The notes beneath the pieces were generated by a model. It was not told the origin of the DNA, ran no database searches, and saw only the letters and a program-made list of their open reading frames with translations. Shown one piece after another: positions 1-41,925 of a stretch of 41,925 nt of DNA. The stretch lies in NCBI GenBank assembly GCA_903862465.1, contig CAIOYH010000190.1, positions 1 to 41,925 on the forward strand, written 5' to 3'. Made by a program: the position numbers and the translations under genes. The stretch comes from an uncultured bacterium. Its GTDB lineage: Bacteria; Bacteroidota; Bacteroidia; Bacteroidales; CAIWKO01. Position 1 is the first letter of the stretch. Every line of letters starts with the position of its first letter.

Positions 1-150
1 GAATCCCGAAGGGATGACAGTATTATAATACGAATACAACGGCTATCACGAACCCCGAAGGGGTGACATACATACTATCACCCCTTCGGGGTTTTATCTC
101 GCTTCATTTTGTTTCTTCTATAATAATGGCACCCCTTCGGGGTTTTAGGC
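1..150. repeat. Cluster of short CCCCGAAGGGG palindromes
   Basis: Four copies of a short dispersed palindrome occur here. They lie near positions 4-15 (TCCCGAAGGGA), 53-64 (ACCCCGAAGGGGT), 82-93 and 131-142 (ACCCCTTCGGGGT, the opposite orientation). Each folds as a 4-5 bp C:G-rich hairpin, and the first two are followed by GACA. The first copy has A/T changes on both arms that keep the pairing. No gene was found in the first 360 bases. Short palindromes of this kind are common between genes in Bacteroidota. Whether they act as terminators or as REP-like elements cannot be told from this sequence. Confidence 0.7.
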
Positions 151-200
151 AAAAGCGTTAAAAGGATAGAGGCAACAGAGGCAGAGACTGTACCCGAACA
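147..200 (-). repeat. Twin-hairpin repeat, degenerate copy 1
   Basis: Read on the minus strand this matches the copy at 6095-6152, sharing CAGTCTCTGCCTC and then CCTCTATCCTTTTA. The first hairpin (CAG-TCT-CTG) is intact. The second (AGGC-TCT-GCCT in other copies) is degenerate here. It lies just left of the 33-bp hairpin element and the first 21-bp array. Confidence 0.6.
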
Positions 201-210
201 GGTGATTGTA

Positions 211-243
211 GTCGGGGCGCGACTTGGAGTCGCACTCCGACTT
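211..243 (+). repeat. 33-bp hairpin element, left copy
   Basis: The exact reverse complement of these 33 bases occurs at 6159-6191. Positions 211-241 also fold on themselves into a long hairpin: 14 pairing positions with one G:T and one C:A mismatch, closing on a 3-base TGG loop. The inner part is GCGACT-TGG-AGTCGC. This is REP-like architecture. Nothing coding was found nearby, and the stretch 244-360 shows no recognisable feature. Confidence 0.8.
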
Positions 244-368
244 TATGATAATTACTTTTTCTTATGCGTAAAGGCTTGCAGACAGCAAACCTTTAGTTTT
301 TTCAAAGCATTGTTATAATGTACGTTACAAATTAATGAAAAGTTAATCGAGACCATCCTTCAATCGGA

Positions 369-622
369 ACGAACGTTCCGACAGAAATATCTAACGTTCC
401 GACAGAAATAACGAACGTTCCGACAGAAATAACGAACGTTCCGACAGAAATATCGAACGTTCCAACAGAAATATCGAACGTTCCGACAGAAATAACGAAC
501 GTTCCAACAGAAATAACGAACGTTCCAACAGAAATAACGAACGTTCCGATTGAAATAACGAACGTTCCGATTGAAATATCTAACGTTCCGAACGAAGTAA
601 CGAACGTTCCGAATGAAATGAT
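369..622. repeat. Tandem array A: 12 units of 21 bp
   Basis: The core CGTTCC starts at 374, 395, 416, 437, 458, 479, 500, 521, 542, 563, 584 and 605, an exact 21-bp period with no indel across 12 units. The consensus unit begins GAACGTTCCGACAGAAATAA. Most units contain the perfect 8-bp palindrome GAACGTTC; two have TAACGTTC. Substitutions concentrate in the half after the palindrome (GACAG, AACAG, GATTG, GAATG). Units are contiguous with no spacers, so this is not a CRISPR array. Because 21 is a multiple of 3, stop-free reading frames through it are expected and are not evidence of coding. Confidence 0.9.
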
Positions 623-676
623 AGGAGGTTTTTTTTTTGGATGGGAGGAGTAAATTTATTGATGAGTGGAGTTTAT

Positions 677-711
677 TTTGGTAAGGGGTTTGAGGAAAAT
701 GTTTATCTTCG
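677..711 (+). promoter_or_regulatory. Possible promoter for the nuclease operon
   Basis: TTTG at 677-680, a 23-bp gap, and TATCTTCG at 704-711 resemble the Bacteroidota -33/-7 pattern (TTTG and TAnnTTTG), with one mismatch in the -7 box. The placement would give a leader of roughly 35-40 bases to the ATG at 755. It argues against the longer open frame starting at 641. Confidence 0.35.
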
Positions 712-754
712 CACACAATTTTTTATTTTTCAGCGTATATATAAGAAAAAACTT

Positions 755-1048
755 ATGGAAGATATGTATCCTTATGACCTCATTATTGATGGGGACGGGG
801 CAAGCGACGACAAACATTGGAGAGTTTTACGAATTCACATGCTACTTGGTTATGCCCAAGCCTTAGCTGATTTGAATGCTAATGAAGATTTTTATAAAAA
901 AATCGAAAGCATTTACGATTTTGAAGGCACGCTAATTGTAACTTGGAAAACGGAACCTACCGAGGAAGAAAAAACGTATATCTGTAAAGGATGGAATAGT
1001 GTTGTCACAGATTATGAAGGGAATGATATAATACATGAAGTTAATTAA
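755..1048 (+). CDS. Small acidic protein of unknown function (97 aa), first gene of the operon
   Basis: I do not recognise this family. From the ATG at 755 the product is 97 residues, rich in Asp and Glu, with no signal peptide or membrane segment, so a cytosolic protein is likely. The reading frame is open upstream to 641, but the possible promoter lies inside that extension, so 755 is preferred. Its last 14 bases overlap the start of the next gene, which suggests translational coupling. Small leading genes in such operons are often accessory, antitoxin or immunity proteins, but nothing in this sequence proves that role. Confidence 0.6.
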   Translation: MEDMYPYDLIIDGDGASDDKHWRVLRIHMLLGYAQALADLNANEDFYKKIESIYDFEGTLIVTWKTEPTEEEKTYICKGWNSVVTDYEGNDIIHEVN

Positions 1049-2606
1049 TAAAACCGAAAAGACAATGCTGATAAAAATATTTGATCCAAACGAATTGATA
1101 ACAAATCATCAAGTCTCTGAAAATTATTCTAATGAAATAAAAGTAAGGGAAGAGCTTTTCCCAATTGAACCATGCGATGGTTATTTTGAAAGATTACAAA
1201 GCAGATTAAAAGAAGTAGAAACTATTGAAGAAATTAAGGAGTCAAAATTGTTATTAGATTTGCCCTCATGCAAGAAGGAAATGCGCACAATTAATATATT
1301 AGGCGAGTATTGCTCTAATAAAAAACAGATCATTTATTATCAACAAACTCCCGAATTAATTGAAATCGTAAAAATTCATGAACGATTTCATGCTGTTCAT
1401 CATTTAACTCAAGATGATAAAGGGAAAATATGGGAAAGTTTTGGTTCAACACCATCTTTTTATTTAGAACTGCTTGCACAATTGTTTACCTATATTTATC
1501 TTCGTGATACATGTAGTCCATCACTTGATGTTTTTTTAGATTTGAATAAAAATCAACCATTTAAATATCAAACTTTCAAAATATTTAAGCACTATGATCA
1601 GCAACAGGCGGAAGATTTGTATTGGATTATAAGAAATAAGGACAAAAGAAATTATAAATATTATGCTTTAGAGAAAATTAAAAACAAAACAAATACAATT
1701 ATGAAAAGAGAATTAAGTGATACATTTATTGATGACCTGAAATCAGGCATCTTAAAAGAGATTTTAGAGTATATTCATAAGGATAATACTTTGGACCTTG
1801 AAATTCGCGCGGGTTATGTGAATATTTACTATAGAGGTGGAAATATATTACGAATTAGAGAGGTCGCTAAAAATAAATATGAATTTGAATTTGATCCGAA
1901 TTATTTTTCAAGTTCAAATAATCATTTAAAAGATTTTAAAGCAAATAAGGATTGTGATTTGTTTTTTCCAAAGATGAAACAAGCTATGGATTTTTATTTT
2001 TCAAAACATAGAAAAGAGGAAAGAGAGTATCAACAATTAGTAGTTAGAGAAAACAATTATTCTTCAATTGCAAATGGGACTGATTATTTCATTATTGATA
2101 TTGAATACGATAACCATGCAAAAGGTAGGTTTGATTTAGTAGCTGTTGAGTGGCTATCAAAAGCTTCACATAGGAAGCTATCAAAATCTAAAGAACCAAA
2201 GTTGGTTGTAATTGAAATGAAATATGGTGATAAAGCTCTTTCAGGATATTCGGGTATGAAAAAACACTTAGAAGATTTTCATAGCTTTGTTTCTAATGAT
2301 TCTATCTTAGAAAATTTTAAACAAGAAATGCTTACTGTTTTTAGCCAAAAAAGAGCATTAGGTTTGATACCATGCCTTTCTTCAACGGAGAATTCAAATC
2401 AAATTGTTCAATTTGCTAAAGATATTGAATTGGCATTTTTAATTGCAAATCATGACCCTGCTAGCACCAAACTTAAAACAGAGCTTAATAATTGCGGGGC
2501 TACTTCTGCAAAATTTATAACTTCCAATTTTATGGGTTATGGGATATATATTGAGGGTGTTTTTAATTTGGAAGAATTTTATAACAAACATTCAAATCAA
2601 TTTTAA
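1035..2606 (+). CDS. Putative two-domain protein: HExxH zincin-like region plus PD-(D/E)XK nuclease-like region
   Basis: 523 aa with no signal peptide. The N-terminal half contains HERFHAVHH, an HExxH motif (His115, Glu116, His119). A helical stretch about 30 residues later (FYLELLAQLF) could supply a third zinc ligand, as in zincin metallopeptidases. The C-terminal half has the pattern of a PD-(D/E)XK nuclease core: GRFDLVAVEW with Asp367, then KLVVIEMKYG with Glu394 and Lys396, each in a predicted beta-strand, followed by a helix. Both assignments rest on motif reading, not a database match. ATG 1035 overlaps the previous gene by 14 bases; an alternative ATG lies at 1065. The stop codon overlaps the next gene's start (TAATG). 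The coding sequence is visibly AT-rich. A protease-nuclease fusion in an accessory island suggests conflict biology such as defence or a toxin, by inference only. Confidence 0.6.
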   Translation: MKLINKTEKTMLIKIFDPNELITNHQVSENYSNEIKVREELFPIEPCDGYFERLQSRLKEVETIEEIKESKLLLDLPSCKKEMRTINILGEYCSNKKQIIYYQQTPELIEIVKIHERFHAVHHLTQDDKGKIWESFGSTPSFYLELLAQLFTYIYLRDTCSPSLDVFLDLNKNQPFKYQTFKIFKHYDQQQAEDLYWIIRNKDKRNYKYYALEKIKNKTNTIMKRELSDTFIDDLKSGILKEILEYIHKDNTLDLEIRAGYVNIYYRGGNILRIREVAKNKYEFEFDPNYFSSSNNHLKDFKANKDCDLFFPKMKQAMDFYFSKHRKEEREYQQLVVRENNYSSIANGTDYFIIDIEYDNHAKGRFDLVAVEWLSKASHRKLSKSKEPKLVVIEMKYGDKALSGYSGMKKHLEDFHSFVSNDSILENFKQEMLTVFSQKRALGLIPCLSSTENSNQIVQFAKDIELAFLIANHDPASTKLKTELNNCGATSAKFITSNFMGYGIYIEGVFNLEEFYNKHSNQF

Positions 2607-3910
2607 TGAAATTTAAAATCCATCGTGGCACTCAAGAAATAGGCGGTTCATGCGTCGAAGTATGGACAGCAAGCACAAGAATATTGCTTGACTTTGGTAT
2701 GCCTTTAGTTGAAAAGGATGGTAAGGAGTTTGATTTCAAAAAATATAAAGATTTAGCTGTTGAAGAATTAATTACAAAAGGAGTTCTGCCGGATGTTAAA
2801 GGACTTTATAAGGACGCTGACAGTTTGATTGATGGCGTAATTATTTCACATCCGCACCAAGACCATTATGGGCTAAGCAATTATATTAATAGAAATATCA
2901 AGCCCTATATAGGCGAAGCAGCACATAAAATTATTGAAATCAGTAATATATTTATGTCTCAAAAGGTGAACATTGTAAATCCTATCTATTTCGAAAAAGA
3001 GAAAACTTTCCAAATTGGAGATCTTTCTATTACACCCTATTGGGCTGACCACTCTGCTTTTGATTCCTATTCATTTTTAGTAGAAGCCAATGGAAAGAGA
3101 ATTTTTTATTCCGGTGATTTTCGAAATCATGGCAGGAAAACAAATGCTTTTAAATGGTTTACGCATAACGCTCCTCAGAATGTGGATTATTTATTGTTGG
3201 AAGGTACCACTATTGGAAGAGTCACAAAGCCTTTTAAGTCTGAAACAAAAATTGAGAATGAATTCATAGAGATGTTTAAACAAGAAGGCAAAATAAACTT
3301 AATTTATACATCAGGGCAAAACATTGACAGAATAGTTTCCATTTTCAGAGCTTGTAAAAGAACCGGAAAAATTTTAGTTGTAGATGTTTATATTGCTGCA
3401 ATTTTAGATGTACTGTCGAGTTATGCAAAAATCCCTTATCCTTCAGATAGTTTTAAAAATTTAAAAGTTATGTTTCCTTATAGAATGACTAAAATGTTAT
3501 TTGATAAAGGAAACAAAGAAATCCCTTATAAATTTACTAAATACAAAATCACGAAAGAGGAAATAGGGACTCATGCAAATAATATTGTGATGATTGTTCG
3601 CCCTTCCATGAAAAAAGACTTAGAAAGAATTAATGGAATTGATGGGGGTAACATAATATATTCACTATGGGAAGGGTATTTAAAAACTCCATCTACTAAG
3701 AAATTCATTGATTATTTAATGTGTAGAAAGTTTGCGTTTGAAGCAATACATACAAGCGGTCATGCTGACACACAAACTTTAAAACAAATGGTCGCAGCTA
3801 TCAATCCAAAGAATATTGTTCCTATACATACCTTTAGGGGAAGTGATTATTCAAAAATATTCTACACTCCTGTCGTTGAAATGCTAGATGGAGAAATAAA
3901 ACAAATATGA
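2606..3910 (+). CDS. Beta-CASP metallo-beta-lactamase-fold nuclease (RNase J/CPSF-like)
   Basis: 434 aa. The metallo-beta-lactamase signature HPHQDH starts at His82 (HxHxDH). It is followed by ADHSAFDSYSFLV and FYSGDFRNHG, whose Asp belongs to the metal site. After this come beta-CASP features: VDYLLLEGT (acidic motif A), SGQNIDRIVSIFRACKRTGK, HTSGHAD (motif B His) and IVPIHT (motif C His). All expected metal ligands appear present, so an active zinc-dependent nuclease or phosphodiesterase is likely. The family acts on RNA or DNA (RNase J, CPSF-73, SNM1). The start codon overlaps the previous stop (TAATG), so the two proteins are probably made together. The insertion between the first motifs and the lower similarity to housekeeping RNase J suggest a specialised paralogue. 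The substrate is unknown. Confidence 0.8.
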   Translation: MKFKIHRGTQEIGGSCVEVWTASTRILLDFGMPLVEKDGKEFDFKKYKDLAVEELITKGVLPDVKGLYKDADSLIDGVIISHPHQDHYGLSNYINRNIKPYIGEAAHKIIEISNIFMSQKVNIVNPIYFEKEKTFQIGDLSITPYWADHSAFDSYSFLVEANGKRIFYSGDFRNHGRKTNAFKWFTHNAPQNVDYLLLEGTTIGRVTKPFKSETKIENEFIEMFKQEGKINLIYTSGQNIDRIVSIFRACKRTGKILVVDVYIAAILDVLSSYAKIPYPSDSFKNLKVMFPYRMTKMLFDKGNKEIPYKFTKYKITKEEIGTHANNIVMIVRPSMKKDLERINGIDGGNIIYSLWEGYLKTPSTKKFIDYLMCRKFAFEAIHTSGHADTQTLKQMVAAINPKNIVPIHTFRGSDYSKIFYTPVVEMLDGEIKQI

Positions 3911-3940
3911 TATTATCATAGAATAAAAAAAACAAAAAAA

Positions 3941-4000
3941 TCCCGTTCGGCGGTAGGCTATGCCTCCGTCGCCGCTATCCTTAAAGGCTCTGCCTTTTAC
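3941..4000 (+). repeat. Twin-hairpin repeat, copy 2
   Basis: Two small hairpins are joined by a conserved linker: AGGC-TAT-GCCT at 3955-3965 and AAAGGC-TCT-GCCTTT at 3983-3997, with CTATCC in the linker. It begins about 30 bases after the stop of the beta-CASP gene. It could end transcription of that operon, but a typical T-run is short. The rest of the 3911-4053 gap is AT-rich with nothing recognised. Confidence 0.7.
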
Positions 4001-4053
4001 TATTCAACTTAAAAAACTAAATCAAATTAATAACCAATAAATCAATAAAACCA

Positions 4054-5616
4054 ATGGCAGCACGACATACAATACAAGATATGCAGTTATTAGCATCCGG
4101 CAATAATGGCAAATGCCTGAGTAAAGAATATTGGGATCAGGATACCAAGCTAGGCTGGATGTGCGAAAAAGGACATGTATGGGAAGCCACTCCCGTTAAA
4201 ATTAAACAGGGTAGTTGGTGTCCACAATGTACAAAGCATAGGGACAGTAAAGAAGAAAAATTCGAAAAACTAAGAGCTACTGCAAAAGAAAAAGGAGGGG
4301 AATGCTTATCCGATGAGTTCGTTAACAGCAAAACAAAATTGCAATTCAAATGTGCGAAAGGTCATGTTTGGGAAACCACGCCTGAAACGATCTTGAACGG
4401 ATGCTGGTGCGAGCTGTGTTATAAAAATCAACTTACTGAAAGAATTTTAGAAGATCTCAGGACCATAGTTAAGGAAAAGGGAGGAGTAATCCTTTCTGAA
4501 TATACAACAAGCAGGGACAAAATGGAATTCCAATGTTCAAAAGGTCACAGGTGGTTTCAACTTCAATATAATATAAACCAAGGTAAGTGGTGTCCGGAAT
4601 GTAGTAAAGAGGAATGGCCTATAAAACATCTGGAAGTGTTAAGTGCAGCAGCCAAAGAAAGAGGAGGCGAATGCTTGTCAAAAGAATATTTTGACGATAA
4701 AATAAAAATAGAATTTCGATGCGATAAAGGTCATGTGTTTTTATTGACTGGAGGCGCTATGCTTAGAGGTCAATGGTGTCAACAATGTAGTTTCAAAGCT
4801 TTGGCAGATAGCAGAAGACATTCAATAGAGATCTATCGTGCACTTGCGCAGGCAAGAGGAGGTAAGCTTTTATCTGAAGTATATATCAATAAGGAAACAA
4901 AACTTTTATGGGAATGTAAAAACGGGCATCGGTGGGAAGCCACACCGGGGCTTGTTAAAAATTCTGAATCATGGTGCGGTATCTGCGCTTATAAAGAAAC
5001 TGCAGAAAAGCTAAGAGGCAATATCGAAACATATCGTAAAATAGCAATTGAAAGAGGCGGAAAGCTTTTGTCGGATGTTTATATTAATAGCCATACTCCA
5101 GTGTTATGGGAATGTAAAGAAGGGCATCAATGGAAAGCAAACCCTGACTCTGTAAAAAATATGAAAACATGGTGTCCTGTTTGCCATTATAAGGGTTTGG
5201 CTGAAAAATTAAAAGATGACATAGAAATATATCGTAAAATAGCCATAGAAAGGGGAGGTAAACTTTTATCGGAAGAATATATTAGCAGCAGAACACAAAT
5301 GTTGTGGGAATGTAAAGAGGGACACCAATGGAAAGCGGCTGGCGGACGTATAAAAACAAGAAAATCCTGGTGCCCTGTATGCCAATATAAGGGTATGGCT
5401 GAGAAATTCAAAGATGACATAGAAATATATCGTAAAATAGCCATAGAAAGGGGAGGTAAACTTTTATCGGAAGAATATATTAATAGTAGTAGCCACTTAT
5501 TGTGGGAATGTAAAAATGGGCATCAATGGAAAGCAACTCCATCCCATACAAAAAACAGAAATCAGTGGTGTCCGGTATGTGCTAAAAATAATAAAGGAAA
5601 TCCACGCCCGGCTTAG
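4054..5616 (+). CDS. Protein of eight tandem treble-clef zinc-binding modules (DUF4379-like)
   Basis: 520 aa made almost entirely of eight repeats of about 60-66 residues. Each has the ligand set C-x2-GH-x(n)-WC-x2-C: for example CEKGHVWEATP then WCPQC in module 1, and CKNGHQWKATP then WCPVC in module 8. Module 4 has GHVFLL instead of GHxW but keeps the Cys and His ligands. Each module opens with a helix and a GG(K/E)xLS turn. This matches the probable zinc-ribbon/treble-clef family PF14311 (DUF4379), known from DNA-associated proteins, so nucleic-acid binding is the likely role. No catalytic domain is visible. Modules 5-8 are much closer to one another than modules 1-4, indicating recent expansion. 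The stop codon lies inside a twin-hairpin repeat, so the last few residues may derive from a repeat insertion. Confidence 0.75.
   Translation: MAARHTIQDMQLLASGNNGKCLSKEYWDQDTKLGWMCEKGHVWEATPVKIKQGSWCPQCTKHRDSKEEKFEKLRATAKEKGGECLSDEFVNSKTKLQFKCAKGHVWETTPETILNGCWCELCYKNQLTERILEDLRTIVKEKGGVILSEYTTSRDKMEFQCSKGHRWFQLQYNINQGKWCPECSKEEWPIKHLEVLSAAAKERGGECLSKEYFDDKIKIEFRCDKGHVFLLTGGAMLRGQWCQQCSFKALADSRRHSIEIYRALAQARGGKLLSEVYINKETKLLWECKNGHRWEATPGLVKNSESWCGICAYKETAEKLRGNIETYRKIAIERGGKLLSDVYINSHTPVLWECKEGHQWKANPDSVKNMKTWCPVCHYKGLAEKLKDDIEIYRKIAIERGGKLLSEEYISSRTQMLWECKEGHQWKAAGGRIKTRKSWCPVCQYKGMAEKFKDDIEIYRKIAIERGGKLLSEEYINSSSHLLWECKNGHQWKATPSHTKNRNQWCPVCAKNNKGNPRPA
5212..5482 (+). repeat. Recent 198-bp (66-codon) duplication inside the treble-clef gene
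   Basis: A 73-base segment at 5212-5284 recurs without a mismatch at 5410-5482, an offset of 198 bp, which equals one 66-residue module. It encodes the helix and GGKLLSEEY part of modules 7 and 8. The surrounding zinc-ligand segments differ more, so the linker-helix part has been copied or homogenised recently. Confidence 0.85.
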
Positions 5617-5660
5617 GCTGTGCCTAAGTCGCAGATATTCATATAGGCTCTGCCTATTTC
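5611..5660 (+). repeat. Twin-hairpin repeat, copy 3, overlapping a stop codon
   Basis: Hairpin 1 is CTTAGGC-TGT-GCCTAAG at 5612-5628, with a perfect 7-bp stem that contains the TAG stop of the treble-clef gene (5614-5616). Hairpin 2 is ATAGGC-TCT-GCCTAT at 5643-5657, perfect 6-bp. The stem bases differ from the copies at 3941 and 6095, yet both arms change together. Confidence 0.75.
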
Positions 5661-5768
5661 CCCAATTAATTAGTTGACCCTTTTGGTAGATATTTGCCTC
5701 AGTCTAAATATGAAAGGGGAGATATAAGTCGTTATACAAAATTTCATTTTTAATCCAAAATTCAGTTA

Positions 5769-6040
5769 AATTACATCGACGAAAGGGCAATGCACATCGA
5801 CGCAAAGGCAATGCACATCGACGCAAGGGCAATGCACATCGACTAAAGGGCAGTTCACATCGACGCAAGGGCAATGCACATCGTCGCAAGGGCGATGCAC
5901 ATCGTCGCAAGAACAGTTCACATCGACGCAAGGGCTCTTCACATCGACGCAAGAGCAGTTCACATCGACGCGCAGGCAGTTTAACTCGATGCTTAGGCAG
6001 TTCAACTCGTTGCGCAGCCAATTCACATCGATACAACGAG
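5769..6040. repeat. Tandem array B: 13 units of 21 bp
   Basis: The core ATCG (or CTCG) starts at 5775, 5796, 5817, 5838, 5859, 5880, 5901, 5922, 5943, 5964, 5985, 6006 and 6027, an exact 21-bp period over 13 units with no indel. The consensus unit is close to CACATCGACGCAAGGGCAAT plus one base. The sequence is unrelated to array A although period, length and lack of spacers match. The last units (5985-6030) are the most diverged. Several frames are open through it only because the period is a multiple of 3. Confidence 0.9.
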
Positions 6041-6094
6041 CGTCCCATGTGTATCTCCCAAACATGAAAAGAGCGTAAGCTTTTTCTATTTCAA

Positions 6095-6152
6095 CCCGTC
6101 CGGTAGCAGTCTCTGCCTCCGTCCCCTCTATCCTTTTAGGCTCTGCCTAATT
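6095..6152 (+). repeat. Twin-hairpin repeat, copy 4
   Basis: Hairpin 1 is GCAG-TCT-CTGC at 6106-6116 and hairpin 2 is TTAGGC-TCT-GCCTAA at 6136-6150, both perfect. The linker CCTCTATCC is close to the copy at 3941. It lies between tandem array B and the right-hand 33-bp hairpin element. Confidence 0.7.
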
Positions 6153-6158
6153 GAAATC

Positions 6159-6191
6159 AAGTCGGAGTGCGACTCCAAGTCGCGCCCCGAC
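6159..6191 (-). repeat. 33-bp hairpin element, right copy
   Basis: This is the exact reverse complement of 211-243, so the two copies form a perfect 33-bp inverted repeat about 6 kb apart that encloses the arrays and the four island genes. It carries the same internal hairpin, with GCGACT-CCA-AGTCGC at its heart. No transposase is present between the copies. Confidence 0.85.
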
Positions 6192-6482
6192 AAAATAAAT
6201 CCTCCTAAAGTCCTAGTACGGCTCCAAGCCGTGCCACTACGATCATCAAAATCTCTTGTTCCGCTTAGTGTCCCTTAGTGAACTTAGTCTTGTCCCGTAC
6301 CTTTATATATTCAGCAATGCTTGGAAGGTCGGGAGTCTCCGTGGTTTCCTCCTTGGAGCTTGGTATTTGAAGCTTGGAGACTTGGAAGATGAAACATGAG
6401 ACTTAAAAGATGAAGCACAACGAATCCCTCCATGCAGAACAAAGTTCGCAACTTCACCCCCCAATAAATGGTGAACGTCTTA
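6192..6482. repeat. Gene-free stretch with dispersed repeat fragments
   Basis: It contains a perfect hairpin ACGGCT-CCA-AGCCGT at 6218-6232. Its loop and neighbouring bases match the 33-bp element while the stem differs. It also holds fragments of a CTTAGTG/CACTAAG repeat (around 6266-6290) and CTTGGAGCTTGGTATTTG (6354-6371), which recurs near 18332 and, diverged, near 35207. No gene was recognised. hutU ends at 6483 from the right. Confidence 0.6.
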
Positions 6483-8495
6483 CTAAGAATCAAACAGTTG
6501 GTCTAGGATGGATTCATCCGCATGATTCGCTACAGTAACCTTCAATTGTGGATTTAGTTCCATCGCCCGTTTGATAGCGAATTCAGCCCCACTATTTCTA
6601 GCCCACGACCGTCTGGCAATACCGTTATTCACATCCCAAAAAAGCATGGACTGCAGTCTTCTTTTAGCATCATGTGAGCCGTCGAGCAACATGCCAAAGC
6701 CGCCATTTATCACCTCTCCCCAACCAACGCCGCCACCATTATGAATAGAAACCCACGTAGCGCCTCGAAAAGAGTCGCCTATCACGTTTTGGATTGCCAT
6801 GTCGGCAGTAAAACGCGACCCGTCATAGATATTCGACGTCTCTCTGTAAGGAGAATCCGTACCTGACACGTCATGATGATCGCGTCCGAGGACGATGGGC
6901 GCGGATATGTCGCCAAGCGCGATGGCACGGTTGAAAGCCTCTGCTATTTTGATGCGCCCGATGGCGTCGGCGTAAAGGATACGTGCTTGTGAACCAACGA
7001 CCAACTTGTTCGCTTTAGCGCCGCGTATCCATCGGATGTTGTCTATCATCTGTTGTTGAATCTCTGGCGGTGATGTTTGAATGATTTCTTCCAATACGCT
7101 GATGGCGATGGCATCTGACTTGTCTAAATCCTCGGGTAGGGAAGAGGTGCACACCCATCGGAAAGGACCGAAGCCGTAGTCGAAACACATCGGACCCATA
7201 ATATCTTGAACATAGCTTGGATAGATAAAATCCCCGTTAGGTTTCATGATGGCGGCGCCTGCTCTGGAAGCTTCCAACAGGAAGGCGTTGCCATAATCGA
7301 AGAAATACATGCCTTTCATTGCCAGTGCGTTGATGGCTATGACTTGTCTGCAAAGAGATGCTTGCACTTTTTCTTTAAACAAGGCTGGATTGTCAGCCAT
7401 CATCACCTTTGATTCTTCAAAACTCAAGCCTACGGGATAATATCCGCCTGCCCAGGGGTTATGCAAGGACGTTTGGTCAGAGCCGATTTCTATAGCGATG
7501 GCGTTCGCCACGAAGGCTTCCCAAAGATCCACGATGTTGCCTTGATACGCCAACGATACGGCTTCTTTCGCCAAGCGTGCCTGAGCGATGCGTGCCAATA
7601 GGAGGTTGATATCCGTATATACTTCGTCAACCCATCCTTGCGAATGACGAGTTTCTACTGCTTTGGGATTGATTTCAGCCACCACGCCTATGGCGCCGGC
7701 TATAACGGCAGCCTTCGGTTGCGCGCCGCTCATGCCCCCCAACCCTGAGGTAACGAACACTTTACCTGCCAAACTTTCCCCTGCCTGCGCAATTTTCCTC
7801 CCGGCGTTCAGTACAGTAATCGTCGTCCCATGGACAATACCCTGCGGACCTATGTACATAAAAGAGCCTGCTGTCATTTGCCCATATTGTGATACGCCTA
7901 GAGCGTTGAACCGTTCCCAATCATCCGGTTGCGAATAGTTTGGAATCATCATCCCGTTGGTAACAACCACGCGTGGTGCGTCGCGATGCGAGGGGAACAA
8001 ACCCATGGGATGTCCCGAATACATAGCAAGCGTTTGCTCGTCGGTCATCGTCGCAAGGTATTGCATCGTAAGCAGATACTGTGCCCAGTTCTGAAACACG
8101 GCTCCGTTGCCGCCGTACGTGATTAGCTCGTGAGGATGTTGCGCTACGGCATCATCCAAGTTGTTGCTCAACATAAGCATGATAGCTCCGGCTTGCACCG
8201 ATTGATGCGGAAAAGCGTCTATCGACCGTGCAAAAATCTTATACGTTGGTCTGAAACGATACATATATATTCTGCCGTAAGTCAACAGCTCTTCGAGGAA
8301 TTCCGGCGCTAAAATGGCGTGATGTTTGGGCTCAAAATAGCGAAGCGCATTGCGTAAGGCGAGCTTTTTTTCTGCTGCGGAAAGAATGTCTTTACGTTTG
8401 GGTGCGTGGTTCACTGTTACGTCGTAAACTGGCGCGGGTGGCAATTTGTCGGGGATGCCGGCTAAGATGGTTTGTTTAAATGTGATACTATCCAT
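6483..8495 (-). CDS. hutU: Urocanate hydratase
   Basis: 670 aa, EC 4.2.1.49. It converts urocanate to imidazolone propionate in histidine breakdown, using tightly bound NAD+ as an electrophile, in the cytosol. Family landmarks include ITYGGNGAVFQNWAQYL, a glycine-rich NAD site SGLGGMSGAQPKAA, FDYGFGPFRWVCTSS (the region with the catalytic Cys), GSQARILYADAIGR and SIHNGGGVGWGEVINGG. It is longer than the roughly 560-aa proteobacterial enzyme, which fits the long form seen in Bacteroidota. No other hut gene is adjacent, so it appears to be transcribed alone from a -7 element at 8512-8519. GC content is visibly higher than in the island to its left. Confidence 0.95.
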   Translation of the reverse strand: MDSITFKQTILAGIPDKLPPAPVYDVTVNHAPKRKDILSAAEKKLALRNALRYFEPKHHAILAPEFLEELLTYGRIYMYRFRPTYKIFARSIDAFPHQSVQAGAIMLMLSNNLDDAVAQHPHELITYGGNGAVFQNWAQYLLTMQYLATMTDEQTLAMYSGHPMGLFPSHRDAPRVVVTNGMMIPNYSQPDDWERFNALGVSQYGQMTAGSFMYIGPQGIVHGTTITVLNAGRKIAQAGESLAGKVFVTSGLGGMSGAQPKAAVIAGAIGVVAEINPKAVETRHSQGWVDEVYTDINLLLARIAQARLAKEAVSLAYQGNIVDLWEAFVANAIAIEIGSDQTSLHNPWAGGYYPVGLSFEESKVMMADNPALFKEKVQASLCRQVIAINALAMKGMYFFDYGNAFLLEASRAGAAIMKPNGDFIYPSYVQDIMGPMCFDYGFGPFRWVCTSSLPEDLDKSDAIAISVLEEIIQTSPPEIQQQMIDNIRWIRGAKANKLVVGSQARILYADAIGRIKIAEAFNRAIALGDISAPIVLGRDHHDVSGTDSPYRETSNIYDGSRFTADMAIQNVIGDSFRGATWVSIHNGGGVGWGEVINGGFGMLLDGSHDAKRRLQSMLFWDVNNGIARRSWARNSGAEFAIKRAMELNPQLKVTVANHADESILDQLFDS

Positions 8496-8511
8496 GGTGA
8501 ATATTTTTCGG

Positions 8512-8519
8512 CAAAATTA
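8512..8519 (-). promoter_or_regulatory. hutU promoter -7 element
   Basis: Read on the minus strand this is TAATTTTG, a perfect match to the Bacteroidota TAnnTTTG -7 box, 17 bases upstream of the hutU ATG. No convincing -33 TTTG is seen at the usual spacing. Confidence 0.5.
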
Positions 8520-8686
8520 CAATATTTCGCCATAAATTAGTAAGCTGAGGCAAATAATTTTGATGCTTTTTTTATTTCTGTGGATGGGAAGCTCAAATCA
8601 ACCATGGCAATAAAAAAATGAGTTCATCCGTTAGCTTAGGTATTCCATGAATTCGTGATACTTTAGTATTTATAAATGATGAACTG

Positions 8687-9265
8687 ATGAATTATTTGGC
8701 ACATGCATATCTTTCTTTTGATGATAAAGATGTATTGATTGGCAACTTCATAGCCGACACCGTGAAAGGCAATGCCCATCGCTATTCCGACGAGATTCGA
8801 AAGGGAATCCGCCTGCATCATAAGATAGATGCCTTCACCGATTCCAATTTTTATTTCAAAGAAAGCGTGAAAAGGATAGACCATAAGTTTGGCTTATATG
8901 GCACTATCATTGTTGACATGTTTTACGATCATTTTTTGGCAGCGAATTGGAGTCGTTTTCACCAAGATTCCTTGCCACGCTTCGCCCAAAGGGTTTATGC
9001 CGCAGTCTTAACGGAATATCCTATCTTACCCATGCGTATGAAGCGGATGTTGCCTCACATGATGTCCTCCAACTGGCTTGTCTATTATGCTGATGCGAAT
9101 AGCTTCAAGAATTTCTTCAGGGGATTAGCCACCCGAACGCGTTTCGCCCCCAACCTCCACGAAGCTGCGGAAGAAATCCACATTCATTATCAAGACCTAA
9201 ACGATGATTTCTTGAAGTTTATGGATGAAATGATACCTTATGTAAAGAATTTGCAAGATTATTGA
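8687..9265 (+). CDS. acpH: Acyl carrier protein phosphodiesterase (AcpH, DUF479)
   Basis: 192 aa, the usual length of AcpH. The enzyme removes the 4'-phosphopantetheine arm from holo-ACP and is metal dependent and cytosolic. Recognisable blocks are MNYLAHAYLS at the N-terminus, LIGNFIADTVKG (residues about 16-27), GIRLHHKIDAFTDS (about 40-53) and VDMFYDHFLAANW, which supply the conserved His/Asp metal ligands of the HD-like fold. The start at 8687 gives the canonical N-terminus. It is a single gene between the divergent hutU and ssrA on the same strand. The 190-base gap to hutU holds no other gene. Confidence 0.9.
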   Translation: MNYLAHAYLSFDDKDVLIGNFIADTVKGNAHRYSDEIRKGIRLHHKIDAFTDSNFYFKESVKRIDHKFGLYGTIIVDMFYDHFLAANWSRFHQDSLPRFAQRVYAAVLTEYPILPMRMKRMLPHMMSSNWLVYYADANSFKNFFRGLATRTRFAPNLHEAAEEIHIHYQDLNDDFLKFMDEMIPYVKNLQDY

Positions 9266-9297
9266 CGCAAAGCGATACACATCTGCAAAAAATGTTG

Positions 9298-9305
9298 TAT
9301 CTTTG
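9298..9305 (+). promoter_or_regulatory. ssrA promoter -7 element
   Basis: TATCTTTG is a perfect TAnnTTTG -7 box, placed 10 bases upstream of the first base of mature tmRNA (9316). No clear -33 match is visible. Confidence 0.6.
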
Positions 9306-9315
9306 CAAACATCAA

Positions 9316-9683
9316 GGGGCTGACCGGTTTTGACAGCGGGGCTAGTGGACTTGTAAGCATGTCGGGCGTTGTGAATATTGCCCGTTAACACGAATTCTCA
9401 CGCCACACAAATGGCAACGATTACAATTACGCCTTAGCTGCTTAGTTTAGAACTAGGCGGTGGCTGCTTCCCGGGAAACTCTGTTCTGCTGTGTCCCGTA
9501 AGAAGCATCGTAAATGCAGAACTAGCTTGTGCAGCGCCCTGATGTATGAGTGAAATTAAAGGGGATACGGTTGTGGTAAGACGGTTCTTTTCTAGCCCCC
9601 TCCCGACAATTAATTAAGGACTACGCATGTAGAAAGCACTTCTGCTACTTGTTTGGACGAGGGTTCGAATCCCTCCAGCTCCA
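9316..9683 (+). ncRNA. ssrA: Transfer-messenger RNA (tmRNA)
   Basis: It rescues stalled ribosomes by trans-translation. The 5' end GGGGCTGACCGG pairs with the 3' end CCTCCAGCTCC to make the tRNA-like acceptor arm, and GGGTTCGAATCCC at 9661-9673 is the T arm. The 3' CCA is not encoded: the sequence after the discriminator A (9683) is CGA. The most likely tag frame runs from GGC at 9413 to the TAG at 9443-9445 and encodes GNDYNYALAA, ending in the hydrophobic LAA degron expected for ClpXP-type proteolysis. The resume codon is assigned by analogy with other tmRNAs. The pseudoknot-rich region 9446-9600 is GC-rich as expected. Confidence 0.95.
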
Positions 9684-9687
9684 CGAA

Positions 9688-9723
9688 AAACTCGCTTGAA
9701 TATTAATATTTTCAAGCGAGTTT
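9688..9723. terminator. Strong hairpin terminator after ssrA
   Basis: A perfect 13-bp stem, AAACTCGCTTGAA paired with TTCAAGCGAGTTT, closes on a 10-base AT loop starting 5 bases after the tmRNA. With T- and A-rich flanks on both sides it could serve both ssrA (plus) and the cytochrome gene ending at 9830 (minus). The gap 9724-9829 holds nothing else recognisable. Confidence 0.85.
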
Positions 9724-9829
9724 ACTTTATCTACACACATATCTATAAACATTATTTGGTCTTAATTTCCTTTACTAAAAAGAAATTGGATCGCCGGAAG
9801 TTTTAACTCGTTTGGTTTTGCCATCTATC

Positions 9830-11521
9830 CTAATAACTCAAGCCCGAATGTTTCTTTCCATGACAAGTAAGATAGCACTTGCCATGATTTTCGCCCGTAT
9901 CTTCATAGCGCAACAACCCGTCGGCTTCCTGAGCAAAACCTTTGCCAGTGTTGAAATTAATAAGATGAGTGCTACTCTGAGGACTTGCCTGACTGCTACT
10001 AATGCCGTGGGAATCGTGACATGCCACACACGAAATGGCTTGCTGCGCCACATGCAATTTGTGATACGCAAACGTTTGGTCGCTCAAAATGGAGTTCCTG
10101 TCATGACAGCTATAACAAAGGGCATAAGCCATCACCGATTCAGGCGAATACGCTGAGCGATTATAATTGGATTTCAATATCTGTGGATATATAGAGCCAT
10201 GCGGACCGGCAGGCGAATTGGCGCCATCACTAGTATGACAATCGGAACAATAAATCATGCTCGTGGTGGTCAAAGGAGAAATCAAACTCGGCACATTATT
10301 ATTTTTGCCGATAGCCGCCACGGGATGATATGAATAGTTTCCCGGGTCAAACTCCATCCGAACATTATTTTGTGCAATCACGTGTGTTACTGAACTGGGT
10401 GTGACAGCATTTTGCGAATGGCAACGATAGCATATTTCGTATTCATAAGCCACCGATTCCACCACCGTGCCTGCCTGCGATATGCCTTGAACTCCTGCAT
10501 TCGAAGCTTTTACATTGGGGGCAGTGGCGTCTGCATGTTTGGCAGCATGTGCATTATGACAATCGGAACACTCCACATGTTTATCTTTGGGTATGCCCAC
10601 TTCAATCGGATTATGCACTCCAACATATCCCGAAACATTATGCCGATATGATTTCACAAACTGCTGCTGAATATTGGTTGTTGCTACATTGCCGTTATGA
10701 CAATCATAGCAATTGTCTTCTTCTTTGCGATATTTCATTAAGCGTTCTTTGCCACCCGCATTATGAGGATTGTGGCAATTTTCGCAAGCATTGGTAGCCA
10801 CAGTGGTATATGGGGTATGAAACCATGGATTTTCACCATTCCCATTCCAAGTATTGTTGGATGTTTGGTGGGAACTTGCCATCCAATTATTAGTTTTATG
10901 ACAAGAAAGACATAGGTTGGATGATTGATTTGTAGCCACAAGAAAATTATTATAAATGTCCTTATGCGGATCGTGACAGGAGGTGCATTGCAGTTTCCCT
11001 TTTTCAAGTTGCACCGGAAACATTATATCCGTAGGCTTGTTTAACTCTTTATCTTTTACAGCAAGGGCAGCATCATACACAAATGAAATTGGGTGGTCGT
11101 CAGATAAATCCGTAGTCAAATTTGATTTGCCGATGGGCATAGTAGTCACACCTTTATTAAATTCAACACCGGGTTTCGAAATAAGATTGCCCAAAGCTAT
11201 AGTTCCGTCATGACACGACAGGCATAAAATTGAAGAGCCATCAGGCTGTCCGGGCAAAGCATCTAAGGTAGAACTATTGTATAATAAATAAGCTGCTCCC
11301 GATTTATTTCTATTCCAAAGGGGAGCAATAGGCGCAGATGTATGAGTGGTATGGCAAAAAATGCAAATCTCCGATTCGCTTTGAGCTTTTATAGTTCCCG
11401 GACCTCTTACGGAAAGATTATGAACAGAATTTACCACCGATTGTCCGCTAACCATAAAAGGAATTAAAAACAAAAAAAGTAGATAGTGTTTTTGCATAGC
11501 TTTCTTATTTTTTATCATCAT
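9830..11521 (-). CDS. Secreted dodecaheme c-type cytochrome (doubled CXXCH type)
   Basis: 563 aa with an N-terminal signal peptide (HYLLFLFLIPFMVSGQ). There are eleven CXXCH heme sites and a twelfth, CX3CH (CYLTCHG), close to the C-terminus. Sites come in pairs with many CHxPH and CHDxH extensions, as in the doubled CXXCH (PF09699) class, which stacks hemes for long-range electron transfer. The first ~225 residues align with the whole 219-aa cytochrome at 12857, and the last ~250 align with the C-terminus of the 1761-aa cytochrome at 20792. The start at 11521 overlaps the upstream NHL gene by 17 bases. An alternative ATG at 11497 would leave a 7-base gap and a shorter signal peptide. No T9SS sorting domain is visible, so it may be periplasmic or surface-exposed. 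Its electron partner is unknown. Confidence 0.85.
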   Translation of the reverse strand: MMIKNKKAMQKHYLLFLFLIPFMVSGQSVVNSVHNLSVRGPGTIKAQSESEICIFCHTTHTSAPIAPLWNRNKSGAAYLLYNSSTLDALPGQPDGSSILCLSCHDGTIALGNLISKPGVEFNKGVTTMPIGKSNLTTDLSDDHPISFVYDAALAVKDKELNKPTDIMFPVQLEKGKLQCTSCHDPHKDIYNNFLVATNQSSNLCLSCHKTNNWMASSHQTSNNTWNGNGENPWFHTPYTTVATNACENCHNPHNAGGKERLMKYRKEEDNCYDCHNGNVATTNIQQQFVKSYRHNVSGYVGVHNPIEVGIPKDKHVECSDCHNAHAAKHADATAPNVKASNAGVQGISQAGTVVESVAYEYEICYRCHSQNAVTPSSVTHVIAQNNVRMEFDPGNYSYHPVAAIGKNNNVPSLISPLTTTSMIYCSDCHTSDGANSPAGPHGSIYPQILKSNYNRSAYSPESVMAYALCYSCHDRNSILSDQTFAYHKLHVAQQAISCVACHDSHGISSSQASPQSSTHLINFNTGKGFAQEADGLLRYEDTGENHGKCYLTCHGKKHSGLSY

Positions 11522-12521
11522 ATTTTAATTGAAAAATCTGTACTCTTGAATTATAACTGTCTGCAATATAAATAAAATCTTTCTTATCAATAAATATGCC
11601 CACCGGCATCCAAAATTCACCTTGATAGCGTCCTTGAGAACCAAAATTATATAAAAACATTCCTGATTTATCAAAAATCTGAACACTGTTAAACAAGGCA
11701 TCCACCACATAAATATTACCTCGGGAGTCGGTTGCTATTCCTTTCGGGCGGGCTAAATAACCTGTTGCATCTCCTATCTTCCCAAAACTCGAAACAAAAG
11801 ACCCATTTTTATCCAATATTTGTATGCGGAAGTTAAGGGCATCCACAATATAAGCTGTTCCTGTATTATCTATCCAAATAAATGTAGGATAATTAAACTC
11901 CAAGTTGCCGTTGCCTCTTTGCCCAATTCGTCTCAACAATTTTCCTTTACTATTTAAAATAGATATCCTATGTGCAGCGGTTTCAACAACCCAAATCTCA
12001 TCTGTAGCATTTGAATAGGCTATTCCGGTGGGCTGCATCAAATCGAGCGAATCGTTGAGAGTTGATAATTCTGTTTTGTCTTCATTAATCTTGTATATTT
12101 TTTTTAAGTGGGAGTCCGTAAAAAGAATTCCACCATCTTTAAAATTGCATATTCCCACCATAGAGGTGAAATCGGTAAATCTTTTTCGTAGATGTTTTGG
12201 GACATCAAAAGACATATTTTGAATTTGAAATATAAGTCCGTTTGCCTGATCTATCACCATAAAAGTGTCAGGATTTGAAGCTACCACATTCATGGGTTTG
12301 TTAATATTCGGAATATTTCTCTTGCCAAACACAACATTTTTAAACTTTTCACCTTTACTAGAAACTACCTTATCCGTTTTTAAAGAAGGAAATTCTTTCA
12401 CCCAACTAATATAACTATCATTCCTAAAATTCCTGCCAACAACAGAGTCTTGTGCTAAAACACCATTGGCTGTGATGAAGCAAAAGAATGGAAGTAATAT
12501 AAAATAATGTGTTGCTTTCAA
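11505..12521 (-). CDS. Secreted NHL-repeat beta-propeller protein
   Basis: 338 aa with a signal peptide (HYFILLPFFCFITANGVLAQ). From about residue 90 on it has repeated NHL blades of the form P.GIA...G.IYVVDA.NsRVQIFD, for example ARPKGIATDSRGNIYVVDA and NFRIQILDKNG. These fit a six-bladed propeller, which serves as a binding scaffold rather than a typical enzyme. It is the first gene of a two-gene unit with the dodecaheme cytochrome, and the two frames overlap. A -7 element lies at 12553-12560. Two other cytochrome units in this window also begin with an NHL gene, so a role in docking or assembling cytochromes is a reasonable inference. Confidence 0.85.
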   Translation of the reverse strand: MKATHYFILLPFFCFITANGVLAQDSVVGRNFRNDSYISWVKEFPSLKTDKVVSSKGEKFKNVVFGKRNIPNINKPMNVVASNPDTFMVIDQANGLIFQIQNMSFDVPKHLRKRFTDFTSMVGICNFKDGGILFTDSHLKKIYKINEDKTELSTLNDSLDLMQPTGIAYSNATDEIWVVETAAHRISILNSKGKLLRRIGQRGNGNLEFNYPTFIWIDNTGTAYIVDALNFRIQILDKNGSFVSSFGKIGDATGYLARPKGIATDSRGNIYVVDALFNSVQIFDKSGMFLYNFGSQGRYQGEFWMPVGIFIDKKDFIYIADSYNSRVQIFQLKYDDKK

Positions 12522-12552
12522 AACAAAAGTATTAATTTCGGATTTATAACTG

Positions 12553-12560
12553 CAAAATTA
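12553..12560 (-). promoter_or_regulatory. -7 element of the NHL/dodecaheme unit
   Basis: TAATTTTG on the minus strand, a perfect TAnnTTTG, sits 31 bases upstream of the ATG at 12521. The 335-base divergent region 12522-12856 otherwise holds only a second -7 element for the plus-strand gene. Confidence 0.5.
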
Positions 12561-12787
12561 AAAAAATAAATTAAACAGATTGAATTATTGTTCACAGCAA
12601 AATTCTCTCTTCGGAATAATTTGGATTACAGAAATAGGTACTAGAACACCTAAATAACAGATAATATGTTATGTAAATAACTATACTATTTTTTCTGGAG
12701 ATATATGCATTAAAAGTAAGAGTGTTAAGTTTTCTAAATTTTGACAAATATCAGCTAAAACTTTAATGCGCCAACTGTGGAATGTAG

Positions 12788-12795
12788 TATCTTTG
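12788..12795 (+). promoter_or_regulatory. -7 element of the tetraheme gene
   Basis: TATCTTTG, a perfect TAnnTTTG, lies 61 bases upstream of the ATG at 12857. A weak upstream candidate TTTA is at 12762-12765, 22 bases away. It is divergent from the promoter at 12553-12560. Confidence 0.5.
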
Positions 12796-12856
12796 TAAAA
12801 ATTTTCAATTTGCCGGAAAAAGAAAATGAACAATTAAATCTAATACTAACTTAAAA

Positions 12857-13516
12857 ATGAAAACAATGAAAATTAGAACATTTATTTTAGGAGTTGCATT
12901 AGCGACTTTAGCTCAGGTATCCTTTGGGCAGATTACTGGAACACCACATGACATGTCGAGCCATTTGTGGAACACAGGAACCACAAACAAATTATGTGGA
13001 ACATGTCACACACCCCACAACTCTATGACAATATCGCAAGCTCCTTTATGGAGTCACGATACGACAACATCTTCTTACACGATGTACACGAGTGCAGTTT
13101 CTTCAACATTTAATGCTACACCCGGAACAAGACCTGATGGAAATTCAAAATTATGTTTAAGCTGCCATGACGGTACAGTTGCTTTGAATGATTTTATTGG
13201 TGCTCAGGCTCCTGTAAGTGGTACTTTGGGAACAGAATATCCCGGTACAACTACTTTAATAGGAACTAACCTTTCAAACGACCATCCAATATCATTTACA
13301 TATGATGCAACATTAGCCACAACCGATGGTGGATTATACAATCCTGTAACTACACTGTCGGGCTTATCTTCAGGTGGTCATATTGATGATGACATGTTAT
13401 ACAATCACAAAATGCAATGTGCATCGTGCCACAATCCACACAACAACACTTATACAAAATTCCAAAGAATGTCGAACAATGCAAGTCAGCTTTGTTTAAA
13501 ATGTCACAACAAATAA
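12857..13516 (+). CDS. Secreted tetraheme c-type cytochrome
   Basis: 219 aa with a clear signal peptide (ILGVALATLAQVSFGQ). Four CXXCH sites are present: CGTCHTPHNS, CLSCHDGT, CASCHNPH and CLKCHNK, the last at the very C-terminus. Shared landmarks PDGxSxLCLSCHDGTxAL and LSxDHPISFxYDAxLA show that it is a stand-alone version of the N-terminal ~225 residues of the dodecaheme protein encoded divergently at 9830-11521. It has its own promoter and a strong terminator (13545-13570), so it can be regulated apart from both neighbouring cytochrome units. It is probably a periplasmic or surface electron carrier. Confidence 0.9.
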   Translation: MKTMKIRTFILGVALATLAQVSFGQITGTPHDMSSHLWNTGTTNKLCGTCHTPHNSMTISQAPLWSHDTTTSSYTMYTSAVSSTFNATPGTRPDGNSKLCLSCHDGTVALNDFIGAQAPVSGTLGTEYPGTTTLIGTNLSNDHPISFTYDATLATTDGGLYNPVTTLSGLSSGGHIDDDMLYNHKMQCASCHNPHNNTYTKFQRMSNNASQLCLKCHNK

Positions 13517-13544
13517 GATTGTTTTAAAATTAGTAAAGTTAAAT

Positions 13545-13570
13545 AAAAAAGGTGTAATTACACCTTTTTT
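13545..13570 (+). terminator. Rho-independent terminator after the tetraheme gene
   Basis: A perfect palindrome GGTGTAATTACACC is flanked by six A (13545-13550) and six T (13565-13570), 29 bases after the stop codon. The symmetric A and T tracts make it potentially bidirectional. Confidence 0.9.
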
Positions 13571-13587
13571 ATTTTATATCCAACTCA

Positions 13588-13619
13588 TTTGGCGGAACTC
13601 AAATAGTATTTAATTTTTG
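13588..13619 (+). promoter_or_regulatory. Promoter of the porin-cytochrome operon
   Basis: TTTG at 13588-13591, a 20-base gap and AATTTTTG at 13612-13619 (one mismatch to TAnnTTTG) form a good Bacteroidota promoter. Transcription would start at about 13626. This favours the second ATG (13646) over ATG 13625 as the start of the next gene. Confidence 0.5.
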
Positions 13620-13624
13620 CACAG

Positions 13625-14767
13625 ATGGATAAATTTTTATCAAAAATGAATAACTCAGTGTATCGTTATATTCTTTTTTTTGTCTTAGCAGTAATTCTTT
13701 ACTCCTGCAATAAACACGTAGTCCCCCAGGGTACTATAATTTACCCCATTCCGCCTGATACGGCAAGAATTCAATTTCTTACTCGTTATAGTGGTTCGCA
13801 GGATATAGTAAAGCAGTCGAAATTTACCAAATTTATTTTAGGCGAAAACAAACCATTGACCATTTTCAAGCCTTATGGAGTGGCTATCCACAATGGGAAA
13901 ATTTATGTTTGCGATAATGGGATTGCCGGGGTAGAGATAATAGGCTTGGAGAACAAAACCTTCAGTTATTTTGTTCCCAAAGGCAATGGTCAACTAAAAA
14001 GCCCTTTGAATTGCAATCTCGACGAAAAAGATAATTTATATATTGCAGATGGCGATAGAAAACAAATAGTGGTATTTGACAATAAAGGAGCATATTTGAA
14101 TTCGTTTGGGGAGAAGGAGAAGTTTAAACCAACAGACGTATTTATATATGGAAACAAGATTTGGGTTGCAAACGTACTGAACAATAAAATTTATGTTTAC
14201 GACAAAGATTCAATAGGCAAGTTATTATTCACATTTCCGGAAGCGGCACAAGGCGATGAGGACTATTTATATTCTCCTGTAAATCTATTTGTACAAAACG
14301 ATAAAGTATATGTGTCAGACCTCGGTGGATTTAATGTAAAGGTGTTTGACATTAGTGGAAAATATTTGCAGACCATTGGAAGCTTTGGAAATAGTCCGGG
14401 GCAGTTTAGCCGAAATAAAGGAATTTGTGCTGACAAGAATGGCAACATTTATGTGGTGGATGCAAGTTTTGAGAATGCTCAGATATTTAATAAAGAAGGA
14501 AAGCTTTTAATGGCTTTTGGAGGACCTTATAACAGGCAAGGAGATATGTGGCTGCCTGCCAAAATTACGTTGGATTATGATAATCTCGCCTATTTTCAAC
14601 AGTATGTGAATCCTAAGTATAGATTAAAATATATATTGTTGGTCACAAATCAGTACGGTCCCGATAAATTGTCTGTCTATGGTGCTATTGAATTGAATCC
14701 AAATTATAAGGCAGGAGCCAACAATACATCACAACCTATAGAAAAGAAAAAAAATAAAAAGAATTAA
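13625..14767 (+). CDS. NHL-repeat lipoprotein heading the porin-cytochrome operon
   Basis: 380 aa from ATG 13625. ATG 13646 may be the true start, because the promoter would begin transcription close to 13626. A hydrophobic stretch ends in a lipobox (VILYSC), so the protein is probably anchored in a membrane by lipid. Repeated NHL blades follow, including KPYGVAIHNGKIYVCDNG, LYIADGDRKQIVVFDNKG and FSRNKGICADKNGNIYVVDA, a six-bladed propeller fold. The C-terminus is Lys-rich (EKKKNKKN). It is followed after 21 bases by a pentaheme lipoprotein, then by a beta-barrel and a nonaheme gene. The likely role is a scaffold or docking partner in this complex; no enzymatic motif is seen. Confidence 0.85.
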   Translation: MDKFLSKMNNSVYRYILFFVLAVILYSCNKHVVPQGTIIYPIPPDTARIQFLTRYSGSQDIVKQSKFTKFILGENKPLTIFKPYGVAIHNGKIYVCDNGIAGVEIIGLENKTFSYFVPKGNGQLKSPLNCNLDEKDNLYIADGDRKQIVVFDNKGAYLNSFGEKEKFKPTDVFIYGNKIWVANVLNNKIYVYDKDSIGKLLFTFPEAAQGDEDYLYSPVNLFVQNDKVYVSDLGGFNVKVFDISGKYLQTIGSFGNSPGQFSRNKGICADKNGNIYVVDASFENAQIFNKEGKLLMAFGGPYNRQGDMWLPAKITLDYDNLAYFQQYVNPKYRLKYILLVTNQYGPDKLSVYGAIELNPNYKAGANNTSQPIEKKKNKKN

Positions 14768-14788
14768 TAGTTTTATTACGTTTAGAGG

Positions 14789-15358
14789 ATGCTGAAAGGA
14801 TTCAAAAAAAACATAAACTACCTAATTTTATTTGCTCTTGTTGCAGCGTTTACTTGCTGTTCGCCAAAGAATAAGTTTAAGGTACTTTCGTTTTTATTTG
14901 ATGGCGTTCCGCAAGAGGTTGTTTCGGATAGCATTTCAAAACCTATTAAGGCAATTGTTGTTGACACCTCTACTAATAAGGAAGTAGTAGCAGAAATCAA
15001 GACTACAGCTTCGATTCACCCTCCATTTAAGGAGAATAACTGCAAAGCTTGTCATGATCAATACGCTGTAAGTTTCTCTTCCGCTCCTTTACAAAAAATC
15101 TGTTATCAATGTCATGATGATTTTGGAACGAAATTTACGTTTCTGCACGGACCTGTTGCAAGCGGCTATTGTATCGGATGTCATAATCCACACAATGCTG
15201 ATTTTCCCAAACTATTGAAACGAAAAGATCAAGATGTTTGTTTATATTGCCATACTATAAAAGACATTAAACAAAATGAAGTTCATACAGATATTGGAAC
15301 AGCAAATTGTACGGAATGTCATAATCCACACGGTGGGGATAATCAATATTTCTTATAA
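14789..15358 (+). CDS. Pentaheme c-type cytochrome, lipoprotein
   Basis: 189 aa. Its signal peptide ends in AAFTCCSP, consistent with a lipobox cysteine. Five CXXCH motifs lie in the C-terminal half: CKACHDQ, CYQCHDD, CIGCHNPH, CLYCHT and CTECHNPHG. Between anchor and hemes is KVLSFLFDGVP, a motif that I associate with cytochromes encoded beside outer-membrane barrels in Bacteroidota and Deltaproteobacteria; this is recall, not a search. It ends 3 bases before the next ATG, so it is tightly coupled to the beta-barrel gene. The likely position is the inner face of the outer membrane, feeding electrons into the barrel-bound complex. Confidence 0.85.
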   Translation: MLKGFKKNINYLILFALVAAFTCCSPKNKFKVLSFLFDGVPQEVVSDSISKPIKAIVVDTSTNKEVVAEIKTTASIHPPFKENNCKACHDQYAVSFSSAPLQKICYQCHDDFGTKFTFLHGPVASGYCIGCHNPHNADFPKLLKRKDQDVCLYCHTIKDIKQNEVHTDIGTANCTECHNPHGGDNQYFL

Positions 15359-15361
15359 TTC

Positions 15362-17371
15362 ATGCTCATGAGATTATTATTAGCCATATTGTTTGTTTCT
15401 ATTGTTTCACATGAGGTGTATTCACAAGGATATCGGGGGCGTGTCCGAGATTTGAATCCCTACACCGATGCAATCTACGACGGAAGACCAAAAGGAAAGT
15501 TCTTCGCATTAAACCATTTTGGCGGAGAATTAAAATTGAAAGGCTTTTATAGAGATCAAATCACATGGCGAAACGGCGTAAAGGATAAACAACAATCCAC
15601 AAATATTTCAGGAGGACTTCATTTTAAAGCGGGTGGTTATTTTTGGAATCCGAGCTTCCTTTTATTGGATGTTGACGCTGAATATAATCCCGAAAGCCAT
15701 CATGAACGCTACTTGATTATGCCGGATTTGGGTGAGGTGAACACCATGAAAAATCTCGATATTCGAGCTGTATTTCTGAATCAGAAGAAGGTTACCTTTG
15801 GTGGCAATCTTACTTTTAATGAGAATTACAGCAACAGAGAGAACTTGTCAGATATTCGGTCGAGAAGCAAAAATTATGGTGCTTTTTTGAACATCGTGAA
15901 TAAGTATGCGCCTATTTCAGTGAACTATGATGTGGGGAAATGGTATCAAAAAGAAATACAAACAGGGAGAACTATAAATTGCAATCAGAGTGAGTTGAGA
16001 AGCCGAATACAAACTCGTTTCTCAAAATGGGATTTGCATGATTTGACGTATTCTCATGCTGTTTTTGCACGTGATGATTATGATTTATACAAAAGTAAAA
16101 GCATTACGGATCAACTTATTTTGAACGATGAAGTGCATTTTGATAAAAATAAACACTACCGTCTTAATGTTATCACGAGTGCTTTCGGTAGAAAAATTAG
16201 TTCCAATTATACGCGAATCAGCAATCAAGAAAACTTTATGGCAGAGATGCCTAAGAATTTTAACCTGAATGCCACTTATGCCTTTTATCACATCGAACAA
16301 GATTGGCAAAAACTGAATCAACATAGCATAAATGCTGTTCTTGGACATAAATTGTTCAATAGCTTAAGTACAGATGTTTTTGGCGGATACAATTATTCTT
16401 CCCACAGTCAGTTCAAAGGATCCGAAAGCAAAATAGGTTTTGACGTGCGCTATACGAAAAAGATTTTTTGGAAGGGCAATCTTTGCTTATCCTATAAATT
16501 TGCATATAACCATAAAGACCACGAAAGTTCCTCCACCAGTATCAATGTAATTAATGAGGAATATACATTGACAGATGGCAAAATAACCTTAATTGACAAA
16601 CCGTATATTGAACTTTCGACTTTCAATGTTACGGATATCACAGGAACTATCTTCTATCAAAACAATTTGGATTATATGCTCATCAAGCAAGGGAATTATT
16701 TAGAAATCCAACGTATTCCAGGAGGACAAATCACAAACGGTGGGACGGTTTATATCAGCTATACGTATGTGCAGCCGGGCAATTACCACTATAATTCCGC
16801 CTCGCATGGCTTTGGAGCACGACTTGCTTTCTTTAAAAACATTCTAGAGTTTTATTACAATTATAATGAGCAGGATTATATCAAATTGGTTCGAACTGAG
16901 TTTCTGCAATTAAACACCTTTACACAAAATACCTTGGGAATGCGTGTCAATTATAAGTTTGTTTCGGGTGGCGTGGAGTATGATGATTACAAAAGCAATA
17001 TTGTTCCTTATTATTCCACCAATTACTTTTTGCAATTGCAAGGACACTTTTTCAAGCATTTGGAAGGCTCTTTAAACGGGAATTTGCGGTATATGACTTT
17101 GACAAACGGGCTGATTAAACAAAAGTTTGCAAGTGTTTCGGCTATGCTTTCTTATGCCATACATTCTCGAACAAAGATTAGTATTCAGGGAAGTTATATG
17201 CACGAGGATTATCAAAGTGTGAATTTAGACTTGTTGATGGCAGGGGCAGACGTCACCACTTCGATACGGAAAATGTATTTTTCTTTAGGCTATCAGTTAT
17301 ATAGACGCAATTATTTAAGCGAACAAATCAATTATAATGGTGGATATGTTCAAATTTCACGTAAGTTTTAA
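15362..17371 (+). CDS. Outer-membrane beta-barrel of a porin-cytochrome complex
   Basis: 669 aa with a signal peptide (LLAILFVSIVSHEVYSQ). The mature part is a long series of amphipathic strands with alternating aromatic residues and short turns, and it ends in aromatic Phe (VQISRKF), the usual C-terminal signature of a BAM-inserted barrel. No plug domain or TonB box is visible. It lies between a pentaheme lipoprotein gene (3 bases before) and a nonaheme gene (15 bases after). This order matches porin-cytochrome systems, in which a barrel sheathes cytochromes to pass electrons across the outer membrane. The role is inferred from context and fold; the sequence itself is not a recognised MtrB or OmbB. 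Confidence 0.75.
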   Translation: MLMRLLLAILFVSIVSHEVYSQGYRGRVRDLNPYTDAIYDGRPKGKFFALNHFGGELKLKGFYRDQITWRNGVKDKQQSTNISGGLHFKAGGYFWNPSFLLLDVDAEYNPESHHERYLIMPDLGEVNTMKNLDIRAVFLNQKKVTFGGNLTFNENYSNRENLSDIRSRSKNYGAFLNIVNKYAPISVNYDVGKWYQKEIQTGRTINCNQSELRSRIQTRFSKWDLHDLTYSHAVFARDDYDLYKSKSITDQLILNDEVHFDKNKHYRLNVITSAFGRKISSNYTRISNQENFMAEMPKNFNLNATYAFYHIEQDWQKLNQHSINAVLGHKLFNSLSTDVFGGYNYSSHSQFKGSESKIGFDVRYTKKIFWKGNLCLSYKFAYNHKDHESSSTSINVINEEYTLTDGKITLIDKPYIELSTFNVTDITGTIFYQNNLDYMLIKQGNYLEIQRIPGGQITNGGTVYISYTYVQPGNYHYNSASHGFGARLAFFKNILEFYYNYNEQDYIKLVRTEFLQLNTFTQNTLGMRVNYKFVSGGVEYDDYKSNIVPYYSTNYFLQLQGHFFKHLEGSLNGNLRYMTLTNGLIKQKFASVSAMLSYAIHSRTKISIQGSYMHEDYQSVNLDLLMAGADVTTSIRKMYFSLGYQLYRRNYLSEQINYNGGYVQISRKF

Positions 17372-17386
17372 TCTAAAACGACAGCT

Positions 17387-18262
17387 ATGAGTGGTGTTCA
17401 ATTATTCTTTTATGTGTTGTTTTTGGGTTTCGGATGGAATTCGCCTCAACTCAAACAAACGAAGGCGGAGTGCTTGGATTGTCATAAGCAGCTTGTCGCA
17501 GAAAAAGTGATACATCCCGTGGCTGAAGGTTGCGACAATTGCCATGTTGCTAACGGCAAGGAGCATCCTCAACCAAAAATAATTGGATTTTCGTTGGCTG
17601 ATACGGTTCCGAATTTATGTTTTACATGCCATGATGAATTGAAGACTACCATACAGTCGTCGGCAGTAACACATGGGGCGGTGCGCTCAAAAAAATCGTG
17701 CACATCTTGCCATTCACCTCACTCATCGCCTAACGATAAAATGCTTTTGGCTGATGGAAAAGACTTATGTTTGAGTTGTCATAATAAAATTATTACTACC
17801 GATAGTATTCAAATTCCAAATATGAAATCCCTGCTCGATAATAGCAAAGTGATACATGGTGCCATAGATGCAGGAGGATGCATTGCTTGTCATAATCCTC
17901 ACGCTTCGAATCATCAGTTTCTGTTGAAAGAAAACTTCCCGCAAGGAATTTATGCCGAAGGAAAAACAGAAAATTATACTTTATGTTTTACATGCCACGA
18001 TAGTCAACTATTGACCGAAGCCACCACAACAAGTGCCACTCAATTTAGAAATGCAGACAAGAACCTGCATTTTGTGCATCTGCAAGGCAAAAAAGGTAGA
18101 GCTTGCACGGTCTGCCATAATGTGCATGGGTCAGCTAATATGCATCTATTAAATGATGCTACAACTTTTGGCAATTGGCAGATGCCCATCCGCTATAAAC
18201 CTGTGGAGGGAGGCGGTTCGTGCTACCCGGGATGCCATGGGGAAAGAGCGTACAAGAATTAA
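17387..18262 (+). CDS. Nonaheme c-type cytochrome, last gene of the porin-cytochrome operon
   Basis: 291 aa with a short N-terminal hydrophobic segment (VQLFFYVLFLGFGW), a weak signal peptide with no lipobox. Eight CXXCH sites are seen (CLDCH, CDNCH, CFTCH, CTSCH, CLSCH, CIACH, CFTCH, CTVCH), plus a ninth CX3CH site, CYPGCHG, eight residues from the C-terminus. Repeated CHxPH(A/S)S segments mark the doubled CXXCH type. The C-terminal CX3CHG resembles those of the 563-aa and 1761-aa cytochromes. Expected to be the periplasmic or external electron partner of the barrel; which side cannot be decided here. Confidence 0.85.
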   Translation: MSGVQLFFYVLFLGFGWNSPQLKQTKAECLDCHKQLVAEKVIHPVAEGCDNCHVANGKEHPQPKIIGFSLADTVPNLCFTCHDELKTTIQSSAVTHGAVRSKKSCTSCHSPHSSPNDKMLLADGKDLCLSCHNKIITTDSIQIPNMKSLLDNSKVIHGAIDAGGCIACHNPHASNHQFLLKENFPQGIYAEGKTENYTLCFTCHDSQLLTEATTTSATQFRNADKNLHFVHLQGKKGRACTVCHNVHGSANMHLLNDATTFGNWQMPIRYKPVEGGGSCYPGCHGERAYKN

Positions 18263-18361
18263 TATCCAAATTCCAAGGTTTGCCACTACGAAGAAAACCA
18301 CTAAGGCACAAAGACACTAAGACATAAAGCGACTTGGAGCTTGGTATTTGGAATTTAATCC
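18263..18361. repeat. Dispersed CACTAAG / CTTGGAGCTTGG repeat fragment
   Basis: This short gap between converging genes contains CCACTAAGGCACAAAGACAC followed by TAAGACATAAAG and CTTGGAGCTTGGTATTTGGA. The same fragments occur around 6266-6371 and, diverged, around 35207-35380. It looks like a genome-wide intergenic repeat. No terminator hairpin is evident. Confidence 0.5.
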
Positions 18362-19312
18362 TTACAATATCTCCAACTCAAACCATCCTTTTCCCGTTTC
18401 GTCGGGGTTATACACTTTAAGCATTTTGTTGGTTATGTCGCCTAGGTTGGTGGCAAGGATGGTGATACGGGTGCCCGGCAATACCAATTGATACAATGTT
18501 TCGGGCACTTTTCCCTTCATCAGTGTTATATAAAAAATCAAAGCGGTTATGCCTTTGTTGGTTATTTTTAGTTGACTTGTGGCAGCAAAAGTACGTTTGC
18601 AAATAAATTTCGACTTTAATGCTTTCACATGTCCTGTGAAAACAACTTGTTCCCGACGCATGATGGCTTCCTTGTCGAAATAAGGTGTCAATTTTTTCGG
18701 ATTAGAGGCATATTGACTTATGAAAATGCCCAAATTGGCATATTGCGCAATGCACATCGCCACCCGCGCCTGCTCCAATGTATTGCTTAAATTTGCCACC
18801 ATAGATTTGTTGCCATCCTGACCGGAATTTGCTGTTGATATCATTGTATAAAAATCTTCAATATCTGCTTTAACTGTAGCCAACAAAGGGTCGCTGCCAA
18901 TGGCTATGCCAAGTGCTGCCACGTGTTCTATACGCAGCAGTTGCTTGCCTTTTTGGAACGGTTTGCGAAACTTTGGCAGCAGTTTTTTATACTCAGGCGT
19001 GCCTCTGCGATACACGTTTTGAAACGCTATGTCCCAGTCGCGAATCTTAGTGCTGCTAAGCTCTTTCAGCAGTTGTTTACGGCTCAACGTGCTACCTTCT
19101 TTGATACCGCCTTGCACATCCCATTTGGCATAAGCCTCTTCGTAAGCCTCGTGAATCGGATGATAGGAAGCATAGAGCGCAGCCACAAAAGGTATGTCAA
19201 TTCCGGCAAAAAGAGCGGCATCGTGATAGATGGATATCTGTTTTGCTTTGGAGTAACTGCCTTTGGTGGCATTCAAAATTGGATTGACTATAAAACGCCA
19301 GAGTTTGCTCAT
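18362..19312 (-). CDS. Hypothetical protein, 316 aa
   Basis: I do not recognise the family. There is no signal peptide or membrane segment. The N-terminal two thirds look mostly helical (IYHDAALFAGIDIPFVAAL, then basic stretches KFRKPFQKGKQ). The C-terminal ~90 residues are richer in beta-strand (GTRITILATNLGD, GKGWFELEIL) and may form a separate small domain. It is alone on the minus strand between the porin-cytochrome operon and a repeat-rich spacer, with a perfect -7 element 49 bases upstream. Its position near cytochrome genes does not by itself imply a link. Confidence 0.7.
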   Translation of the reverse strand: MSKLWRFIVNPILNATKGSYSKAKQISIYHDAALFAGIDIPFVAALYASYHPIHEAYEEAYAKWDVQGGIKEGSTLSRKQLLKELSSTKIRDWDIAFQNVYRRGTPEYKKLLPKFRKPFQKGKQLLRIEHVAALGIAIGSDPLLATVKADIEDFYTMISTANSGQDGNKSMVANLSNTLEQARVAMCIAQYANLGIFISQYASNPKKLTPYFDKEAIMRREQVVFTGHVKALKSKFICKRTFAATSQLKITNKGITALIFYITLMKGKVPETLYQLVLPGTRITILATNLGDITNKMLKVYNPDETGKGWFELEIL

Positions 19313-19360
19313 TTCTACATGGATTTATAAAAAAAGGAATTGATTTTTCTATATTTTCGG

Positions 19361-19368
19361 CAAAGATA
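19361..19368 (-). promoter_or_regulatory. -7 element of the 316-aa gene
   Basis: TATCTTTG on the minus strand, a perfect TAnnTTTG, 49 bases upstream of the ATG at 19312. Confidence 0.5.
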
Positions 19369-19536
19369 TAATATAGTTTTGATACACGGGCTATATTTTT
19401 CATAATAATATATCCTGATTATCTGATGATGAGCTATTGTCAGCGACAAATTACACAAAATGAGAATGTTTTTTCATATTACAGTTTGAAAATAAATAAA
19501 TTTATATGAATGTATCGTGAGCTAAAATAGGAACAA

Positions 19537-19823
19537 TTAAATTCATGTGGATATATATATTCGCGTCATAAGAATAAATGAATACACGTGTAGATATAGC
19601 TTCACGATATGTGAATTGATATGTACATATGTCCACATAACATAATGAAACGAAAACAACCGCGAACACATGTATATATACAATAACAAATATATATGTA
19701 ATGCGTACACGTGTATATATATATTAGCTAATAGCGATTTAATGTGCACACATGTATTCATGTGTTATCATTATGTGGATAAATATGAACACATCATTTT
19801 ATCTTTTATCTCGTCACAAAAAA
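19537..19823. repeat. 41-bp-periodic array of ACAYRTGT palindromes
   Basis: Five perfect or near-perfect palindromes occur exactly 41 bases apart: ACACGTGT at 19584, ACATATGT at 19625, ACACATGT at 19666, ACACGTGT at 19707 and ACACATGT at 19748. Degenerate copies fit the same phase at 19543 (TCATGTGG) and 19789 (ACACATCA). The core is usually followed by ATATATA, while the rest of each unit is diverged. A further palindrome TTCAC-GATAT-GTGAA at 19601-19615 sits half a period after one core. The region is AT-rich, and the open frames crossing it have no coding character. It could be a multi-site operator or iteron-like binding region. Confidence 0.75.
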
Positions 19824-19925
19824 ATAAAACGCCTCATTTGATATTATTCTCTCCGAAAAACATGTAAAATTATATCGCTACGCGGAATATCGAACGGCAA
19901 TTATAGCCGATGGTCTCAATGAATC

Positions 19926-20015
19926 AAATTGATGATGTACCATTGGGACAAAGCAAGTCATATATCCAACAATAGCATTGAAAGTACAATGAAATGGATT
20001 TATTTATCGCGATAG
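19926..20015 (+). pseudogene. Possible IS66-type transposase remnant
   Basis: One frame from 19926 encodes YHWDKASHISNNSIESTMKW followed by IYLSR and a stop. IS66-family TnpC proteins carry a block of the form WDKL..Y...L.NN.iEN.mRp.alGRKN near the C-terminus, and the spacing of WDK, SNN and IE fits. The fragment has stops on both sides and no inverted repeats were found. The match is short and could be chance. Confidence 0.3.
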
Positions 20016-20055
20016 CAAAGAAGAAATATGAAAAAGATTGCGTTAGATTTCTCCG

Positions 20056-20760
20056 CTAATCTTTTATGCAACGAATGGAAAGTCCGTAGTGTTTTTTATA
20101 CGTGAAACGGCAAAAATGCGGCAAGCTAAACGTTAGATATCTGCACCACACCAAATCGGTGTCATATTCGCAGGGCGTGGTGGACCATAATTCGGTATAA
20201 AGCCCCAAAAATGTATAACAACTATGATATTGTCTGCCTGCCGGCAGCGCATTAAATCCGCTTTCGGAAGGAGATATTTCAGAGTAATCGCCATTTCGGG
20301 TATTGATAGCCATCACATTTGGGCTGTTCCAATGTTCGGTTCCCGATTCTTTCAGTTTGCCGCCTGCCACCATCTTTCCGCCCAAAAAATTGCACAACAT
20401 TTCCCACTCCAAATCCGTGGGCACATGGGTTCCGGTGGGGCACACCTTGCGGTCGTCAACCACCACATAATAATTATACATACGTCCATATTCCTGAGCA
20501 ATCGCTTCATTGTTGTTGTAGTTGCAATAGGCAGGGGTTTTCAATTTTGTCCATGCAATGGTATCCGTAACCAATACGATGGGGTCGCCATTATTATATT
20601 TGGTCACTTTCAGGTTCTCTTTCAACCACATCTGGTCGCCAATGGTAACGGTATGATATACGTTGCCGTCGATATCCACTATAACGCCTTCAGTTTTTGT
20701 CTGCGAAAAACATACGATTGGAAGGAGCAAAGAGGCTAATAATATTAAAAGGTTTTTCAT
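20056..20760 (-). CDS. Secreted Fibrobacter major paralogous domain protein (TIGR02145-like)
   Basis: 234 aa from the ATG at 20760; the frame is open further upstream, but that part overlaps the end of the previous gene and lacks a signal peptide. The signal peptide is NLLILLASLLLPIVCFSQ. The body shows the hallmarks of the Fib_succ_major family: IDGNVYHTVTIGDQMWLKEN followed by LKVTKYNNGDPI, GRMYNYYVV, CPTGTHVPTDLEWEML, SPSESGFNALPAGRQY and a C-terminal SIRCIKD. The family is abundant in surface proteins of Fibrobacteres and Bacteroidota and has no established biochemical activity. It lies 31 bases after the giant cytochrome gene in the same direction, probably the third gene of that unit. 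Confidence 0.85.
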   Translation of the reverse strand: MKNLLILLASLLLPIVCFSQTKTEGVIVDIDGNVYHTVTIGDQMWLKENLKVTKYNNGDPIVLVTDTIAWTKLKTPAYCNYNNNEAIAQEYGRMYNYYVVVDDRKVCPTGTHVPTDLEWEMLCNFLGGKMVAGGKLKESGTEHWNSPNVMAINTRNGDYSEISPSESGFNALPAGRQYHSCYTFLGLYTELWSTTPCEYDTDLVWCRYLTFSLPHFCRFTYKKHYGLSIRCIKD

Positions 20761-20791
20761 ATCCTGCTGATTTATTTTTTTAATATTATGG

Positions 20792-23700
20792 TTAATTATA
20801 TGCGGGATTATAAGATTTTCCACCACCATGAGAGGTTCCATGGCAGGTTACATTGCAAGTGTTTGCAGCGGTTCCGGCAGCATGCACAAAGGCGGCTTGC
20901 GTGTTTGTGGTTACTGCCGTGATGCAGGCTCCCCCTGTTTGATTTCTGCTAAAATTAATAAGATGCAACTGCTCGCTTCCGTGCGAATCATGGCAAATAT
21001 AGCATCCTTCCTGAGTTTTATTCGCCACGTGATAATAATGATATCCATAGCGCGAGCTTGTGTTGCCAGAGATATAAGAAGCCGCTTGATGGCATTTGGT
21101 ACAGAAATCGGTGGTGGAAGTATTCACGGCATTATGCACAGATTTATATCCTGAGTTACCCCCTGTTCCGGCATCTAAAATATGCAGGTTTTGCGAGCCA
21201 TGCGGACCGCGACCATAGCCCGCCGTAGCATTTTGGTTGTCGTTATGGCAATCCGTACAATACATTCTTGAGGTATAAGAATAACCCGTTTGGAAGGTAG
21301 CTGCATTGATGTTTAAGTTAGTCCCGGCGGCTATTATAGGATGAAAAGAAGCATTGCTTGGATTAAACTCTTGTGCCATATCGCGCGAATCGGCAATTTG
21401 GGTGTTGGTTCCGCCTGTAGTCAGTTTCTTGAGTCCATCCACGGCATCAGCAGTTCCTGACCATCCCGCAGGCAAATAGCTGGGCAAAGTGGTGTAGCTA
21501 GAGTGGCATTTAAAACAAACTTGATATTCATAGGTGGCGTTATCCAGATAGGTGAATCCGGTGGGTGCGCCTGCACCCGTGTATATAGGGTTCACACCCG
21601 AAGCACCTATCAATTCGTTATAAATGGTGGGTGCCACGGTAGCCGTGTATGCTTTTGCACTATGCGGATTATGGCAATCCACGCATTCCACATGACGGTT
21701 GGCGCCACCAAAGGAGGTGCCCAAATATTCTTCATTGGTGTGTTTTCTGTACGATGCCGTTACGTCGTGCTTTCTAATTGCCGTTGCGGTATTGGTGTTT
21801 GCAAACGAAAGGTGAACCTTAACTGATGCTTCTCCACCCGCACCATGACACGAAAAACAGAAGCCTTCTTCCTCATTCGTCACATCAGTACCGGTGCCCA
21901 AACCTGTGTAATCGTATGGTGCCAACAAGGTGCTTTTGTTCGAACCATGTCCATTATCATGACAATCCATGCAGGTGTAAGGATGGGCTTTGTGTGCCGA
22001 GGCAGTCCACAAAGTTTTATTAAAGATAGGAACAGTAACATTATCAGAAAACGGAGTAACATCGCCACCTGCCCCATCAGCATCGTGACAATTTATGCAG
22101 AAGTTTTCTACCGAAGATTGAACTAAGGGATTATAGGTAATCACTTTCAGGTAGCCCGAATCAGGGTCCATCAGCTTCACGGCGCCTCTCATGTGGTCGC
22201 CCATATAATGACACAAAATACAATCCGTAGCATTGGGCACCGAGCCCGTTACGTGATGAGAAGTGCGCTTAAAATCTCCACCCAAACCCGTACCATTACC
22301 ATTGGCATCCACAATTTGTCTTCTCCCTCCCGAAGGACCTACGCCTGCTTTATCCGTAATTGCTTTATGACAATCCAAACAATTGGTTTGTGCATAAAAA
22401 GCATCTTCATGCGGATGGCAGGTGATGCAAGTCTGCGTTGCAGGAACGTGACGAGCATCGCTAGTAACACCCGAAGTATTGGAGTAATGATCTGTTGCGG
22501 TATGGCATGCTTCGCAAACGCCTGTAAACGGACTAGATGCTGCACCATAATCTGAGCCGGAAGCCCGAGCCACAAACACCACGGGTTTCAAACCGCTATT
22601 AGGAGTATTGATAGTGTCGCGAATAAGCATGATGTTGGTCAACCCAGCTTTATGCGTGATATGACAGGTGATACAACTCATCCCTTCGTGAACCAAACTC
22701 CTACGAGGAGCTAAGGAAACGTGGCATTTCTTGCACAAATCATCACTATAATTCATGCGAAGAATATAACCATCCGTAGAAGTGGAATTATGAGGCTGAT
22801 GACAACTGGAACATTCTACTTTGGCAGTTAATAACGTCATGGGAGTTTGAGGACTAGAAAAGAAACGTGGGTCAGAACCATTATACGTAAGCCCAACCGG
22901 ATGGCTACCGATATTTACACCGGGATTATCAACATAACGACCTACATTGCGCACCGAATGACATTCTTTACATAGCGCATCACCATCATTCGGCATACGC
23001 AAAAAGTTGGGAGAAGCAACCGAATGTTGATTATGGCAGGTGGAACAGATAAAATGATTATTGTCTAAACGCGTAAGCATATCCGTGTTGGCAGGAAGGC
23101 TTGCGCCATATTTATAATTCACCGCTAAGGCATCCCAAGTATGCGATGTTCCACTAACACCGGGAACCGCTTTCATAGCATTATCCATCGGGTTTTGATA
23201 CGCAGTACCTGCCGGATTATGGCAACTGATGCACAAATTGGCATTGCCATTCACAATGGCAAGTGCGGTTCCGTAAGATGTATGGGTGATATGACATTGG
23301 CTGCAACTATTATGAGGTACAGTTACGCTCACAGCTAAACTGGGTGTAGAACTTGTGCTGCACGAATTGGTCGCATATACGGTAATATTACCATTCTGTC
23401 CACCAATGCCGGTAGTAACCACTATAGAATTAGTTCCATTTCCTGATGTGATTGTCCATCCGGTAGGCACTGTCCAAGTGTAACTAGTTGCTCCGGTCAT
23501 TGCTGTAATGCTATAGAGAACTCCCGTTTGCATTGGAGCAACAACGGGAGCACCTGTAATTGTGCCCGGAGAACCTAAAAGCGGAATTAAGGTTATGGTT
23601 TTGGCATACGAACTGCTTACGCATCCTGTAGTGCTGTTTCTGACTGTTACTGTATAATTATAGGTTCCTCCAATGGCTCCGGCAGGTACAACTAATACAA

Positions 23701-26077
23701 TCTGACTTGCAATCAACGTTGCATTTGTAACATTAATAAACCCCTGTGTCAATGCCGTTGCATCATACACTATACTATATTGATTAGGAGTTCCGGTTGT
23801 TGCACTGTAGGTTAGATTTGCTGATGTAACACCAGAACATATCGTAGGATTTGTACCCAATGTAATGGTTGGTATCGCGTTAAGAGTAACTACTGCGCTG
23901 CCCTGAGTTCCCCAACATGTTCCTGCATCACGAGCTCTAAAGTAATACGTACCATTCGCAGCAACCGTTTGGCTTGAAGATGGAGTGGTTATTGAAGTTC
24001 CATTTGTTGTGGTGTTTTGCCAATAAATAGTGCCGCCAACTCCTCCTGATGCATTTAATGTGGCACTAGTTGCGCAAAAACTTCCACCACCTGTAACGGT
24101 AACTGCAGTAGGGGTTGTTCCCATAGTAACCGTAGCGCTACCTTGAGTTCCCCAACAACCTAAAGCGGTTCGGGAACGGAAATAATACGTGCCCGAAGCA
24201 CTCACGCTTTGCGAGCTTGATGGCGTTGCTGTTGAAGTTCCTCCTGTGGTGGTATTTTGCCAGTAAATAGTGCCGCCTGTTCCTCCACTTGCGGTTAAAG
24301 TTACGCTAGGCACACTACAAAAATTACCTCCTCCGGCAACAGTCACAGCAGTTGGTAATGGATTAATAGTAACTGTTGCACTTCCTTCAGCACCCCAACA
24401 TGTGCCATTAAGTGCCCTGAAATAATAGGTGCCACTAGCGGCAACCGCCTGACTTGAAGAAGGGGTTGCTGTTGAAGTTCCACCGCTAGTAGTATTTTGC
24501 CAGTAAATAGTTCCGCCTGTGCCGCCTGTTGCTGTTAAGGTAGCGGTTCCGCAAAACGTACCACCGCCACTAACCGTAACAGCAATGGGAACAGTGGTGA
24601 TGGTTACTGTTGTGCTTCCTTCAGTTCCCCAACAAGAAGTTCCATCGTAAGCTCTATAATAATAGGTTCCACTTGCCCCCACCGTTTGGCTTGAGGAAGG
24701 TGTTGCAGTGGATGTTCCTCCACTTGTGGTATTTTGCCAATATATTGTTCCGCCTGTTCCTCCACTTGCGTTTAACGTAGTAGTGCCTCCGCAAAATGTA
24801 CCTCCTCCACTCACTAATACTGCCGTAGGTGCAGAACTTAAAGTCTGCGTTCCACTGGCAGTGGTGGGTCCACCTGCTAAAATTGCAGTACTTGTCATAT
24901 CTGTTGAATTCGAACCGCTAACAGTAAGGGTATTCCCAACACCAACAGTGGATGCAATATCCGCAGTAATCCAGAAATAATAGGTGCCAACAGGAATATT
25001 CAACGAAAAAGCTGTGAACGTTTGTATCCCCGGACCGGTAGGGGTTACGTCTGTTGCCAATAAGGTAGCCGAAGCTAAACTATTTGTACTGTTCCACCAT
25101 ATTTTAAAATTTGTTATATCAGAAGCAACGTAGGAGCCTGTTGTGGTAAACTGAAAATTTGTTAATGTGCCCGTAGTTCCACTACTGATAATATTAAAAG
25201 CATGAATTGGTACATTTAATGAAGATGCACAAACAGAAGCTGCGCTTACGGATGTGGTAGGGTTCGATACAGTAAGAGTAGGGGGAACATACATAGGTAA
25301 GCTCATTGCTGACATTGCCCAACGTATTTGATTCGCAGGTGTAATAGCAGAGGTAGTAGCATTGTCTGTTGTATTTGCACCTGAAATTGTACGTTTTGCT
25401 ACTTCAGTTTTCCAACCTATGGTACCATTATTATTTGAGTTATTACCTCCTGAAGTCCAATTTGCATTAATTGTATAGGTGGGCACTGTTGTATTTGCGC
25501 AATACATACTTGAAATATATACCGCCTGTTGATTTGCATTCACAGCCATTGCAGCACTTAATTGTGTAGGACCGCTTCCGGCAGCAGTACCAATACCGGT
25601 TCCTACTGTATAGCTTGCAGGAGCCTGATCAACTCCGGCAAATACAGAATACCATACCGAAATATTTGCCTGTGTATTAGCTAAAGTAACAAGTAGGGAT
25701 CGGGAGGTGCCATCCATAACCGCATTATCTTTTAAATAATATAACCAGGTGTGTGTCCTCCCGCTCGTGGTACCATTTGTTGTAGCTAATGTCAAGGTTA
25801 CGCCACCATACGAAATAGTTGTCGGGTTTGCTTGTGTTGCAGAACCAGTTGTAGTATTTGTTATGCCAACAATAAGCATGCGATTTAAACCCGCTGCAAC
25901 AGAAAGTGAATAGCCTGTGCACGTACCGGATACTTGATCATAGGCTTTTGTCCAAGCAATGGGTTGGGTAATTTGCGCAAAGCTCGGATTACTACCAACA
26001 AAGATTAACCCAACTATTATTTGAAATACACCTTTCAGTATATTCATAGATTTTTTTGAGATATAATAATGTCTCAT
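20792..26077 (-). CDS. Giant surface multiheme cytochrome with Ig-like repeats (20 heme sites)
   Basis: 1761 aa. A signal peptide (FQIIVGLIFVGSNPSFAQ) follows either ATG 26077 or ATG 26047. Residues ~35-900 form a stalk: an N-terminal beta-sandwich region, a second beta domain, four near-identical Ig-like repeats of ~80 residues (GGGTFC then IYWQNTT then GTYYFRA and CWG), and two PKD/Ig-like domains. Residues ~918-1761 carry nineteen CXXCH sites and a twentieth, CX3CH (CNVTCHGTSHGGG), near the C-terminus. The C-terminal heme region aligns with the last part of the 563-aa cytochrome (HVECxDCHNxHxAK, MYCTDCH, GPHGS, CHDSHG, HLINF). No T9SS sorting domain is apparent at its own C-terminus. It follows the 909-aa NHL/T9SS gene by 13 bases. 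The combination suggests a long heme wire displayed on an Ig stalk outside the cell, by inference. Confidence 0.85.
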   Translation of the reverse strand: MRHYYISKKSMNILKGVFQIIVGLIFVGSNPSFAQITQPIAWTKAYDQVSGTCTGYSLSVAAGLNRMLIVGITNTTTGSATQANPTTISYGGVTLTLATTNGTTSGRTHTWLYYLKDNAVMDGTSRSLLVTLANTQANISVWYSVFAGVDQAPASYTVGTGIGTAAGSGPTQLSAAMAVNANQQAVYISSMYCANTTVPTYTINANWTSGGNNSNNNGTIGWKTEVAKRTISGANTTDNATTSAITPANQIRWAMSAMSLPMYVPPTLTVSNPTTSVSAASVCASSLNVPIHAFNIISSGTTGTLTNFQFTTTGSYVASDITNFKIWWNSTNSLASATLLATDVTPTGPGIQTFTAFSLNIPVGTYYFWITADIASTVGVGNTLTVSGSNSTDMTSTAILAGGPTTASGTQTLSSAPTAVLVSGGGTFCGGTTTLNASGGTGGTIYWQNTTSGGTSTATPSSSQTVGASGTYYYRAYDGTSCWGTEGSTTVTITTVPIAVTVSGGGTFCGTATLTATGGTGGTIYWQNTTSGGTSTATPSSSQAVAASGTYYFRALNGTCWGAEGSATVTINPLPTAVTVAGGGNFCSVPSVTLTASGGTGGTIYWQNTTTGGTSTATPSSSQSVSASGTYYFRSRTALGCWGTQGSATVTMGTTPTAVTVTGGGSFCATSATLNASGGVGGTIYWQNTTTNGTSITTPSSSQTVAANGTYYFRARDAGTCWGTQGSAVVTLNAIPTITLGTNPTICSGVTSANLTYSATTGTPNQYSIVYDATALTQGFINVTNATLIASQIVLVVPAGAIGGTYNYTVTVRNSTTGCVSSSYAKTITLIPLLGSPGTITGAPVVAPMQTGVLYSITAMTGATSYTWTVPTGWTITSGNGTNSIVVTTGIGGQNGNITVYATNSCSTSSTPSLAVSVTVPHNSCSQCHITHTSYGTALAIVNGNANLCISCHNPAGTAYQNPMDNAMKAVPGVSGTSHTWDALAVNYKYGASLPANTDMLTRLDNNHFICSTCHNQHSVASPNFLRMPNDGDALCKECHSVRNVGRYVDNPGVNIGSHPVGLTYNGSDPRFFSSPQTPMTLLTAKVECSSCHQPHNSTSTDGYILRMNYSDDLCKKCHVSLAPRRSLVHEGMSCITCHITHKAGLTNIMLIRDTINTPNSGLKPVVFVARASGSDYGAASSPFTGVCEACHTATDHYSNTSGVTSDARHVPATQTCITCHPHEDAFYAQTNCLDCHKAITDKAGVGPSGGRRQIVDANGNGTGLGGDFKRTSHHVTGSVPNATDCILCHYMGDHMRGAVKLMDPDSGYLKVITYNPLVQSSVENFCINCHDADGAGGDVTPFSDNVTVPIFNKTLWTASAHKAHPYTCMDCHDNGHGSNKSTLLAPYDYTGLGTGTDVTNEEEGFCFSCHGAGGEASVKVHLSFANTNTATAIRKHDVTASYRKHTNEEYLGTSFGGANRHVECVDCHNPHSAKAYTATVAPTIYNELIGASGVNPIYTGAGAPTGFTYLDNATYEYQVCFKCHSSYTTLPSYLPAGWSGTADAVDGLKKLTTGGTNTQIADSRDMAQEFNPSNASFHPIIAAGTNLNINAATFQTGYSYTSRMYCTDCHNDNQNATAGYGRGPHGSQNLHILDAGTGGNSGYKSVHNAVNTSTTDFCTKCHQAASYISGNTSSRYGYHYYHVANKTQEGCYICHDSHGSEQLHLINFSRNQTGGACITAVTTNTQAAFVHAAGTAANTCNVTCHGTSHGGGKSYNPAYN

Positions 26078-26090
26078 GCTAGACTATTTT

Positions 26091-28820
26091 TTAATGAGTT
26101 AAAATTAATTTGGTAGTTTTTGTCATATCTGGTAGCAATAGTTTGATGAAATAAACCCCTGAAGCCATTCCTCCTAAATTGATACGTTCGGAATATTTTG
26201 TTGAATTCAAATTCTTAGCATAAACTTCTTGACCAATAGAGTTGACTATGTCTATTTTAATTGGTTTAGCGTTAGGATTGTTTATTTCTAATGTAAAAAT
26301 ACCATTCGTAGGATTTGGATAAATTGAGACAGAAACAGAAGAATTCACTTCTTCAATAGACGTTGTAATTAGATTTATGGTGTCATAAACAATCACCTCA
26401 CTGCAAGATGCATTCGATGCAGTCAAACTCACATAATAGGTCCCCTCACTACTATAAGTGTGGGTAGGATTCGCCAGATTGCTTGTTTGCCCATCGCCAA
26501 AACTCCAAAGATAGGTGTCAGCATTCTGTGTAACATTATTGAACGTACAAGTTGTATTGTTGACTGTATAATTGAATTCGGCAATAGTAGGAATATTTAT
26601 TGTAACAACAGCACTGCCACTAAAAGTATAATTACTACATATCATATCACTAAGAGAAATTACTTGATAAGTCCCAGGTGTGCCTATTTCAATCACATAG
26701 GGCGAACTTATTATATTATTCTCTGTAACAGGAACACCATCAACAGTATAAGTAAGGTTCCAAGGCGGACTCCCAATTAGGTCGAAAGATATATCAGTTG
26801 TTTGACCTTCACAAATAGCGATATTTTCATTTGTAATGGCAGCCGTTGGGGCAGGATTAATATTTATAACAGCATCACCTGGAAGAATTTCCCCATAACA
26901 ACCTCCCGTTGAAACTGAAACTAAGCTATAGGTGCCGGCTTGAGATGTTGGAATGGAATAATTATTAGCAGAAATTCCGGTGAAGAAGATAGTATCTGTC
27001 CCATTGACAGTACAACTGAAATTAAATGGTCCGATGCCGCTCAGTATAAAATCCAAGTTTGCTGTTTCGCCACTGCATAGCGTTGAGGTGTTGGGCACGA
27101 TGGCTGCTGTTGGGATAGGGTTGGTGCTTACCTGAGCTGTTCCAGAAAAAGTTCCTACTTCACAATTGGCATCCGAAATGGCAGATACCTGATAGGTTCC
27201 GGCAGTTGATATTGTAAGTGAATAATTATTATCAAGAATATTATTCACACTAATCGGGTTACCACTATCAACTGTGTATGTTAAATTCCAAGGTGCAGTT
27301 CCTGTTAAATGAATTGGTATATCTGTGCTTTGCCCAGCACATAAAGTTATAGTTGAATTACTGATAAGGGCAGTGGGTGCTTGATTTATTGAGACATTTG
27401 CCATTCCTGTAAAATCTGTTCCATTACAACCTCCGCCATTTACCGAAGTAAGCGTATATACTCCGGAAGTAGCACCAAGAATAGCATAGGAATCAGCATA
27501 AATATTATTTATAGTTGTTGGACTTAAACCATCAACCGTATATGTGAAACTATAAGGTTTGGAGCCTGAAAAATTAACAGGCACATCTATTGTAGTGCCC
27601 GAACAAGTAGAAATAGTTTGGTTACTTAGCGATGCCGTGGGCGTAGGGTCAACAATTACATTGGCACTCCCCGTAAAGCAAGCACCCGTGTTGGTAGCAT
27701 CATTTAATGCACTAACAGTATATCTCCCTGCATTAGTTGTGGTAATAGTATAAGGATTGTCTGTTACATTTGAAATAGTGGTAGGAGAGGTGCCATTTAT
27801 TGTATAAGTGAATGTCCAGGGTGCTGTTCCGGTAAACGAAATAGGAATATATGTAGTATCGCCGTCGCAAATACTATGCGTGCTAACAGGGATGTTTGAT
27901 GTAGGCAATAGATTCGTGATACTATAAACTTCCATGGCTCCATTGTTCAACGAACTCACCCACAATTTTTGATTTGCGTCAAAATCAATATCCATCGGTA
28001 CATTCAATTCGCCATTGTTGGTGCCGTACTGACCAAACTTTGTAATAAAAATACCATTAGGTTTAAATACACTTATCGCCCCCTGAAAATCATCCGAAAC
28101 ATAGATATTGCCACATTGCCCAATGGTCATTCCTTGTATGCGATAGAACTTTCCATCCGTGTTTCCATACCCACCGAAGGTGCTGATAAGAGTTCCAATG
28201 AGGTCGAATATTCTAATTTCAGCATGCAAATTAAAACTTGTTCCAACGCCTCCATGTTCTGAAACAATGATGCGGTTGTTTTGTCTATCAAATGCTATAC
28301 ATCTAGGCGCAAGTAAAATACCCGAACCGATGGTTCTGATGATGTTTCCGCCGAAATCCATCACAAGGACTTTATTCGTAATGCCATCCACTACATACAG
28401 CAAATTATCAGGACTTGTAACCATATCTGAGGGGAAAATAATACCCGAATAAATTACCGTTTGATTGCCGTCTCCATCAATTCTTGTAATTTTATTGTTT
28501 TTGCCATCGCCAACGAAGAGAATATTACCATCGCTAAACGCCAAAGAAACAGGTTTCCCTATATAGTCAAGCGTTCCAAGATAATTCCCTGAATTATCAA
28601 ACTTCTTGATTTGTTTAGTAAAATCATCGGCAACGAAAACAATTCCCGAAGTGTTTATGGCAATTCTCGATGGAGCTTTTAAATCAGTAGTTATACTCGC
28701 TTGATGAGCAAAATCAGCAGAAGTGGTCTGCGCTTTGATTACCGTAGAGCATGAAAAAATAAGCATCCAAACGAAAATAAAATGCCTTACATAGTGTGTC
28801 ATGAACATGTTTTTATTCAA
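26091..28820 (-). CDS. T9SS-exported NHL propeller protein with Ig-like repeats and a PKD domain
   Basis: 909 aa. Signal peptide (FIFVWMLIFSCSTVIKAQ), then a six-bladed NHL propeller (about residues 40-310; ITTDLKAPSRIAI, LLYVVDGITNKVLVMD, GNIYVSDDFQGAISVFKPNG). Five Ig-like repeats of ~85 residues follow (TLCAGQSTDIPIHLTGTAPW-type), then a PKD domain (YLWSFGDGQTSNLANPTHTY), and last a type A T9SS sorting domain (SIYPNPTNGIFTLEI to the C-terminus). The sorting domain predicts secretion through the type IX system and attachment to the cell surface. It is the first gene of a unit with the 20-heme cytochrome 13 bases downstream, preceded by a -7 element. It parallels the NHL proteins heading the other two cytochrome units but is the only one with a T9SS signal. 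Confidence 0.9.
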   Translation of the reverse strand: MNKNMFMTHYVRHFIFVWMLIFSCSTVIKAQTTSADFAHQASITTDLKAPSRIAINTSGIVFVADDFTKQIKKFDNSGNYLGTLDYIGKPVSLAFSDGNILFVGDGKNNKITRIDGDGNQTVIYSGIIFPSDMVTSPDNLLYVVDGITNKVLVMDFGGNIIRTIGSGILLAPRCIAFDRQNNRIIVSEHGGVGTSFNLHAEIRIFDLIGTLISTFGGYGNTDGKFYRIQGMTIGQCGNIYVSDDFQGAISVFKPNGIFITKFGQYGTNNGELNVPMDIDFDANQKLWVSSLNNGAMEVYSITNLLPTSNIPVSTHSICDGDTTYIPISFTGTAPWTFTYTINGTSPTTISNVTDNPYTITTTNAGRYTVSALNDATNTGACFTGSANVIVDPTPTASLSNQTISTCSGTTIDVPVNFSGSKPYSFTYTVDGLSPTTINNIYADSYAILGATSGVYTLTSVNGGGCNGTDFTGMANVSINQAPTALISNSTITLCAGQSTDIPIHLTGTAPWNLTYTVDSGNPISVNNILDNNYSLTISTAGTYQVSAISDANCEVGTFSGTAQVSTNPIPTAAIVPNTSTLCSGETANLDFILSGIGPFNFSCTVNGTDTIFFTGISANNYSIPTSQAGTYSLVSVSTGGCYGEILPGDAVININPAPTAAITNENIAICEGQTTDISFDLIGSPPWNLTYTVDGVPVTENNIISSPYVIEIGTPGTYQVISLSDMICSNYTFSGSAVVTINIPTIAEFNYTVNNTTCTFNNVTQNADTYLWSFGDGQTSNLANPTHTYSSEGTYYVSLTASNASCSEVIVYDTINLITTSIEEVNSSVSVSIYPNPTNGIFTLEINNPNAKPIKIDIVNSIGQEVYAKNLNSTKYSERINLGGMASGVYFIKLLLPDMTKTTKLILTH

Positions 28821-28835
28821 TATAGAAATGTTTTA

Positions 28836-28843
28836 CAAAATTA
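28836..28843 (-). promoter_or_regulatory. -7 element of the NHL-T9SS/giant cytochrome unit
   Basis: TAATTTTG on the minus strand, perfect TAnnTTTG, 15 bases upstream of ATG 28820. The divergent spacer 28821-29110 also contains the hairpin at 28978 and a plus-strand -7 element. Confidence 0.5.
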
Positions 28844-28977
28844 CGAAAAAATTAGTTATGAAAACTATGTAAATAGCCTGCCAAAACTTATCATTGAAAA
28901 CTAAAATCAATATAAGCTGTATAAACCACTTATTATTAATGGATAAAAATAATGTATCCTTTAATTTTTATGCTCAG

Positions 28978-28995
28978 TATTGATAAGTATCAATA
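28978..28995. other. Perfect inverted repeat in a divergent spacer
   Basis: TATTGAT-AAGT-ATCAATA is a perfect 7-bp stem with a 4-base spacer, lying between the divergent promoters at 28836 and 29079. It may be an operator. The A-run after it is not a terminator signature on the plus strand. Confidence 0.4.
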
Positions 28996-29078
28996 AAAAA
29001 GCATGGTTAATTGCACTAAATATGACGATTATGCTTCAAAATTATTTTTCTTTCTGCATCGAAATAAATATTTTTGAC

Positions 29079-29086
29079 TAATTTTG
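29079..29086 (+). promoter_or_regulatory. -7 element of the OB-fold lipoprotein gene
   Basis: TAATTTTG is a perfect TAnnTTTG, 24 bases before the ATG at 29111. It overlaps the upstream in-frame TTG (29084), which excludes that TTG as the start. Confidence 0.55.
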
Positions 29087-29110
29087 CACGAAAATATTAA
29101 TATACAAATT

Positions 29111-29845
29111 ATGAAAGTTATTTTGAGTTTAGTAAGCATCATGCTTTTTATTACATCTTGCCATTCGGGGCAACAAACATCCACTACCAACAATCTTCCC
29201 GCCGGCATACATGCCGGAATTGTTCAAGAGGCAATAGCCGCCGGACCTTACACTTATATACGCATGAAAGTAGGTGATGCTGATGTTTGGATCGCCGTTA
29301 CTGCCATGCAAGCGGAAGTGGGAAAAACATATTATTATAAAGATGGTATCGAGATGACGAACTTTCACAGCAAAGAGTTGAATCGCGATTTTCCTAAGGT
29401 CTTTTTCATTAACGAATTAAGTCTCGACCCTAACATGACTCCCGCGGCGACACAAACCCAAAATGAAGCACCGGCTATGGGAGGCAACCAACAGCCCATG
29501 CAAGGAAACAAACCTACTTTGGAAAAACAAAACATTAAAGTGGCTCCGGCAGCGGGCGGTATTACCATTGCTGATTTGTTTGCCAAAAAGGATCAGTACG
29601 AAGGAAAAACAGTAAAAATAAAGGGGAAGGTTGTTAAATTTAGTCCCGAAATTATGAACACAAACTGGATACATATTCAGGACGGAACTGAAAACAATGG
29701 CGACTTTGACTTGACTTTAACCTCTGCAAGCACTGTGAAAGTTGGTGATATGATTACGATTGAAGGGAAAGTAATTCTTGATAAAGATTATGGTGCCGGC
29801 TACTTTTATAAAGTTATTGTTGAAGACGCTTCAATAGTTAAATAG
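29111..29845 (+). CDS. Lipoprotein with a C-terminal OB-fold domain
   Basis: 244 aa from ATG 29111, with lipobox LFITSC at residues ~12-17. The first domain (residues ~30-110) has a small beta-rich pattern, AGIVQEAIAAGPYTYIRMKV then ADVWIAV and VGKTYYYKDG. A Pro/Gln/Asn-rich linker (NEAPAMGGNQQPMQGN) follows. The second domain (residues ~155-244) looks like an OB fold: YEGKTVKIKGKVVKFSPEIM, NWIHIQDG, VGDMITIEGKV, FYKVIVEDASI. Such domains bind nucleic acids, small ligands or proteins; here, in the envelope, the ligand is unknown. I recall similar lipoproteins near multiheme clusters, but this is not tested. A small secreted-protein gene follows 30 bases downstream. Confidence 0.75.
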   Translation: MKVILSLVSIMLFITSCHSGQQTSTTNNLPAGIHAGIVQEAIAAGPYTYIRMKVGDADVWIAVTAMQAEVGKTYYYKDGIEMTNFHSKELNRDFPKVFFINELSLDPNMTPAATQTQNEAPAMGGNQQPMQGNKPTLEKQNIKVAPAAGGITIADLFAKKDQYEGKTVKIKGKVVKFSPEIMNTNWIHIQDGTENNGDFDLTLTSASTVKVGDMITIEGKVILDKDYGAGYFYKVIVEDASIVK

Positions 29846-29875
29846 ATTGTTCCGAAAAATATTCATTTAATTAAT

Positions 29876-30310
29876 ATGAAAAGAGTAAGAAAGTTTTTAT
29901 CGGTAATTTTCTTACTCTTTTTTTCATGTTCTGCCTTTTGTCAACATATAAATTCAGATGGATTTAGCATCACGCTAAAGAAGTTTGTCCAAGGGCAATC
30001 CTCTGTGGTTTGCGGCAAACAAAGACCTGCTTACGGAGGCATCTTTAAGGTTACATCAAAAAACCAATGTAAGGGAATCTATTATTTCACGCTTATCTAC
30101 CTTGATGATAAACAAGCTGTTTTTACCATTAAGAATAAAGACAATGTGTTGGTTAATCCGATGCTTGTTCTGAATGCTCCATCAAAATCCTTTCAATATA
30201 TCAAAAATGACATCATCGTGGAGGAAATTTTCATTGATGATAATAAACCTATCCAAGAACAAATTTTATCGGGGATGTTGTTGTGGCTAAAGGTCAAGTG
30301 TAAAAGCTGA
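29876..30310 (+). CDS. Small secreted hypothetical protein, 144 aa
   Basis: Signal peptide FLSVIFLLFFSCSAFCQ (a lipobox-like FFSC is also present). The mature part of ~120 residues is beta-rich, with two Cys (VVCGKQRP and KNQCKGIYYF) that could form a disulfide. The family is not recognised. It is 30 bases after the OB-fold lipoprotein gene and is probably co-transcribed. No terminator hairpin was found after it. The gap 30311-30660 is AT-rich with nothing recognised. Confidence 0.65.
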   Translation: MKRVRKFLSVIFLLFFSCSAFCQHINSDGFSITLKKFVQGQSSVVCGKQRPAYGGIFKVTSKNQCKGIYYFTLIYLDDKQAVFTIKNKDNVLVNPMLVLNAPSKSFQYIKNDIIVEEIFIDDNKPIQEQILSGMLLWLKVKCKS

Positions 30311-30660
30311 CTAAATTGACAAGCTTACGCTAATAGAATATTGTAATTCTATCTTTCCTAAAACCCCTGCAAAGAATGTGTTTTTATAAGCTAGGCTTAA
30401 CCATGTTATCTTTTTTGTTTGGCATAAGAAATTTCTGTTAAACTTTAGAATAATTTAAAGCAAAAAATATCGGGCTAGTAATAGTATAGATTGCGTTTTT
30501 TTACAGAATCAGATACACAATTGATGTAGTCGCTATTTAATATTTTGTATGTAGTATCACATAGAAGAATTTTTGGTTGTCGAAGCTAATATTTGACGGG
30601 CGAATGATGCGAAGATATAAATTGCCAAGATTAAAGCTATTCAAGGTGTTATGAGAATCG

Positions 30661-30676
30661 AATGATATGTATCATT
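30661..30676. promoter_or_regulatory. Putative MarR operator
   Basis: AATGATA-TG-TATCATT is a perfect 7+7 inverted repeat, 16 bp in all, about 21 bases upstream of the marR promoter. Its size and symmetry suit a dimeric winged-helix MarR regulator acting on its own operon. Autoregulation is inferred. Confidence 0.5.
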
Positions 30677-30697
30677 GACGATAATTCAGTTATGGTA

Positions 30698-30727
30698 TTG
30701 TTATGTTACGGAATAGTTCTACTTTTG
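30698..30727 (+). promoter_or_regulatory. Promoter of the marR-emrAB-tolC operon
   Basis: TTG at 30698-30700, a 19-base gap and a perfect TACTTTTG at 30720-30727 match the Bacteroidota promoter pattern. The -7 box lies after an upstream in-frame ATG (30703), so the true marR start is ATG 30742 or 30754. Confidence 0.6.
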
Positions 30728-30741
30728 TAACCATTAAAAAA

Positions 30742-31212
30742 ATGAACAGAATTATGGACGACAGCCAACTCAGAGCGCTTGCCGAAAACATCAACTCAAT
30801 AAAACCTTTATTCTACAAAACGCTAGGGAAACCTGTGGCGATGAATTCGGACATCACTGCGGGTGCTTATTATGCGATGCTTTATCTGAAAAAACATGAT
30901 GCGCTTTCGATGTCAGATTTAGGGAAGACGCTTCTGATATCGAAACCAAACGTAACGGCACTGATTAATAAACTTATTGCAAAAGGATTGGTACTGCGAC
31001 AATCGGATAAGCAAGATAGGCGCATCGTGATGGTGAAACTATCAGCAAAAGGCACCAAATTTATTGAGAAGAATCAGGAGAACTACCTCAATCAAACCAT
31101 AAAACGACTGATGTCGCTATCGGAATCGGAATTGAAATTGTTTTCGATTTCCTTGCAAAACGTAAGTGATGTGCTCAAGAAACTACCACCTATAGAATTA
31201 AACGAAATATAA
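30742..31212 (+). CDS. MarR-family transcriptional regulator
   Basis: 156 aa from ATG 30742; 152 from ATG 30754. The winged helix-turn-helix core is clear: LSMSDLGKTLLISKPNVTAL (recognition helix region), INKLIAKGLVLRQSDKQDRR and the wing IVMVKLSAKG. Helices at both ends form the dimer interface typical of the family. It heads a run of genes for a tripartite drug efflux pump (next gene 24 bases away), so it most likely represses that pump and is released by the pump's substrates. A palindrome at 30661-30676 is a candidate binding site. Confidence 0.9.
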   Translation: MNRIMDDSQLRALAENINSIKPLFYKTLGKPVAMNSDITAGAYYAMLYLKKHDALSMSDLGKTLLISKPNVTALINKLIAKGLVLRQSDKQDRRIVMVKLSAKGTKFIEKNQENYLNQTIKRLMSLSESELKLFSISLQNVSDVLKKLPPIELNEI

Positions 31213-31236
31213 ATCTAAAAAAATAAAATAACACGG

Positions 31237-32259
31237 ATGGAAGATCAACCAATTGTAGTAGAACCGAAAAAGAAAAACCGCAAGGTGTATATCCCTTTGA
31301 TTATTGTCTTAATCACTGTATTAGTGATTGGATTTCTTTGGTATAAAGAGTACATAAAATACATAAAGACCGACGATGCATATATAGACTCAGAAAGTGT
31401 TTCGGTGAGTTCGAAGATTATGGGACGCGTTGCTGCGGAATATGTTGCAGAAGGCGATTCGGTGAAGCAAGGTATGTTGTTGGCGATATTGGATACGACG
31501 GATTTGTTGGCACAACGCGATCAAGCTGTAGCTGTGATGAATCAAACCGTGACCACCAAAGCGCAGACGGAAGCTAGTTATAATTATGATCAGGAGACGT
31601 TGAAGGTGTTGCAAGTGAGTGTTGACAGGGCTACTGAAGATTTCAACCGAGCCAAGGTTCAGTTTAAGGAAAACATCATCACCAAAGAAAACTACGACCA
31701 CGTGAGCAAAGCATTGGAAGCTGCGCAGGCGCAGTTCAATGCTTCGGAGTCCTCCTTGAATGTATCGAAAGCGAAGATAGAAAGTTCAACATCCGCTATC
31801 AAATCCGCAGAGGCGCAAGTGGCATTGATAGAGACGCAACTCAAGAACACGAAATTGTATGCACCCATGAACGGCATCATCGCAAAGAGATGGTTGGTGC
31901 CGGGCGATATAACTGCAGTAGGGCAATCTATTTTCACCATTACTAACAATGAGAACTATTGGGTGATAGTGTATCTAGAAGAAACGAGTATTGCGAAGAT
32001 TCATATAGGTCAGAAGGCGTTGTTTTCTATTGATGCTTTTGAAGGGGTGAACTTTAGTGGAAAGGTTTTTAGCACGGGTTCCAACACAGCTTCTCAGTTT
32101 TCATTGATTCCACCTAACAATGCTTCGGGCAATTTCACCAAAGTAACGCAGCGCGTTCCGATAAAGATTTCGATAGATGCAACCGATAAAGGAGATAAAG
32201 TGGGTGCTTATAAGTTTCTTGCCGGTATGTCGGCAGAGGTGAAAATCGTGAAAGATTAG
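31237..32259 (+). CDS. emrA: EmrA/HlyD-type membrane fusion (periplasmic adaptor) protein
   Basis: 340 aa. One transmembrane helix near the N-terminus (YIPLIIVLITVLVIGFLWY) anchors it in the inner membrane. It is followed by KTDDAYIDSESVSVSSKIMG and a biotinyl-lipoyl half (V.EGDSVKQGMLLAILD), a long Gln/Ala/Lys-rich coiled-coil hairpin (residues ~90-200), the second lipoyl half (LYAPMNGIIAKRWLVPGD) and a beta-barrel domain. This is the family layout of EmrA. It bridges the inner-membrane EmrB-type pump and the TolC-type channel. One base separates its stop from the next ATG. Confidence 0.92.
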   Translation: MEDQPIVVEPKKKNRKVYIPLIIVLITVLVIGFLWYKEYIKYIKTDDAYIDSESVSVSSKIMGRVAAEYVAEGDSVKQGMLLAILDTTDLLAQRDQAVAVMNQTVTTKAQTEASYNYDQETLKVLQVSVDRATEDFNRAKVQFKENIITKENYDHVSKALEAAQAQFNASESSLNVSKAKIESSTSAIKSAEAQVALIETQLKNTKLYAPMNGIIAKRWLVPGDITAVGQSIFTITNNENYWVIVYLEETSIAKIHIGQKALFSIDAFEGVNFSGKVFSTGSNTASQFSLIPPNNASGNFTKVTQRVPIKISIDATDKGDKVGAYKFLAGMSAEVKIVKD

Positions 32260-32260
32260 C

Positions 32261-33877
32261 ATGGCAAGTAAAGGAATCACTCCTTCGCATCGCATCCGGC
32301 GGTTTGTCAGAAATCGTGACTCGGGTTTTCATCCGAGTAACATCAACTACAAATGGTGGTTGCTTGCCACCGTCATGCTCGGCACGTTTATGGCGGTGTT
32401 GGATGCCACCATCGTCAACGTGGGCTTGCCTAAAATCATGGCGTCTTTCGGTGTTGGGTTGGATAAAATTGAATGGGTTATCACCGCGTACATGCTCTCC
32501 ATGGCGGTCATGCTGCCAACTTCGGGTTGGTTTGCCGACAAATTCGGCTACAAACGCATGTACATCTACGGACTGTTTCTCTTCACGCTAGGGTCAGTCT
32601 TCTGCGGCGTTTCTAACGATGTCAATATGCTTATCATATCCCGCGTCATACAAGGTTTGGGAGCCGGCATCATTCAGCCTTTGGGCATGGCTATCATCAC
32701 CCGTGAGTTTCCGCCACATCAACGCGGCATCGCCATCGGGTTTTGGGCTATATCCGCCGCCGCTTCGGTGTCGTTTGGTCCATTGATAGGCGGTTATCTC
32801 ATTGACAACTTCAATTGGCAACTCATCTTCGACGTCAACATCCCTGTGGGCATCTTCGCCATATTAGCCACCATCGTCATCCAAAGAGAATATAAGAACC
32901 TAAAGTTGCGCAGCTTCGACCTCATCGGGTTTATCTCCGTTGCCACCTTTCTGCCCTTGACCCTCTATGCCTTATCGCAAGGCAGTGCCATGACCAACTC
33001 TCAGGGGTGGTCCGCGCCTTACATCTTGATATGTTTCGCCGTTGCCATCGTCGCTTTAGCAGTATTCATCACCAACGAACTCACTGTGAAAGAGCCCATG
33101 ATAGATTTGCGCTTACTGAAAGACCGCAACTTCGGTTTGAGTACCTTAACCTTGATGATATTCAGTATGGGCATGTTCGGCAGCACTTTCCTCTTGCCAA
33201 TCTATATGCAGACCTCATTAGGCTACACGGCGGTTCAGGCGGGTTCAGTATTCCTGCCCGTGGGCATCATACAAGGTATAATTTCGCCTATTTCGGGCAG
33301 AGTATCCGACAAATTCAGTGCGAAACTGCCCATACTCATCGGGGTGGTGTTGCTCGCCTTGAGCTTTTACATGAATTCCTTCTTGTCCTTCCTCACCGAA
33401 CGGTCTTATATCATGCTATCGCTTTATGTGCGTGGACTAGCGTTGGGATTGGTCTTCACACCTCTGAGCGCGGTGGCTTTACTGTCCATTCCCCGCGAGA
33501 AAATGGCGCAGGCTTCGGGTGTCTCCAACACCGTGCGCCAATTGGGCGGCAGTTTGGGCGTGGCATTGCTTGCCACGCTGTTGACTACTCGCGTCGGTTA
33601 TCATTCGCAGATGTATTCCCAATCCATACAACCCAAATCACAAACCTACATCAACGTGTCGAAAAACATCAGCACCCAATTGGTGCACAATGCCGGCAGT
33701 TCCTACCCCAATGCCGCCAAGCAAGGGCAGGCTGCCATCATTGCCAACGTGGGCAAACAAGCCTATATCGAAGGCATCAACGACGACTTCCTGATTGCAG
33801 CTTTCATCACCGTTATCGGAGGCTTGCCCGTATTCCTTCTGAAAGGAAAGAAAAAACAAACCATCAAAAAAACCTAA
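32261..33877 (+). CDS. emrB: EmrB-type MFS drug:H+ antiporter (DHA2, 14 TM)
   Basis: 538 aa, the usual size for a 14-helix DHA2 transporter. TM1 carries LGTFMAVLDATIVNVGLPKI, typical of EmrB. Motif A is GWFADKFGYKR between TM2 and TM3, motif B is RVIQGLGAGIIQPLG, and motif C lies in SVSFGPLIGGYL. It exports hydrophobic drugs using the proton gradient and works with the adjacent adaptor and TolC. GC content is visibly higher than in kdp or the island. A long frame in another register (33007-34104) is a shadow of this composition. Confidence 0.93.
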   Translation: MASKGITPSHRIRRFVRNRDSGFHPSNINYKWWLLATVMLGTFMAVLDATIVNVGLPKIMASFGVGLDKIEWVITAYMLSMAVMLPTSGWFADKFGYKRMYIYGLFLFTLGSVFCGVSNDVNMLIISRVIQGLGAGIIQPLGMAIITREFPPHQRGIAIGFWAISAAASVSFGPLIGGYLIDNFNWQLIFDVNIPVGIFAILATIVIQREYKNLKLRSFDLIGFISVATFLPLTLYALSQGSAMTNSQGWSAPYILICFAVAIVALAVFITNELTVKEPMIDLRLLKDRNFGLSTLTLMIFSMGMFGSTFLLPIYMQTSLGYTAVQAGSVFLPVGIIQGIISPISGRVSDKFSAKLPILIGVVLLALSFYMNSFLSFLTERSYIMLSLYVRGLALGLVFTPLSAVALLSIPREKMAQASGVSNTVRQLGGSLGVALLATLLTTRVGYHSQMYSQSIQPKSQTYINVSKNISTQLVHNAGSSYPNAAKQGQAAIIANVGKQAYIEGINDDFLIAAFITVIGGLPVFLLKGKKKQTIKKT

Positions 33878-33880
33878 CGT

Positions 33881-35200
33881 ATGAATACCATAAATACCTT
33901 ATGCAAGACCTTTGTGCTTACGCTGATAGCCATCACTATCGGCTTCACTGCCAACAGCCAAACCTCGAGCGATTCGCTCACCTTGACCAACATCATCAAA
34001 AAGGTGATGGAGAATCATCCTGCTGTGAAAAGCGCCGCCGAAAACATCAACGCTGCCAACGCAGGCATCGGCTTGGCAAAAACTGCCTATCTGCCCATTA
34101 TTGATGGCACAGCTTCCTACGCCCGCCTCGGACCCGTCCAAGAACTAACTTTTCCCGGCTTTGGCACCTTTCAGCTTTTCCCTGCCGACAACTATAATGC
34201 GAGCATCAATGCTTATGAATCCGTTTACGACTTCGGACGCACCGCCAAAAATATCGCCATGGCGAAGGAAGTCAAAAACCTCCATCAGGAGACCCTCGAA
34301 CAGGTGAAACAGAAACTTGCCTACAGCGCCACGCTTGTCTATTATTCAATTGTATATCTGCAAAAAGCCATCCTCATCAATCTCGAACAGCAGAAAACCC
34401 TCAACGAGCATCTGCAGTTCGTCCAAAAGAAACAAGAGTCGGGCACGGGCATTCAATACGAGATACTCTCCACCCAAGTGAAAATCTCCAACGTGGAAAG
34501 TGCAGGCATTGACCTGCACACCGCCCTGAGCAATCAGCTCTCCGAATTGAACTCCTTGATGGGACAAGATGCCTCCACCGCCTTCGCCGTCAAACAACAA
34601 TTGGATGCCTCCCCGCCTGCTATGCCCGCCGACTCTATGCTTGCCTTTGCCTTCAGCCATCGCGACGAGCTGAAACTCGCGCAGCAAAAAACCACTATGG
34701 CGGAGCTGAAATATAAGATAGTGAAACTTCAGAACAACCCCACACTCAACCTCCAACTATCAGGCGGAGCCAAAAACGGATACATCCCCGACCTCAACAT
34801 GCCTAAAGCCAATTTCGTGGCAAGCATCGGATTGAAAGTGCCTATCTTCGACGGTTTGCGCTCCAAATACACCAAACTGCAAGCCAAATCAAACATCACC
34901 ATCACCGACTACGACACCGAACTCGCCAAACGAACCATCGCCAACGAGCTTGCCCAAAACCAAGAAAACATCAAAGCTTCCCTCCGCAAAATCGCCCATT
35001 ACACCCTACAGATGAGTCAATCCGAAGAAGCCTATCGCCTCGCCCAAGCCAACTTCAAAGCAGGCTCCATCACCAACATGGACATCCTCGACGCAGCCAC
35101 CACCATCTCCGAAAGCAGCCTACTACTGTTCAAAGCCCGCATCGAATACATCACCAACCTCTACAAACTGAAACTCGCTTTGGGGGAGAGACTGTACTAG
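33881..35200 (+). CDS. tolC: TolC-family outer-membrane efflux protein
   Basis: 439 aa with a signal peptide (FVLTLIAITIGFTANSQ). It shows the two-fold repeat of long amphipathic helices of outer-membrane efflux proteins: ENHPAVKSAAENINAANAGI in the first half and RDELKLAQQKTTMAELKYKI in the second. YESVYDFGRTAKNIAMAKE is a typical strand-helix junction. It is the channel of the tripartite pump, 3 bases after emrB. Codons end strikingly often in C, more than in the neighbouring kdp genes. No terminator hairpin directly follows; repeat-rich DNA starts after the stop. Confidence 0.92.
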   Translation: MNTINTLCKTFVLTLIAITIGFTANSQTSSDSLTLTNIIKKVMENHPAVKSAAENINAANAGIGLAKTAYLPIIDGTASYARLGPVQELTFPGFGTFQLFPADNYNASINAYESVYDFGRTAKNIAMAKEVKNLHQETLEQVKQKLAYSATLVYYSIVYLQKAILINLEQQKTLNEHLQFVQKKQESGTGIQYEILSTQVKISNVESAGIDLHTALSNQLSELNSLMGQDASTAFAVKQQLDASPPAMPADSMLAFAFSHRDELKLAQQKTTMAELKYKIVKLQNNPTLNLQLSGGAKNGYIPDLNMPKANFVASIGLKVPIFDGLRSKYTKLQAKSNITITDYDTELAKRTIANELAQNQENIKASLRKIAHYTLQMSQSEEAYRLAQANFKAGSITNMDILDAATTISESSLLLFKARIEYITNLYKLKLALGERLY

Positions 35201-35600
35201 GAGCAAGATCCAAATACCAAGATCCAAGTACCAAATCCCAAGGTCCCCCTACGAATTACGAATTTGCGAATTACGAATACCGCTAACAACTCTGTGTATC
35301 TCTTATTGCTCTGTGAATCTCTGTGTAACAACTAAGGAGAAACCACGAAGACACTAAGACCACTAAGAAACACTAAGAACCGCCTCAAAAAAAATTTCAT
35401 TTTTCATTTTCATTTTTTCATTTATTATGGCGCCCCCCGTCAGAAAATAACGGGGTCAGGCTGTCCGCTATTAGTCCTCGCGGCGCGAATAAGCGCCGCT
35501 GTGGGTTTGGAGTTTATCCCGATGAAGTCGGGACTCCCATCCTTGGCGCTCCTGCCAACTAGCTATCCGCTAGACTCTAAATCAACATTTCCATTCATCC
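35201..35600. repeat. Composite of dispersed intergenic repeats and hairpins
   Basis: In order: CCAAATACCAAGATCCAAG-type repeats (35211-35245; the reverse of the CTTGG family at 6354 and 18332), GAATTACGAA duplications, CTCTGTGTATCTC/CTCTGTGAATCTC, and CACTAAG repeats (35349-35380). Hairpins follow: CCCCGT..ACGGGG (about 35437-35457), GCGGCG..CGCCGC (35479-35498) and TCCCGA-TGAAG-TCGGGA (35518-35534). No gene was found from 35201 to 35888. From 35600 to 35850 the sequence is AT-rich without recognised features. Confidence 0.65.
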
Positions 35601-35857
35601 TCCCATTAATTCCCATGCCATGTAGGGGCAGAAAATCTTCTGCCATCTTAGCCTAGAGTTACCCTAATTAGTTAACGGTAACTTCTCAATTCATTACCTA
35701 ATGGCAATCACTATTTTCAATAAAAACATAACAATTGATTTGGTTTTCAGACAGTTTGGAGAAAGTATTAATATAGTTTTATAACCAAATAAAAACTCCT
35801 AATAAAATATTTATATTCATACATTATTTCTTTATATTTTCTTTATAGCATCAAATA

Positions 35858-35865
35858 TATCTTTG
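35858..35865 (+). promoter_or_regulatory. kdp operon -7 element
   Basis: TATCTTTG, a perfect TAnnTTTG, 23 bases upstream of the kdpF ATG. No clear -33 TTTG, which would suit an activator-dependent promoter such as one needing KdpE, though this is inference. Confidence 0.5.
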
Positions 35866-35888
35866 CACCAAATTTAAATTCAAAATTT

Positions 35889-35969
35889 ATGATAGTCGTT
35901 TCTTTAATTTTAGCCCTTTTACTTCTTACTTATCTGGTTTATTCTCTGATAAATCCAGAAAAATTTTAA
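35889..35969 (+). CDS. kdpF: KdpF, small subunit of the potassium-transporting ATPase
   Basis: 26 aa: ATG at 35889, TAA at 35967-35969. A single hydrophobic helix, IVVSLILALLLLTYLVYSLI, is followed by NPEKF. KdpF is normally ~25-30 residues with a similar C-terminal (x)PEKF ending, and it always precedes kdpA. It stabilises the KdpFABC complex in the inner membrane. Only 4 bases separate it from kdpA. Easily missed because of its length. Confidence 0.92.
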   Translation: MIVVSLILALLLLTYLVYSLINPEKF

Positions 35970-35973
35970 AACT

Positions 35974-37689
35974 ATGAAAACATTTGATGTAATACAAATT
36001 GTGTTGTTTTTTGGTGCTCTAATAGTATTAACACCAATACTTGGAAAATACATGGCAAAGGTTTTCTCAGGTGATTTCTCTGACCAACTTAGTAAGAGCT
36101 ATTGGAATCCTATAAGATATTTTCGGTTGTTCGAGAAGATAATTTATAAAATCTGTGGTATCAAACCCAACGAACTGATGAATTGGAAATCTTATACCAT
36201 TTCTTTATTGGTTTTTAATTTTATTGGATTTCTATTTCTGTTTTTTCTTCAGCTAATCCAAAAATGGCTTCCTGCAAATCCACAGCATTTAGGTAATGTT
36301 GAAGTTGCACTTTCATTTAATACTGCTGCAAGTTTTGTCACAAACACTAATTGGCAAAGCTATGCAGGTGAAACTACATTGAGTTATTTAGTCCAGATGT
36401 TAGGTCTAACGGTTCAGAACTTTTTAAGCGCAGCAACTGGAATTACAGTAATTTTAGCACTAATCAGAGGATTAAAGAATAAAACAACCAACGACTTAGG
36501 TAACTTTTGGGCTGATTTAACTCGCTCTATTATTTATGTTCTTATTCCTTTAAGCATTATCCTTGCTGTAATGCTAGTTTCTCAAGGAGTTGTACAAACT
36601 TTTGATAATTACACAACAGTTAATACATTAGAAGGAGCAAAACAAACTATTGCTGTGGGTCCCGCAGCTTCTCAAATTGCCATAAAAATGTTAGGGACTA
36701 ATGGTGGCGGTTTTTTCAATGCTAACAGTGCCCATCCTTTTGAAAATCCCACACCCTTTACCAATTTTCTCGAAATGTTCGCTTTACTCATTATTCCAAT
36801 GGCATTAACTTATACTTTCGGAAAAATGATTGGTTCTGTTAAACAAGGTTGGACTATTTTTATCGCAATGTTCATTTTATGCATTGTTGGTTTTGCCATT
36901 ATGCTTTACTCCGAGTATTCCAATAATCCTGTTTTACAACATGCCGGAATTATGGAAGGCAAAGAAACCCGATTTGGCATTATGAATAGCGTTTTATTTG
37001 CTAATATTACCACCGATGTTTCCTGTGGTGCTGTCAATTGTATGCACAGCAGTTTAACGCCCATGTCTGGGATGATTGCTACAATAAACATGATGTTAGG
37101 CGAAATCGTATTTGGTGGTGTTGGAGCAGGAATGTATGGCATGTTAATCTTTGTAATTCTAACGGTTTTTATCGCCGGACTTATGGTGGGAAGAACTCCC
37201 GAATATCTTGGAAAGAAAATAGAAGCTAAGGAAGTTAAAATGGCTATTGTCGCAGTTCTTGCCCCTAATTTCGTTATTTTAGCTTTTACCGCTATTGCGG
37301 TGATGATACCTGCAGGATTATCTAGCATATTAAATACAGGACCGCATGGATTTACAGAAATTCTTTACGCTTTTACTTCCGCCGCAGCCAATAATGGCAG
37401 TGCTTTTGCAGGTTTAAACGCTAACACAAATTTCTACAACATAATGTTAGGTATAGGAATGATTATAGGGCGTTTTGCAATTATTATTCCTGTTATGGCA
37501 ATAGCAGGAAGTTTGTCAGCAAAGAAAATCGTTCCACAATCAAGCGGGACATTCAAAACAGATTCTGGATTGTTCATAGGACTATTAATTGCAGTTATTC
37601 TCATTGTTGGGGCTTTAACACATTTCCCTGCATTATCTCTCGGATCCATAATCGAACATTTTTTAATGCTGAGTGGCAAAACTTTTTAA
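35974..37689 (+). CDS. kdpA: Potassium-transporting ATPase subunit KdpA
   Basis: 571 aa. It forms the K+ channel-like subunit in the inner membrane. Selectivity-filter loops of the four pseudo-repeats are visible: SFNTAASFVTNTNWQSY, TNGGGFFNANSAHPFENPTP, CMHSSLTPMSGM and AAANNGSAFAGL. Ten or so hydrophobic segments are present, as in the superfamily of K+ transporters. The length is close to the ~557 aa of E. coli KdpA. Second gene of kdpFABC(D), with kdpB 12 bases downstream. Confidence 0.97.
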   Translation: MKTFDVIQIVLFFGALIVLTPILGKYMAKVFSGDFSDQLSKSYWNPIRYFRLFEKIIYKICGIKPNELMNWKSYTISLLVFNFIGFLFLFFLQLIQKWLPANPQHLGNVEVALSFNTAASFVTNTNWQSYAGETTLSYLVQMLGLTVQNFLSAATGITVILALIRGLKNKTTNDLGNFWADLTRSIIYVLIPLSIILAVMLVSQGVVQTFDNYTTVNTLEGAKQTIAVGPAASQIAIKMLGTNGGGFFNANSAHPFENPTPFTNFLEMFALLIIPMALTYTFGKMIGSVKQGWTIFIAMFILCIVGFAIMLYSEYSNNPVLQHAGIMEGKETRFGIMNSVLFANITTDVSCGAVNCMHSSLTPMSGMIATINMMLGEIVFGGVGAGMYGMLIFVILTVFIAGLMVGRTPEYLGKKIEAKEVKMAIVAVLAPNFVILAFTAIAVMIPAGLSSILNTGPHGFTEILYAFTSAAANNGSAFAGLNANTNFYNIMLGIGMIIGRFAIIIPVMAIAGSLSAKKIVPQSSGTFKTDSGLFIGLLIAVILIVGALTHFPALSLGSIIEHFLMLSGKTF

Positions 37690-37701
37690 TTCCTTGATGT
37701 C

Positions 37702-39792
37702 ATGAAAAACAATAATCAACACAAATCAAGTCTTTTTGACAAGCATATACTTTTAAATGCTTTAATTGATTCAATAAGAAAATTGAATCCAAAAACACAA
37801 CTGAAAAACCCGGTTATGTTTGTGGTTTTCATCGGTGCAATTTTTACCTCTTTTCTTTTCGTAAAAGATATCTTTGAAGGACATTTTAGCGGTTTTAATT
37901 TTCAAATCACCCTCTGGTTATGGTTCACTGTTTTATTTGCAAATTTTGCTGAAGCTATTGCTGAAGGTCGTGGCAAGGCGCAAGCAGAATCCTTGCGCAA
38001 ATTAAAAACTAATACTTTTGCTCGTTTGTTCGAAAATGGAAAGGAAACTCAAATCTTATCTTCCCAACTTAAACTCCACGATATTGTTATTTGCGAAGCC
38101 AATGATATGATTCCTGCCGATGGCGAAGTAATTGAGGGTATTGCAACAGTAGATGAATCTGCAATTACTGGCGAATCTGCTCCCGTTATTCGTGAAAGCG
38201 GTGGCGACAGAAGTGCTGTAACCGGTGGTACAAAAGTATTAAGTGATAAAATTATCATTCGAATCACTTCCGAACAAGGAAATACTTTTTTAGACAGAAT
38301 GATTGCCTTGGTGGAGGGTGCAAAACGCAAGAAAACACCCAACGAAATTGCACTCACCATTTTGCTTTCAGGGCTTACCATAATATTTTTATTGGCTGTG
38401 GTTACGCTGTATCCCTTTGCTTTGTATGCTAAAAACGCCTCAGGCGACAATATAAATCTCTCAATCCCGATACTCATTTCATTATTAGTTTGTCTGATTC
38501 CTACCACGATTGGTGGTTTATTAAGTGCTATTGGCATCAGTGGAATGGACAGATTAATCAGTCATAATGTTATTGCAAAAAGCGGCAGAGCCGTTGAAGC
38601 GGCAGGTGATATTGATGTGCTTTTGCTCGACAAAACTGGTACAATTACCCTAGGCAATCGTATGGCTACCGACTTCTTTCCATCCGAAGGAAATACTGAA
38701 AATCATTTAGCCGAAACCTCACAATTAGCCTCACTTTCTGATGACACACCCGAAGGTCGGTCGATTGTGGTTCTGGCTAAAGAAAAATTCAATATCAGAG
38801 GACGCGATTTGTCGCATTTTCAAATTAATCACATTCCTTTCACGGCTCAAACCCGCATGAGCGGTATTGATATTTCAGTAGATCAAAAACTCGTCAATTC
38901 AATTCGAAAAGGTGCTGCTGATTCAATAAAACACTACGTTATTTCACTTGGAAATACATTTCCGGCAGACCTGGAAAATCTGGTAACTCAAATCTCTATG
39001 GAAGGCTCCACTCCTTTGGTTGTTGCCGAAAATGGAAAGGCAATCGGAGTAATTAAATTAAAAGATATTGTAAAAGGAGGAATCAAAGAACGCTTCGACC
39101 AATTACGCAAAATTGGTATTAAAACCATAATGATTACTGGCGATAATCCTTTAACAGCCGGTGCAATTGCTGCCGAGGCTGGTGTGGATGATTTTATAGC
39201 TGAAGCAAAACCTGAAGATAAACTTCGTAAAATCAGAGAAGAACAATCTCTGGGCAAACTTGTTGCAATGATTGGTGATGGCACCAATGATGCTCCGGCA
39301 CTAGCGCAAGCCGACGTCGGTGTTGCCATGAATACTGGAACTCAGGCAGCACGTGAAGCAGGCAATATGGTGGATTTAGATAGCAATCCAACCAAATTAA
39401 TCGAAATTGTTGAAATCGGAAAGCAATTGCTTATGACTCGTGGAGCCTTAACCACATTTAGCATTGCCAACGATATTGCTAAATATTTTGCCATCATCCC
39501 GGCTATTTTTGCAGGTTTATATACCTTTGGAGCCGTGTCGGGTCCATTATCAAAATTAAATATCATGTATCTTCACAGTCCTGAAAGCGCCGTGTTGAGT
39601 TCCATAATTTTCAATGCTTTAATCATTATTGCGCTCATTCCTCTTGCCCTGAAAGGCGTAAAATTCAAACCGCTTAGTGCCTCTGCTATTCTTGCCCGCA
39701 ACTTAGTTATATATGGTGTAGGCGGGGTAATTGCTCCTTTTGTGGGCATCAAACTTATTGATATTATTATTAACTTCTTACATCTCGTTTAG
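37702..39792 (+). CDS. kdpB: Potassium-transporting P-type ATPase subunit KdpB
   Basis: 696 aa. The catalytic subunit hydrolyses ATP to drive K+ uptake. The phosphorylation motif DKTGTIT has its Asp at residue 310. The actuator motif TGES is at 156-159. The N- and P-domain landmarks [20 protein letters not shown] and [20 protein letters not shown] are intact, as is the coupling segment [19 protein letters not shown]. Seven or so membrane segments. A complete, apparently functional gene, 2 bases before kdpC. Confidence 0.97.
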
Positions 39793-39794
39793 TC

Positions 39795-40349
39795 ATGAAA
39801 AATCTAATTATTTCAATCAAAATGCTCCTGTTAATGACAATACTAACGGGTATTCTTTATACATTATTGATTACAGGAATCGCTCAATTATTTTTCCCTA
39901 CTAAAGCCAATGGCAGCTTTATTCAAAATATAGGCTCCGAACTTATCGGTCAAAAATTCGTAAGCGACAAATATTTCTGGTCTCGCCCTTCGGCTATTAA
40001 TTATAATCCTTTGCCTTCCGGAGGTACAAATTATAGTATGACAAGCAAAAAATTGCGCGACACAACTTTTAGTATCGAAAATAACTTTGCTTCGAAAAAC
40101 ATGATTTATAATAAATCTGAAATTCCTAACGAAATGATTTTTTCATCTGCAAGCGGGCTCGACCCTCATATTTCCGTTCAGGCAGCTAAACTTCAAATAA
40201 AACGTATTGCCAAAGCCCGAAATATTGATGAAACTAAAATCCAAGAAATTATTACTAAACTAAAAGAACCTCGACAATTTTTTGTTCTTGGCGAAGAGCG
40301 CATTAATGTTTTATTACTAAATTTGTCCTTGGATAAAATTTCTAAATAA
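39795..40349 (+). CDS. kdpC: Potassium-transporting ATPase subunit KdpC
   Basis: 184 aa. A single N-terminal transmembrane helix (MLLLMTILTGILYTLLITGI) precedes a periplasmic domain with the family blocks KYFWSRPSAINYNP, SGLDPHISVQAAKLQIKRIA and LNLSLDKI at the end. KdpC raises the nucleotide affinity of KdpB within KdpFABC. Length is near the usual ~190 aa. kdpD begins 8 bases after its stop. Confidence 0.95.
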   Translation: MKNLIISIKMLLLMTILTGILYTLLITGIAQLFFPTKANGSFIQNIGSELIGQKFVSDKYFWSRPSAINYNPLPSGGTNYSMTSKKLRDTTFSIENNFASKNMIYNKSEIPNEMIFSSASGLDPHISVQAAKLQIKRIAKARNIDETKIQEIITKLKEPRQFFVLGEERINVLLLNLSLDKISK

Positions 40350-40357
40350 TACAATTT

Positions 40358-41925
40358 ATGGAAGAAGAAACTCAACCAAATCCCGACGAATTATTAAAAA
40401 CAATTCAGAAGGATGAAGAGAAAAAACACAGAGGCAAGTTGAAAATATTTTTTGGCATGTGTGCAGGTGTCGGCAAAACGTATGCCATGTTGCAATTTGC
40501 ACATCAAATCAAAAAAGAAGGTGCAGATATTATTGTGGGTTATATCGAAACACACGGACGCAGCGAAACCATGCAACTTCTCGAAGGATTAGAAATTATT
40601 CCCCGAAAAAAAGTCCCTTACAAAAATGTAATCCTCGAAGAAATGGATTTAGATGCCATCATTCTTCGTAAACCAAAAATTGTTCTGGTTGATGAACTTG
40701 CACATACCAATGTGGTTGGCAGTCGGCATGTAAAACGTTATCAGGATGTAATGGAACTTATTGGTAATGGAATTGATGTATATACCACCATTAATGTGCA
40801 GCATTTAGAAAGCCGTATAGGAACCGTTATGGAAATTACCGGTATCAAAATAAACGAAACTGTCCCCGATTCTATCATCGAAAGTGCAAACGAAATTGAA
40901 CTTATTGACATCTCTCCCGACGATTTATTAAAAAGATTGGCTGAAGGCAAAGTCTATGTACCCGAAAAAGCGGCTTCTGCTGTCCACAATTTTTTCAGAA
41001 AAGGAAATCTGCATGCTCTGCGTGAAATGTCCCTTCGACTAACTGCCGAACGGGTTGATATGGACATGCTCGATTATATGCACGCCAAAAGAATCATGGC
41101 AACTTGGAAAACTACCGAAAAACTTTTGGTAGCGGTTGGCCCAAGCCCTAGTTCTGAAAAACTGATTCGGTGGACACGTCGTATGGCTTATAATCTAGGT
41201 GCGCAATGGATTGCCGTAAGCATTGATTTAGATAAAACCCTTTCCGAAAAAAATCGAAAAGCATTAGCAAGAAATCTGGAACTTGCCAAAGAATTGGGAG
41301 CTAAAATTATTCATATTATTGATCTGAATATAGTTCCGGGATTGATAAGAGCGGCACATCAAAACAACGTTTCTCAAATTGTTATCGGCAAAACAAAACA
41401 AAGCTTGTTACACAACTTTCTAAAAGGAGGTAGTTTAGTAGATCAGATTATAGATAAAAGTGGTAATGTTGATGTTTATGTTGTTAATACAGATAAAGAA
41501 GCAAAGCCAAAAAGAAGAGTAAAATCAGGTTTATATGCCAATTCCACTTTTAAAAAATACATAGTATCAACCCTAATAATCGTAATGTTTTCAGGATTAT
41601 GTTTTCCATTTCGCGATTTAATTGGCTATCAAACAGTCGGTTTGTTCTTTCTTTTAGCTGTTGCTTGCATGTCATTGTTTTTTGGGAGAGGACCTGTTAT
41701 TTGGTTTGCCATTTGCAGCGCATTAATTTGGGACTATTTTTTCATTCCTCCCTTATTTACATTTCAAATCCACCAACTTCATGATTATATCACTCTGTTT
41801 TCCAATCTTGTTATTGGTATAATTTTAGGTACATTAATAAACCGTATTCGTAAAAACCAACATATTTTGGTAAAAAGTGAAAGCAACATTTCCACCCTAT
41901 TTCTATTTCTCGAACTCATGAACAA
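40358..41925 (+). CDS. kdpD: Sensor kinase KdpD, 5' part (truncated by the window end)
   Basis: The frame runs from ATG 40358 to the window end without a stop: 522 codons. The N-terminal KdpD domain has the Walker A motif in FFGMCAGVGKTYAML and a Walker B-like VLVDELAHTN, then TTINVQHLES. A universal-stress-protein-like domain follows (LLVAVGPSPSSEKLIRWTRR to IVIGK). Four closely spaced membrane segments start at about residue 395 (YIVSTLIIVMFSGLCF, VGLFFLLAVACMSLFF, WFAICSALIWDYFF, LVIGIILGTLI). The GAF-like and histidine kinase domains of full-length KdpD (~890 aa) should lie beyond the window, as should kdpE. It senses low K+ or turgor and activates kdp transcription. Confidence 0.93.
   Translation, partial: MEEETQPNPDELLKTIQKDEEKKHRGKLKIFFGMCAGVGKTYAMLQFAHQIKKEGADIIVGYIETHGRSETMQLLEGLEIIPRKKVPYKNVILEEMDLDAIILRKPKIVLVDELAHTNVVGSRHVKRYQDVMELIGNGIDVYTTINVQHLESRIGTVMEITGIKINETVPDSIIESANEIELIDISPDDLLKRLAEGKVYVPEKAASAVHNFFRKGNLHALREMSLRLTAERVDMDMLDYMHAKRIMATWKTTEKLLVAVGPSPSSEKLIRWTRRMAYNLGAQWIAVSIDLDKTLSEKNRKALARNLELAKELGAKIIHIIDLNIVPGLIRAAHQNNVSQIVIGKTKQSLLHNFLKGGSLVDQIIDKSGNVDVYVVNTDKEAKPKRRVKSGLYANSTFKKYIVSTLIIVMFSGLCFPFRDLIGYQTVGLFFLLAVACMSLFFGRGPVIWFAICSALIWDYFFIPPLFTFQIHQLHDYITLFSNLVIGIILGTLINRIRKNQHILVKSESNISTLFLFLELMN

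What the first reader, a model, noticed from the sequence alone, without database searches (positions are those of the whole stretch)
13588..18262. Candidate Bacteroidota porin-cytochrome conduit
Promoter, NHL lipoprotein, pentaheme lipoprotein, 669-aa outer-membrane barrel and nonaheme protein follow with 3-21 base gaps. The parts match known porin-cytochrome complexes in kind but not in heme number or with the NHL subunit, so it may be a divergent extracellular electron transfer route (metal respiration or iron oxidation direction unknown).
Basis: partly seen in the sequence, partly recalled or inferred. Interest (0 to 1): 0.7.

Follow-up and report, generated by a model that had tools for sequence, protein, structure and literature searches.

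The report
Nanowire-linked outer-membrane electron conduit
A Bacteroidales bacterium carries a gene set that seems to wire its cell interior, through a large outer-membrane barrel, to an extracellular cytochrome filament like Geobacter's OmcE, probably so that it can breathe solids or partner cells outside the cell.

Summary
In detail: NHL lipoprotein, 5-heme lipoprotein, 669-aa barrel and 9-heme protein lie at 13625-18262 with gaps of 21, 3 and 15 bases. The unit is larger than the finding. Directly upstream (12857-13516) is a 4-heme protein homologous to the OmcE nanowire (PDB 7tfs, E 2e-24) that keeps all eight haem-ligand histidines. On the other strand are a second NHL protein and a 12-heme protein whose first third is also an OmcE module. 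In 18 retrieved loci the NHL lipoprotein and a 5-to-15-heme lipoprotein precede the barrel in 18, and the OmcE-like gene is present in 17. Related clusters exist in Verrucomicrobiota. Barrel and OmcE-like gene co-occur in the same 3 of 98 order relatives. A structure model (pLDDT 85) gives one wide barrel of about 28-30 strands; no member matches the MtrB/PioB family. The genome also has a NapC/NirT heptaheme and b-type/multiheme fusions that could connect the conduit to quinol, favouring outward flow. Best reading: a nanowire-coupled porin-cytochrome conduit, closest in gene content to the Uet system; a new variant of a known kind. The heme numbers are not unusual. Function, filament formation and direction are untested.

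The parts
9830..11521 (-). D12h: 563 aa, 11 CXXCH + 1 CX3CH; first third is an OmcE-like tetraheme module; proposed adaptor between filament and conduit
   Evidence: (7tfs E 2.8e-27 over residues 19-209)
11505..12521 (-). NHL2: 338 aa NHL beta-propeller, overlaps the D12h start by 17 bases
   Evidence: NHL 6.9e-22
12857..13516 (+). T4h: 219 aa tetraheme, homologue of the OmcE nanowire subunit
   Evidence: 7tfs E 2e-24, 9yuq 2e-19; eight ligand His conserved
13543..13572 (+). terminator-like hairpin with T tract after T4h
   Evidence: (-13.0 kcal/mol); not listed by the tool scan
13588..13618 (+). promoter-like TTTG-N19-TAATTTTT, one mismatch; weak
13625..14767 (+). NHLlipo: 380 aa NHL propeller with lipobox (LYSC); the ATG at 13646 may be the true start (my reading)
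14789..15358 (+). P5h: 189 aa pentaheme lipoprotein; lipid Cys followed by the conserved stretch KVLSFxFDGVP
   Evidence: (6r2q_A E 8.3e-14)
15362..17371 (+). outer-membrane barrel, 669 aa, about 28-30 strands, uncatalogued family
17387..18262 (+). M9h: 291 aa, 8 CXXCH + 1 CX3CH, MtrA/DmsE-like; proposed cytochrome inside the barrel
   Evidence: TIGR03508 1.2e-18, below cut-off; 6r2q_A E 3.7e-6
20792..26077 (-). possible accessory: 1761 aa, PKD-like domain and 20 heme motifs (19 CXXCH + 1 CX3CH)
   Evidence: no close homologue in the conserved loci except a weak hit in L023
26091..28820 (-). possible accessory: NHL909, NHL + Ig-like/PKD domains + T9SS sorting tail (surface export)
   Evidence: homologue beside the cluster in 5 of 18 loci

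Best explanation
A nanowire-coupled porin-cytochrome conduit. Proposed path (inferred): quinol is oxidised at the inner membrane by the NapC/NirT-type heptaheme or a b-type/multiheme fusion encoded elsewhere in the genome; electrons reach M9h, which lies inside the wide barrel; they pass to the lipoprotein P5h at the outer face; D12h, whose OmcE-like head carries the N-terminal histidine position of OmcE, couples the conduit to a filament of T4h; the filament delivers electrons to an extracellular acceptor. NHL propellers act as scaffold, assembly or docking subunits. Shown: the genes, motifs, homologies, gene order, co-occurrence and a barrel model. Inferred: localisation, assembly, polymerisation, direction and substrate.
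For: T4h matches the OmcE filament chain nearly end to end and all eight ligand His of OmcE align in it; in 45 aligned modules six of the eight columns are His in 45 of 45 and two in 44 of 45. OmcE shares one haem ligand between neighbouring subunits (PMC12954529, passages). M9h and P5h resemble chain A of the Mtr complex structure. Barrel model pLDDT 85.4, pTM 0.64; MtrB is rank 1 by VIA, Z 17.0, though tied. Gene order conserved: in the 18 loci, NHLlipo and P(n)h precede the barrel in 18 of 18, T4h is present in 17, M in 14, D12h in 13. T4h and barrel occur in the same 3 of 98 relatives. The NapC/NirT heptaheme is in 17 of 20 barrel-bearing genomes (own, 16 of 19) and 11 of 95 barrel-less order relatives; Fisher p 2e-10. 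A terminator follows T4h in 9 of 16 loci vs 0.27 expected, as if the filament subunit were made in a different amount. ImcH and CbcL are named good EET markers (PMC12977616, passage).
Against: No experiment. The fold match to MtrB is tied with LptD, ChuA, BtuB and others, so it shows a wide barrel, not a conduit. No complex could be modelled. Heme counts of P (5-15) and M (8+1 to 25+1) vary; M was not seen in L006 and L023, and L077 shows no P gene. The Fisher test ignores relatedness and its positives come from wider taxa. The b-type/multiheme fusion is patchy (7 of 19). NapC/NirT-type proteins are also used by iron oxidisers (PMC13264449, passage), so direction is not settled.
Confidence: 0.7

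Rival explanations
1. Same conduit, but run inward: electrons are taken up from Fe(II), a cathode or partner cells, as proposed for Uet in Tenderiales.
For: Gene content resembles Uet (tetraheme, 11-12-heme, NHL pair, porin), described from cathode-oxidising Tenderiales and found in Gallionella (PMC10734462, passages).
Against: The genome encodes a NapC/NirT heptaheme and b561-multiheme fusions of the kind used to oxidise quinol outward (PMC12307469, passages). I did not search for carbon fixation or Cyc2.
Confidence: 0.2
2. A conduit without a nanowire: T4h and D12h are monomeric surface cytochromes and the OmcE likeness is only shared ancestry.
For: Homology does not prove polymerisation; D12h is an OmcE-like protein that carries eight further heme motifs.
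Against: All eight ligand His, including the N-terminal one, are kept in T4h, and T4h has its own terminator.
Confidence: 0.3
3. The barrel is an ordinary transporter and the cytochromes serve a periplasmic reductase.
For: Large barrels of transporters score nearly as high as MtrB.
Against: No TonB-receptor or porin Pfam hit in any of 17 barrel proteins; 18 of 18 loci pair the barrel with a multiheme lipoprotein and an NHL protein; no catalytic reductase subunit was recognised among the ten window proteins scanned.
Confidence: 0.07

Closest known systems
Uet (undecaheme electron transfer) complex, UetA-J, Tenderiales/Gallionella (PMC10734462, passages; original paper not held)
   Same: Tetraheme cytochrome, 11-12-heme cytochrome, two NHL proteins and barrel porin in one cluster. 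D12h would count as 'undecaheme' if only CXXCH is counted.
   Different: No peptidyl-prolyl isomerase or triheme proteins seen in the window cluster; pentaheme lipoprotein and nonaheme instead; sequences could not be compared.
OmcE cytochrome nanowire of Geobacter sulfurreducens (PDB 7tfs)
   Same: T4h aligns nearly end to end, four hemes, eight ligand histidines
   Different: Other phylum; gene linked to a barrel-cytochrome cluster; polymerisation not shown
MtrCAB / MtoAB / PioAB
   Same: Wide barrel with adjacent MtrA/DmsE-like cytochrome and a lipoprotein cytochrome; Mtr porins are predicted with 28 strands (PMC4245776, passage)
   Different: Barrel outside MtrB_PioB Pfam; 9 and 5 hemes instead of 10 and 10; no MtrC/OmcA-family match above cut-off
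Pcc clusters (OmbB-OmaB-OmcB; Ignavibacterium album pcc)
   Same: Porin + two multiheme cytochromes adjacent; heme numbers within the published ranges
   Different: About 28-30 strands against 18-22; NHL and OmcE-like partners; homology not compared
NHL/multiheme loci of Geoalkalibacter ferrihydriticus and Desulfovibrio ferrophilus (PMC12016550, PMC9769857, passages)
   Same: Multiheme cytochromes next to NHL proteins; OmcE homologue in the former
   Different: The authors report that mtoB is lacking in the former locus and that conduits are not apparent in the latter genome

Membership tests
OmcE-type cytochrome nanowire subunit (T4h) | Homology over the whole chain, four CXXCH | tested here: met
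   phmmer 7tfs E 2e-24, residues 15-219 to 15-232; 4 CXXCH
OmcE-type cytochrome nanowire subunit (T4h) | Eight axial His for four bis-His hemes, one ligand given across the subunit interface | tested here: met
   T4h His 31, 51, 54, 104, 143, 192, 195, 217 align with OmcE His 31, 55, 58, 107, 149, 205, 208, 230; invariant in 18 of 18 T4h of A4. Which of them is the interface ligand was not tested.
OmcE-type cytochrome nanowire subunit (T4h) | Forms extracellular filaments | not testable with these tools
   needs microscopy
MtrCAB/PioAB | MtrB_PioB barrel family (PF11854) | tested here: not met
   no match in the window barrel, in 0 of 17 barrel members or anywhere in the own genome
MtrCAB/PioAB | Decaheme MtrA/DmsE cytochrome | tested here: not met
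   M9h has 8+1 motifs; TIGR03508 67.5 bits against cut-off 192.2; yet homologous to 6r2q_A
MtrCAB/PioAB | Decaheme MtrC/OmcA surface cytochrome | tested here: not met
   TIGR03507 at most 25.2 bits against 209.3 in the ten scanned proteins
MtrCAB/PioAB | Wide barrel that can house a cytochrome | tested here: inconclusive
   model pLDDT 85.4 with about 28-30 strands; MtrB rank 1, Z 17.0, rmsd 9.5, 421 aligned, tied with unrelated barrels; no complex modelled
Pcc (OmbB-OmaB-OmcB) | Adjacent porin, periplasmic cytochrome (5-14 hemes), outer-membrane cytochrome (1-15 hemes) | tested here: met
   gene order and heme counts against PMC4245776; sides of the membrane inferred
Pcc (OmbB-OmaB-OmcB) | Porin with 18-22 strands, homologous to OmbB | tested here: inconclusive
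   strand number differs (about 28-30); OmbB sequences not at hand
Uet | Tetraheme + 11-12-heme cytochrome + NHL pair + porin | tested here: met
   by anatomy only
Uet | Peptidyl-prolyl isomerase UetB and triheme UetDEG in the cluster | tested here: not met
   none among the ten window proteins scanned, and no triheme ORF of 100 aa or more in the window; elsewhere in the genome not tested
Uet | Sequence orthology of the parts | not testable with these tools
   Uet sequences and the original paper not held

The most novel reading that the evidence does not exclude
Bacteroidota and Verrucomicrobiota possess a complete, dedicated OmcE-type nanowire machine: T4h polymerises, a new barrel family with M9h and P5h crosses the outer membrane, NHL propellers form the assembly platform, and D12h, an OmcE head fused to an eight-heme tail, is the plug that fastens the wire to the conduit. 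This would be a first candidate for how a cytochrome nanowire is attached to the cell.
Probability: 0.35. Interest if true: 0.82.

Novelty: new variant of a known kind. Interest (0 to 1): 0.62.

Why it matters
How OmcE-type filaments are joined to the electron path through the outer membrane is, as far as I read, open; the passages of the 2025 Geobacter review that I read treat conduits and nanowires without a dedicated link (PMC12307469). Here the filament gene, a conduit and a chimeric OmcE-headed cytochrome travel together in at least two phyla, which makes the link testable with a handful of genes. It also points to extracellular respiration in Bacteroidales; two of the retrieved MAGs are titled LacPavin.

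Tried and rejected
Single-sequence AlphaFold of the barrel failed (pLDDT 29.2) and was discarded. The first genome-contig scan with the single barrel found nothing. The tool's promoter and terminator scans showed no enrichment (26 vs 23.5 and 5 vs 4.2) and did not list the hairpin after T4h; my own scripts did: 13 of 16 loci by a loose rule without control, 6 of 16 vs 0.12 expected by a coarse rule that missed the window's own hairpin, 9 of 16 vs 0.27 by a stem rule. Loci used there: the window and 15 of the 18 loci; L007, L016 and L023 were not in the set. G245 matched the barrel profile weakly over 90 positions; the fetched surroundings hold no heme-motif ORFs of 90 aa or more and it was dropped, so 2 of 395 sampled phylum genomes, own included, hold the barrel. 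D12h against 72,556 plasmids: no match. L018 and L021 are the contigs already found as G065 and G042, so the 18 loci include two seen before. I considered filing the cluster under Mtr (barrel family and heme numbers fail), Pcc (strand number differs) and Uet (no isomerase or trihemes; sequences not comparable), and filed it as a variant.

The statement that I found no paper describing this cluster rests on the searches in an open-licence library; the Cell 2023 survey of cytochrome nanowires (recalled), the OmcE structure paper and the Uet paper were not read and could describe it.

Full report
What is there. The four genes of the finding are real and tightly packed: an NHL lipoprotein, a pentaheme lipoprotein (P5h), a 669-aa barrel and a protein with 8 CXXCH plus one CX3CH (M9h). 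The heme motifs are far beyond chance. The unit extends upstream. A tetraheme protein, T4h, ends 108 bases before the NHL gene; on the opposite strand lie a second NHL protein and a 563-aa protein with 11 CXXCH plus one CX3CH, D12h. Further away are a 1761-aa protein with 20 heme motifs and an NHL protein with a T9SS sorting tail.

T4h is an OmcE homologue. It aligns with the OmcE filament chain 7tfs over nearly the full length (E 2e-24) and with another cytochrome chain, 9yuq (2e-19). That 7tfs is OmcE is stated in PMC12954529. The eight histidines that four bis-His hemes need are all shared with OmcE and are invariant in 18 of 18 aligned T4h proteins. The first 190 residues or so of D12h are a second OmcE module (E 2.8e-27) with the same eight positions, one of them missing in L014 where that stretch is gapped. 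On a tree of 45 modules the 16 D12h modules form one group (support 98/95), so D12h probably arose once, before the cluster spread between phyla. D12h is also better conserved than the barrel: 52-58% identity to the window protein in the Bacteroidota rows against 34-39% for the barrel.

The barrel is uncatalogued in the libraries at hand. None of 17 members has a naming Pfam match (one weak DMAP1_like hit at E 0.0079); the genome has no MtrB_PioB match; there is no PDB sequence match by single sequence or by profile. With 17 sequences AlphaFold gives a confident wide barrel (pLDDT 85.4, pTM 0.64); I count 28-30 strands with a small insert at about residues 404-474. Among solved structures MtrB of the Mtr complex is first by VIA (Z 17.0, rmsd 9.5, 421 residues) and has the highest TM-scores among the 50 Foldseek rows shown (0.42/0.43), but LptD, ChuA, BtuB and others are tied, so this supports 'wide barrel', not 'MtrB relative'. 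P5h and M9h match chain A of that same structure (8.3e-14 and 3.7e-6). The chain carries another molecule name in the file; that it is MtrA is recalled.

Conservation. The barrel profile brought 18 loci from named genomes, mostly Bacteroidales/Bacteroidetes MAGs, with one Flavobacteriaceae and one Verrucomicrobia. Gene content: NHLlipo and a multiheme lipoprotein directly upstream of the barrel in 18 of 18 (the latter split into two ORFs in L018); T4h in 17 (in L016 the contig starts inside NHLlipo); an M9h relative downstream in 14 (in L020 and L022 the contig ends in the barrel; none seen in L006 and L023); D12h and NHL2 in 13 (four contigs end first; L022 has other genes there); and a histidine kinase with one CXXCH plus a sigma-54-type regulator in 12 (domains of the L004 pair). 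The window lacks this regulator pair beside the cluster and has NHL2-D12h inverted. G257, more distant within the phylum, has the whole set without regulators (L042). In a Verrucomicrobiota sample 4 of 194 genomes have D12h; the three beyond G505 carry T4h, NHLlipo and barrel relatives at 22-27% identity beside it, a P-like gene in two of three and an M9h-like gene in one. The P lipoprotein has 5 hemes in most loci but 7 to 15 in some; right after its lipid cysteine it has a conserved K-x-LSFFFDGVP-like stretch, with a variant in Verrucomicrobiota.

Association. Among 98 order relatives the barrel is in 3, own included, and T4h at E 1e-20 is in exactly the same 3. In the own genome paired-CXXCH matches fall only on this contig (13) and on contig 39 (3) at the threshold used. 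Contig 39 encodes two proteins that join 19 and 16 heme motifs to a b561-type cytochrome. Contig 107 encodes a 499-aa NapC/NirT protein with 6+1 heme motifs, beside tetraheme, FeS, NrfD and cytochrome-maturation-like proteins; its anatomy is that of ImcH (heptaheme ImcH is recalled, sequences not compared). The 499-aa protein is in 17 of 20 barrel-bearing genomes and in 11 of 95 order relatives without the barrel (Fisher p 2e-10). The test ignores phylogeny. The b561 fusion is found in 7 of 19. A 2026 study calls ImcH and CbcL among the best EET markers in metagenomes (PMC12977616, passage).

How it probably works. Outward route, all steps inferred: quinol to the NapC/NirT or b561-multiheme protein, periplasmic carriers, M9h in the barrel, P5h outside, D12h, T4h filament, acceptor. 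T4h is followed by a hairpin and T tract in 9 of 16 loci tested against 0.27 expected, which suits a subunit needed in excess. D12h, an OmcE head on an eight-heme tail, is the natural candidate for the join between filament and conduit: its head keeps the N-terminal His position that could serve a neighbouring subunit. The NHL proteins may be scaffold, secretion or mineral-binding parts; the last idea is from PMC12016550 (passage).

What is known. Pcc clusters with 5-14 and 1-15 hemes, including one in Ignavibacterium, were described in 2014 (PMC4245776, passages). PCC3 and PCC4 are other porin types (PMC5566968, passages). Closest in content is Uet: tetraheme, 11-12-heme, NHL pair, porin (PMC10734462, passages). 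So the kind is known. The additions here are the recognition that the tetraheme and the head of the 12-heme protein are OmcE modules, the Bacteroidota/Verrucomicrobiota form with P5h and M9h, the uncatalogued barrel family, and the link to quinol-side cytochromes. I found no paper describing this in the searches listed under Tried and rejected, but key papers were not in the library.

Verdict. Observation confirmed; interpretation right in kind, wrong that heme numbers and NHL set it apart, and too narrow. New variant of a known kind, interest 0.62.

Noticed in passing
L080:9917-10534, L081:9992-10633, L082:9992-10582, L083:7541-8221 (IMG/VR contigs of 536, 166, 181 and 11.7 kb): Contigs classed as viral each carry a lone OmcE-like tetraheme gene (L080 vs 7tfs E 1.8e-31; L081 4.4e-26); neighbours scanned include a DnaB-like helicase and exonuclease (L081) and a ribonucleotide reductase (L083). 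All eight ligand His are kept. L080's protein has no match in 50,697 phage records. Possibly phage-borne nanowire subunits; the viral nature of each contig was not established.
   Followed up: partly
window 20792-28820 (-): A 1761-aa protein with PKD-like domain and 20 heme motifs next to an NHL/Ig-like protein with a T9SS sorting tail: possible surface-displayed accessory pair.
   Followed up: partly
L043:2621-9868 (own genome, contig 39): Cluster of monoheme proteins, a DUF5777 barrel, and two multiheme-b561 fusions (19 and 16 CXXCH), CbcL-like in anatomy.
   Followed up: partly
L018:9058-14064 and L012:11963-13261: P and M cytochromes expanded: P split in two ORFs with 8 motifs and M with 25+1 motifs in L018, M with 14+1 in L012, suggesting conduits of different length.
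   Followed up: no
L004:13174-14625 (-) and 11721-13136 (-): Histidine kinase with one CXXCH (CCNCH) and a sigma-54-type response regulator inside the cluster of most relatives, absent from the window: a possible haem-based sensor of the system.
   Followed up: no
window 31237-35200 and 35974-41925 (+): An efflux-type operon and potassium-uptake-like (Kdp) genes further downstream, judged by eye from ORF sequences; ordinary neighbours.
   Followed up: no

Follow-up and report, generated by a model that had tools for sequence, protein, structure and literature searches.

Gene-linked arrays of helically phased palindromes in a Bacteroidales genome: a possible new class of protein-DNA assembly site

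The palindromic array and its surroundings

The window analysed in this work, by which we mean the whole stretch of 41,925 nt, contains a non-coding spacer that holds an array of short palindromes, located upstream of a minus-strand gene for a protein of 316 amino acids and about 230 bp away from the start of that gene (Table 1). The array is surrounded by a large cluster of genes for multihaem CXXCH cytochromes and NHL-repeat proteins (positions 9830-28820), which is partly conserved in another genome (G042). A tmRNA gene, with the tag peptide GNDYNYALAA, is found at positions 9316-9684, and a protein made up of repeated DUF4379 treble-clef zinc fingers is encoded at positions 4054-5616, where its gene carries a 198-bp intragenic repeat and lies just left of a 21-bp array.

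Table 1. Coordinates of the array, its cores, the adjacent gene and related arrays in the window.
Feature	Position	Strand	Basis or remark
316-aa array-linked protein	18362..19312	-	adjacent array in 59/64 assessable relatives; structure models; no family match
41-bp-period palindrome array, ~7 registers	19543..19830	.	autocorrelation and Tandem Repeats Finder
degenerate in-phase core TCATGTGG	19543..19550	.	
core ACACGTGT, full palindrome	19584..19591	.	
core ACATATGT, full palindrome	19625..19632	.	
core ACACATGT	19666..19673	.	
core ACACGTGT, full palindrome	19707..19714	.	
core ACACATGT	19748..19755	.	
degenerate in-phase core ACACATCA	19789..19796	.	
21-bp x 12 array, same genome-wide class	368..619	.	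sister to arrays in L102 and L150 (L150 near array-linked gene)
21-bp x ~12 array, same genome-wide class	5773..6031	.	

The five sites matching ACAYRTGT follow one another in exact steps of 41 bp, i.e., four helical turns, as the original prediction had stated, and the motif occurs nowhere else in the window. The two weaker in-phase sites that it had also listed, TCATGTGG and ACACATCA, are real, though degenerate. Dinucleotide shuffling of the intergenic spacer, repeated 20,000 times, never gave an evenly spaced chain of more than two members, as compared with the five that are observed, which rules out chance in AT-rich DNA and bears out the earlier statement that this is not a random AT-rich spacer. 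The autocorrelation of the array at lag 41 is 0.59 versus a shuffle maximum of 0.44, and a 41-bp period was also called by Tandem Repeats Finder at positions 19662-19757. A genome-wide search for the same core at this period, which had been proposed as a check, identified the array in the window as the sole instance in 4.23 Mb; no other pair of ACAYRTGT sites spaced by 41 bp, either exact or with one mismatch, was detected in this genome.

It had further been claimed that the DNA between the cores is simply diverged, only site identity and phase being kept. This is contradicted by the finding that 107 of 198 non-core positions (54%) match at lag 41, as against a mean of 30% and a maximum of 39% at other lags, and the part concerning phase was too strong, since the DNA between the cores retains the period too. 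As the non-core DNA is also 41-bp periodic, the array represents a 41-bp tandem repeat that has decayed, its dyad being the best-preserved part. A CRISPR array was considered and rejected, as the core is of only 8 bp and the intervening sequences are similar at the 41-bp lag, whereas near-identical repeats of >20 bp with unrelated spacers would be expected of CRISPR. As a separate observation, an apparent Cas12a-type CRISPR array (repeat end AATTTCTACTATTGTAGAT) at L066:1-1297 directly adjoins a 42-bp array of the present class.

The adjacent protein, its family and their arrays

The original prediction overlooked the main point concerning this array, which is that it belongs with the adjacent gene. 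The 316-aa protein encoded by this gene belongs to no Pfam or NCBIfam family, and it gave no meaningful-score match in PADLOC, including its anti-phage defence models, or in PHROGs. Relatives of the gene were likewise not found on known plasmids or phages by tblastn, or on viral contigs that were scanned. An AlphaFold2 model of the protein (mean pLDDT 90) predicts two domains. The N-terminal domain (residues ~11-218), which when modelled alone with 61 sequences reached a pLDDT of 96, is predicted to be a long-helix bundle with two helices of ~60 residues each, and the C-terminal domain (residues 222-316) to be jelly-roll/cupin-like. In fold searches the C-terminal domain matched PirA (Z 9.6, 94 residues, rmsd 3.1) and the Bacillus Ena subunits (Z 9.3, 85 residues, rmsd 2.6), and for the N-terminal bundle the best match was to McpS (Z 9.6 over 189 residues, rmsd 3.4), a score within the helical-bundle background. 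A match to EspA among solved structures, with E 2e-4 using the first profile, fell to E 0.5 with a larger profile and for this reason was taken as helical bias. No helix-turn-helix or other DNA-binding fold is recognisable in the model, and the isoelectric points of array-linked proteins span 5.1-9.6.

Relatives of the gene were sought in the genus, the order, the family f67 and the phylum. In the order, 17 of 393 genomes had matches, and in f67 13 of 120 did, often with multiple copies where the family is present. A helically phased array was detected within ~900 bp of 59 of the 64 family genes that had enough flank, these being from 29 genomes; in this count a 21-bp match at L064 (0.37 only) was judged spurious and the 42-bp array of L023 was counted instead. 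The 55 arrays analysed have periods of 42 bp (n=32), 41 bp (n=20), 43 bp (n=2), and 21 bp (n=1). Within the sampled stretches of the present genome, eight of the nine ORFs of the family lie next to arrays (Fisher p 2e-6), all of which have periods of 41-43 bp. The array nearly always lies 5' of the gene in the order to which the window belongs and more often 3' of it in f67, and because both placements are found, the arrays are not simply leaders.

The period follows the N-terminal domain, as arrays of 41-43 bp persist in relatives that lack the jelly roll or possess a different C-terminal domain. One such protein, at L193, combines the family N-terminal part with a CarboxypepD_reg-like C-terminus and has a 43-bp array, and members from f67, which matched the profile mostly via the N-terminal part, have arrays of 41-42 bp. 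Conversely, the protein at L026, which was matched through its C-terminal domain only, has a 21-bp array. Another array-linked protein of the present genome, at L149:11621-12331, has a weak match to PQLLE (NCBIfam NF052641; E 3.7e-5), which is below the cut-off, and PQLLE is not the family of the 316-aa protein.

The phase of the sites is also conserved in a relative, a test that had been set by the original prediction. In the ortholog from G003, which shows 56% protein identity, ACAYRTG is found at positions 2762, 2844, and 2885, all in 41-bp phase, and an AACGT remnant is present in phase at 2925; no other ACAYRTG occurs in ~700 bp.

Each array of the family has its own palindrome. In L028 it is GGGACGTACGTCCC, recurring exactly every 42 bp, and further private palindromes are GTGGTACGCGCGTACCAC in L038, TCCAAACGTTTGGA in L046, and ACCTATCAGTGATAGGT in L082. 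The N-terminal domains of the proteins at L028, L038, L039, and L041 are up to 77% identical, yet their palindromes are unrelated and the 42-bp period is the same. When protein similarity was compared with array similarity in a test of co-evolution between protein and core, the overall correlation was weak (Spearman 0.16). The presence of unrelated palindromes beside proteins with such similar N-terminal domains indicates that either the binding specificity changes very rapidly or the binder is something different. The arrays could be bound by a separate, general DNA-binding protein, either nucleoid-associated or regulatory, and the adjacent protein would merely be a regulated product. This is in keeping with the absence of a DNA-binding fold from the model of the adjacent protein and with the many arrays that are orphan, but we consider it unlikely, as a single general binder fails to explain either the private palindrome of each gene or the coupling between period and protein family.

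Arrays of the same class throughout the genome

Arrays of this kind are numerous in the present genome. In 1.10 Mb of its sequence (the sampled stretches include L086-L125, L146-L165, and L186-L205), 89 of the 103 arrays detected have periods of ~20-21 bp, 41-43 bp or multiples of these, corresponding to ~8 per 100 kb. The periods most often recorded are 21 bp (n=53), 42 bp (n=17), 20 bp (n=6), 43 bp (n=5), and 41 bp (n=3), and a few 63-bp arrays lie inside one giant ORF. Periods of 20, 41, and 43 bp are not multiples of three, and a coding repeat is thereby ruled out. The whole genome has perhaps roughly 300 such arrays, a figure which is an extrapolated estimate and not a count. Eight arrays were detected in 400 kb of G224, which was sampled by stretches that included known loci. 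Of the genomes that lack the family, G005 has two arrays in 140 kb, and none was detected in 62 kb of G018, 100 kb of G024 or 60 kb of G060.

The genes that adjoin these arrays form recurring families, and many of the arrays lie beside genes for other uncharacterised helix-plus-beta proteins. Several groups of ~190-230 aa, whose C-terminal beta domain was judged by eye from the sequence, are mostly associated with arrays of 20-21 bp, and in other groups of ~240-350 aa some members resemble CarboxypepD_reg or PQLLE.

For several arrays the genome contains further copies of the unit at other sites, some of them gene-linked and some orphan. In three sister 21-bp arrays (L105:10990-11440, L123:4571-4960, and L160:19581-20000) the core ACATCGATGT is constant and the spacers are variable. 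On one side the sister copies have ~80 bp in common, extending up to a terminator-like hairpin, after which they diverge. Additionally, at the end of the syntenic cytochrome operon in G042 (L215:4053-5390), the proteins of which are 38-54% identical, a different array-linked gene is present together with a 42-bp GTCGAC array, and it may thus be that gene and array travel or are exchanged together.

Both the dispersed sister copies, with their common array, leader and flanking hairpin, and the different array-linked gene at the G042 locus would be accounted for if array and gene constituted a mobile or MITE-like element, the repeats being its ends or a neutral minisatellite. However, the protein is without a transposase-like fold, and neither terminal inverted repeats nor target duplications were apparent on viewing the alignments of the sister copies. 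A neutral minisatellite, moreover, would not retain dyads and multiples of 10.5 bp while its spacers decay. We regard an explanation of this kind as rather improbable.

Dyad symmetry, interpretation and relation to known systems

The symmetry of the units was assessed in the 55 family arrays by permuting the unit columns. A significant short dyad was found in 31 of them, for 27 of which the p value was the lowest attainable (~0.01), and none was significant by this test in the other 24. Conservation is raised by 0.16-0.21 at 2-6 bp from the dyad axis and lowered elsewhere; complementarity is 0.64 and 0.68 for the innermost base pairs and extends to ~7 bp from the axis. This pattern is that of a site at which a dimer binds double-stranded DNA by two half-sites, rather than that of a looped RNA hairpin, in which the loop needs no pairing; the complementarity of the innermost pairs thus argues against the latter.

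These observations also bear upon the possibility that the arrays function through their transcripts, as tandem RNA hairpins that are bound by the protein or take part in termination. The palindromes are able to fold, a terminator-like hairpin lies ~80 bp from the sister arrays, and in L028:1283-1315 and L045:2130-2165 the unit nearest to the gene merges with an extended hairpin of this type. Even so, an action as RNA is quite improbable. It gives no reason for periods corresponding to two or four turns of B-DNA (20-21 and 41-43 bp, with hardly any of 31 or 52 bp), the symmetry is continuous through the centre without a loop, and a stable hairpin would need a longer core than ACAYRTGT. Furthermore, no terminator was found in the spacer in the window, and a search with Rfam detected no known structured RNA at the array, its matches in the window being limited to the tmRNA.

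The explanation that we favor, with a probability of about 0.5, is that the feature is a gene-linked array of binding sites for protein dimers on double-stranded DNA, at which a cooperative complex is formed, the binder most likely being the adjacent protein. Each dyad would bind one dimer, and the period of ~42 bp would place all of the dimers on one face of the helix, thereby permitting cooperative assembly. The long-helix N-terminal domain is what accompanies the 41-43-bp period, the C-terminal beta domain being exchangeable. At the least, the complex would exert autoregulation on the gene or else mark and condense its chromosomal site, and the orphan sister arrays would offer proteins of the same kind additional places to bind. 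The main weakness of this explanation is that the adjacent protein has no known DNA-binding fold and that proteins up to 77% identical in the N-terminal domain (such as those at L028 and L041) occur beside unrelated palindromes.

A broader reading, which we put forward tentatively, is that orthogonal protein-array pairs are numerous in several lineages of Bacteroidota, families of small helix-plus-beta proteins each assembling on their own dyad arrays of two- or four-turn period, with orphan arrays of the same unit at other sites acting in trans. The palindromes would turn over faster than the proteins while symmetry and phase persist, and the whole may represent a new chromosome-organising or self-recognition system. 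If these are protein-assembly sites, then these genomes would have many phased and sequence-private nucleoprotein platforms (perhaps three hundred here), some of them paired with protein families that are unnamed in the databases searched. Gene control or chromosome organisation in Bacteroidota would thereby gain a new level. The platforms would also supply DNA-array binders that are orthogonal to one another, and they could serve as a test case for recognition sequences that change while symmetry and spacing persist.

Among characterized systems, the geometry is closest to known plasmid elements. The centromere of the F plasmid, sopC (parS-F), which belongs to the type Ia ParABS systems, consists of a 43-bp unit repeated twelve times, every unit having an inverted repeat of 16 bp that is bound by a ParB dimer, and it adjoins the genes of its binder (PMC9178275, PMC6238139). 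The arrays of the present family resemble it in being tandem, in having dyads and in their period of 41-43 bp (four turns). They differ from it in that the array here is chromosomal and multi-copy, the dyad is different for each gene, and the adjacent protein is unrelated. Pfam searches of the neighbouring genes detected cytochromes and Fib_succ_major and no ParA or ParB beside the array; the only ParB_N gene that was found in the genome sits on contig C111. The iterons of plasmid replication origins are direct repeats of ~20 bp (two turns) located beside the gene for their binding protein. Here no Rep gene is present, none of the neighbouring genes scanned matching a Rep family, and many different arrays occur in one chromosome. 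Despite a geometry very close to that of sopC and of ~20-bp iterons, an iteron-type origin or a plasmid-style partition site is extremely improbable for one of perhaps three hundred phased arrays that is chromosomal, lacks an adjacent Rep, ParA or ParB gene, lies on a different contig from the single ParB-family gene, and is linked to a gene without known plasmid or phage relatives. Of the original proposal of a cooperative binding array, serving as an operator, origin or partition site, the origin and partition roles are thus not sustained, whereas palindromic sites on one face of the helix are well supported by the periods of 41-43 bp in the family and 20-21 bp in the genome, by the dyads and by the phase in the ortholog.

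In the open PMC text, the only description of such arrays in Bacteroidetes that was found is that of BrickBuilt, and earlier descriptions elsewhere are possible. BrickBuilt is a 23-nt minisatellite (~two turns) within a MITE of Porphyromonas gingivalis, which is present as dispersed intergenic copies and for which BLASTn at the time gave no match beyond that species (PMC4596501). Its likeness to the present arrays lies in dispersed copies of intergenic two-turn tandem repeats in a Bacteroidetes genome. It differs in being a single repeat family within an inverted-repeat element, with no linked protein family and no 41-43-bp class; sister arrays here have limited flanks in common. The geometry alone has precedents, whereas the system formed by gene and array together is widespread in Bacteroidota and apparently undescribed, and it has the appearance of a new kind of site for protein-DNA assembly.
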